The notes beneath the pieces are model-generated. The model searched no databases and had not been told where the DNA came from. It was given only the letters and a program-made list of their open reading frames with translations. The translations under genes and the position numbers were made by a program. This document shows, one piece after another, positions 1 through 31,883 of a stretch of DNA of 31,883 nucleotides. The DNA is from a virus, in IMG/VR virus record IMGVR_UViG_3300047408_000022, positions 1-31,883 of that record; one strand, 5' to 3'. The first letter of the stretch is position 1, and the number at the start of each line of letters is the position of its first letter.

Positions 1-2
1 TG

Positions 3-824
3 AACGCGATCACGAAGGCCATCGCAGACACGTTGAACCGCTATGCAGTCCCCCGCCTGTTCGCGGTCAACGGGTGGAAGCTGGACGAGCTGCCGCGCTT
101 CGAGCCCACCAACGTGGACCCGCCGGCGCTCGACCAGCTCGCCGCCTTCATCTCCTCGACCGCCGGTGCCGGCATGCAGTGGTTCCCGGACCCGGAGCTG
201 GAGAAGTACATCCGCGAGATCGCCCGCCTGCCCGAGATGACCGACGAGGACGTGGACTACAAGCGGCTGATGCTGCAGCAGCAGCAGATGACCGAGTACG
301 CCAGCGGTCAGATGGACCTGCTCGGGCTGAAGACCAAGGCCGAGATGACGGCCCAGGGGATGACCCCGGAGCAGGCCGAGATCCACTCCCAGACCCCGCA
401 CCCGGCCACCGCAGATCAGGAGCTCCAGCAGCAGCAGGGTCAGATGGACCTGCAGACCCAGCAGCAGATGCAGCAGGCCCAGATCCAGCAGCAGCCCCCG
501 CCCGAGGACCCGAACGCCGAGAAGCAGCATCTCCGCGACACCCAGAAGATGCAGCTCGAGGAGAAGACGGCGGACAAGACCCACTCGCGCGAGAAGGAGC
601 GGATGCGGCTCCAGGACGTGATGAGCACCCGCGAGCACAAGCGCTCCCTGGAGGCGCTCAAGCACAAGGACCGCTCAGCGGCGACCAATGCCAAACTGAA
701 GCTCCAGCAGCAGAAGGCAGCGGCCAAGAAGCCCGGAGGGGCATCGACGGCGAAGCCCCCGGCCAAGAAGACCGCCGCGAAGAAGACCCTGAAGAAGCTG
801 CCGCCGAAGAAGAAGGGACGCTGA
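3..824 (+). CDS. Portal protein, C-terminal part (5' end outside window)
   Basis: The frame is open from the window edge, so only the last 273 residues of the gene are present. The first visible residues (NAITKAIADTLNRYAVPRLF, followed by VNGW) resemble the C-terminal wing of phage portal proteins, which form the dodecameric ring through which DNA is packaged and leaves. After this come a glutamine-rich stretch (about residues 95-175), a charged helical stretch rich in K, R and E, and a basic tail made of PAKK/AAKK-type repeats. That tail resembles histone H1-like tails and could contact DNA or other head proteins, which is inference. The position just before minor head, protease, scaffold and capsid genes fits a portal. 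The internal ATG at 33 is not the real start, because the frame and the conserved sequence continue upstream of it. I am fairly sure of the portal call, less so of the tail's role. Confidence 0.75.
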   Translation, partial: NAITKAIADTLNRYAVPRLFAVNGWKLDELPRFEPTNVDPPALDQLAAFISSTAGAGMQWFPDPELEKYIREIARLPEMTDEDVDYKRLMLQQQQMTEYASGQMDLLGLKTKAEMTAQGMTPEQAEIHSQTPHPATADQELQQQQGQMDLQTQQQMQQAQIQQQPPPEDPNAEKQHLRDTQKMQLEEKTADKTHSREKERMRLQDVMSTREHKRSLEALKHKDRSAATNAKLKLQQQKAAAKKPGGASTAKPPAKKTAAKKTLKKLPPKKKGR

Positions 825-825
825 C

Positions 826-3800
826 GTGCCCTACAAGTCGGACAAGCAGAGGCGGTACATGCACGCCCAGCACCCGGGGATCGCGTCCAGGTGGGACGCG
901 GAGATCCGGGGGAAGAAGAAGGTCTCCAAGTCCAAGAAGGACTGGGCCATCGGTCTGGGCACCGCCACCGTGGGCGGTGCGCTCGCCAACCAGGTCCCTG
1001 GGGCTCGCTACCGCCGGAAGAAGAAGATGGAGAAGGGCAAGATCAAGAAGGCCTACTACACCCCCACCTCGACTGATCCCTTCTTCAACCACCGTGCTGC
1101 CGAGGCGGCGTTCAACCTGGTGATGAAGATGGACGAGCCGACCGCTCGGATGTTCACCACCTTCGTGGTCTCCGACCTGTTCGAGGACGACATCAACAAC
1201 AACCTGGAGACCATCCAGAAGGCCCTGAACCAGCACTTCGCCCAGCGCACGGAAGAGGTGAAGAAGGCCCTGGTGAGGGCTGCCCTGAACTCCCCGCCGG
1301 ACCAGCTGGAGACCTTCGCCAAGGCGCACGCGGTCCTGGAGGAGATCTCGAAGACTCCGCACAACCCCCAGTACTACGGCTACGACTGGGATCCTTCGGA
1401 CTTCCGTCGTGACCCTGGCACCGGTCGGTTCATGGTCAAGGTGAAGCACACCATGACCCATCCGCTGTCCGGACAGCAGGCGGAGGATGTGATCGGGTCT
1501 GCCGGTCCGGCACACCTGAGTCGTAGGCAGCGGGCTCAGTACCAGGACGAGTACCGGCAGGTGGCCTCGTTCCTGAGCGGGGTCAAGAACATCAGTGGCC
1601 AGACCGGTGATGTCAACGTGATCTACCACCTGCGGGACAGGGCCGGGAACAACTTCACCCATGCCAGCAACCAGCAGACTCCACCCACCACCTACCTGGA
1701 GGACCCGAACTTCACGCTGGTGGCGATGGAGGCCAAGCCGGAGACGCTGACCGCCGGCGGTGCTGCGTACGGGCTGATGGGCGGGATGAACCAGGATCAG
1801 GTGCGTCGTACCAATCTGGCCTTCTCTGGAGACCAGAACGCACTGGCCACCAAGTTCAGTGCCGACTGGGCCAACGCCGGTGTCGGTACTCCGCAGAACC
1901 AGAACAGCCGTCTGTTCGGACGGCTGGGTGCCAGCGGTGACTTCCTGAACCAGGTCGGTGCACCCGGGTCCAAGGCTCAGCTGGCGGGCAAGTTCGCGCA
2001 GGTGGTGGGCCAGTACGGTCCCGAGGCGGAGCGGGTGATCGGTCCCTCGGCCCGGAAGACGGCTTACCGGTACCGGGGCACCGAGAAGGCACCGGACGAT
2101 GCACTGGTCGCCGTCTACGGGCGCGAGATCATGGACGCCAAGAAGTACGGCCCCACCGAGTCCGAGGCGGACAAGCGGCTGATGGCCAGGGATGGGAAGC
2201 CCGGGTTCGGGACGAGACGCGAGAAGGCACGCGGGGACTTCACGTCCTTCCAGACCAGGCGTGGTACCGGCAGCAGCCGGGGCACCGGAGAGCGGGAGAC
2301 ACCGATTCCGGAGTACAACCAGATCGGTCGGTTCCAGGCCTACCAGCAGGATCTGGCCAACCGCGAGCCGTCCTGGGCGGAGCGCGGGATGGGCACGGCG
2401 GTCGTAGCCGACTACCTGAGCCGCCGGCTCCCGGACAAGCACCTGTACAAGCTGCACGTCCTGGCCGGGAACACTCCTCCGTCCGAGGGCGTCATCATCA
2501 ACGCCCAGGGTCAGATCGCTTCCCAGGCGGTCGGCTACGGAGATGACCACTACCTGCCGTTCAACCTCAAGAACCTGGGTGACCTGAAGGGCGGGGAGTA
2601 CGTCCGGAACCGCTCGGTGGGTGGGCTCACCTCCGAGGACATCTACACCGGTCTGATCAGTGGGGCTCGCCGGGTCACCGTGGTGTCCCGCTCGGGCACG
2701 TTCTCGATGGAGTTCGAGCCGGACTTCCGGGGCGGGCGTCGACACAACGACAAGGCCAAGCGGATGACCGCCCGGTACGAGTCGCTGTTGGACGCGGTGC
2801 AGTCCGGACAGGTGGACCGGCAGCAGGTGCCGAAGGCCTGGAAGGACGAGATCAAGCGGGAGGTCCTGAACGACGAGTACTTCCGGAACGCCCGCAAGGA
2901 GGTCCAGCAGGACGAGATCGAGCGCCAGCTGAAGGAGTTCAAGGAGAACCCGAAGATCGAGGGTCGGGACGAGGAGCGGGCCGAGACGATGGCCCAGCGG
3001 TTCGAGGAGCGGGCAGCCAAGGGAGAGGTCTCTACCCAGGACGCCAAGGACTACCGAGCCCAGGTCTTCAACGAGCTCTACAACATGAAGGAGGTCCGGT
3101 TCCGGCTGAACGGGATCGGCTACGAGGCTGCCCTGAAGTCACTGCAGGAGCAGTTCCCGTACTACATCAAGAAGGTCGACACGAAGCCCACCAGGGACGA
3201 GGAGCTGCTCGAGTTCACCCTGGACGAGGGCTACGTGGAGCCGGGACGCAACCGCCCGACCAAGGTCAACGCCGGCTACTACGGGATGAAGGAGAACGAG
3301 GCGGACCAGCAAGGGTTCCTCTCCGCCTCCCAGATGGACTACCAGCGCGGGAAGAACACCAAGAAGGGAGCAGTCCCGGCTGCTGCCGCCGCCGCTGTCG
3401 GGTTCACCGCCGAGCCCGCCGGTACCGGTGGGGGTACCGGTGGCGAAGAGGCACGTCGTCGTCAGCAGCTCCAGGACGTGCTGGCGCACGAGGGTGCAGC
3501 CACCGATGTCGTCGAGCACGCGGTCACGCTCCGGCAGGACATCCGGATGGGAACCGGCGACAACTACGTGGGTGGCCGGAGGCCGACCTACATGGACATG
3601 GACGACGACCGGTTCCGGGTCTGGCTCAACGAGGAGCCGGGCAACCTGGACCGGTTCAACAACTTCCTGCGGGACAACGCGGAGGTCTGGTCCCGGGAGG
3701 GCGAGGGCGGCATCGGCGGGTTCGCTCTCAAGTACCAGCGGTACCGTGACGCGCTCGGTCGGTCGCAGCCGAACCCGTACAGCCGGGACAGGGCTGAGAC

Positions 3801-4740
3801 CCTGCCCCCGAACCCGTACACGTTCTCGGGGCCGGGCTTCGAGGGGAACGCCTACCACGCGGGCGCACGCCCGGCAGAGATCACCGCAGAGCTGCGGGAG
3901 CTGGATCGTGCCACCAACCTGCTCACCACGCGCAAGCAGCTCTCCGAGCTCAACGATGCCGAGATGCGTACGGAGATCCAGCGGCTGGGGTCACTGCGTC
4001 GGGCGAAGGAGTCCGGGCACAGCTTCAACGACCTGATGGCCGTCAACCGGCAGTACAGCCCGGACGCACCGTCTCCGACTGCGCTCGAGTCGATCTTCGC
4101 CAGCGACGAGTCGATGGCCAAGCACCTGGACAAGATCCACCAGGCCAGGTACCTGAAGTCGATGCAGAGGCTAGCCAACACGGGTCCGGCTCCTCAGCCG
4201 GCTCGTGGTCTGGGGCCCACCACCCCACCGGCTACCACCGGTCCCACCACTCCGGCACCGGGCACCGGTCCCACCACACCGCCGGCGGCTACACCCACGC
4301 CTGCGACCGGGCCCACTGGTCCGGCCACAGGGCCCACCGGTACGCCCAGCACACCCGTGGTCAACGCGCCCGGAGGAGGCGGACCGGCACAGCCCAACCC
4401 CGCGACCACCGGTGGACATCTCCAGCCTGTGGTCGTGAATCGCCGAAGCGACGACCTGACGGACGCGATCGCAGTCGGCGCTGCTGCTGTGACCCAGCTG
4501 AATCGGGACCTTGCCATCATGCCTAGAAACTCGGCCAGGGCTGAGCAGCAGGAGATCAAGAACGCGATGGACCTCGTTCAGCCGCGACTGCATGTGATGG
4601 ACTACCAGGCCAACCGACAGCAGATCGCTGATCACATCATCGGGGCCATCCAGAACGAGGATCTTCGGAACAACGTGCTGAGGCAGTACAAGATGACCGA
4701 CCTCATTCCTCCGCCCACGTACTACCGCAATAGCCCATGA
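826..4740 (+). CDS. Very large virion-associated protein of unknown function (1304 aa)
   Basis: It starts at GTG 826, one base after the portal stop, with an AAGGGA ribosome site upstream. The N-terminus MPYKSDKQRRYMHAQHP resembles a motif I recall at the start of small phage head proteins. A basic region with a weak Gly/Ala hydrophobic segment (about residues 40-60) follows. At residues 193-202 is FRRDPGTGRF, an RD..GRF-type motif also found in the MuF protein and in the tagged gene at 15289. The middle is charged and probably helical (about residues 640-770). A low-complexity Thr/Pro/Gly/Ala linker runs from about residue 1125 to 1190, ending in a short C-terminal domain. I recognise no enzyme motif. 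Its place between portal and MuF protein, and its 4-base ATGA overlap with the latter, suggest a head protein made with them, perhaps an internal or ejected one. That role is inferred. Confidence 0.8.
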   Translation: MPYKSDKQRRYMHAQHPGIASRWDAEIRGKKKVSKSKKDWAIGLGTATVGGALANQVPGARYRRKKKMEKGKIKKAYYTPTSTDPFFNHRAAEAAFNLVMKMDEPTARMFTTFVVSDLFEDDINNNLETIQKALNQHFAQRTEEVKKALVRAALNSPPDQLETFAKAHAVLEEISKTPHNPQYYGYDWDPSDFRRDPGTGRFMVKVKHTMTHPLSGQQAEDVIGSAGPAHLSRRQRAQYQDEYRQVASFLSGVKNISGQTGDVNVIYHLRDRAGNNFTHASNQQTPPTTYLEDPNFTLVAMEAKPETLTAGGAAYGLMGGMNQDQVRRTNLAFSGDQNALATKFSADWANAGVGTPQNQNSRLFGRLGASGDFLNQVGAPGSKAQLAGKFAQVVGQYGPEAERVIGPSARKTAYRYRGTEKAPDDALVAVYGREIMDAKKYGPTESEADKRLMARDGKPGFGTRREKARGDFTSFQTRRGTGSSRGTGERETPIPEYNQIGRFQAYQQDLANREPSWAERGMGTAVVADYLSRRLPDKHLYKLHVLAGNTPPSEGVIINAQGQIASQAVGYGDDHYLPFNLKNLGDLKGGEYVRNRSVGGLTSEDIYTGLISGARRVTVVSRSGTFSMEFEPDFRGGRRHNDKAKRMTARYESLLDAVQSGQVDRQQVPKAWKDEIKREVLNDEYFRNARKEVQQDEIERQLKEFKENPKIEGRDEERAETMAQRFEERAAKGEVSTQDAKDYRAQVFNELYNMKEVRFRLNGIGYEAALKSLQEQFPYYIKKVDTKPTRDEELLEFTLDEGYVEPGRNRPTKVNAGYYGMKENEADQQGFLSASQMDYQRGKNTKKGAVPAAAAAAVGFTAEPAGTGGGTGGEEARRRQQLQDVLAHEGAATDVVEHAVTLRQDIRMGTGDNYVGGRRPTYMDMDDDRFRVWLNEEPGNLDRFNNFLRDNAEVWSREGEGGIGGFALKYQRYRDALGRSQPNPYSRDRAETLPPNPYTFSGPGFEGNAYHAGARPAEITAELRELDRATNLLTTRKQLSELNDAEMRTEIQRLGSLRRAKESGHSFNDLMAVNRQYSPDAPSPTALESIFASDESMAKHLDKIHQARYLKSMQRLANTGPAPQPARGLGPTTPPATTGPTTPAPGTGPTTPPAATPTPATGPTGPATGPTGTPSTPVVNAPGGGGPAQPNPATTGGHLQPVVVNRRSDDLTDAIAVGAAAVTQLNRDLAIMPRNSARAEQQEIKNAMDLVQPRLHVMDYQANRQQIADHIIGAIQNEDLRNNVLRQYKMTDLIPPPTYYRNSP

Positions 4741-6647
4741 CCACAGCCCCGTACGTCGAGCTACGGGTCAACCCGACCGACCTGCGGCCAGGTGACCTGC
4801 CGAAGGCGGGCGAGTTCCTGGGTACCCCTGCCGACGCCATCCAGGCTGCCCTGGCGATGACCAGGGCAGCGATGGTGGACCAGATGAAGGGCGAGATCAG
4901 CGGGATCGGTCAGCCCTCCCACTACCAGCTGATGCGGATCGCTGACCTGGCCTGGCAGGCATCCTTCTGGAGGTTCCGGAAGGTCTCGGCTCCGATCATC
5001 GCGGATGCCTACCTGCAGGCCTACCGAGCTGCCGATGCCGGCGATGTGCCGATGTCGGTGATCTACGACCTGGCCGACAAGCACGCCGAGAAGATCGGGT
5101 TGTACTTCCACGAGACCTCGCGGCAGGCGCTGTCGGAGGGCTTCAACTCGATGGTGAACCGGCAGATCCCGGCTCGGGTGGCGGCGGACCGAGTGATGGA
5201 TGCCTACGGTCTGACCCCACGGCAGATGCGCGGGTACGTCGCGAACAAGCAGTTCAACACGCCGATCATGGACATCGTGCCCAGAGCCCTGAAGGAGCGC
5301 GCTCGCACCTACATCGACCGGGCCTTCATCCAGCGGACCAAGAAGCTGAGCGAGCAGGAGGAGCACAACATCGACGAGCAGGCGAAGCAGTTCGCCTGGA
5401 TGTGGATGCAGGACAAGGGCCTGCTGAACGAGAAGGCCCAGAAGCTCTGGATCACCGCGCGCGACGAGCGGGTGTGCCCGGTGTGCGGTCCGCTGCACGG
5501 TCGGAAGGTGCTGGTCGGTGAGCAGTTCAAGACCCATGTGGGGGACTTCTGGTCACCAGGTCTGCATCCGAACTGCCGGTGCGTGGTGCGGCTGCTGGAG
5601 AACAGGTTCTCCAAGGCGCTGGGTGGGCTGGAGCTGAAGGAGTTCAACGAGGAGCACCCGCGCGGGTACGGGGGTCGGTTCGGGACCAAGACCCGGACCA
5701 AGCTGGCCGTCCTGGACACGGACGAGGAGTTCGAGCGGATCACTCAGGGGATGACCACTGCAGAGCCGACCACCGTCGACCCGCAGCAGGACCTGAAGTT
5801 CGCCGAGATCGCCCAGTACTCATGGCTGCCGCTGGCTCGGGCCAACGTGACACCTGCGCTACCGCAGACCTACGCCGTGGTCGAGGCACCGGTGGAGACC
5901 AAGGTCTGGACGCCGGTGGTCACACCCATGGAGGACACCAAGGTCGAGACCAAGGTGCAGGCTCCGGCGAGGGCCAAGGCCAAGCTGAAGCCGGTCATCG
6001 CGCCGGTCAAGACCAAGTTCGGTGATGTCGGCTGGGTGGTGGCTGACACCTACAACCTCGGTGACTTCCTCAACCTGGAGTTCACCGGATCCGAGCGGGT
6101 CTACAACTCTCGGAGGCAGGCCGAGAGAGCGGCCTCGGATGCGATCAGGGGCCATGTCGACCGAGCGGTGTCCGACATCATGAGGGACACCGGAGGGGAG
6201 TTCACCTTGCCGGACGGCAGTCGTCACCGGATGTCCAGGGAGCAGGTTCAGATCATGGCGGAGAGCGAGGCTCGCCAGGCTCAGTACCAGTTCGGCGGAT
6301 CTCCGGGTGTGGACATCACGCCACCGAAGCCGGAGGCCATCTCCGTCAGGACGCCCACCGGCGACACTCGTGTCCCCCTGGAGGACATCGCCACCCAGTT
6401 CGAGCAGCTGAATCGGAACGATCTGGTCTCTCCCATCGTGGCGATCGACCGCAAGCACGGGGAGACCAGCGAACCAGAGGAATATGGGCTGGACCCAAGG
6501 CTCTACAAGCCGGTCACCGAGTTCTACGGCGACTTCCGGATGCGTGCCGGCAAGAACTCCGGGATGGCCGACAGACAGGAGTTCAACGCGCCGATCGTGG
6601 ATGCCGTTCCGAAGAAGCAGCAGAGGCTCGGGCACCCGTACGACTAG
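4737..6647 (+). CDS. MuF-like minor head protein (SPP1 gp7 / Mu gpF family)
   Basis: Proteins of this family bind the portal and are needed for head assembly and proper DNA exit. The core lies at about residues 120-290. It ends in the family signature: W-I-T-A-R-D-E-R-V-C with Cys247 and Cys250, LHG with His254, and the HPNCRC box with His277, Cys280 and Cys282. The Cys/His pattern could bind a metal. Downstream of the core, residues 303-315 hold EEHPRGYGGRF, a glycine-rich GRF motif related to those in the 826 and 15289 proteins. About 320 further residues follow with no recognised domain, including a Pro/Val/Lys-rich stretch near 370-425, so the protein is longer than a minimal MuF. The start ATG at 4737 overlaps the previous stop as ATGA. 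The call is firm; the C-terminal extension is unexplained. Confidence 0.9.
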   Translation: MTTAPYVELRVNPTDLRPGDLPKAGEFLGTPADAIQAALAMTRAAMVDQMKGEISGIGQPSHYQLMRIADLAWQASFWRFRKVSAPIIADAYLQAYRAADAGDVPMSVIYDLADKHAEKIGLYFHETSRQALSEGFNSMVNRQIPARVAADRVMDAYGLTPRQMRGYVANKQFNTPIMDIVPRALKERARTYIDRAFIQRTKKLSEQEEHNIDEQAKQFAWMWMQDKGLLNEKAQKLWITARDERVCPVCGPLHGRKVLVGEQFKTHVGDFWSPGLHPNCRCVVRLLENRFSKALGGLELKEFNEEHPRGYGGRFGTKTRTKLAVLDTDEEFERITQGMTTAEPTTVDPQQDLKFAEIAQYSWLPLARANVTPALPQTYAVVEAPVETKVWTPVVTPMEDTKVETKVQAPARAKAKLKPVIAPVKTKFGDVGWVVADTYNLGDFLNLEFTGSERVYNSRRQAERAASDAIRGHVDRAVSDIMRDTGGEFTLPDGSRHRMSREQVQIMAESEARQAQYQFGGSPGVDITPPKPEAISVRTPTGDTRVPLEDIATQFEQLNRNDLVSPIVAIDRKHGETSEPEEYGLDPRLYKPVTEFYGDFRMRAGKNSGMADRQEFNAPIVDAVPKKQQRLGHPYD

Positions 6648-6669
6648 TCATCGGAAGGATCATGAAGAC

Positions 6670-7929
6670 ATGAGCGATGAGATCCTGGCCGAGGTGGTCG
6701 AGCTCGTCTACGGGCCCGGCTCCGAGCTGATCTCCAAGATGGAGCCCACTCAGTCCGATCTGTCCACGTCCTCCAAGCCCAGGAAGATGACCGACCGCCA
6801 GAAGCGGGCGGCGACCGCCGGGCTCAGCGCGGTGGGTGCCACAGCCGGGGCTGCTGGCCTGGCCCTGGGTACGCACAACATCGGTCGGGCCTACAAGGTG
6901 GCCCGGTTCGGGGCCAAGGGTGGCAGGGCGGCTCGAGCGGCCAAGCACGCGGCGAGCTCCACCAAGCCACTGATGGGCAGGCGTGCCGCGTTCAAGACGG
7001 CGGTCGGCAAGGAGAAGCTCGCGAGTGCGCTGCTGCCGCTGGAGGTGGCCGGGCTGGGTGGTGAGCTGATGGCCACCAAGATCCTGCACAACGACGTGAA
7101 GAAGAAGGGCAACCTACAGCCGGTCCAGAAGAACGTGCACGAGACCGTCAAGCACGGCAGCGACACCTTCAAGAGCGGCTCCAAGGTCGTCGTCCGGAAC
7201 GCCAAGGAGATCCACGAGGAGTCCAAGGCGATCCCGCTCAGCACACCCGCGCTGGCCCGCAAGGTGATCACCGACCCCCGGGTCCAGGCGAAGGGCAGGG
7301 AGTACAGCGCGAAGGGCAAGGGCACGTTCAAGGCGCTCCCGGGCAAGGTCAAGGCGAAAGCGGTCTACAAGAAGGGTGCTGATCCCGAGCTGGACGAGCT
7401 CCTACAGCAGGAGCGGGATGAGGTGGCCAGCGGCGGTCACCTGGGGAGGCAGGTCAAGTCCTGGCAGAAGAAGAACCCGGGCAAGGACTGGCAGACCCTC
7501 CAGCCGCTGAAGAAGAACGACGACGAGATCGACGTGGTGTGGGATGCCGAGATCTCCAAGGCCGACGCGGACAAGCAGCAGGTCTTCGGCTGGGCGTCGG
7601 TGGTGGAGGTCAACGGCGAGCCGATCGTGGATCTGCAGGGTGACCAGATCTCCGTCGACGAGATGGAGCGGGCTGGCTACGAGTACGTGATGAAGTCCCG
7701 CAAGGGTGGGGACATGCACCTGCGGAACAACTGGGAGCCGATCCAGAAGTCCGAGATGATCGAGTCCTTCATCGTGACCCCGGAGAAGCGGGAGGCGATG
7801 GGCCTGCCGGACTCGGTGCCCTCGGGGTGGTGGGTCGGCTTCAAGGTCCAGGACCCGAGCGTCTGGGACATGGTGAAGCGTGGAGAGCGAACCGGGTTCA
7901 GCATCCACGGCCACGGGCGGAGGACCTGA
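6670..7929 (+). CDS. Prohead protease, XkdF-like (Peptidase_S78_2), with a Gly/Ala-rich N-terminal extension
   Basis: The C-terminal domain (about residues 290-419) matches XkdF-type putative phage serine proteases. It contains VFGWASVVEVNG, IVDLQGDQI, SRKGGDMH with the likely catalytic His350, and MIESFIVT with the likely nucleophile Ser366. PSGWWVGFKV and a final GFSIHGHG follow. Such enzymes cleave scaffold and other head proteins during capsid maturation. The N-terminal 290 residues are unusual: a hydrophobic Gly/Ala segment (about 46-73) and a long lysine-rich region. The protease domain is therefore at the C-terminus of a protein that otherwise resembles its two downstream neighbours. 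I chose ATG 6670, the first in-frame start after the upstream stop, with GGAAGG about 11 bases before it. The ATG at 6662 runs into a stop at once. The stop overlaps the next start (TGATG). Confidence 0.85.
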   Translation: MSDEILAEVVELVYGPGSELISKMEPTQSDLSTSSKPRKMTDRQKRAATAGLSAVGATAGAAGLALGTHNIGRAYKVARFGAKGGRAARAAKHAASSTKPLMGRRAAFKTAVGKEKLASALLPLEVAGLGGELMATKILHNDVKKKGNLQPVQKNVHETVKHGSDTFKSGSKVVVRNAKEIHEESKAIPLSTPALARKVITDPRVQAKGREYSAKGKGTFKALPGKVKAKAVYKKGADPELDELLQQERDEVASGGHLGRQVKSWQKKNPGKDWQTLQPLKKNDDEIDVVWDAEISKADADKQQVFGWASVVEVNGEPIVDLQGDQISVDEMERAGYEYVMKSRKGGDMHLRNNWEPIQKSEMIESFIVTPEKREAMGLPDSVPSGWWVGFKVQDPSVWDMVKRGERTGFSIHGHGRRT

Positions 7930-8987
7930 TGACAGAGACCAGGCAGCAGCGTCACCGGAAGCTGACCGGAGGTGCGGTCGCCGGAGCCGGTACCACCGCT
8001 GCCGGCGTCGGTCTGCTCGGCGGGGGCATCCCGGGGATCAAGTCCAACCACACGACCATCGAGAACATCGGTCGGTACAACTCGAAGACCGGCGTCAAGA
8101 ACTCGCGGGTCAAGCGAGCCGGAGCCTCGCTCAGCACGATGCGGGGTGGCATCTTCGGCTACCGCACCGACGCCCACCGGGCGTTCCGGGATCGGGCAGT
8201 CAACAACGAGAAGTACTTCGCCAACAAGCCCGCCAACCGGGGCGACAGGTACCTGCGCGGCCTGGACGCGGGGAAGGTCCCAGCCGAAGAGAAGATCATC
8301 CGGCACATGAAGTTCGGTCGGAAGGCGTCCGGGGTCGCTCTGGTCGGTGGAACTGCTGCGGTGGCGGGAGGCCTGCACCTGGCCAAGGGGCCCAAGAAGC
8401 AGGAGGTGCACAAGGCCGAGAAGAAGCACTACCGCTCGGACACCGCCAACGCTGCGCTGATCACGGGCGGTGCCGGTGCCGCCGGAGTCAGCTACGGCGG
8501 GGCGCGGGTGCTGGAGTCACAGGGCCGCAAGTGGTCCGATCAGGCTGAGCACAGCCACAAGGAAGCCCAGAAGATCATCCCGAAGCTGGGTCCACCCCAG
8601 ACCAACCGCTTCGTCGAGAAGATCCCGAACCTCAGGGTTCGCGATGTCGGACCAGCCGCAGGCAACCCGACTCCGAAGAAGATCTCGAACGACTACCGGA
8701 ACCCGCAGAAGAGGCAGGTCCTGGCGGGCAAGAGCAAGGCCCAGGCCGAGATGGCTGGGCGCTTCCACGGTGACGCCTCGCAGGCGCGCTACTTCGCCGG
8801 GGTGTACGGCAAGACCGCGAACCTCGCGCGCAAGGTGCCGAAGCCCGCTCTGGGTGTGGCCGGCGTGGGTGCGCTCGGTCTGGTCGGGAGCCGGGGCGCG
8901 CGGAAGGCCAAGGAGAAGTACGACGCGAGCAAGGGCAAGAAGAGCGAGCTGTCGAAGCGGATGAGCGCGTTCGGGGTGGTGCACTGA
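7929..8987 (+). CDS. Gly/Ala-rich basic protein with several hydrophobic segments; truncated SAFG tag at C-terminus
   Basis: This 352-residue protein matches no family I know. It has four Gly/Ala-rich hydrophobic stretches with GxxxG-like spacing: about residues 14-37, 133-154, 174-194 and 307-325. They are separated by strongly basic segments. Such glycine-zipper sequences often insert in or span membranes, so a DNA-ejection or pore-forming virion protein is possible, but this is inference. The last residues are MSAFGVVH, a shortened copy of the tag that begins five small genes in this window. The start ATG 7929 overlaps the protease stop (TGATG), and the stop overlaps the next start in the same way, so the three genes are probably translated together. 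Position between protease and scaffold suggests incorporation into the procapsid. Confidence 0.8.
   Translation: MTETRQQRHRKLTGGAVAGAGTTAAGVGLLGGGIPGIKSNHTTIENIGRYNSKTGVKNSRVKRAGASLSTMRGGIFGYRTDAHRAFRDRAVNNEKYFANKPANRGDRYLRGLDAGKVPAEEKIIRHMKFGRKASGVALVGGTAAVAGGLHLAKGPKKQEVHKAEKKHYRSDTANAALITGGAGAAGVSYGGARVLESQGRKWSDQAEHSHKEAQKIIPKLGPPQTNRFVEKIPNLRVRDVGPAAGNPTPKKISNDYRNPQKRQVLAGKSKAQAEMAGRFHGDASQARYFAGVYGKTANLARKVPKPALGVAGVGALGLVGSRGARKAKEKYDASKGKKSELSKRMSAFGVVH
8961..8987 (+). other. Truncated C-terminal copy of the SAFG tag
   Basis: The codons read M-S-A-F-G-V-V-H-stop at the end of the 7929 gene. They match the first eight or nine positions of the tag except that Val replaces Asp/Glu, and the stop falls where Gly-x-x-Ser-Lys would follow. 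It may be the remnant of a separate tagged gene that fused to, or was lost from, this locus. Confidence 0.6.
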
Positions 8988-10384
8988 TGTCGAGGCGGGT
9001 CATGTCCGACGCCGAGCTCAACCGCCGGCGGAAGCTGCAGGGGAAGATCGGGCGGACCACCGCCACCCTGGGTCTGACCGGTGCCGCGCTGGGTGTGGGC
9101 GCGCTGGCGGCGAAGAAGCCGGGTGCTCTGAAGGCAGTGGAGAAGGTCCCTGGTCTGAACAGGGCGACCCACGAGGGGTTGAAGGAGGGCGCGCTGTACA
9201 CCGGCATCGCTGCTGGTGGCATCGGTGGCGTGGGTGGGTTCAACCAGGCGAGCATCTACTCGGCGGAGTCGAGGAAGCGGAAGCAGGCGGTACAGGTGAA
9301 GAAGGACTTCGGCATGGAGATGGGCTACTACGGCGAGGAGGGTCACCCCCTCACTCACGAAGAGCTCGAGGCGGAGATCGAGAAGGCGTGGACGCCCTCG
9401 GCCTCCAACTTCGACTCCGAGCGGGACCGGAAGAAGCGCGGCAACAACTACTCGACGGCGGCGGTAGCGACCGGTGGTGCGGGCGCTGCGTACGGCGCGC
9501 ACCACGGGGTCCAGGCGATCAAGCACGGTCGGAAGATCAAGAGCGAGCACATGGCTCCGACCTTCGTGAAGCCAGCTCGGGACTTCCAGCCCGAGGTGCA
9601 GCACGTTCCGTTCAAGGCCGGTTCGCCGGAGGTTCTGCCTCAGAAGAGGGTGGGGAAGAAGGGCGCACCCGGGTACATACCGCGCAGAACCGCGAAGGCG
9701 GCGGTGCCGGATCAGCCGGAGGTCAAGGCTGTGAAGGAGAAGGCAGCCAGGGGTCCGAAGATGGCAGCCGCCACGAAGAAGGCCGGGTATGCGTACCGGG
9801 CCGAGCACCTGTCGCCCGCCCTGAAGCACGGCGGGAAGGCAGCGGTCGGGGCCGGGGTGGCGGCTGGTGCGATCGCAGTGGGCGCGCACCTGAAGCGGAA
9901 GAAGAACTCGAGCTGGCAGCCGTACTCCAAGCGGGACGACGGGATCGAGAAGAAGCTGTCGCGCAAGGAGAAGGGCGCGGTCGCCGGTGCTGCCGGCGGA
10001 GTCTTCGGTCCGGTGGGCAGTGCCACAGCCAGCGGGGTCCTGGCCCCGAAGGGGAAGAAGATCAAGCACACCGCGATCGGAGCAGGAGCCGGACTGGCTG
10101 GCCCGCTCGGTGGCGCTGCCTCTGGCTACTACGCAGCCGGTGCGACCAAGAAGAAGAAGGTATCCAAGCGCGACACGGAGAGCGCGTTCGGCGTGGAGCA
10201 CGGAGAAGTGTCGAAGCTCTTCGGGAAGAAGCGCAAGGGCCTGAAGCGGATCGGGAACGTGAGCGACCAGGACGCCAGCGCGCTGATGGCGATGCAGGGC
10301 AAGTACGGGAAGGGCAAGGTCTCCAAGGCCTCGGTCCTAACCCGAGTGGACAGCACCATGAGACTGAGAACTAGAGGTAGATGA
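8987..10384 (+). CDS. Gly/Ala-rich, Lys-rich protein with six hydrophobic segments and an internal SAFG tag
   Basis: This 465-residue protein is of the same style as the previous gene, with no recognised family. Hydrophobic Gly/Ala segments lie at about residues 24-43, 68-88, 156-178, 283-305, 330-352 and 362-388. Most are followed at once by clusters of lysine and arginine, as in KRKKN and TKKKK. An acidic stretch (about 120-135) is the only strongly negative part. At residues 397-410 there is a complete tag, TESAFGVEHGEVSK, followed by a basic 55-residue tail. That C-terminal part looks like a whole tagged gene fused in frame. The start ATG 8987 overlaps the previous stop; a second Met is at residue 6. 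A virion membrane-active or DNA-binding role is inferred only from composition and neighbours. Confidence 0.8.
   Translation: MSRRVMSDAELNRRRKLQGKIGRTTATLGLTGAALGVGALAAKKPGALKAVEKVPGLNRATHEGLKEGALYTGIAAGGIGGVGGFNQASIYSAESRKRKQAVQVKKDFGMEMGYYGEEGHPLTHEELEAEIEKAWTPSASNFDSERDRKKRGNNYSTAAVATGGAGAAYGAHHGVQAIKHGRKIKSEHMAPTFVKPARDFQPEVQHVPFKAGSPEVLPQKRVGKKGAPGYIPRRTAKAAVPDQPEVKAVKEKAARGPKMAAATKKAGYAYRAEHLSPALKHGGKAAVGAGVAAGAIAVGAHLKRKKNSSWQPYSKRDDGIEKKLSRKEKGAVAGAAGGVFGPVGSATASGVLAPKGKKIKHTAIGAGAGLAGPLGGAASGYYAAGATKKKKVSKRDTESAFGVEHGEVSKLFGKKRKGLKRIGNVSDQDASALMAMQGKYGKGKVSKASVLTRVDSTMRLRTRGR
10175..10216 (+). other. Internal SAFG tag with ACG in place of ATG
   Basis: The codons give T-E-S-A-F-G-V-E-H-G-E-V-S-K, matching the N-terminal tags of the genes at 13615 and 15289 (M-E-S-A-F-G). 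Only the first codon differs in kind: ACG here, ATG there, a single-base change. This suggests that a formerly separate gene was joined to the upstream gene, or that the tag tolerates an internal position. Confidence 0.75.
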
Positions 10385-10385
10385 G

Positions 10386-11192
10386 ATGCCACGACCGGTA
10401 CGGAACTTGTCCGACATGGAGATCGACGAGATCTCGACCGTCGACAAGACAGCGAACCAGTACAGCCGGTTCGTCATCGCGAAGCGGGCTCCAGAGGAGG
10501 AAGAGATGCCCCAGCTCTACAACCAGGAGGGCCAGCCCCTCGATGAGGACCAGTTGGAGTTCGGCGACATCGTGTACGACGACCAGGGCGCTGCCTATGA
10601 GTTCGTCGAGGACGATGGCGAGGACGACGCTGAGTACGAGGACGAGGACCAGCTCGAGCTGGCCGAAGTCGGGAAGAGCGCGTTCTTCCAGCCACAGGCG
10701 GGCAGCTTCAGCCAGTCGGTGATGCAGGAGCTCTCCAAGGCGTTCACGGACAACGACCGGGACGCGGTGATCGCGAAGGCTCTTGGCCGGGTCGAGGAGC
10801 TCGAGGCGGCTCAGCACAACGCCGAGCTCATCGCCAAGTCCGAGCGCGACCTCCGGCTCACCCGGGAGTACATCTCCAAGGCCGAGGAGTACAACCTCCC
10901 GGTCTCGCCCGACGAGCTTGGCCCGGTGCTCTACCGGATGGCCGAGACGATGAGCTACGACGACTGCGCAGTGATCGCCAAGTGCCTGGAGACGGCTGGC
11001 GAGATCATCTTCGAGGAGACCGGCTACCAGGGTGGCGGCGACAACGCCGACATCTACAGCCAGGTCGAGGCTCACGCCTACGACGTGTTCGGCAAGGCCG
11101 AGAACTTCGATGCCGTCTCAGCAGTCAATACGGTGTTCGACCAGAATCCGGACGCCTACGACGAGTACCTGCGCTCCCAGCAGGCCCGGTAG
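10386..11192 (+). CDS. Probable scaffolding protein
   Basis: The protein has 268 residues and is strongly acidic, with E/D runs at about residues 35-40 and 75-95 and a helical, charged middle. It lies between the protease and the decoration/capsid genes, where scaffolds are normally encoded. The N-terminus contains EIDEISTVDKTANQYSRF followed by VIAKR, resembling the EIS-VDK-AN element I recall in phage head-maturation proteins. Residues 98-120 contain SAF and then ELSKAF. The same two blocks occur close together in the tagged protein at 24278, perhaps by chance. A perfect AGGAGG at 10495-10500 sits five bases before in-frame ATG 10506 (Met41), so a shorter form may also be made. Start ATG 10386 lies two bases after the previous stop, with AGAGG upstream. 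The function rests mainly on acidity and position. Confidence 0.7.
   Translation: MPRPVRNLSDMEIDEISTVDKTANQYSRFVIAKRAPEEEEMPQLYNQEGQPLDEDQLEFGDIVYDDQGAAYEFVEDDGEDDAEYEDEDQLELAEVGKSAFFQPQAGSFSQSVMQELSKAFTDNDRDAVIAKALGRVEELEAAQHNAELIAKSERDLRLTREYISKAEEYNLPVSPDELGPVLYRMAETMSYDDCAVIAKCLETAGEIIFEETGYQGGGDNADIYSQVEAHAYDVFGKAENFDAVSAVNTVFDQNPDAYDEYLRSQQAR
10495..10508 (+). promoter_or_regulatory. Strong internal ribosome site and start codon inside the scaffold gene
   Basis: AGGAGG, five spacer bases and ATG form a near-ideal initiation signal in frame at Met41. The resulting protein would have 228 residues and lack the EIS-VDK-AN element. The bases also encode a Glu run (EEEE), so the match may be a by-product of codon choice. 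Confidence 0.4.
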
Positions 11193-11207
11193 GAGGGGAA
11201 GTAGCTC

Positions 11208-11609
11208 ATGGCCTACGAAGAGAGCATTCGGTCTATCTCGCTGAACGCGGATGCGTCCATCGGCATCTACACGGGGGTGCCGGGTCAGCCCGGGTCTCCC
11301 GATCCACATGGAGGGAAGCAGTACCACTTCGTGAAGGTGACCGGGGTACACCAGGTCGGTCTCGGAGATGGCGCTGGTCCCTGCATCGGGGTCCTGCAGA
11401 ACAAGCCGCAGGGTGCCGGCCAGGCTGCCACCGTCGCCATCCGTGGCGTGTCCAAGGTGGTCGCTGACGTACCGATCACAGCCGGGACCAAGGTCCAGGT
11501 GAGTGCAGATGGCCAGGCCACAGGTGCCGGTGCCACTGCAGTCGTCGGTATCGCACTGTCCACCGCCGCCAACGCTGGAGAACTCGTCAACGTTCTCCTG
11601 ACGATCTGA
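11208..11609 (+). CDS. Capsid decoration / head-stabilising-like protein (DUF2190-like)
   Basis: The 133-residue product is short, rich in Gly, Ala, Val and Thr, and predicted to be mostly beta strand. It includes GVLQNKPQGAGQAATVAIRG, then VADVPITAGTKVQVSADG and a hydrophobic end LVNVLLTI. This pattern is typical of DUF2190-type proteins encoded next to major capsid genes. They bind the outer capsid surface or help stabilise it. The ribosome site AGGAGGGG lies about 11 bases before ATG 11208, suggesting good expression, as expected for a protein needed in hundreds of copies. The capsid gene follows 13 bases after the stop. The family assignment is by pattern memory, so moderate to good confidence. 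Confidence 0.75.
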   Translation: MAYEESIRSISLNADASIGIYTGVPGQPGSPDPHGGKQYHFVKVTGVHQVGLGDGAGPCIGVLQNKPQGAGQAATVAIRGVSKVVADVPITAGTKVQVSADGQATGAGATAVVGIALSTAANAGELVNVLLTI

Positions 11610-11622
11610 GAGGAGAGAAGCC

Positions 11623-12621
11623 ATGCCGAACCCCACTCAGAGCGATCTCCACGTCAACGTGCCGCTGACCAACGTCAGCGTCGCCTACATGCAGGACAAG
11701 TCGCAGTTCATCGCGGACAAGGTGTTCCCACGAGTGCCGGTCCAGAAGCAGAGCGATCTGTACTGGAAGTACTCCAAGTCCGACTGGCGCAGGACGGACG
11801 CGCAGAAGCGTGCGCCCGGCACCGAGACGGCTGGTGTTGGCTGGAAGGTCGACACGGGGCAGTACTTCGCCGAGGTCTGGGGTGTCCACAAGGACATCGA
11901 CGACCAGATCCGTGCGAACGCGGACTCGAACTGGAAGCTCGACTCCGACGCCACCACCTTCGTCACCAACCAGCTGCTGCTGCGCCGTGACCTGGACTGG
12001 AACAACAACTTCTTCACCACCGGCAAGTGGGGCACCGACCTCGCTGGCGTGACCGGAACGGTGGGGGCTGGCCAGTTCCTGCAGTGGAGCGACCCGGCGT
12101 CAGATCCGATCGTGCAGTTCGCGGACCTGCAGACCAACTTCGTGGAGCAGAGCGGTCGCAAGGCCAACACTCTGGTGCTCGGAGCGCGGACGATCACCCA
12201 GCTCAAGAACCACCCGGACATCATCGACCGCATCAAGTACACCCAGCGTGGTGTCGTGACCACCGACCTGCTCGCGTCGCTGTTCGACGTGGAGAAGATC
12301 CTGGTCAGCTACGCGACGGTGACCAACGTGGCCGAGCTGAACGACGCGAAGGCGCAGGACGCCGCCGCGACGTACCAGTTCATGTCCAACTCCAAGTCGG
12401 CTCTGCTGGTCTACACCCCCAGCTCGCCGTCCCTGATGACCCCGGCTGGTGGCTACACCTTCACCTGGAACGGGTACCTGGCTGGCAACAGCTACGGGAT
12501 CCGGATGAAGAACTTCCGGATGGAGCCCATCGCTGCGGACCGCATCGAAGGCGAGATGACCTACGACATGCGGATCATCGCCAAGGACATGGGCATCTTC
12601 CTGGCCAACGCGGTGGCGTAG
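11623..12621 (+). CDS. Major capsid protein
   Basis: This 332-residue protein has the features of a tailed-phage major capsid protein. The N-terminus includes DKSQFIADKVFPRVPVQKQS and DLYWKYSKSDW, closely resembling the opening of one widespread actinophage capsid family. A KDIDDQIRAN segment, an LLLRRDLDW segment, a domain with TNFVEQSGRKANTLVLGART, and a late MTPAGGYTFTWNGY strand follow. It has no long N-terminal helical delta region, consistent with a separate scaffold gene at 10386. The ribosome site GAGGAGAG precedes ATG 11623. It follows the decoration gene and is followed by a strong hairpin, so capsid transcripts can be ended or stabilised there. I expect the HK97 fold; the sequence does not prove it. 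Confidence 0.9.
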   Translation: MPNPTQSDLHVNVPLTNVSVAYMQDKSQFIADKVFPRVPVQKQSDLYWKYSKSDWRRTDAQKRAPGTETAGVGWKVDTGQYFAEVWGVHKDIDDQIRANADSNWKLDSDATTFVTNQLLLRRDLDWNNNFFTTGKWGTDLAGVTGTVGAGQFLQWSDPASDPIVQFADLQTNFVEQSGRKANTLVLGARTITQLKNHPDIIDRIKYTQRGVVTTDLLASLFDVEKILVSYATVTNVAELNDAKAQDAAATYQFMSNSKSALLVYTPSSPSLMTPAGGYTFTWNGYLAGNSYGIRMKNFRMEPIAADRIEGEMTYDMRIIAKDMGIFLANAVA

Positions 12622-12635
12622 GAGATCTACTCTGA

Positions 12636-12667
12636 GACGGGCTGTGGGTCATGGCCCACGGCCCGTC
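12636..12667 (+). terminator. Hairpin after the major capsid gene
   Basis: Arms 12636-12648 and 12655-12667 form a 13-pair stem (GACGGGC with GCCCGTC, one G-U, then five pairs) around a six-base loop. Only TT follows, so it may be a weak intrinsic terminator, an attenuator or an mRNA-stabilising element. It lies just upstream of the ribosome site of the next gene and covers the alternative start ATG 12651. Confidence 0.6.
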
Positions 12668-12683
12668 TTCGTCAGGAGGGACG

Positions 12684-13079
12684 ATGTACTCAGCGTTTGG
12701 TGTCGACCACGGGTCCGAAGAGGTCGTGAAGGCCTTCAACTTCGGTGGTGGCGCACGGATCGCACAGGCTGGTCGGCACGCCGCCCAGTCGCCCGGGATG
12801 CTCAAGCAGCTCGGCAGCGGGGTGAAGAACCTCTTCGGTGGTGCCGGCAAGCACATGGCCGGCACACACGCAGGACCAGGGATGCTCCGGAACCCGTTCG
12901 GCGCTGGTGCCACTGCTGGTGGGGCGCACAAGTTCCAGGGTGCGCACATGGCAGCTCCGGGTGGATCTCGGATCGCCGGCGCACATGCCGGGCCACCCAA
13001 GATCGCGAACCCGCTCGGGGCGAACCCCGGGATGCGCAAGGGTGGGGCACACGCCGCCGGGCGTAGGAAGGCGTTCTGA
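12684..13079 (+). CDS. SAFG-tagged Gly/Ala/His-rich basic protein
   Basis: The 131-residue product starts with MYSAFGVDHGSEEVVKAF, the tag with a two-residue variation before the lysine. The remainder is rich in glycine, alanine, histidine, proline and basic residues. It contains a degenerate tandem repeat of HAGP-x(5)-NP-[FL]-GA (residues about 60-76 and 99-115), with related GAH elements between and after. I recognise no domain, and the sequence is probably disordered. I chose ATG 12684 because GGAGGG stands just before it. ATG 12651 has no such site and lies inside the hairpin. The stop overlaps the next start as TGATG. Its place straight after the capsid gene suggests a virion component expressed with it. 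Confidence 0.8.
   Translation: MYSAFGVDHGSEEVVKAFNFGGGARIAQAGRHAAQSPGMLKQLGSGVKNLFGGAGKHMAGTHAGPGMLRNPFGAGATAGGAHKFQGAHMAAPGGSRIAGAHAGPPKIANPLGANPGMRKGGAHAAGRRKAF
12861..13028 (+). repeat. Degenerate tandem repeat inside the 12684 gene
   Basis: Two 51-base units at 12861-12911 and 12978-13028 each encode G-[TA]-H-A-G-P, then a basic/hydrophobic patch, then N-P-[FL]-G-A. The DNA has diverged between them, so the duplication is not recent. Confidence 0.5.
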
Positions 13080-13615
13080 TGCCGAGCCAGCTCTTCACCA
13101 ACGACGCGATCTACTTCCTCGCGGCCAAGCCGTTCACCTACCGGGGCACCCCGTACGCCATGGGCGATGAGTTCCCACAGGAAGAGGCCAACAACATCGA
13201 GACCTTGATCCGGGCTCGGTTCATCATCCCGGTGCTCGACGACGGAGCCCTGAAGCCCCGGCACTGGCACGGTCACGTCCGGAACCGGGAGCAGGCCGAC
13301 GAGTACCTGAACCGGTCCCGTGTACAGCTGAAGATGCCGGAGCCGTATCACGAGCCCGACGAACAGATCGACCTAGATGTCCTCACCCACCCCGAGACGG
13401 CTCCAGACCCGACGCTGGAGGCTTCAGCCACGTCCGGGGAGGGTGAGGCTGACCCCGAGCCTCCGGAGAGCCTGGAGGAGACCTACGACCCGGCTGAGCA
13501 CAACGTGAACGCGGTCCTGGAGTACATGGATGAGCACCCGGAGCAGCGGGATGAGGTCCTCGCCATGGAACGCGCCGGTCGTGGGCGCAAGGGCATCCTG
13601 GGAGATGACGGGTGA
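13079..13615 (+). CDS. Neck-region protein of unknown function, acidic C-terminal half
   Basis: The 178-residue protein has a small N-terminal domain (about residues 1-60) with FLAAKPFTYRGTPYAMGDEF and an IETLIRARFIIPV helix. An acidic, proline-rich linker follows (about 95-140). The C-terminal helix reads NVNAVLEYMDEHPEQRDEVL and ends AGRGRKGIL. I recall a similar end in other actinophage proteins encoded just after the capsid gene, where it may be a docking peptide. The start ATG 13079 overlaps the previous stop, and its own stop overlaps ATG 13615. A role in head completion is suggested by position only. Confidence 0.75.
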   Translation: MPSQLFTNDAIYFLAAKPFTYRGTPYAMGDEFPQEEANNIETLIRARFIIPVLDDGALKPRHWHGHVRNREQADEYLNRSRVQLKMPEPYHEPDEQIDLDVLTHPETAPDPTLEASATSGEGEADPEPPESLEETYDPAEHNVNAVLEYMDEHPEQRDEVLAMERAGRGRKGILGDDG

Positions 13616-13950
13616 TGGAGAGCGCATTCGGGATCGAGCACGGCTACGAGATCGAGAAGGGCGTCTTCGGCGGCATCGAGTCTCTGGGCACCAAGGCCGT
13701 CACTAGGGGCAACGCGATGCGCCGTACCGGTGCAGCCAGCATCAGGTCGAGCAAGTCCCTGGCGCTGTCACCCGAGGAATCCACCCACCGGTTCAAGACG
13801 GGCACCCAGCAGCTGAAGCGCGGTACCAACCTGAAGAGGATCGGTAGCCCGCTGGCGAACCACCCGACCGCAGTCGGCGTCGGAGCCATTGGTGCTGGGG
13901 CAGCTGGAGTCGGCGGCGGAGCGGCCCTGTACGCGAACCGTAGGCAGTAG
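13615..13950 (+). CDS. SAFG-tagged basic protein with C-terminal glycine-rich hydrophobic segment
   Basis: The 111-residue product starts MESAFGIEHGYEIEK; Ile replaces Val and Glu replaces Ser in the last tag positions. A basic middle rich in Arg, Lys, Ser and Thr follows. The C-terminus is a hydrophobic segment of Gly, Ala and Val (about residues 83-107) ended by NRRQ, the layout of a tail-anchored or membrane-inserting peptide. No known family is recognised. ATG 13615 overlaps the previous TGA; GTG 13612 would add only one Met. Two tagged genes stand side by side here, and this one is built like the next: tag, basic middle, glycine-rich end. They may be diverged duplicates. Confidence 0.78.
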   Translation: MESAFGIEHGYEIEKGVFGGIESLGTKAVTRGNAMRRTGAASIRSSKSLALSPEESTHRFKTGTQQLKRGTNLKRIGSPLANHPTAVGVGAIGAGAAGVGGGAALYANRRQ

Positions 13951-13953
13951 CCC

Positions 13954-14364
13954 ATGTACAGCGCGTTCGGGGTCGACCACGGGGAGATCTCCAAGGCTGG
14001 CGGTGCCCATGCTGCGCAGAAGGTAGGACTGCTGAGGCGTGTGCTCAAGAGGCCCCCCAAGCTCGGCAAGCTCGGTGGCGGGCGTGGCGGTAGGGCCACG
14101 GCTGCCCAGGTGCGGACCAAGGGCACGGGTCCGGTGATCCCGGGATCCGAGCGTGGTGTCCGGGGCGCTCTGAACCGAGCCGGAGAGGCCGACATCTCGA
14201 TCAAGGGCATCGGCAGCAAGGTGGGCGGCAGCGCGCTGAAGACCGGAACCTTCATGCAGCGGCACCCAGGACTCACCGGCACGGCTGCGCTGGGAGGTGG
14301 CGGCGCGGGTGGCTATCTGCTCATGAACAGGGAGTCCAAGCCGCGCAAGAAGTCGGTGGAGTGA
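13954..14364 (+). CDS. SAFG-tagged basic protein with C-terminal glycine-rich hydrophobic segment
   Basis: The 136-residue product begins MYSAFGVDHGEISK, which I take as the best match to the tag consensus. A strongly basic region follows (RRVLKRPPKLGKLGGGRGGR), then a mixed region, and near the end a hydrophobic stretch GTAALGGGGAGGYLLM (about residues 108-123) before a basic tail. The plan is the same as in the preceding gene. The function is unknown. The stop overlaps ATG 14364 of the connector gene as TGATG, so it is embedded in the neck operon and probably made at the same time as structural proteins. Confidence 0.78.
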   Translation: MYSAFGVDHGEISKAGGAHAAQKVGLLRRVLKRPPKLGKLGGGRGGRATAAQVRTKGTGPVIPGSERGVRGALNRAGEADISIKGIGSKVGGSALKTGTFMQRHPGLTGTAALGGGGAGGYLLMNRESKPRKKSVE

Positions 14365-14879
14365 TGGCCGGCACCTACACCTACGACGGGGCTGGGACCA
14401 CCGAGAAGGACACCATCCGGTTCCTGATCCAGGACACCGACCCACATGCTGCCGGTGAGTGGCTGCTCACCGATGAAGAGGTCCAGTACGCCTACGACAC
14501 CTGGTTCCCGCTGTACAACTCCAACGAGTACGTAGCCGCAGTTCTCGCTGATACCATCGCGGCGCGTTACGCACGCGAGGCGTCCTACAGTGCTGATGGC
14601 GTGAGCGTGTCGCTCGGTCAGGTAGGGGATCAGTACCGGATGCTCGCTGCCTCTCTCCGGGAGCAGCACAAGAGTCTCCTCGTTGGGGGAATGCCCGATG
14701 TAGGCGGGATGACTCCCAACGAGGGGCTCCTCCCGGACACCAAGCCCTTCTCCTTCGGCAAGGGCATGCACGACAGCGTGGAGGCCGGGAACCAGGAGTG
14801 GGGCGGGGTCTACCCACCCGACATCCCGATCGAGGGCACCCAGAACGTGCCCGATGACGAGAAGATCGTCGAGCCGTGA
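14364..14879 (+). CDS. Head-tail connector (adaptor) protein
   Basis: The 171-residue product has the hallmarks of the first connector that docks under the portal. These are DTIRFLIQDTDP near residue 17, then WLLTDEEVQYAYDTWF, then an Ala-rich helix VAAVLADTIAARYA and the SVSLGQVGDQYRMLA segment. The first two blocks are typical of gp6/gp15-type adaptors. A 60-residue C-terminal extension rich in Gly, Pro and acidic residues is likely flexible. I chose ATG 14364, overlapping the previous stop; GTG 14361 adds one residue. The next genes (stopper, gp10-like, tail terminator) follow the standard siphovirus neck order, which supports the call. Confidence 0.8.
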   Translation: MAGTYTYDGAGTTEKDTIRFLIQDTDPHAAGEWLLTDEEVQYAYDTWFPLYNSNEYVAAVLADTIAARYAREASYSADGVSVSLGQVGDQYRMLAASLREQHKSLLVGGMPDVGGMTPNEGLLPDTKPFSFGKGMHDSVEAGNQEWGGVYPPDIPIEGTQNVPDDEKIVEP

Positions 14880-15289
14880 CCAGCCCGATCACCGCGCAGT
14901 CGCGGCAGTACGTACGAGCTCGAGCCACGGCGGTGATGGAGTACACCTGCGAGATCCATCGCAAGGAACTGCCTGAGGGCTACGACGAGGACACCCTGGT
15001 CTACACGCCGGCGGGCCTGGCCACACTCATCTACGAGGGCCCCTGCCGGATCTGGGAGGTGGCCAACGCCAGCTCCTTCATCGTGGCCGACGCCGACATC
15101 TACCAGATGACGACCAACCTCTCGATCCCCTGGGACACCCCAGCAGTGATCCTGTACCACGACGAGGTGACGATCCTGACCGCGCCCCAGGACTCCCAGA
15201 TGGTGGGGAAGCGGTACGAGATCCAGACCATCGCCAAGGCGGGTGAGCTACGGGCCACCCGGCGCTTCGAGGTCACCGGGATCATGTGA
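14876..15289 (+). CDS. Head-closure / stopper-like protein (DUF6093-like)
   Basis: The 137-residue product starts at GTG 14876, overlapping the stop of the connector gene. It is largely beta-rich: YEGPCRIWEV, then VILYHDEVTIL, then VGKRYEIQTI, and ends RATRRFEVTGIM. This order is typical of the small barrel proteins that close the head below the connector, annotated in actinophages as DUF6093 or head-to-tail stopper. Its place directly after the adaptor fits this role. Its TGA overlaps the ATG of the tagged gene at 15289. The assignment is based on pattern memory and order. Confidence 0.72.
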   Translation: MTSPITAQSRQYVRARATAVMEYTCEIHRKELPEGYDEDTLVYTPAGLATLIYEGPCRIWEVANASSFIVADADIYQMTTNLSIPWDTPAVILYHDEVTILTAPQDSQMVGKRYEIQTIAKAGELRATRRFEVTGIM

Positions 15290-15798
15290 TGGAGTCCGCG
15301 TTCGGCGTCGACCACGGCTGGGTCTCCAAGGCCAGGGAGTATAAGCGCGACGCCGAGGGCAAGTTCGCTCCCATGACTGACCAGGAATACGAGGACGAGA
15401 CCGACTCGATCGGTTCCGACATCGGTCAGATGCATCGCGCTGAGACCGATGCTGAAGCTCACGCGCACTGGCACAAGCAGGTCAAGATCGGTGCTGACTA
15501 CCTGCGCTCGCGCGGCGAACATGAAACGGCTGACGACTTCGACTCCTTCGCTGATGAGTCGCTGAGCAGACACAAGAAGAAGATGGCTCGGATGAAGCGC
15601 GAGGCAGCTCGGCGGAAGAAGGTCTCCAAGGGCATCCCCAAGGGACTGCCGGCGGCTGCTGGGAAGAACCGGTACGCCCTGCTCCGGCTCCGCGCGCACA
15701 ACAAGGGGAAGCTCGGCTTCGAGGGCGGGAAGAAACCCCGGCAGGCGGCTCGGAAGATCCTGCAGTCCTCTGAGGAGAACCGGGGAAGGCTGCCCTGA
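15289..15798 (+). CDS. SAFG-tagged protein with an RD..GKF motif
   Basis: The 169-residue product starts MESAFGVDHGWVSK and continues directly into AREYKRDAEGKFAP, where R20-D21 and G24-K25-F26 form the RD..GRF-type motif also seen in the 826 protein. This is the only gene here where tag and motif adjoin. Residues 32-80 are acidic and helical. The rest is lysine- and arginine-rich, with no glycine-rich hydrophobic segment. It lies between the stopper and gp10-like genes, a spot that usually holds no gene in siphovirus neck operons. ATG 15289 overlaps the previous stop; GTG 15286 is a possible alternative. The function is unknown; a virion-associated role is inferred. Confidence 0.8.
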   Translation: MESAFGVDHGWVSKAREYKRDAEGKFAPMTDQEYEDETDSIGSDIGQMHRAETDAEAHAHWHKQVKIGADYLRSRGEHETADDFDSFADESLSRHKKKMARMKREAARRKKVSKGIPKGLPAAAGKNRYALLRLRAHNKGKLGFEGGKKPRQAARKILQSSEENRGRLP

Positions 15799-16256
15799 TG
15801 GGCGCGGAGGGTTCCGCTGACATCTCCCAGCTGGCTGAGGCGCTACGGGAGACCTCCAAGATGTCCGGGTTCACCACCCAGCAGGTGCTGATCCAGAGCG
15901 CCAACCACATCCTGGCCGAGATGGAAGCACGGGTACCGGTGAAGACCGGGAAGCTGCGTGGCTCGCTACGGATCAAGGTCGGCACCGACAACGTGATCAT
16001 CGGCCCGAACGAGAACATCGCGCCGTACGCCGGGTACGTGGAGTTCGGCACCAGGCCGCACGACATCAAGCCCAAGAGCGCGCACGGGGTGCTGGTCTTC
16101 TACATCAACGGCAAGAAGATCGTGACCCGGAAGGTGCACCACCCCGGTACCTCGCCGCAGCCGTACGTGCTGCCCGCGTTCCAGGCATGGGTGGACTCCC
16201 TTGGGACGATGGCTGCAGAAGCCAACGTCCGAGTCTGGAGAGCCAATGCCCCCTAG
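15798..16256 (+). CDS. HK97 gp10-like neck / tail completion protein
   Basis: The 152-residue product matches the HK97 gp10-like family. Signs are an N-terminal helix, EARVPVKTGKLRGSLRI (about residues 45-61), a hairpin VIIGPNENIAPYAGYVEFGT, and RPHD...KSAHGVLVFYINGK followed by PQPYVLPAF near the end. Family members join the tail to the completed head, probably as a ring at the head-tail interface. It starts at ATG 15798, overlapping the previous stop, and overlaps the next gene by 11 bases. The family call is clear from the KTGKLR and YVEFGT blocks. Confidence 0.88.
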   Translation: MGAEGSADISQLAEALRETSKMSGFTTQQVLIQSANHILAEMEARVPVKTGKLRGSLRIKVGTDNVIIGPNENIAPYAGYVEFGTRPHDIKPKSAHGVLVFYINGKKIVTRKVHHPGTSPQPYVLPAFQAWVDSLGTMAAEANVRVWRANAP

Positions 16257-16713
16257 CTCCATCTCCCGTGGACCGATCACCAACCGTCTCCTGGACGAGC
16301 TGGCGACGGAGGGCTTCCCGGTGGGCGACAACCAGTCGCCCATGGTTCCGTTCGGCTGGCAGGGAGAGCCGAACGCACCCGGCACCACGTTCACCCCGTG
16401 GCTCTCACTGTCACCTGCCTCGGGCATGGTGCAGGGCCCATCAGGACCCCTGAGCAGTACCCAGGAGGACTGGCGGCTGGGCTACTCGGTGACGTACGCC
16501 GGCATCTCCAGGAAGCAGACAGAGGCACTGGCGGATCGGATGCGGATGAACCTGACCGGCATCGCCAGGGAGAACGTCGACACACCTACAGGTGCCTGGC
16601 GAGTCCAGCAGATCAAGTGCACCGCGATCGGGAACACCACCCGGATCGGCTCCGCCTATCCGGACTACTTCACACAGGCAGACTCGTTCGAGGTCTGGGT
16701 CACGAAGGGATAG
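16246..16713 (+). CDS. Tail terminator-like protein
   Basis: The 155-residue product follows the gp10-like gene and precedes the tail tube gene, the usual place of the tail terminator, which caps the finished tube and joins it to the head. Predicted features agree: an N-terminal helix (ITNRLLDELATEGFPVG), central beta strands (FTPWLSLSPAS), a helix (KQTEALADRMRMNLTG) and a final strand pair ending DSFEVWVTKG. I chose ATG 16246 because GGAG lies seven bases before it, although it overlaps the upstream gene by 11 bases. The frame is open further upstream from ATG 16201. The assignment rests on order and size. Confidence 0.65.
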   Translation: MPPSSISRGPITNRLLDELATEGFPVGDNQSPMVPFGWQGEPNAPGTTFTPWLSLSPASGMVQGPSGPLSSTQEDWRLGYSVTYAGISRKQTEALADRMRMNLTGIARENVDTPTGAWRVQQIKCTAIGNTTRIGSAYPDYFTQADSFEVWVTKG

Positions 16714-16716
16714 CAC

Positions 16717-16890
16717 ATGTCACGACTCATCAGCATCACCAAGGATGGCGAAACGGGCCAGTGCATGCCGTCCGCTCTGCCCGCATGGGAGCGAAACGGC
16801 TGGACGCGCGCAGATGATGGAAGTAGCGCAGAGCCCAAGGCAGAGGAGCCCAAGGCTCCCGCGAAGAAGACCACCACGAAGGAAGGCTGA
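16717..16890 (+). CDS. Small protein between tail terminator and tail tube (57 aa)
   Basis: The gene reads MSRLISITKDGETGQCMPSA, then LPAWERNGWTRADDG, and ends in a charged tail with PAKKTTTKEG. It starts three bases after the terminator gene stop, and the tail tube start lies three bases after its own stop. AAGGGA stands six bases before the ATG. Codon use resembles its neighbours. Short genes with a PSA-x-x-x-W-x-x-x-GW core and a Lys/Ala/Pro tail are common at this spot in actinophages. The role is unknown. Confidence 0.72.
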   Translation: MSRLISITKDGETGQCMPSALPAWERNGWTRADDGSSAEPKAEEPKAPAKKTTTKEG

Positions 16891-16893
16891 CCG

Positions 16894-17376
16894 ATGGCCC
16901 GGATCATCCCGAATGAGAACACCTGGATCGGGTTCATCGCCGGTGGCACGGTGGTAGACCAGAAGCCCACCGTCTCGCAGATCGCGGGCGCGATCGACCT
17001 GACCGGGTTCTGCATCAGCCTCAACGCGAGCTCGCGCGGCAACACGGTGCCCACCCCTGCGTTCGACTCGCTCTTCGAGACCAGCGCGCCTGGTACCTCG
17101 GCGGCAACGTTCGACGCGGACTTCTACCGTGACGACGAGGACGGCAACGACACCGCGTGGGAGACCCTGCCCCGCAACACCCCGGGCACCTTCGTGATCG
17201 CCCGGTTCGGCGGCAAGGGCGCAGACAACCTACCGATCGCTGGCGACTCGGTTGAGGTGTGGACCGTGACGGTCACGTCCCGGACGATGGCGAACATGAG
17301 CTCCAACACGGTGCTGACGTTCACTGCGTCCTGCTCGGTCAACATCGAGCCGGATGAGGACTACACCGTCGCCTAA
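16894..17376 (+). CDS. Major tail (tube) protein
   Basis: The 160-residue product is beta-rich. It includes NTWIGFIAGGTV, IDLTGFCISLNASSRG, a DADFYRDDEDGNDTAWETL loop and the VEVWTVTVTSRTM strand near the C-terminus, ending in NIEPDEDYTVA. The repeated strands, the loop and the location just before the frameshifted chaperone genes fit a siphovirus tail tube protein, which stacks in rings to form the tube. GGAAGG lies upstream of ATG 16894. I am confident in the call from order and pattern, though the family name is not certain. Confidence 0.85.
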   Translation: MARIIPNENTWIGFIAGGTVVDQKPTVSQIAGAIDLTGFCISLNASSRGNTVPTPAFDSLFETSAPGTSAATFDADFYRDDEDGNDTAWETLPRNTPGTFVIARFGGKGADNLPIAGDSVEVWTVTVTSRTMANMSSNTVLTFTASCSVNIEPDEDYTVA

Positions 17377-17423
17377 CAGGGATAGCATCGGATCGACTAC
17401 ATCCCCACACCAGGAAGTCCCCG

Positions 17424-17858
17424 ATGCCCACCTCTGCAGCGAAGACCGCCGAAGCACGTCAGAAGCAGTCCGAGTCGGACAAGCGCGCCACCTTGGACCA
17501 GCTCATCAACAAGCCTCGGTCCACGACCGAGTTCTCCCTCTACCTCTCGGACGGCAACGGCGGCACCAACGAGGTGACGCTGAAGTACCAGGCGATCGGG
17601 ATGCGGGCCTACGACCGCCTGGTGGCCAAGCATCCGCCCAAGCCCGACCAGCGTGCGGAGGGGTCATCGTTCGACATGGACACCTTCGCGCCGGCGTTGA
17701 TCGCTGCCTGCTCTGTCGACCCGGAGATCAGCCCCACCGAGGCGAAGAAGATCTGGGACTCCGAGGAGTGGTCGCGTGGCGATGTGATGGTGCTGTTCCG
17801 GCAGGCCGTGGAGCTGAACAACCGGGGGCTGGACATCCCTTTCAGCGAAAGCGACTGA
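17424..17858 (+). CDS. Tail assembly chaperone, short form (G-like)
   Basis: The 144-residue product lies between the tail tube and tape measure genes, as tail assembly chaperones do. It starts at ATG 17424 behind AGGAAG. It has a Lys/Gln-rich N-terminus, a beta segment TTEFSLYLSDGNGG, and helices near MRAYDRLVAKHPPKPDQ and PTEAKKIWDSEEWSRGDV. In family members the short form is made in excess and the longer frameshifted form binds the tape measure. The CCCTTTC slippery site lies five codons before its stop. Confidence 0.85.
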   Translation: MPTSAAKTAEARQKQSESDKRATLDQLINKPRSTTEFSLYLSDGNGGTNEVTLKYQAIGMRAYDRLVAKHPPKPDQRAEGSSFDMDTFAPALIAACSVDPEISPTEAKKIWDSEEWSRGDVMVLFRQAVELNNRGLDIPFSESD

Positions 17859-18211
17859 GGAAGGATCGCAACTTCTACCTGGAGATGTCGTACTGCTTCG
17901 AGAAGGGGATCCCGCACTCGAAGTGGCTGAAGTGGGATGCCGAGGACCGGGCCAAGACCCTGGCCTTCGCGATCGAGTCCTCGATCCGCTGCACCATGTG
18001 TGGCACCGCGCCCTGGGAGTGGGCGGAGGATAAGTTCGCCTTCACCCCGGTCGATGAGTTCTGCCAGGGCTGCTACCAGAAGGCGGTCTTCGGAGACACG
18101 CAGGGCTCGTCCCTACCCGGGACCAATGTCAAACTGATCCCGACCACGCCCCAGCTGACTGCCCAGATGGCGATGAAGGCCGCGAGACGCCGGTCACTGA
18201 AGACGGAGTAG
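17424..18211 (+). CDS. Tail assembly chaperone, long form by -1 frameshift (G-T-like)
   Basis: A -1 shift at CCCTTTC (17837-17843) joins the first 140 residues of the short form to a second frame read from 17843 to 18211, giving 262 residues. The extension begins QRKRLRKDRNFYLEMSYCFE and contains a C-x2-C-x20-C-x2-C set (Cys190, 193, 214, 217), like a zinc ribbon. It ends in a basic helical tail. I see no convincing ribosome site for separate initiation of the second frame, though ATG 17894 is in frame. The tape measure gene starts four bases after the stop. The shift mechanism follows lambda G/GT by analogy. Confidence 0.8.
17837..17843 (+). promoter_or_regulatory. Programmed -1 frameshift site CCCTTTC
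   Basis: In the reading frame of the short chaperone the bases read C CCT TTC, fitting the X-XXY-YYZ rule. After a one-base slip both codons still pair as Pro and Phe. The zero-frame stop is at 17856-17858 and the -1 frame remains open to 18211. Confidence 0.8.
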
Positions 18212-18215
18212 GGAT

Positions 18216-21200
18216 GTGAGCAGCCAGCCGGTCGAGGCCAACGTCGTACTGACAGCGGACAACACCCAGTACGACCAGGCGATGCAGGCCTCGTCTCAGT
18301 CGACCAGCCAACTGGGCAAGACCGTCGATGGCCTCGGGGAGAAGATCAACAAGCTCTCCAAGTCCGCTGGGCGCAAGATGCTCGGCATCACCGCTGCCGA
18401 TGTTGCGGTGGTCACCGGAGCTACCGCTGCCTGGGCCAGCTACGAGAAGCAGATGTCTCGGCTCCAGGCCCAGGCAGCAGTCACCACCAGGACCCGCGAT
18501 GCCGAGGTCAAGGTGATGAAGACCTACACCGCCTCGGTGAAGGAGCTCCGGAGCCAGTTCGGCATGACCACGACCGAGGCCGCTGAGCTGACCCAGCAGA
18601 TCTCCAAGCTGGCCGACAGCACCAAGAGCATCAAGGGCCTGGCCGATGTCTTCGCGGACATGAGCCACGCCACCGGAGAGTCCTCCAGTGGTCTGGCCAA
18701 CAGCCTGCTGAACCTGCAGAAGATCATGGGCACTCCGCAGTCCCAGACCCGGAACTACGCGGACCAGCTGACCTACCTGGCGGCGAAGAGCAACACCAGT
18801 GCCACCGCCCTGGCTGACTTCTCCTCACAGCTGGCCCCGATGGGTCGCGCGATGGGGATGACCCAGACCCAGGTCACCGGCTTCGCGAACATGTTCTCCA
18901 AGGCTGGCCAGGACGGGATCGCAGCCGGCTCGGCCTTCTCCAAGGTCAGCACCGACATCCTGCAGGCTGTCCAGACCGGCTCCCCGGACCTGCACAAGTA
19001 CGCCAACCTGCTGGGCGTCACGGTCGGCCAGTTCAAGGAGATGGGTGGCCAGGAGCAGGTCGCTCGCTTCTTCGACCAGATCGCCAGGCTGGGGCCACGG
19101 GCAGCGATGGAGCTGAACCGGTTCGGGCTGGACGGGATCCGGATGAGCAAGGCCATCACCGGAACCGTGCAGGCCTCCGGTGGGGCCATGAACTCGATCC
19201 GTGAGGCCCAGATCGGCTACGGCTCAGACGCCACCAACAAGGGTGCGGATGCTGCTGAGAACATGAGCATCACCCTGGCCAAGATGCGCCAGGACATGCA
19301 GCAGACAGCCGAGGCAGTCGGCGCGATGTTCGGGCCTCCCACGGAGAAGGCCCTGAAGGTCATCGAGAAGCTGGCCAGTGGCTTCCAGACCCTGATGGAG
19401 GGGCCACTGGGCAAGTTCATCTCCCTGCTCACCGGGTCCGTGGGTGTGATCACCGCAGTCGCCGGAGCGATGCTGCTGCTGGCCGCAGCGACGATCAAGG
19501 TGGCCGCTGCCGCTGCGGTCTGGAGGAGCTCTCCGGTATACGGCCTCCGAGAGGGGCTCCGGGGCGGGGCCGCGATGACCCCGGAGATGATCGGTGGTCG
19601 AGCCACCGGACAGTACATCGCCGCCGGCGGCAGAGGTGCCTACCTGGGTGCTCAGGGTGCTCAGATCGCGGAGCGGGGCTCCTGGGGATCGCGGCTCTTC
19701 TACAACCGTGGCCAGGCGGCAGGAGCCTCGATGAGGACTGCCGGACGTTGGGTCGAAGGTCTGCCCTGGATGCAGGCCGGACCTGGTGGAGAGGCCAGCC
19801 AGGCATCGCGCTTCGGTGGGAGGGCGATCCGGTTCGGCTCTGGTCTGTGGAACCAGCAGTTCGAGGCGCTGCGCTACCCCGGAGTGACCGACGAGGGGCG
19901 GACCAAGTTCCTGGGTCGCTACTTCGGCGGCAGGGGTCCCGAGGTCCAGCAGGCCATGACTGAGACCAACGCGGCGCGCACTTCGCTGGCCAAGGCCCAG
20001 GTCGAGCACTTCGGCTGGGCTGGGGCTCAGAAGATGGGCGACAACCGCCCAGAGACTGAAGCAAGGGTCAAGTCCCTTGAGAAGGACATCGTGGCGCTGG
20101 AGGCCCACGTCAAGACGCTGGAGGCAGACGAAGCGGCTCTCGTTCAGAACGCTCGGCAGGAGAAGGTCGATGCAGAGCTACAGACGACGGAGACCAAGAA
20201 GGTCGTCGGCACCATGGAGGTGCTGCGGGAGGAGTCCGCCGGCCTCGCGAAGAACTTTGCCGCCGCCTCTATCGCCGCCGGCAAGTTCGCTGTCCAAGGG
20301 GCTGTCAAGGCTGGTGCCGGTCTGGTCGGGGCCCTGGGTGGTGGCGTGAGCGCCGCGATCATGGGCGCGATGATGCTGCCGTTGCTCATCCCGATGATCA
20401 AGGGCCTGGGCAACAAGATGTTCGGGGACGAGTCCAAGAACGTCCAGAACTACGCCGGGTTCGGTGCTGCCTACCAGCAGACCGCCGGGGTCACTCCGAA
20501 CACGGGTAGCGCGGCTATCGTCGCGGGAGCTCGGCCAGCTCCGCAGAACAGAGCTCAGGCGCTCGCGATGAACCCGCTGACCGTTTCTGCGGCCACGGCT
20601 CCGGAGTACAAGCTGAACGAGCCCGGTCTGAAGGACCTGGACTCGGATCAGGCGCTGACTCTGCTCAGCACCAGATGGGATTCGGTCAAGCACAACCCGG
20701 CTGCCGTAGGGCAGATGAGGGACGACCTGATCAACCGCTACGGTCCTGCCCAGGCCGGGATCATGCTCACCCAGCTGCAGATGGGGACCGGTCAGCCGAC
20801 CAGCATGGGTCAGTACTACCAGAAGATCCGCGCCGGCGAGGACACTGGCAAGAGCATCGGTCTGATCGGAGACATCGCCAAGTCACGGATCACCTCGGCC
20901 ATGCTCAAGGGCGGACCGACCGGTGCGTACCGAGAGCAGGCCCGTGGGGTGGCTGGGATGGCCACGCAGATCGCACTGGCTCCCACTGGTCCGGACAAGG
21001 ACCTCGAGAACGAGCTGAACAAGACCTACGGCGTAGACATCTCAGGTCTGGCGGACATCCACGCTCGGAGCTACTACGAGACCGGCAACGTCACCGCTGC
21101 CGGCGTGAAGGCGATGGAGGCGAAGGGGCTCACCACCTCTGAGTCCTTCTCGGGCATGGGCCAGGCGGCGAAGCTCCGGTATCTGATCGAGCACGCCTCG

Positions 21201-24200
21201 GATGATGAGGCAGCAAACCTGCGGGCGAAGTTCAACGTCCCGGCGGGGCTCACCGGGGACGACCTGCAGAGGCGTCTCCACAGGACGCTCACCTCCGAGG
21301 GTGACGAGCTGTACAAGACCTCAGGCACCCTGCAGAGGCGAGTCCGCGAGCAGGGACCTGCCGGGGCGATGTTCGAGGGCAGCAAGGCGGTCCAGGCCGC
21401 GCTGGGATCCGAGGCTCAGAACGTCGGTCAGAACGTCAAGGCCATCAACGAGATGCTGGAGTCCATGCGGTCCGCAGGGATGTCCGCACCCGAGATCACC
21501 AAGGCGATGGGCAAGGTCCAGTCCACCTTCGGCGATCCCTCGGACCCGAACTACATCCTGGCCGGGATGATCTCCGGACAGGCCCAGCAGGACCTGGCCC
21601 TGAAGATGCCGACCATGACCAGGGCCGAGGGGTTCAGCGCTCAGGTCCAGCAGTTCAAGGCCATCGAGTCGATCAAGCCGGTCACCGACGAGCAGTTCCA
21701 GAACCAGCAGGACGCCAAGAACAACATGGCGCAGCAGCTGACTGACCAGGAGAACTACTTCAAGCAGATGCTGATGATGCAGCATCAGTACGAGATCCAG
21801 CGGAAGCGGGCCCAGGACGACTACCAGCAGCAGCGGACCTGGCAGGAGCAGGCCTACCATCTGCAGCGGCAGCGGGCCGAGGCCTCCTTCAACCGGCAGC
21901 GCAACTACGCCATCCAGGACTACAACCGCAGCGTGAAGCGGTCGAACTTCGAGTTCAACCTGCAGCGGAGCCGGGCCGAGGCCGACTTCAACCACCAGGT
22001 CATGCAGCAGGCCAAGCAGATGGCCACCAGCGTGTACGACGTGTACAGCCGGGTGCAGGAGCAGCGCACCTCCTCGGCCAACTGGCTGATCGCCAACGCC
22101 TCTGACCAGCTGAAGCGGATGCAGGAGCAGGAGCAGAACCTGCAGAAGCTGCGCGCGGAGGGGCTGAGTAACCAGGCCATCCAGACCCTGAAGCTGACCG
22201 ACCCGGCACAGGCTCAGCAGGCGGCTCGGCTGGTCGCGGAGATGACCCCGGCGATGGCGGCCAAGTTCAACCAGGTGGCCGGCACCGCTCGGGTGAAGGC
22301 AGCCAAGGCACTGGTCACCGACGAGTCCAACCCGGAGTGGGAGGAGATGCGGAGGAACGAGCGCCTCCAGATGAAGCGCTCCAAGGATGACCACGACCGG
22401 CAGGCGAAGATCAGCCACGACGACTTCTTCCGTGGTCTGGACCGGACGCAGAAAGAGTTCACCATCCAGATGGCGCAGATGGACCATGACCAGGGCGTGG
22501 CCATGGACCACATGCAGACCACCTACGACACCTCGATGAAGCGAGCTGCACAGGACGTGGCCGATGCCGGTCTCGAGATCAGCGGGAACCTGACCCAGAT
22601 CCTGAACAAGTCGATCAACACCCTGACCGGGCACGCCCGACAGCAGGCGATCGAGGTCAAGAAGTCGCTGACCAACCTGCGCACCGACACCAACCCGATC
22701 GCGGTCGCGCACATGCAGGAGCTGGCCAGCATCTACGGGTTCGAGTACAAGATCCCGAAGGGGCTGGGGAAGTACCTGGCCGACCAGACCGGCACCCAGA
22801 GCCCCTCAGATATCCCTGGCCGGCACTCGGGTACACAGCAGGATGTGCACGGGAGAGCTCAGGGTGGCGTGCTCCCGGGCTGGTCTCCGGGTCGTGACGA
22901 CCGGATGGTGCCGCTGTCCGGTGGTGAGGCGATCATGCGCCCGGAGTGGGCGCGAGCGGTGGGCAAGTCGACCATCGACCAGATGAACCACGACGCTCGG
23001 CACGGCGGGTTCTGGCTCGGCGGCACGATGCCACTGCCGAACGCCTCGGTCTCCCAGCACTCCCACTCCCAGTACCCGTTCGCGACCTGGGCCGGTGACC
23101 TGAACTACCCCGGACGTGCCGACTACGGGAAGCCGATCGTGGCCTGGAGGAGCGGCGTCGCCAAGCCCTTCGACCTCGGCTCGGACCGCTCGTACGGTCG
23201 TGGCCAGGTCATCGACTCCGGGAACCAGAGCGAGCTGTACGCGCACATGAGCAAGGTGCTCACCGGGCTGGCCGGGAAGAAGGTGCAGGCCGGACAGGTG
23301 ATCGGTTACGTCGGTGACTACGGCAACACCGGAAGCCCTCCCACCAGCCACCTGCACTTCGAGATCCGGGGCGGCAAGATCAACCTGTCCGACTCCGATA
23401 CCGGCACCGGTGGAACCGGGCGTGCTGTCGGGATCTCGTTCAGCGATCTGGTCAAGCCGATGTACCCACGGGCAGAGAAGGCTGCCTGGAACATGACCGG
23501 TGTGCACCCGTTCGTGCCCGGGATGATGTCGAAGATCCTCAACCGGATGGCGCACCGGGCCTGGAAGAAGCTGGACCGGCAGTACGGGGTCGCCGGCGCG
23601 TCCGGGTCCACCCTCGGTGAGTCAGCGGATGCTCAGAACGCACCGGCGAACGTGCACGGAGCGGTGGCCACCGGCAAGCGGATGGCAGCGGCCATGGGCT
23701 GGACCGGTAACGAGTGGGACGCGCTGTACCAGCTCTGGCAGCACGAGTCCGGCTGGAACTACCTGGCCGACAACCCCAGCTCCCACGCACACGGCATCCC
23801 CCAGGCGCTGCCCGGCTCGAAGATGGCCTCCGCCGGCGCGGACTGGATGACCAACCCAGCCACCCAGATCAAGTGGGGGCTGAACTACATCAAGGGTCGT
23901 TCCGACTACGGCTCCCCGAGCAGGGCCTGGGACCTGTGGCAGTCCCGGTCCCCGCACTGGTACGGAGACGGAGGGGTGTTCAACGGCCCACAGACGATCG
24001 GGGTCGGGGAGAAGGGTCCGGAGGCGGTGATCCCGCTCAACGACCGTGGTGCCGACTTCATGTCCCAGCTGATGGGCAACGACGCGCGCAAGATCGGGCT
24101 GCACAGCTCACCGATGCGCGGCGGGCTGCACGTCTACAACACCCGGATCGACCGCTCCACCAACTTCAGCGGTCCGATCACGGTCCAGACCAACGACCCG

Positions 24201-24281
24201 GCGGAGATGATCCACAAGCTCCAGGCCCGGCAGCGCGTGATGGCCCTGTCCCGGCCCTCCCTGACAGGATCAGCAGCATGA
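18216..24281 (+). CDS. Tape measure protein with M23 peptidase and SLT-type lytic domains
   Basis: The 2021-residue protein starts at GTG 18216; the ATG two bases earlier meets a stop at once. Residues 1-400 are helical with FADMSHATGESSSGLANSLL, typical of TP901-like tape measures. Hydrophobic segments lie at about 401-437 and 683-735. A Gln/Arg/Tyr-rich coiled region (1190-1270) and a second charged helical region (1385-1450) follow. Near residue 1550 is GGVLPGWSPGRDD. An M23 domain follows, with likely His1615 or His1617, Asp1628, His1677 (LYAHMS), His1712 and His1714 (SHLHFEIR). Next is an SLT-like domain with WQHESGWN and likely catalytic Glu1844, HGIPQALPGSKMAS and WGLNYI. The end has GEKGPEAVIPLND. 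The protein sets tail length and can locally open the host cell wall during DNA entry. At roughly 1.5 angstrom per residue the tail could approach 300 nm, but enzyme domains make this an upper estimate. Confidence 0.92.
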   Translation: MSSQPVEANVVLTADNTQYDQAMQASSQSTSQLGKTVDGLGEKINKLSKSAGRKMLGITAADVAVVTGATAAWASYEKQMSRLQAQAAVTTRTRDAEVKVMKTYTASVKELRSQFGMTTTEAAELTQQISKLADSTKSIKGLADVFADMSHATGESSSGLANSLLNLQKIMGTPQSQTRNYADQLTYLAAKSNTSATALADFSSQLAPMGRAMGMTQTQVTGFANMFSKAGQDGIAAGSAFSKVSTDILQAVQTGSPDLHKYANLLGVTVGQFKEMGGQEQVARFFDQIARLGPRAAMELNRFGLDGIRMSKAITGTVQASGGAMNSIREAQIGYGSDATNKGADAAENMSITLAKMRQDMQQTAEAVGAMFGPPTEKALKVIEKLASGFQTLMEGPLGKFISLLTGSVGVITAVAGAMLLLAAATIKVAAAAAVWRSSPVYGLREGLRGGAAMTPEMIGGRATGQYIAAGGRGAYLGAQGAQIAERGSWGSRLFYNRGQAAGASMRTAGRWVEGLPWMQAGPGGEASQASRFGGRAIRFGSGLWNQQFEALRYPGVTDEGRTKFLGRYFGGRGPEVQQAMTETNAARTSLAKAQVEHFGWAGAQKMGDNRPETEARVKSLEKDIVALEAHVKTLEADEAALVQNARQEKVDAELQTTETKKVVGTMEVLREESAGLAKNFAAASIAAGKFAVQGAVKAGAGLVGALGGGVSAAIMGAMMLPLLIPMIKGLGNKMFGDESKNVQNYAGFGAAYQQTAGVTPNTGSAAIVAGARPAPQNRAQALAMNPLTVSAATAPEYKLNEPGLKDLDSDQALTLLSTRWDSVKHNPAAVGQMRDDLINRYGPAQAGIMLTQLQMGTGQPTSMGQYYQKIRAGEDTGKSIGLIGDIAKSRITSAMLKGGPTGAYREQARGVAGMATQIALAPTGPDKDLENELNKTYGVDISGLADIHARSYYETGNVTAAGVKAMEAKGLTTSESFSGMGQAAKLRYLIEHASDDEAANLRAKFNVPAGLTGDDLQRRLHRTLTSEGDELYKTSGTLQRRVREQGPAGAMFEGSKAVQAALGSEAQNVGQNVKAINEMLESMRSAGMSAPEITKAMGKVQSTFGDPSDPNYILAGMISGQAQQDLALKMPTMTRAEGFSAQVQQFKAIESIKPVTDEQFQNQQDAKNNMAQQLTDQENYFKQMLMMQHQYEIQRKRAQDDYQQQRTWQEQAYHLQRQRAEASFNRQRNYAIQDYNRSVKRSNFEFNLQRSRAEADFNHQVMQQAKQMATSVYDVYSRVQEQRTSSANWLIANASDQLKRMQEQEQNLQKLRAEGLSNQAIQTLKLTDPAQAQQAARLVAEMTPAMAAKFNQVAGTARVKAAKALVTDESNPEWEEMRRNERLQMKRSKDDHDRQAKISHDDFFRGLDRTQKEFTIQMAQMDHDQGVAMDHMQTTYDTSMKRAAQDVADAGLEISGNLTQILNKSINTLTGHARQQAIEVKKSLTNLRTDTNPIAVAHMQELASIYGFEYKIPKGLGKYLADQTGTQSPSDIPGRHSGTQQDVHGRAQGGVLPGWSPGRDDRMVPLSGGEAIMRPEWARAVGKSTIDQMNHDARHGGFWLGGTMPLPNASVSQHSHSQYPFATWAGDLNYPGRADYGKPIVAWRSGVAKPFDLGSDRSYGRGQVIDSGNQSELYAHMSKVLTGLAGKKVQAGQVIGYVGDYGNTGSPPTSHLHFEIRGGKINLSDSDTGTGGTGRAVGISFSDLVKPMYPRAEKAAWNMTGVHPFVPGMMSKILNRMAHRAWKKLDRQYGVAGASGSTLGESADAQNAPANVHGAVATGKRMAAAMGWTGNEWDALYQLWQHESGWNYLADNPSSHAHGIPQALPGSKMASAGADWMTNPATQIKWGLNYIKGRSDYGSPSRAWDLWQSRSPHWYGDGGVFNGPQTIGVGEKGPEAVIPLNDRGADFMSQLMGNDARKIGLHSSPMRGGLHVYNTRIDRSTNFSGPITVQTNDPAEMIHKLQARQRVMALSRPSLTGSAA

Positions 24282-24541
24282 GGTCGGCGTTCGGCGTGGA
24301 GCACTACGAGCTCTCCAAGGCCTTCCGGAAGATCGCTCCGAAGCTGGAGGCTGCCTCACGCGCGCTGGAGAGCAGGCCTCGCGCGGGGATCGCGGGTGCG
24401 GGCAAGGAGAACTACGCCCAGTGGCGTCTCCAGGCTGGTCGGCCTGGTCCGCGTTCGCGTGAGTACCGGATCAAGGACAAGGAAGGCGCACAGGCCTGGG
24501 TCACGGCAGCCGGGAACCGAGAGGGTAGGAAGCTGCCATGA
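24278..24541 (+). CDS. SAFG-tagged small basic protein after the tape measure gene
   Basis: The 87-residue product starts MRSAFGVEHYELSKAF, with Tyr where most copies have Gly, then a helix (KIAPKLEAASRALE) and a basic region. I recognise no domain and see no hydrophobic glycine-rich segment. It starts with ATGA overlapping the tape measure stop and ends with ATGA overlapping the next gene, so it is fully inside the tail operon. It is the only tagged gene among the tail genes, which argues against a tag tied only to capsid neighbours. The role is unknown. Confidence 0.8.
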   Translation: MRSAFGVEHYELSKAFRKIAPKLEAASRALESRPRAGIAGAGKENYAQWRLQAGRPGPRSREYRIKDKEGAQAWVTAAGNREGRKLP

Positions 24542-24984
24542 AGACCGGTCTGGACTACATGGCGGTCGAGATCTCCTGGGGCTCGAGGTGGGTCAACCTC
24601 AACGACGGCGAGACCTACAAGATCGCCGGTGACGCGACCCGGGACTCCACTCAGAAGAGCTGGCGGAAGGTGACCGCTGACTCCCCGATCCTGGGTGGCA
24701 ACTACCTGATCCACGCGGTCCCGGACATGGTGGCTGAGACGATCGGGGTCTGGGTGTACGGGCAGACCCAGACCGAGACCAGCGACAACCTGTTCAATCT
24801 CCAGGAGCTGTTCGAGCAGTACGACTACCGGGTCCGGTGGACCTTCGACGAGTACCGGGAGTACTGGCGCTGCCAGCTGGCCGACTCGACCATGAGCCGG
24901 GGGCAGGTGTGGACCCACAACATGATGGCCAGGGCTGAGTTCAACGTCCCTCGCTACCCGGACGTGGAGACGGAGCACATCTGA
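24538..24984 (+). CDS. Minor tail protein, possibly distal-tail-like
   Basis: The 148-residue product follows the tape measure region, where the distal tail protein or another tail-tip component is normally encoded. It is beta-rich and aromatic: VEISWGSRWVNLNDGETYKI, then a long helix with SDNLFNLQELFEQYDYRVRW, and FDEYREYWRCQLADS. The ELFEQ helix and YRVRW/YWRCQ strands resemble small tail-tip proteins that form the ring between tube and hub. The start and stop both overlap neighbours. The assignment is tentative, based on order and fold style. Confidence 0.6.
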   Translation: MKTGLDYMAVEISWGSRWVNLNDGETYKIAGDATRDSTQKSWRKVTADSPILGGNYLIHAVPDMVAETIGVWVYGQTQTETSDNLFNLQELFEQYDYRVRWTFDEYREYWRCQLADSTMSRGQVWTHNMMARAEFNVPRYPDVETEHI

Positions 24985-25427
24985 TGGCGGGTCGGATCAC
25001 CATGTGGGGAGCCCAGCAGCTGCTCACCACGTACTTCACCCAGGGCACCACCCCGCCGCCGACCTTCTACCTGGCCCTGGTCCGGGCGATCCCGCCCACC
25101 CCGTACATGGACGGCTCCGAGCTGGACGAGCCGGACACCCCCGACTACGCGCGGATCGCGATCCCCAACGACCTGGAGAACTGGTCCAACGACTCCCAGC
25201 CCCAGGAGATCTCCAACATCGCTCCGCAGCAGTTCGTCACCGCCACCACGGACTGGGGGCGGATCGGGTACTGGGCGCTGTGCGACGAGATGATCGACGG
25301 GAACAACTTCATCGTCGGGGACCTGGAGAACCCGGTGATGATCATGACCGGGGACCAGGCCACCTTCGAGGAGGGAGACATCAGTGCCACGCTGGGACCG
25401 TTCTTCCTGATGGATGACGACAGCTGA
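24984..25427 (+). CDS. Minor tail protein, Gp80-like tail-fibre family
   Basis: The 147-residue product fits the small actinophage tail protein family that begins with a FYLALV-type strand, followed by a proline-rich loop, YARIAIP, a middle with NIAPQQFVTAT, and then RIGYWALCDEM. NNFIVGDLENPVMIMTGDQA and a final strand ISATLGPFFLM complete it. Members are minor tail or fibre proteins and may fold as a compact beta structure. The gene starts at ATG 24984, overlapping the previous stop, and its TGA overlaps ATG 25427. The gene at 28725 has the same plan. The exact virion position is not known from sequence. Confidence 0.68.
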   Translation: MAGRITMWGAQQLLTTYFTQGTTPPPTFYLALVRAIPPTPYMDGSELDEPDTPDYARIAIPNDLENWSNDSQPQEISNIAPQQFVTATTDWGRIGYWALCDEMIDGNNFIVGDLENPVMIMTGDQATFEEGDISATLGPFFLMDDDS

Positions 25428-26458
25428 TGGCACAGATCCAGATCGTCCCAGGGAAGACCGACATCCAGCTGAAGGCGATCGGTCGTGGGCACAAGACCCC
25501 ACCGCTGCTGGCGGAGATGCCGGGCGGGCTGTACCCGATGAAGAGCGCGGCGTTCGTGGTCGACGAGTACCGGATCATGGCGGGTTGGCCGGTCCCGGTC
25601 CCGGACTGCGACATCCGGGCCGTGTGCCTGGTCAACGCGGAGGGAGCCCTGCTGGGGAACCGGGACTCACCGCTGGCGCTGACCACCAAGGCGGACATGC
25701 GCTGGGTGGCGGACTCGAACTACTACGACCAGACCACCCTGCAGTGGACCTCGTTCCAGGGGGATGTGACCCCGTGGGAGACCTCTCCACAGAACGCCCC
25801 CACCCTGGTCACCGACTACGAGTACCGGAACGGGGACGAGCGGTTCCTGGAGATGACCGCGCTCAACTTCGACTCCAACACCACCGACTACATGTGGAAC
25901 GACCTGGGCCGGGTGATGGGCGGGACCACCGGCTACACAGTGATCATGGTGATGAGTCCGAACTCGATCTACGGCAACGACCCGACGATCACCTCGCACG
26001 GTCTCTGGGGACCTAACCCAGGAGTCCCGGACTGGGATCCGGGGAAGGCACCCAAGGACTACGCCTGGGTGCTGTTCACGCTCGGCAACCAGGCGGTGAA
26101 CCTGACCACCGAGTCCCATGGCCTGCAGAAGGGGGTGGCCTTCGGGAACGCGCTGTCTGGCACCGCTCCCACCTACCTGGCGCTGGTCGTCAACCGACCG
26201 GCTGACACAGCGGGCAGGCCGGCGGTGACCATGTACGCCTCCTCAGGGCCCTCGAACGTCGTGACCAAGGGATTGGTCGCCCAGGGTGCTCCTAGCGCCC
26301 TGAGCACGGACTTCTGGCTGGGGAACGGGCCCTTCTCGGACACCGGCACCGCAGACATGGCTCTGTTCGACCTGAGCGTCTACGCCAACCCCTTGAGTGC
26401 CGATCAAGTGGTCGCTGAGTTCACCTCCCTGACCACCGTCTACGGGGGTGACGGGTGA
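25427..26458 (+). CDS. Minor tail protein with LamG / concanavalin-like C-terminal domain
   Basis: The 343-residue product has an N-terminal part of about 120 residues and then a beta-rich domain. That domain includes YMWNDLGRVMGGTTGYTVIM, TYLALVVNRP and the closing motif MALFDLSVYANPLSADQVVA, followed by a short helix and VYGG. The DLSVYANPLSADQV type of ending is characteristic of LamG/concanavalin-like folds, which often bind carbohydrate. A role in host surface recognition is therefore likely but inferred. Start and stop overlap neighbouring genes. Confidence 0.7.
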   Translation: MAQIQIVPGKTDIQLKAIGRGHKTPPLLAEMPGGLYPMKSAAFVVDEYRIMAGWPVPVPDCDIRAVCLVNAEGALLGNRDSPLALTTKADMRWVADSNYYDQTTLQWTSFQGDVTPWETSPQNAPTLVTDYEYRNGDERFLEMTALNFDSNTTDYMWNDLGRVMGGTTGYTVIMVMSPNSIYGNDPTITSHGLWGPNPGVPDWDPGKAPKDYAWVLFTLGNQAVNLTTESHGLQKGVAFGNALSGTAPTYLALVVNRPADTAGRPAVTMYASSGPSNVVTKGLVAQGAPSALSTDFWLGNGPFSDTGTADMALFDLSVYANPLSADQVVAEFTSLTTVYGGDG

Positions 26459-28728
26459 AGACGCTGACCGCCTACCCGTCCGAGCAGGAGCCGTTGGGGT
26501 ACTTCCGGATCTTCGCCACCCCGCCCGGTGGGTTCCTGCGCGAGATCACGGTGTTCCGGGGAGCCCCGGTGAAGATCGGAGCGGTCTCGACCCAGGACCC
26601 GTTCGGGGAGCGGACCGCCAGCCTGAGCTTCCCGCAGATCACCGTCTTCGACACCCCTGGGGTGGTGAACAGCGACCTGGACTGGCTGGTGCCGGACACC
26701 GACATCGACATCGTGTGGCAGAACGTGGGGACCTACGACTTCAACTGGCGCTGGGAGGGTTACATCGCCTCCTACAACTTCAGCCTGTCCGGCAACGACT
26801 CCTCCTTCACCACCGACCTGAAGGGGGCCTTCTACGGCCTGGACGACTACCTGGCCATCCCCACCTTCCCGAAGCGACCGATCCCGTTCGAGATCCTGAT
26901 CGCGCAGGCCTTCGACCAGGACGAGCACCCCGCGCACCTGGGCCGGTTCCGGGTGCTGTTCCCGGAGGACTGGGAGAAGCGGGTACCGCCGTTCACCGAC
27001 CCGAACTACCTGAGCGCGCTGAAGCCGTGGGGTGTGAAGACCGGGCAGCGCTGGACCGGGCTCACCACCCGCTCCACCGGGTCCTGGGAGCCGCTGCTGA
27101 CCGGCCACGTCCAGACCAAGCTGGCCACCATGTTCGACTCCGGTGGGAGGCAGTGGAGCATCCGGAACCGGGGACACCGCCGGCCTGAGCTGTTCCTGCG
27201 CAGGATCCCCGACACCACCGACGACCGGATCATCGAGATCCAGCTGGGTGCTCCAGGGGTCACCATGGACGGCTCCAGGGACTTCACCCAGCGGGCCGGG
27301 GTGATCTACGGGCAGGGCGTGGACGAGGAGCAGATCGCCTACTCCAACATCGTGGTCTCACCCGATGGCAGGGACACCCACTTCGCGCCGTTCGCGTACT
27401 CACCACGGCTGTACCCCAGGAAGCACAACCCGCTCCTGGACCCGACCATGAAGCCGAAGGAGACCCGGCTCCAGTTCGTGGACGGGGTGGACGAGCTCAG
27501 CGCGATGACGATCGCCCAGGCCCAGTACCAGCGGTTCTCCGAGCCCGGGATCACCGGCAGCATCACCCTGACCACCGACCCCCGTACCTCTGCCGGCCAG
27601 CTGGTGCCCAGGCTGATGATCCGGGGTGGGCAGACGATCAGGATCAACGGGCTGTTCGGGATCAAGGAGGGGGTGCTGGCCCACCTAACCGAGGTGTCTG
27701 CCGACTTCACCACGCTGACCACGAACCTGACCTTCGACACCAAGTACCGCGACCAGCTGACGGTGGGCGAGGTCCAGGCCAGGACCAGGGACGCGCTGTC
27801 CCCGATACACGCGCTGCAGGTGGGCAGGTTCTCCAACACCATCCAGGACCTGGTGCTGCCGTGGTCCTACAAGGCGGGGAGCGGGATCATCCCGACCGCC
27901 GCCAAGGAGTTCTTCAACGAGAAGATCACCGACCCCAACGCCGCCTTCCCGTTCGAGGCATGGACTAGGAAGTACCCGCCGAAGAACCCCGCGTACCGGC
28001 CCTACTACATCGAGATCGGGCCGACCAACCAGAACAACTCGAGCGCCAACTGGAGCTGTGTGAGCCGGGACGGACAGCCGCTGATGGCGATCCCGATCCG
28101 GATGTCCCAGGCCGGCACCATCCGGCTGAGCCAGATGGCTGCCTACGACCGGGACGGCAACGTGATGCCGGTGAAGTTCCACCTGAGCGTCTACGACACC
28201 AACGGGATCGCGGTGAACGGGATGCCACAGTTCCCCGGGATGCCCACCGATGACTTCTTCCCGGAGTACCTGCACGCGCGCCGGGTGGATGGGACCGTGA
28301 TCCCGACCCACTACGGGACCGGGATCCCCGGCAACGGCGGAGCGGCCAAGATGCAGACCCACCCGTTCTACAAGGGCGGGTGGGAGAACGTGCAGCCGAA
28401 CGGGATGAAGTTCCCCTGGGGTGGCACCACCGGTGAGCCCCAGAAGCCGGACGTGGACCCGAAGGTGGGCTGGGGCACCTTCTACGAGCCGGCGGGCTAC
28501 TCGCCCGGACGGTTCTCCAAGGGAGCGGCCCGGACCGGGATGCTCTCCGACGACTCGACCTGGGGCTGGGACCTGACCGACATCAGCGTGCGCACGGACT
28601 CCAAGGCGCTGAACCTGCGCGACGAGTACGCCGGTCAGCTCTTCGTGATGATCTACTGCGACGATCAGGACGATAAGTCTGTGTACTTCCTCGGGCGCTT
28701 CATAAGGCAGGAGCCTGGACAGTCATGA
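26455..28728 (+). CDS. Large minor tail protein, probable tail-tip hub component
   Basis: The 757-residue product starts at GTG 26455, overlapping the previous stop. The N-terminal 430 residues resemble tail hub proteins of the Tal or baseplate-hub type: strands with GYFRIFATPPGGFLREITV, AFYGLDDYLAIP, and later QLVPRLMIRGGQTIRINGLF and GVLAHLTEVSADFTTLT. The C-terminal 300 residues are rich in Gly, Pro, Asp and aromatic residues, include strands such as RMSQAGTIRLSQMAAYDRDG, and look like a receptor-contact or jelly-roll region. The size and the location after distal-tail-like and fibre-like genes fit the tip of a long non-contractile tail. The family is not named with certainty. Confidence 0.65.
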   Translation: MKTLTAYPSEQEPLGYFRIFATPPGGFLREITVFRGAPVKIGAVSTQDPFGERTASLSFPQITVFDTPGVVNSDLDWLVPDTDIDIVWQNVGTYDFNWRWEGYIASYNFSLSGNDSSFTTDLKGAFYGLDDYLAIPTFPKRPIPFEILIAQAFDQDEHPAHLGRFRVLFPEDWEKRVPPFTDPNYLSALKPWGVKTGQRWTGLTTRSTGSWEPLLTGHVQTKLATMFDSGGRQWSIRNRGHRRPELFLRRIPDTTDDRIIEIQLGAPGVTMDGSRDFTQRAGVIYGQGVDEEQIAYSNIVVSPDGRDTHFAPFAYSPRLYPRKHNPLLDPTMKPKETRLQFVDGVDELSAMTIAQAQYQRFSEPGITGSITLTTDPRTSAGQLVPRLMIRGGQTIRINGLFGIKEGVLAHLTEVSADFTTLTTNLTFDTKYRDQLTVGEVQARTRDALSPIHALQVGRFSNTIQDLVLPWSYKAGSGIIPTAAKEFFNEKITDPNAAFPFEAWTRKYPPKNPAYRPYYIEIGPTNQNNSSANWSCVSRDGQPLMAIPIRMSQAGTIRLSQMAAYDRDGNVMPVKFHLSVYDTNGIAVNGMPQFPGMPTDDFFPEYLHARRVDGTVIPTHYGTGIPGNGGAAKMQTHPFYKGGWENVQPNGMKFPWGGTTGEPQKPDVDPKVGWGTFYEPAGYSPGRFSKGAARTGMLSDDSTWGWDLTDISVRTDSKALNLRDEYAGQLFVMIYCDDQDDKSVYFLGRFIRQEPGQS

Positions 28729-29090
28729 GCGATGGAAGCTTGACCGACGAGCAGGTCCACATCTGGCTGCAGGACATCGCGGACAAGGGCTGGGTCAGCC
28801 TGCACTTCGACAGCCCGGCCCTGGGCGGACCGGACAACGCGGAGATCGCCGGCGGTGGCTACCAGCGGTTCAAGATGATCTGGAGCCAGCCCTCCAGCCG
28901 GGCGATCTGGTCTCAGGTGGACGCCAAGTTCACCGGGCTGGTGCAGAACAAGATCACCTACTTCGGCGTCTGGGATGCTGCGAAGAAGGGGATGCTGCGC
29001 GCGTACGGCGAGCTGCCGGACCCGGTGGTGGTGCTCAACGGCAAGGGCTACACCTTGCACCACCACCTGCTGGTCGTCTCCTTCGGCTGA
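28725..29090 (+). CDS. Minor tail protein, Gp80-like tail-fibre family
   Basis: The 121-residue product is the last of the plus-strand genes. It opens with a helix, then WVSLHFDSPALGGPDNAEIA, GGGYQRFKMIW, an IWSQVDAKFTGL segment, ITYFGVWDAAKKGMLRAYGE and LPDPVVVLNGKGYTLHHH. The order strand, GGGY-x-R, FGVWD, GxL, and PxxVxxG is that of the small actinophage tail-fibre family, as in the gene at 24984. The start overlaps the hub gene as ATGA. The stop is 19 bases before the long hairpin. Confidence 0.68.
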   Translation: MSDGSLTDEQVHIWLQDIADKGWVSLHFDSPALGGPDNAEIAGGGYQRFKMIWSQPSSRAIWSQVDAKFTGLVQNKITYFGVWDAAKKGMLRAYGELPDPVVVLNGKGYTLHHHLLVVSFG

Positions 29091-29109
29091 CCTGCAAAAG
29101 GGCACAAAA

Positions 29110-29174
29110 AAAGGGCCCTTGGCCCGGGGCCCGCCCCTCCCCGAAGGGAGAGACGGGCCCCGGAAGGGTCCTTT
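29110..29174. terminator. Bidirectional terminator between convergent operons
   Basis: The outer stem pairs 29110-29120 with 29164-29174 (11 pairs, one G-U). The inner stem CCGGGGCCCG (29124-29133) pairs with 29154-29163, and CTCCC-CGAA-GGGAG caps it at 29137-29150. On the minus strand a run of seven or more U follows the stem (from the A run at 29104-29112), so termination there should be strong. On the plus strand the outer arm itself ends in UUU. The minus-strand stop codon directly adjoins the stem. Confidence 0.85.
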
Positions 29175-29447
29175 CTAGATGGCGCGGTTCTCGCCGTACT
29201 TGGTGCCGACCACGAACCCCAACACGTAGATCTGGATCAGCGTGGTGGGGTCCTCGAGGTTCAGGTCGTTGGACTTGATCAGCACGGCGATGGCCTCCAT
29301 CGCGTGCTTGGTGACCTGATCGAAGCTCATCCCGAGCACCTCATCGAACGAGGGATCGTTGGTGAGGTTCAGGTCCTTCAGCGCCACACTGATGGCATCA
29401 GTGAGGTCGTCCTTCGGTGTTGCCTCCCAGTTCGGCATGTCACTCAC
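29175..29447 (-). CDS. Small acidic protein of unknown function
   Basis: The 90-residue product is acidic and helical. It includes DLTDAISVALKDLNLTND, MSFDQVTKHAMEAIAVLI and an end TLIQIYVLGFVVGTKYGE. The hydrophobic LGFVVGTKY end resembles CFIAGRTY in the small gene at 30835, so the two may be distant relatives. The start is uncertain: GTG at 29447 or ATG at 29438, the latter overlapping no stop. It is the last gene of the minus-strand set and ends at the long hairpin. I do not recognise a family. Confidence 0.68.
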   Translation of the reverse strand: MSDMPNWEATPKDDLTDAISVALKDLNLTNDPSFDEVLGMSFDQVTKHAMEAIAVLIKSNDLNLEDPTTLIQIYVLGFVVGTKYGENRAI

Positions 29448-30183
29448 CGACCTTGATGGCGTCCGACCCCAGCCGCTCCTCGATCAGCTGTGCACGTACG
29501 CTGCCCGGCTCGGCAGTGAACATGATGGCGCTGACCAGATCCCGGTCCCTCAGGGCCGTGTAGGTGGCCATGTCGGTGTGGAACATCCGGGCCACCGGAT
29601 CGGTGACCAGGCCGGCCATCATGGCGACGAACCGATTGTCCTGCGCCTTCTCCGCCATGATCTCCTCGATCGTCGGCTGCGAGATGGCGTCCTGCAGGTA
29701 CTCGAACATCACGCCACCACCGCCTTCGCCCTCGATGGTGCTGGAGAGGGTGAGCTTTTGATCGAGCCAGGTGACCTCCCCGTCCTCGATCAGGTAGGGC
29801 AGGGAGATCAGACCGAACTCACCATTACGCTCGTGCGCCGTGGTGGTGAGGCACTCGGTCACCCAGTGCTCGGTGCGGTTCTCAGGAACCGCCTCGAACG
29901 TGTACTGCATCTCGTGCGGCTCCCAGGGTTTCCCGGTGTGCGGGGACTCCGGGTGGGTGGTGTTGTAGGACTCGAAGGTCATCGCCATGGTGGTCGCTGC
30001 GAAGCCCTGTGCGCCGACCAGACCAGCCTGTAGGCCGATGTCCCGGTCGAGCGGGGTCTGCACCATGACGACCATCTCGTCGCCACGCCAGAAGTGCAGG
30101 TAGATCGCGAGGTCGGTGTTCTCCGGCTCACTAGCTACCCAGCTCTCCTTGGTCTCCTTCATCAGTTCGCTGGTCCGTGCCAT
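29440..30183 (-). CDS. Unknown protein (247 aa) of the minus-strand operon
   Basis: The gene begins at ATG 30183 (MARTSELMKETKESW) with GAGAAG just upstream, overlapping the preceding gene by 53 bases. An upstream GTG at 30201 is also in frame. The sequence includes DLAIYLHFWRGDEMVVMVQT, a Gly/Ala-rich segment, HERNGEFGLISLPYLI, WLDQKLTLSSTIEGEGG and TIEEIMAEKAQDNRFVAMMA. It is acidic and mixed alpha/beta. I recognise no family and no catalytic motif. The open frame extends further upstream only because the other strand and frame are GC-rich; that part has gene-shadow composition (Arg/Ser/Thr/Pro) and is left out. Confidence 0.7.
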   Translation of the reverse strand: MARTSELMKETKESWVASEPENTDLAIYLHFWRGDEMVVMVQTPLDRDIGLQAGLVGAQGFAATTMAMTFESYNTTHPESPHTGKPWEPHEMQYTFEAVPENRTEHWVTECLTTTAHERNGEFGLISLPYLIEDGEVTWLDQKLTLSSTIEGEGGGGVMFEYLQDAISQPTIEEIMAEKAQDNRFVAMMAGLVTDPVARMFHTDMATYTALRDRDLVSAIMFTAEPGSVRAQLIEERLGSDAIKVGE

Positions 30184-30838
30184 CTTCTCTTGCAGACTCA
30201 CTGGCAATCTCGATTCCGTCCAGAACGTCGCGCTCCCGCCAGGAAGTGCCCATCCGAGTGCCAGCCAGGAAGCTGGCGGTGACGCACGCCGTGCCACACA
30301 GGAGCCAGACATCCCAGACCTTGTGCGGCCTGACCTCGCTGTGCGCGAAGCCGGTGGCGTGTGCCATGTGTGCGAGTGCGCCGTCGATGTAGGTGTTGAA
30401 GTACTCGCACACCTGCTTGTCGTCGGCGAACCCCTTGGCCATCCGCATGGACGACTCCCTGAAGGTGTCGTCATGCCAGAGGTGATCCACGTTGTTGAAG
30501 TGGAACATCATCTTGACCAGGTGATCGTTGCGATGCCCGAGCATCACCCCGTCCGCGAACGCACCCAGCGACACCGCGATCATCGGTGCCTGCAGGTACG
30601 TGGCGGTGAGCGTGAGCAGCTCATCGCCATCGGTCGGGAGGACACTGCCGGCGTACTGCCGGTAGCCGCGCCGCATGATGATCAGCAGACGCTCCTCGTA
30701 GTAGCCGCGCATCGCGGTGAACCCAGGAGCGAGCTCGTCGCCCTGGGTCGGGATCACTGCTGCTCCCGGGTGGTCGCCAACCACGTCGTCCCTGGACTTC
30801 TCGAAGGACGACTTCACCTCATCGGCTAGATCGTTCAT
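30131..30838 (-). CDS. Unknown protein (235 aa) of the minus-strand operon
   Basis: The gene starts at ATG 30838, overlapping the previous stop as ATGA, behind GGGAG. The sequence contains FTAMRGYYEERLLIIMRRGY, a helix with YLQAPMIAVSLGAFADGVML, a His/Asn-rich segment MMFHFNNVDHLWHDDTF, and a hydrophobic stretch VWLLCGTACVTASFLAG (about residues 175-192). A charged end rich in Glu, Asp and Arg follows. The His and Asp positions could bind metal, but no known motif is matched. One membrane segment is possible. The function is unknown. Confidence 0.75.
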   Translation of the reverse strand: MNDLADEVKSSFEKSRDDVVGDHPGAAVIPTQGDELAPGFTAMRGYYEERLLIIMRRGYRQYAGSVLPTDGDELLTLTATYLQAPMIAVSLGAFADGVMLGHRNDHLVKMMFHFNNVDHLWHDDTFRESSMRMAKGFADDKQVCEYFNTYIDGALAHMAHATGFAHSEVRPHKVWDVWLLCGTACVTASFLAGTRMGTSWRERDVLDGIEIASESAREDGTDQRTDEGDQGELGS

Positions 30839-31125
30839 GTCGCTCCCTTCTTGGACAGGTACGCGATGTACTCGTGCACCTCGTCCGGGGTCATCGGGAT
30901 CTCGATGACCGCCTCGGGCATCTCCGGCTCCTGGTCGACCTGGTAGGTCCGCCCAGCGATGAAGCAGAGCATGGCGACGTTGAGGTCGTCGTCGCTCGGG
31001 GGTGGGAGCTGGTTGGTGTTGTAGATCTGTGTCACCAACATCCGCAGATCCTCTTCGATCTGACCATCGACGTTGGTGTCGTACCGCTCGATCGCCTCCT
31101 GGGTGAAGGCGTCTTCGATCTCCAT
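30835..31125 (-). CDS. Small acidic protein following the AAA ATPase gene
   Basis: The 96-residue product starts at ATG 31125 (MEIEDAFTQEAIERY), chosen because AAAGGA stands seven bases upstream. A further in-frame ATG at 31164 lies in the loop of the hairpin at 31146-31188 and is less likely. The protein is acidic and helical, with QIEEDLRMLVTQIYNTNQLP, DDLNVAMLCFIAGRTYQV and IPMTPDEVHEYIAYLSKK. The LCFIAGRTY segment resembles part of the 29175 protein. The gene overlaps the next by four bases. Function unknown. Confidence 0.75.
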   Translation of the reverse strand: MEIEDAFTQEAIERYDTNVDGQIEEDLRMLVTQIYNTNQLPPPSDDDLNVAMLCFIAGRTYQVDQEPEMPEAVIEIPMTPDEVHEYIAYLSKKGAT

Positions 31126-31145
31126 CTCGTTCCTTTCGTGGCGAG

Positions 31146-31188
31146 CCCCAGAGGGGAGGGTCATATCCCTTTCCCCTCCCCTCTGGGG
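31146..31188. terminator. Perfect 15-base inverted repeat after the AAA ATPase gene
   Basis: Arms 31146-31160 and 31174-31188 (CCCCAGAGGGGAGGG and its complement) flank a 13-base loop. In the minus-strand direction it lies eight bases after the ATPase stop. No U run follows it there, so it may be a partial terminator, an RNA-processing site or a stabiliser that separates expression of the ATPase from the next gene. Confidence 0.55.
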
Positions 31189-31196
31189 AGTCTCAC

Positions 31197-31883
31197 CTAG
31201 TCGCGGACCAGAATGCTGCCACTGTCGCCGACATCGACGAAGTGCTGCTGCAGCTCCTGAGCGATCAGGTCACGCAGCGCGATCTCGAGCGCCGGCTTCG
31301 TGGGCCGGGACTCGGTGTCCGTGTGCAGCTGCCAAGCCGCACGCAGCGCGTTCGCGCACCGCACGAAGTCCTCGGTCGCCAGCGGCTGGCCGAGTGCCTT
31401 CGTCCGGATGACGCTCTGCTTGCTGACGCCCTTGAGCGCCTGCACGATCCACGACGGGCTGAACCCCTCGTAGGCCGAGTGCAGAGCCTCGTAGTCGAGC
31501 TCCTCCCGCTGAGCCGCCGGGATGAGCACGTTGATGAGCCGCTCCACCCCCGCCTTGTCGAGGTCGGAGACGTAGATCATGCGGTTGATGCGACCCGCAC
31601 GAGTCATCGCCTTCGGCAGCTCTCCGACGTGGTTCGAGGTCATCAGGAGCAGCACTTCGCGCCCCTTGGTCCTCATGCCGTCGAACTGCTCGAGGAGCTG
31701 GTCCATCTTCTGCGGACTGGAGGTGATGAGCTTCTCCACGTCCTCGATGACGAGAACCACCGGCGTGCCGAGGAGCTCCGCGAAGCGCATGACGTGCTTC
31801 AGGTCCTCGTCCCACCGAGCCTGGATAAACGACCAACCGTTCTCCAGACAGATCTGCGCGGAGATCGCGGCTGCGAGCGTCTT
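31197..31883 (-). CDS. AAA family ATPase, C-terminal part (5' end outside window)
   Basis: The frame is open to the window edge, and 228 residues are visible. The first two, K-T, followed by LAAAISAQICLENGW, look like the end of a Walker A loop (GKT). Walker B is VVLVIEDVEKLI (Glu47, Asp48 of the visible part), sensor 1 is LLLMTSNH, and the arginine-finger region is MTRAGRINRMI. A helical lid domain follows. The lost part must hold the start of Walker A and any N-terminal domain. Classical AAA proteins use ATP to remodel or unfold protein substrates; the partner here is unknown. It is the first visible gene of a minus-strand operon with two small acidic and two unknown proteins. Confidence 0.85.
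   Translation of the reverse strand, partial: KTLAAAISAQICLENGWSFIQARWDEDLKHVMRFAELLGTPVVLVIEDVEKLITSSPQKMDQLLEQFDGMRTKGREVLLLMTSNHVGELPKAMTRAGRINRMIYVSDLDKAGVERLINVLIPAAQREELDYEALHSAYEGFSPSWIVQALKGVSKQSVIRTKALGQPLATEDFVRCANALRAAWQLHTDTESRPTKPALEIALRDLIAQELQQHFVDVGDSGSILVRD

Follow-up and report, generated by a model that had tools for sequence, protein, structure and literature searches.

Why would five otherwise dissimilar small genes of a virus open with the same short peptide? The question is raised by the window, the 31,883-nucleotide stretch analysed here (IMG/VR record IMGVR_UViG_3300047408_000022), in which five genes, all on the plus strand like the other features described below, begin with M-x-SAFG[VI][DE]H. 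These N-terminal tags are MYSAFGVDHGSEEVVK at 12684..12731 (gene 12684-13079, 131 aa, pI 11.7), MESAFGIEHGYEIEK at 13615..13659 (gene 13615-13950, 111 aa, pI 10.7), MYSAFGVDHGEISK at 13954..13995 (gene 13954-14364, 136 aa, pI 11.4), MESAFGVDHGWVSK at 15289..15330 (gene 15289-15798, 169 aa, pI 9.7), and MRSAFGVEHYELSK at 24278..24319 (gene 24278-24541, 87 aa, pI 10.7). The five starts and peptides listed in the initial annotation were all confirmed, and a DNA pattern for the tag matches the window five times against 0.00 expected from 100 dinucleotide shuffles, with 0 matches for the reversed pattern. The further remark that G-x-[IVL]-S-K usually follows holds exactly in two of the five genes and, in a looser form (a residue, then [SEV]K, two to seven residues past the His), in all five. 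The description of an N-terminal tag on five small genes was correct for those genes but too narrow, as C-terminal and internal copies exist and the tag extends through a whole phage clade. Two copies in the window had been overlooked: an internal tag, KVSKRDTE-SAFGVEH-GEVSK, at 10157..10216 (core at 10181) of gene 8987/9002-10384 (460 aa, pI 10.3), flanked by Lys sites on both sides, and a degenerate C-terminal tag, SAFGVVH, at 8964..8984 (ELSKRM-SAFGVVH-stop) of gene 7929-8987 (352 aa, pI 10.8). In a homolog of the latter gene, L072:3494-4501, the tag is N-terminal instead, and thus both protein ends are used within one family.

Judged from the sequence, SAFG[VI][DE]H is probably a portable capsid-targeting, or cargo-loading, peptide for internal head proteins, which would then be cut off before the cargo is ejected. 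Procapsid sorting had been among the roles proposed earlier, and it is favoured by the location of tagged genes in the head module, the basicity of their products, a concerted F-to-W change in the tag, and parallels with the internal proteins of phage T4.

The bodies behind the tag are diverse. With the tag masked, no mutual homology is detectable among the five, in agreement with the earlier impression that the rest of these proteins does not align, and BLAST against 13 related contigs found no homolog for the bodies of 12684, 13615, 15289 and 24278; the 13954 family has homologs in 5 other contigs, all of them tagged. The initial annotation had also allowed that the five might be full-length homologs of one ordinary domain family. 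This was tested and ruled out, since masking the tag leaves 52 homology groups among the 83 tagged proteins of 15 contigs. The protein of 13615-13950 has a Gly-rich, hydrophobic C-terminus, and tagged bodies at large include Gly-zipper matches, one GNAT-like protein and many unknowns. Searches of Pfam and PHROG gave no convincing match by which to name the tagged proteins of the window. For L264:3657-4127, a YYHAST look had suggested an ADP-ribosyltransferase, an assignment rejected because it has no PDB match and the near-identical L330:4763-5233 has no Pfam match. Structure prediction for the 13954 family returned a mean pLDDT of 54 with the tag half unstructured, which beyond likely disorder is uninformative.

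What the cargo proteins have in common is their chemistry. They have a median length of 117 aa and a median pI of about 11.4, 99% lie above pI 10, and only 2 Cys occur in 16,970 residues. Within the head module, 98% of tagged proteins exceed pI 10 as against 9% of untagged ones, and 4 of the 10 basic untagged proteins there carry degenerate terminal tags (SAFGVVH-stop, SAFGIVHD-stop, MKDAFGVER.VSK and MRDAFGVSK). G004_037, counted as basic and untagged, has its start mis-called past an intact tag.

Most N-terminal tags are separated from the body by a [hydrophobic]-[S/A]-K site. A [hydrophobic][SAT]K motif follows 82% of 209 N-terminal tags, compared with a 6% background, and a Lys stands just before the tag in 22 of 22 C-terminal copies. 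An XkdF-type prohead protease is encoded at 6670..7929 (PF14550, Peptidase_S78_2, E 1e-16) and is the candidate processing enzyme; close to its N-terminus it too has a conserved [IV][SAT]K motif. Because the Lys sites sit between tag and body, cleavage of the tagged proteins by this enzyme is plausible. It could be argued that the tag is an XkdF recognition and cleavage signal and nothing more, with the basic proteins entering the head by charge alone. The HK97 prohead protease cuts at K103/S104 (PMC10275583) and similar K/S-type Lys sites adjoin nearly every tag, while an acidic scaffold of pI 4.1 could attract basic cargo. We nonetheless regard this explanation as unlikely. Several residues separate the conserved SAFG..H core from the Lys, and the core is much more strongly conserved than the Lys site; moreover, known prohead-protease sites are short, those of T4 and giant phages being cut after Glu behind a short motif (PMC9026906), so that a seven-residue core is not needed for cutting alone.

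In their genomic setting, tagged genes make up 68 of 225 genes in the head module, 4 of 144 in the tail module and 13 of 989 elsewhere (Fisher p 2e-41). The conserved core structural genes are almost all untagged, as are, in the window, those for the portal (33..824, the C-terminal part at the contig edge), a cement/decoration protein (Phage_cement_2, 11208..11609) and the major capsid protein (11623..12621); tagged genes, by contrast, turn over fast. A portal homolog in contig G010 bears an internal tag. An address outside the head, be it a host protein, the host nucleoid, a degradation pathway or the phage replication compartment, would accommodate the 13 tagged genes outside the structural module and the DNA-binding-like charge of the bodies, but it is improbable, since the tagged share is 30% of head-module genes against 1% of non-structural genes and the tag closely follows capsid-protein phylogeny. 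Somewhat less probable again is a place on the head exterior or in the tail, where the tag would dock these proteins as decoration or connector subunits. Tagged genes do flank connector-region genes, and one slot, that of 24278-24541, lies immediately 3' of the tape measure gene; however, few tail genes are tagged, so variable a gene content does not fit a structural joint, and a pI of about 11, the lack of Cys and the Gly-zipper matches better suit DNA-associated or membrane-active internal proteins.

Capsid-targeting is also consistent with the way the tag has been maintained. As first noted, the Ser codon differs between copies (TCA, AGC, AGC, TCC and TCG, in the order 12684, 13615, 13954, 15289 and 24278). 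The proposal that selection acts on the peptide is borne out more widely: 24 tag peptides derive from 201 distinct 21-nt sequences, and the tag occurs in many non-homologous genes. Its Gly codon scores 1.97 bits at position 3 and 0 at positions 1 and 2; behind a fixed peptide, third codon positions as a whole approach saturation. When the clade was traced with the major capsid protein, the tag was found across a large group of uncultured soil phages, including 49 of 50 loci whose capsid protein is at least 75% identical to that of the window, and more distant members carry the clade-specific variants SVWGVDH and NAFGVEH. Every one of the 16 tags in 6 W-clade contigs has W in place of F, and several of these genes have homologs elsewhere with F tags. 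Such a joint change in several unrelated gene families argues for a shared binding partner. A common 5' end that recombination or duplication had spread without any selected function would explain why tags are alike within a clade, but this account, already disfavoured and very improbable, conflicts with the saturated third positions, the C-terminal and internal copies and the parallel F/W changes in unrelated genes.

Beyond this clade, the nearest cultured capsid relatives examined (Kovu, Kharcho, ValentiniPuff and RHph_Y60) have no tag, and a tblastn search of cultured phages with the 20-aa tag, an insensitive search, gave no match. A host or cellular origin was rejected after a search of 257 billion bases of bacterial and archaeal contigs: among the matches listed, hits were isolated, one per stretch, and none had the [IV]SK part. 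Searches of an open literature library with motif strings and phrases found no earlier description of the tag.

A candidate partner of the tagged proteins is the product of 10386..11192, encoded between the protease and capsid genes and named a presumed scaffold from its position, its acidity (pI 4.1, net charge -43) and its predicted helix-rich fold. This protein has a conserved VGK-SAFF...ELSKAF element. The element was considered as a co-varying partner and rejected, as it does not change along with the F-to-W switch and some tagged phages lack it. Across 14 related orthologs the presumed scaffold contains 89 [IV][SA]K motifs against 6.1 expected, mostly in predicted helices, and coiled-coil composition, instead of cleavage sites, may account for these repeats.

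If the tag does target cargo to the capsid, its docking site would lie within the procapsid during assembly, most likely on the acidic scaffold or on the shell's inner face, and the accessory proteins brought there would be a shifting assortment, small, very basic and largely disordered. The Lys site would then probably be cut by the XkdF protease at head maturation. Freed in this way, the basic cargo would remain alongside the packaged DNA until its ejection into the host, and there it might aid genome entry or counter the host. A bolder version, to which we give an even chance, is that the tag constitutes a lineage-wide, position-independent address code for head cargo, with tag and receptor co-evolving as pairs in F, W and N clades and serving a swappable ejected arsenal. 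Acquiring the seven-residue tag, terminally or within a linker, would turn any gene product into capsid cargo, and phages could therefore exchange a large, hypervariable set of ejected proteins. Were capsid-targeting correct, sequence alone would suffice to list the capsid cargo across an entire phage clade, pointing to hundreds of unstudied ejected proteins; the natural F-to-W variant pair would provide a direct genetic handle on the receptor, and cargo studies in laboratory phage systems would gain a candidate loading peptide.

Peptides with comparable roles have been described or proposed in several systems. Ejection proteins of giant phages, such as SPN3US gp47, have propeptides for which prohead targeting and removal by the prohead protease were likewise proposed; that of gp47 is long, at 111 residues, and the cited section of the source displays no comparable short consensus (PMC7411985). 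The encapsulin cargo-loading peptides, as the cited portions of those papers present them, are short linear tags that load unrelated cargo into an HK97-fold shell (PMC8346489, PMC7355545). Encapsulin shells are bacterial compartments, however, whereas here scaffold-like and prohead protease genes lie beside the tagged genes and the tag adjoins an apparent built-in cleavage site. The closest parallels are with the capsid targeting sequence (CTS) on the T4 internal proteins IPI-III and Alt. T4 internal proteins are basic, and their targeting propeptides of 10-19 residues act by an affinity for the prohead core; the prohead protease cuts the proteins, which are later ejected (PMC9026906). The same mode of action is proposed here. 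In both cases several otherwise different small, basic proteins per phage share one short N-terminal peptide, of about 14-16 residues here, in front of divergent bodies. The present tag differs in having one strongly conserved core that can be N-terminal, C-terminal or internal, and in being carried, within one phage, by several genes whose bodies vary widely; it also appears unlike the T4 peptides in sequence. T4 gp21 cuts after Glu, while an XkdF/S78_2 protease with Lys sites is proposed here, and these phages are, by gene content, apparently siphovirus-like rather than T4-like. If this interpretation is correct, protein packing by short tags would be a general strategy of which this clade has a second solution beside that of T4.

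The window, a whole 31,883-base IMG/VR record from an uncultured tailed phage, covers the end of the portal gene plus the modules for head and tail. Five of its genes, starting at 12684, 13615, 13954, 15289 and 24278, begin M-x-S-A-F-G-[VI]-[DE]-H, in full agreement with the initial annotation. This pattern never arose in 100 dinucleotide shuffles of the window. An internal copy lies at 10181 in a gene ending at 10384 (KVSKRDTE-SAFGVEH-GEVSK, with Lys motifs on both flanks), and a worn C-terminal copy, SAFGVVH*, closes the gene ending at 8987. Two pattern scans of IMG/VR each matched at least 118 stretches; among 20 long contigs, 98 of 98 matches fell on a single strand per contig, and the reversed pattern had no matches. 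The cleanest view of the tag's spread comes from 80 loci retrieved by their capsid protein, independently of the tag: the motif occurs on the coding strand, in one to seven copies each, in 49 of the 50 loci with capsid identity of at least 75%, and on the non-coding strand in none of the 80. Distant members carry the variants S[VPY]WG[VI]DH, NAFG[VI][DEQ]H and PFGVEH. The capsid-protein tree places tag-bearing phages in one broad clade, some inner subclades of which are tagless, and cultured Arthrobacter, Microbacterium and Rhizobium relatives, which lack the tag, fall outside it. Among the matches listed, those in bacterial and archaeal contigs were isolated background only.

Selection acts on the peptide rather than the DNA, as had been proposed: 232 tags comprise 201 distinct 21-base sequences encoding 24 peptides. 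The third base of the Gly codon carries 1.97 of 2 bits of variation while bases 1 and 2 are invariant. Since the scan patterns fix most tag residues, part of the conservation is built into the set; the synonymous variety and capsid-based retrieval are free of that effect.

Across 15 contigs the core order is kept (portal, MuF, XkdF, scaffold-like gene, cement, capsid, connectors, tail tube, tape measure), with tagged genes inserted at recurring slots. Core genes have homologs in 8–13 of 13 other contigs; with tags masked, window genes 12684, 13615, 15289 and 24278 have none there at the comparison threshold. The 83 tagged proteins, likewise masked, resolve into 52 homology groups, which upholds the earlier view that their bodies are otherwise unrelated and speaks against a single ordinary domain family; the tag is real, specific and something other than such a family. 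Tagged genes make up 68 of 225 in the head module, 4 of 144 in the tail and 13 of 989 elsewhere, the portal itself being tagged once only (contig G010), and they form a variable set of candidate cargo genes among conserved head genes.

Other window genes also deserve mention. A 1304-aa protein (826-4740, start MPYKSDKQRRYMHAQHPGIASRW), kept in nearly all contigs and lacking a convincing Pfam or PHROG match, is a candidate internal or receptor protein. Ahead of the tape measure (18216-24281; 2021 aa, Peptidase_M23 domain near residues 1635-1720) lie two short genes (17424-18211), the second open upstream in-frame (ORF 17354-18211), as expected for a putative frameshifted tail assembly chaperone pair.

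Tagged proteins have a median pI of about 11.4, and pI exceeds 10 in 99% of them vs 5% of untagged proteins (98% vs 9% within the head module). Of ten untagged basic head-module proteins, four bear worn tags (SAFGVVH*, SAFGIVHD*, MKDAFGVER-VSK, MRDAFGVSK) and in another, G004_037, a wrongly called gene start hides an intact VRSAFGVEHFAK, identical in locus L080. Cysteine is nearly absent (2 in 16,970 residues, vs 0.37% in core structural proteins). Some tagged proteins match Gly-zipper domains and single members match GNAT acetyltransferase and DUF6321; the gene 13954 family is predicted, at low confidence, to be mostly unstructured with two C-terminal helices. A second short motif of RDxxG[RK]F type (YKRDAEGKFA, HPRGYGGRFG, YKRDAQGRFA) recurs in tagged proteins and the MuF-like protein (window 15289-15798 and 4737-6647; locus L072:4526-6067). 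Tagged L264:3657-4127 (no Pfam or PDB match) and L441:9302-9742 (no Pfam match) contain YHAST/YHTT stretches reminiscent of ADP-ribosyltransferases, and DGNHRATARV in the tagged, 827-aa L289:6350-8830 recalls, by eye only, ParB-like domains.

The tag is portable and orientation-free: by core-motif count 209 copies are N-terminal and 22 C-terminal, others are internal, and one homologous family (bodies 32% identical) carries it at either end, C-terminal and worn in window 7929-8987 and N-terminal in L072:3494-4501. One ORF, L405:6282-7268, holds two W-type tags, N-terminal and internal (G023 23853 and 24372).

In the subclade of contigs G021-G026, whose capsid proteins are 67–71% identical to the window's, W replaces F in 16 of 16 tags from 15 genes, and several of these genes have F-tagged relatives in other clades (G024_5558 with L028/L072, G026_4604 with L059, G023_23853 with L373/L358, G021_42198 with L264). 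Because one residue has changed in parallel in unrelated genes, these sequences point to a single shared binding partner for the tags. The swap has exceptions, since a single W tag occurs in a few phages of the F clade, and within-genome copying of the tag could be an extra source of within-clade likeness. In the scaffold-like gene (10386-11192), the conserved stretch VGK-SAFF...ELSKAF resembles a tag in degenerate form. Phages of the SAFG clade have it, it reads SAFG in loci L112 and L075, and the W clade is without it; lacking a matching W switch, it is unsupported as the co-varying partner.

Lysine is present in the 14 residues after every N-terminal tag, as [hydrophobic][SAT]K in 82% vs 6% of random body windows, and in the 12 residues preceding the core of all 22 C-terminal tags; many internal tags have Lys sites on both flanks. 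In the presumed scaffold, [IVLF][SA]K occurs about six times in each protein (89 observed vs 6.1 expected over 14 orthologs, these not being independent), and XkdF (6670-7929) has a conserved [IV][SAT]K close to its own start. Since the HK97 prohead protease cleaves at K103/S104 (PMC10275583), these sites together suggest that XkdF may remove the tag at the Lys site. As a caveat, the copies in the scaffold are mostly situated in predicted helices, and a milder Lys-motif excess is found in cultured tagless relatives too.

A capsid-targeting tag best fits these observations. Basic cargo would dock to the procapsid interior via the SAFG..H core, XkdF would then remove the tag, and the cargo would remain with the DNA in the virion and be ejected. 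Internal proteins of T4 are likewise basic, directed to the core by short propeptides and cut by the prohead protease (PMC9026906). We propose the same logic for the SAFG tag, known here from sequence, without classing it as a T4 capsid targeting sequence: its placement is different, and so is the type of protease.
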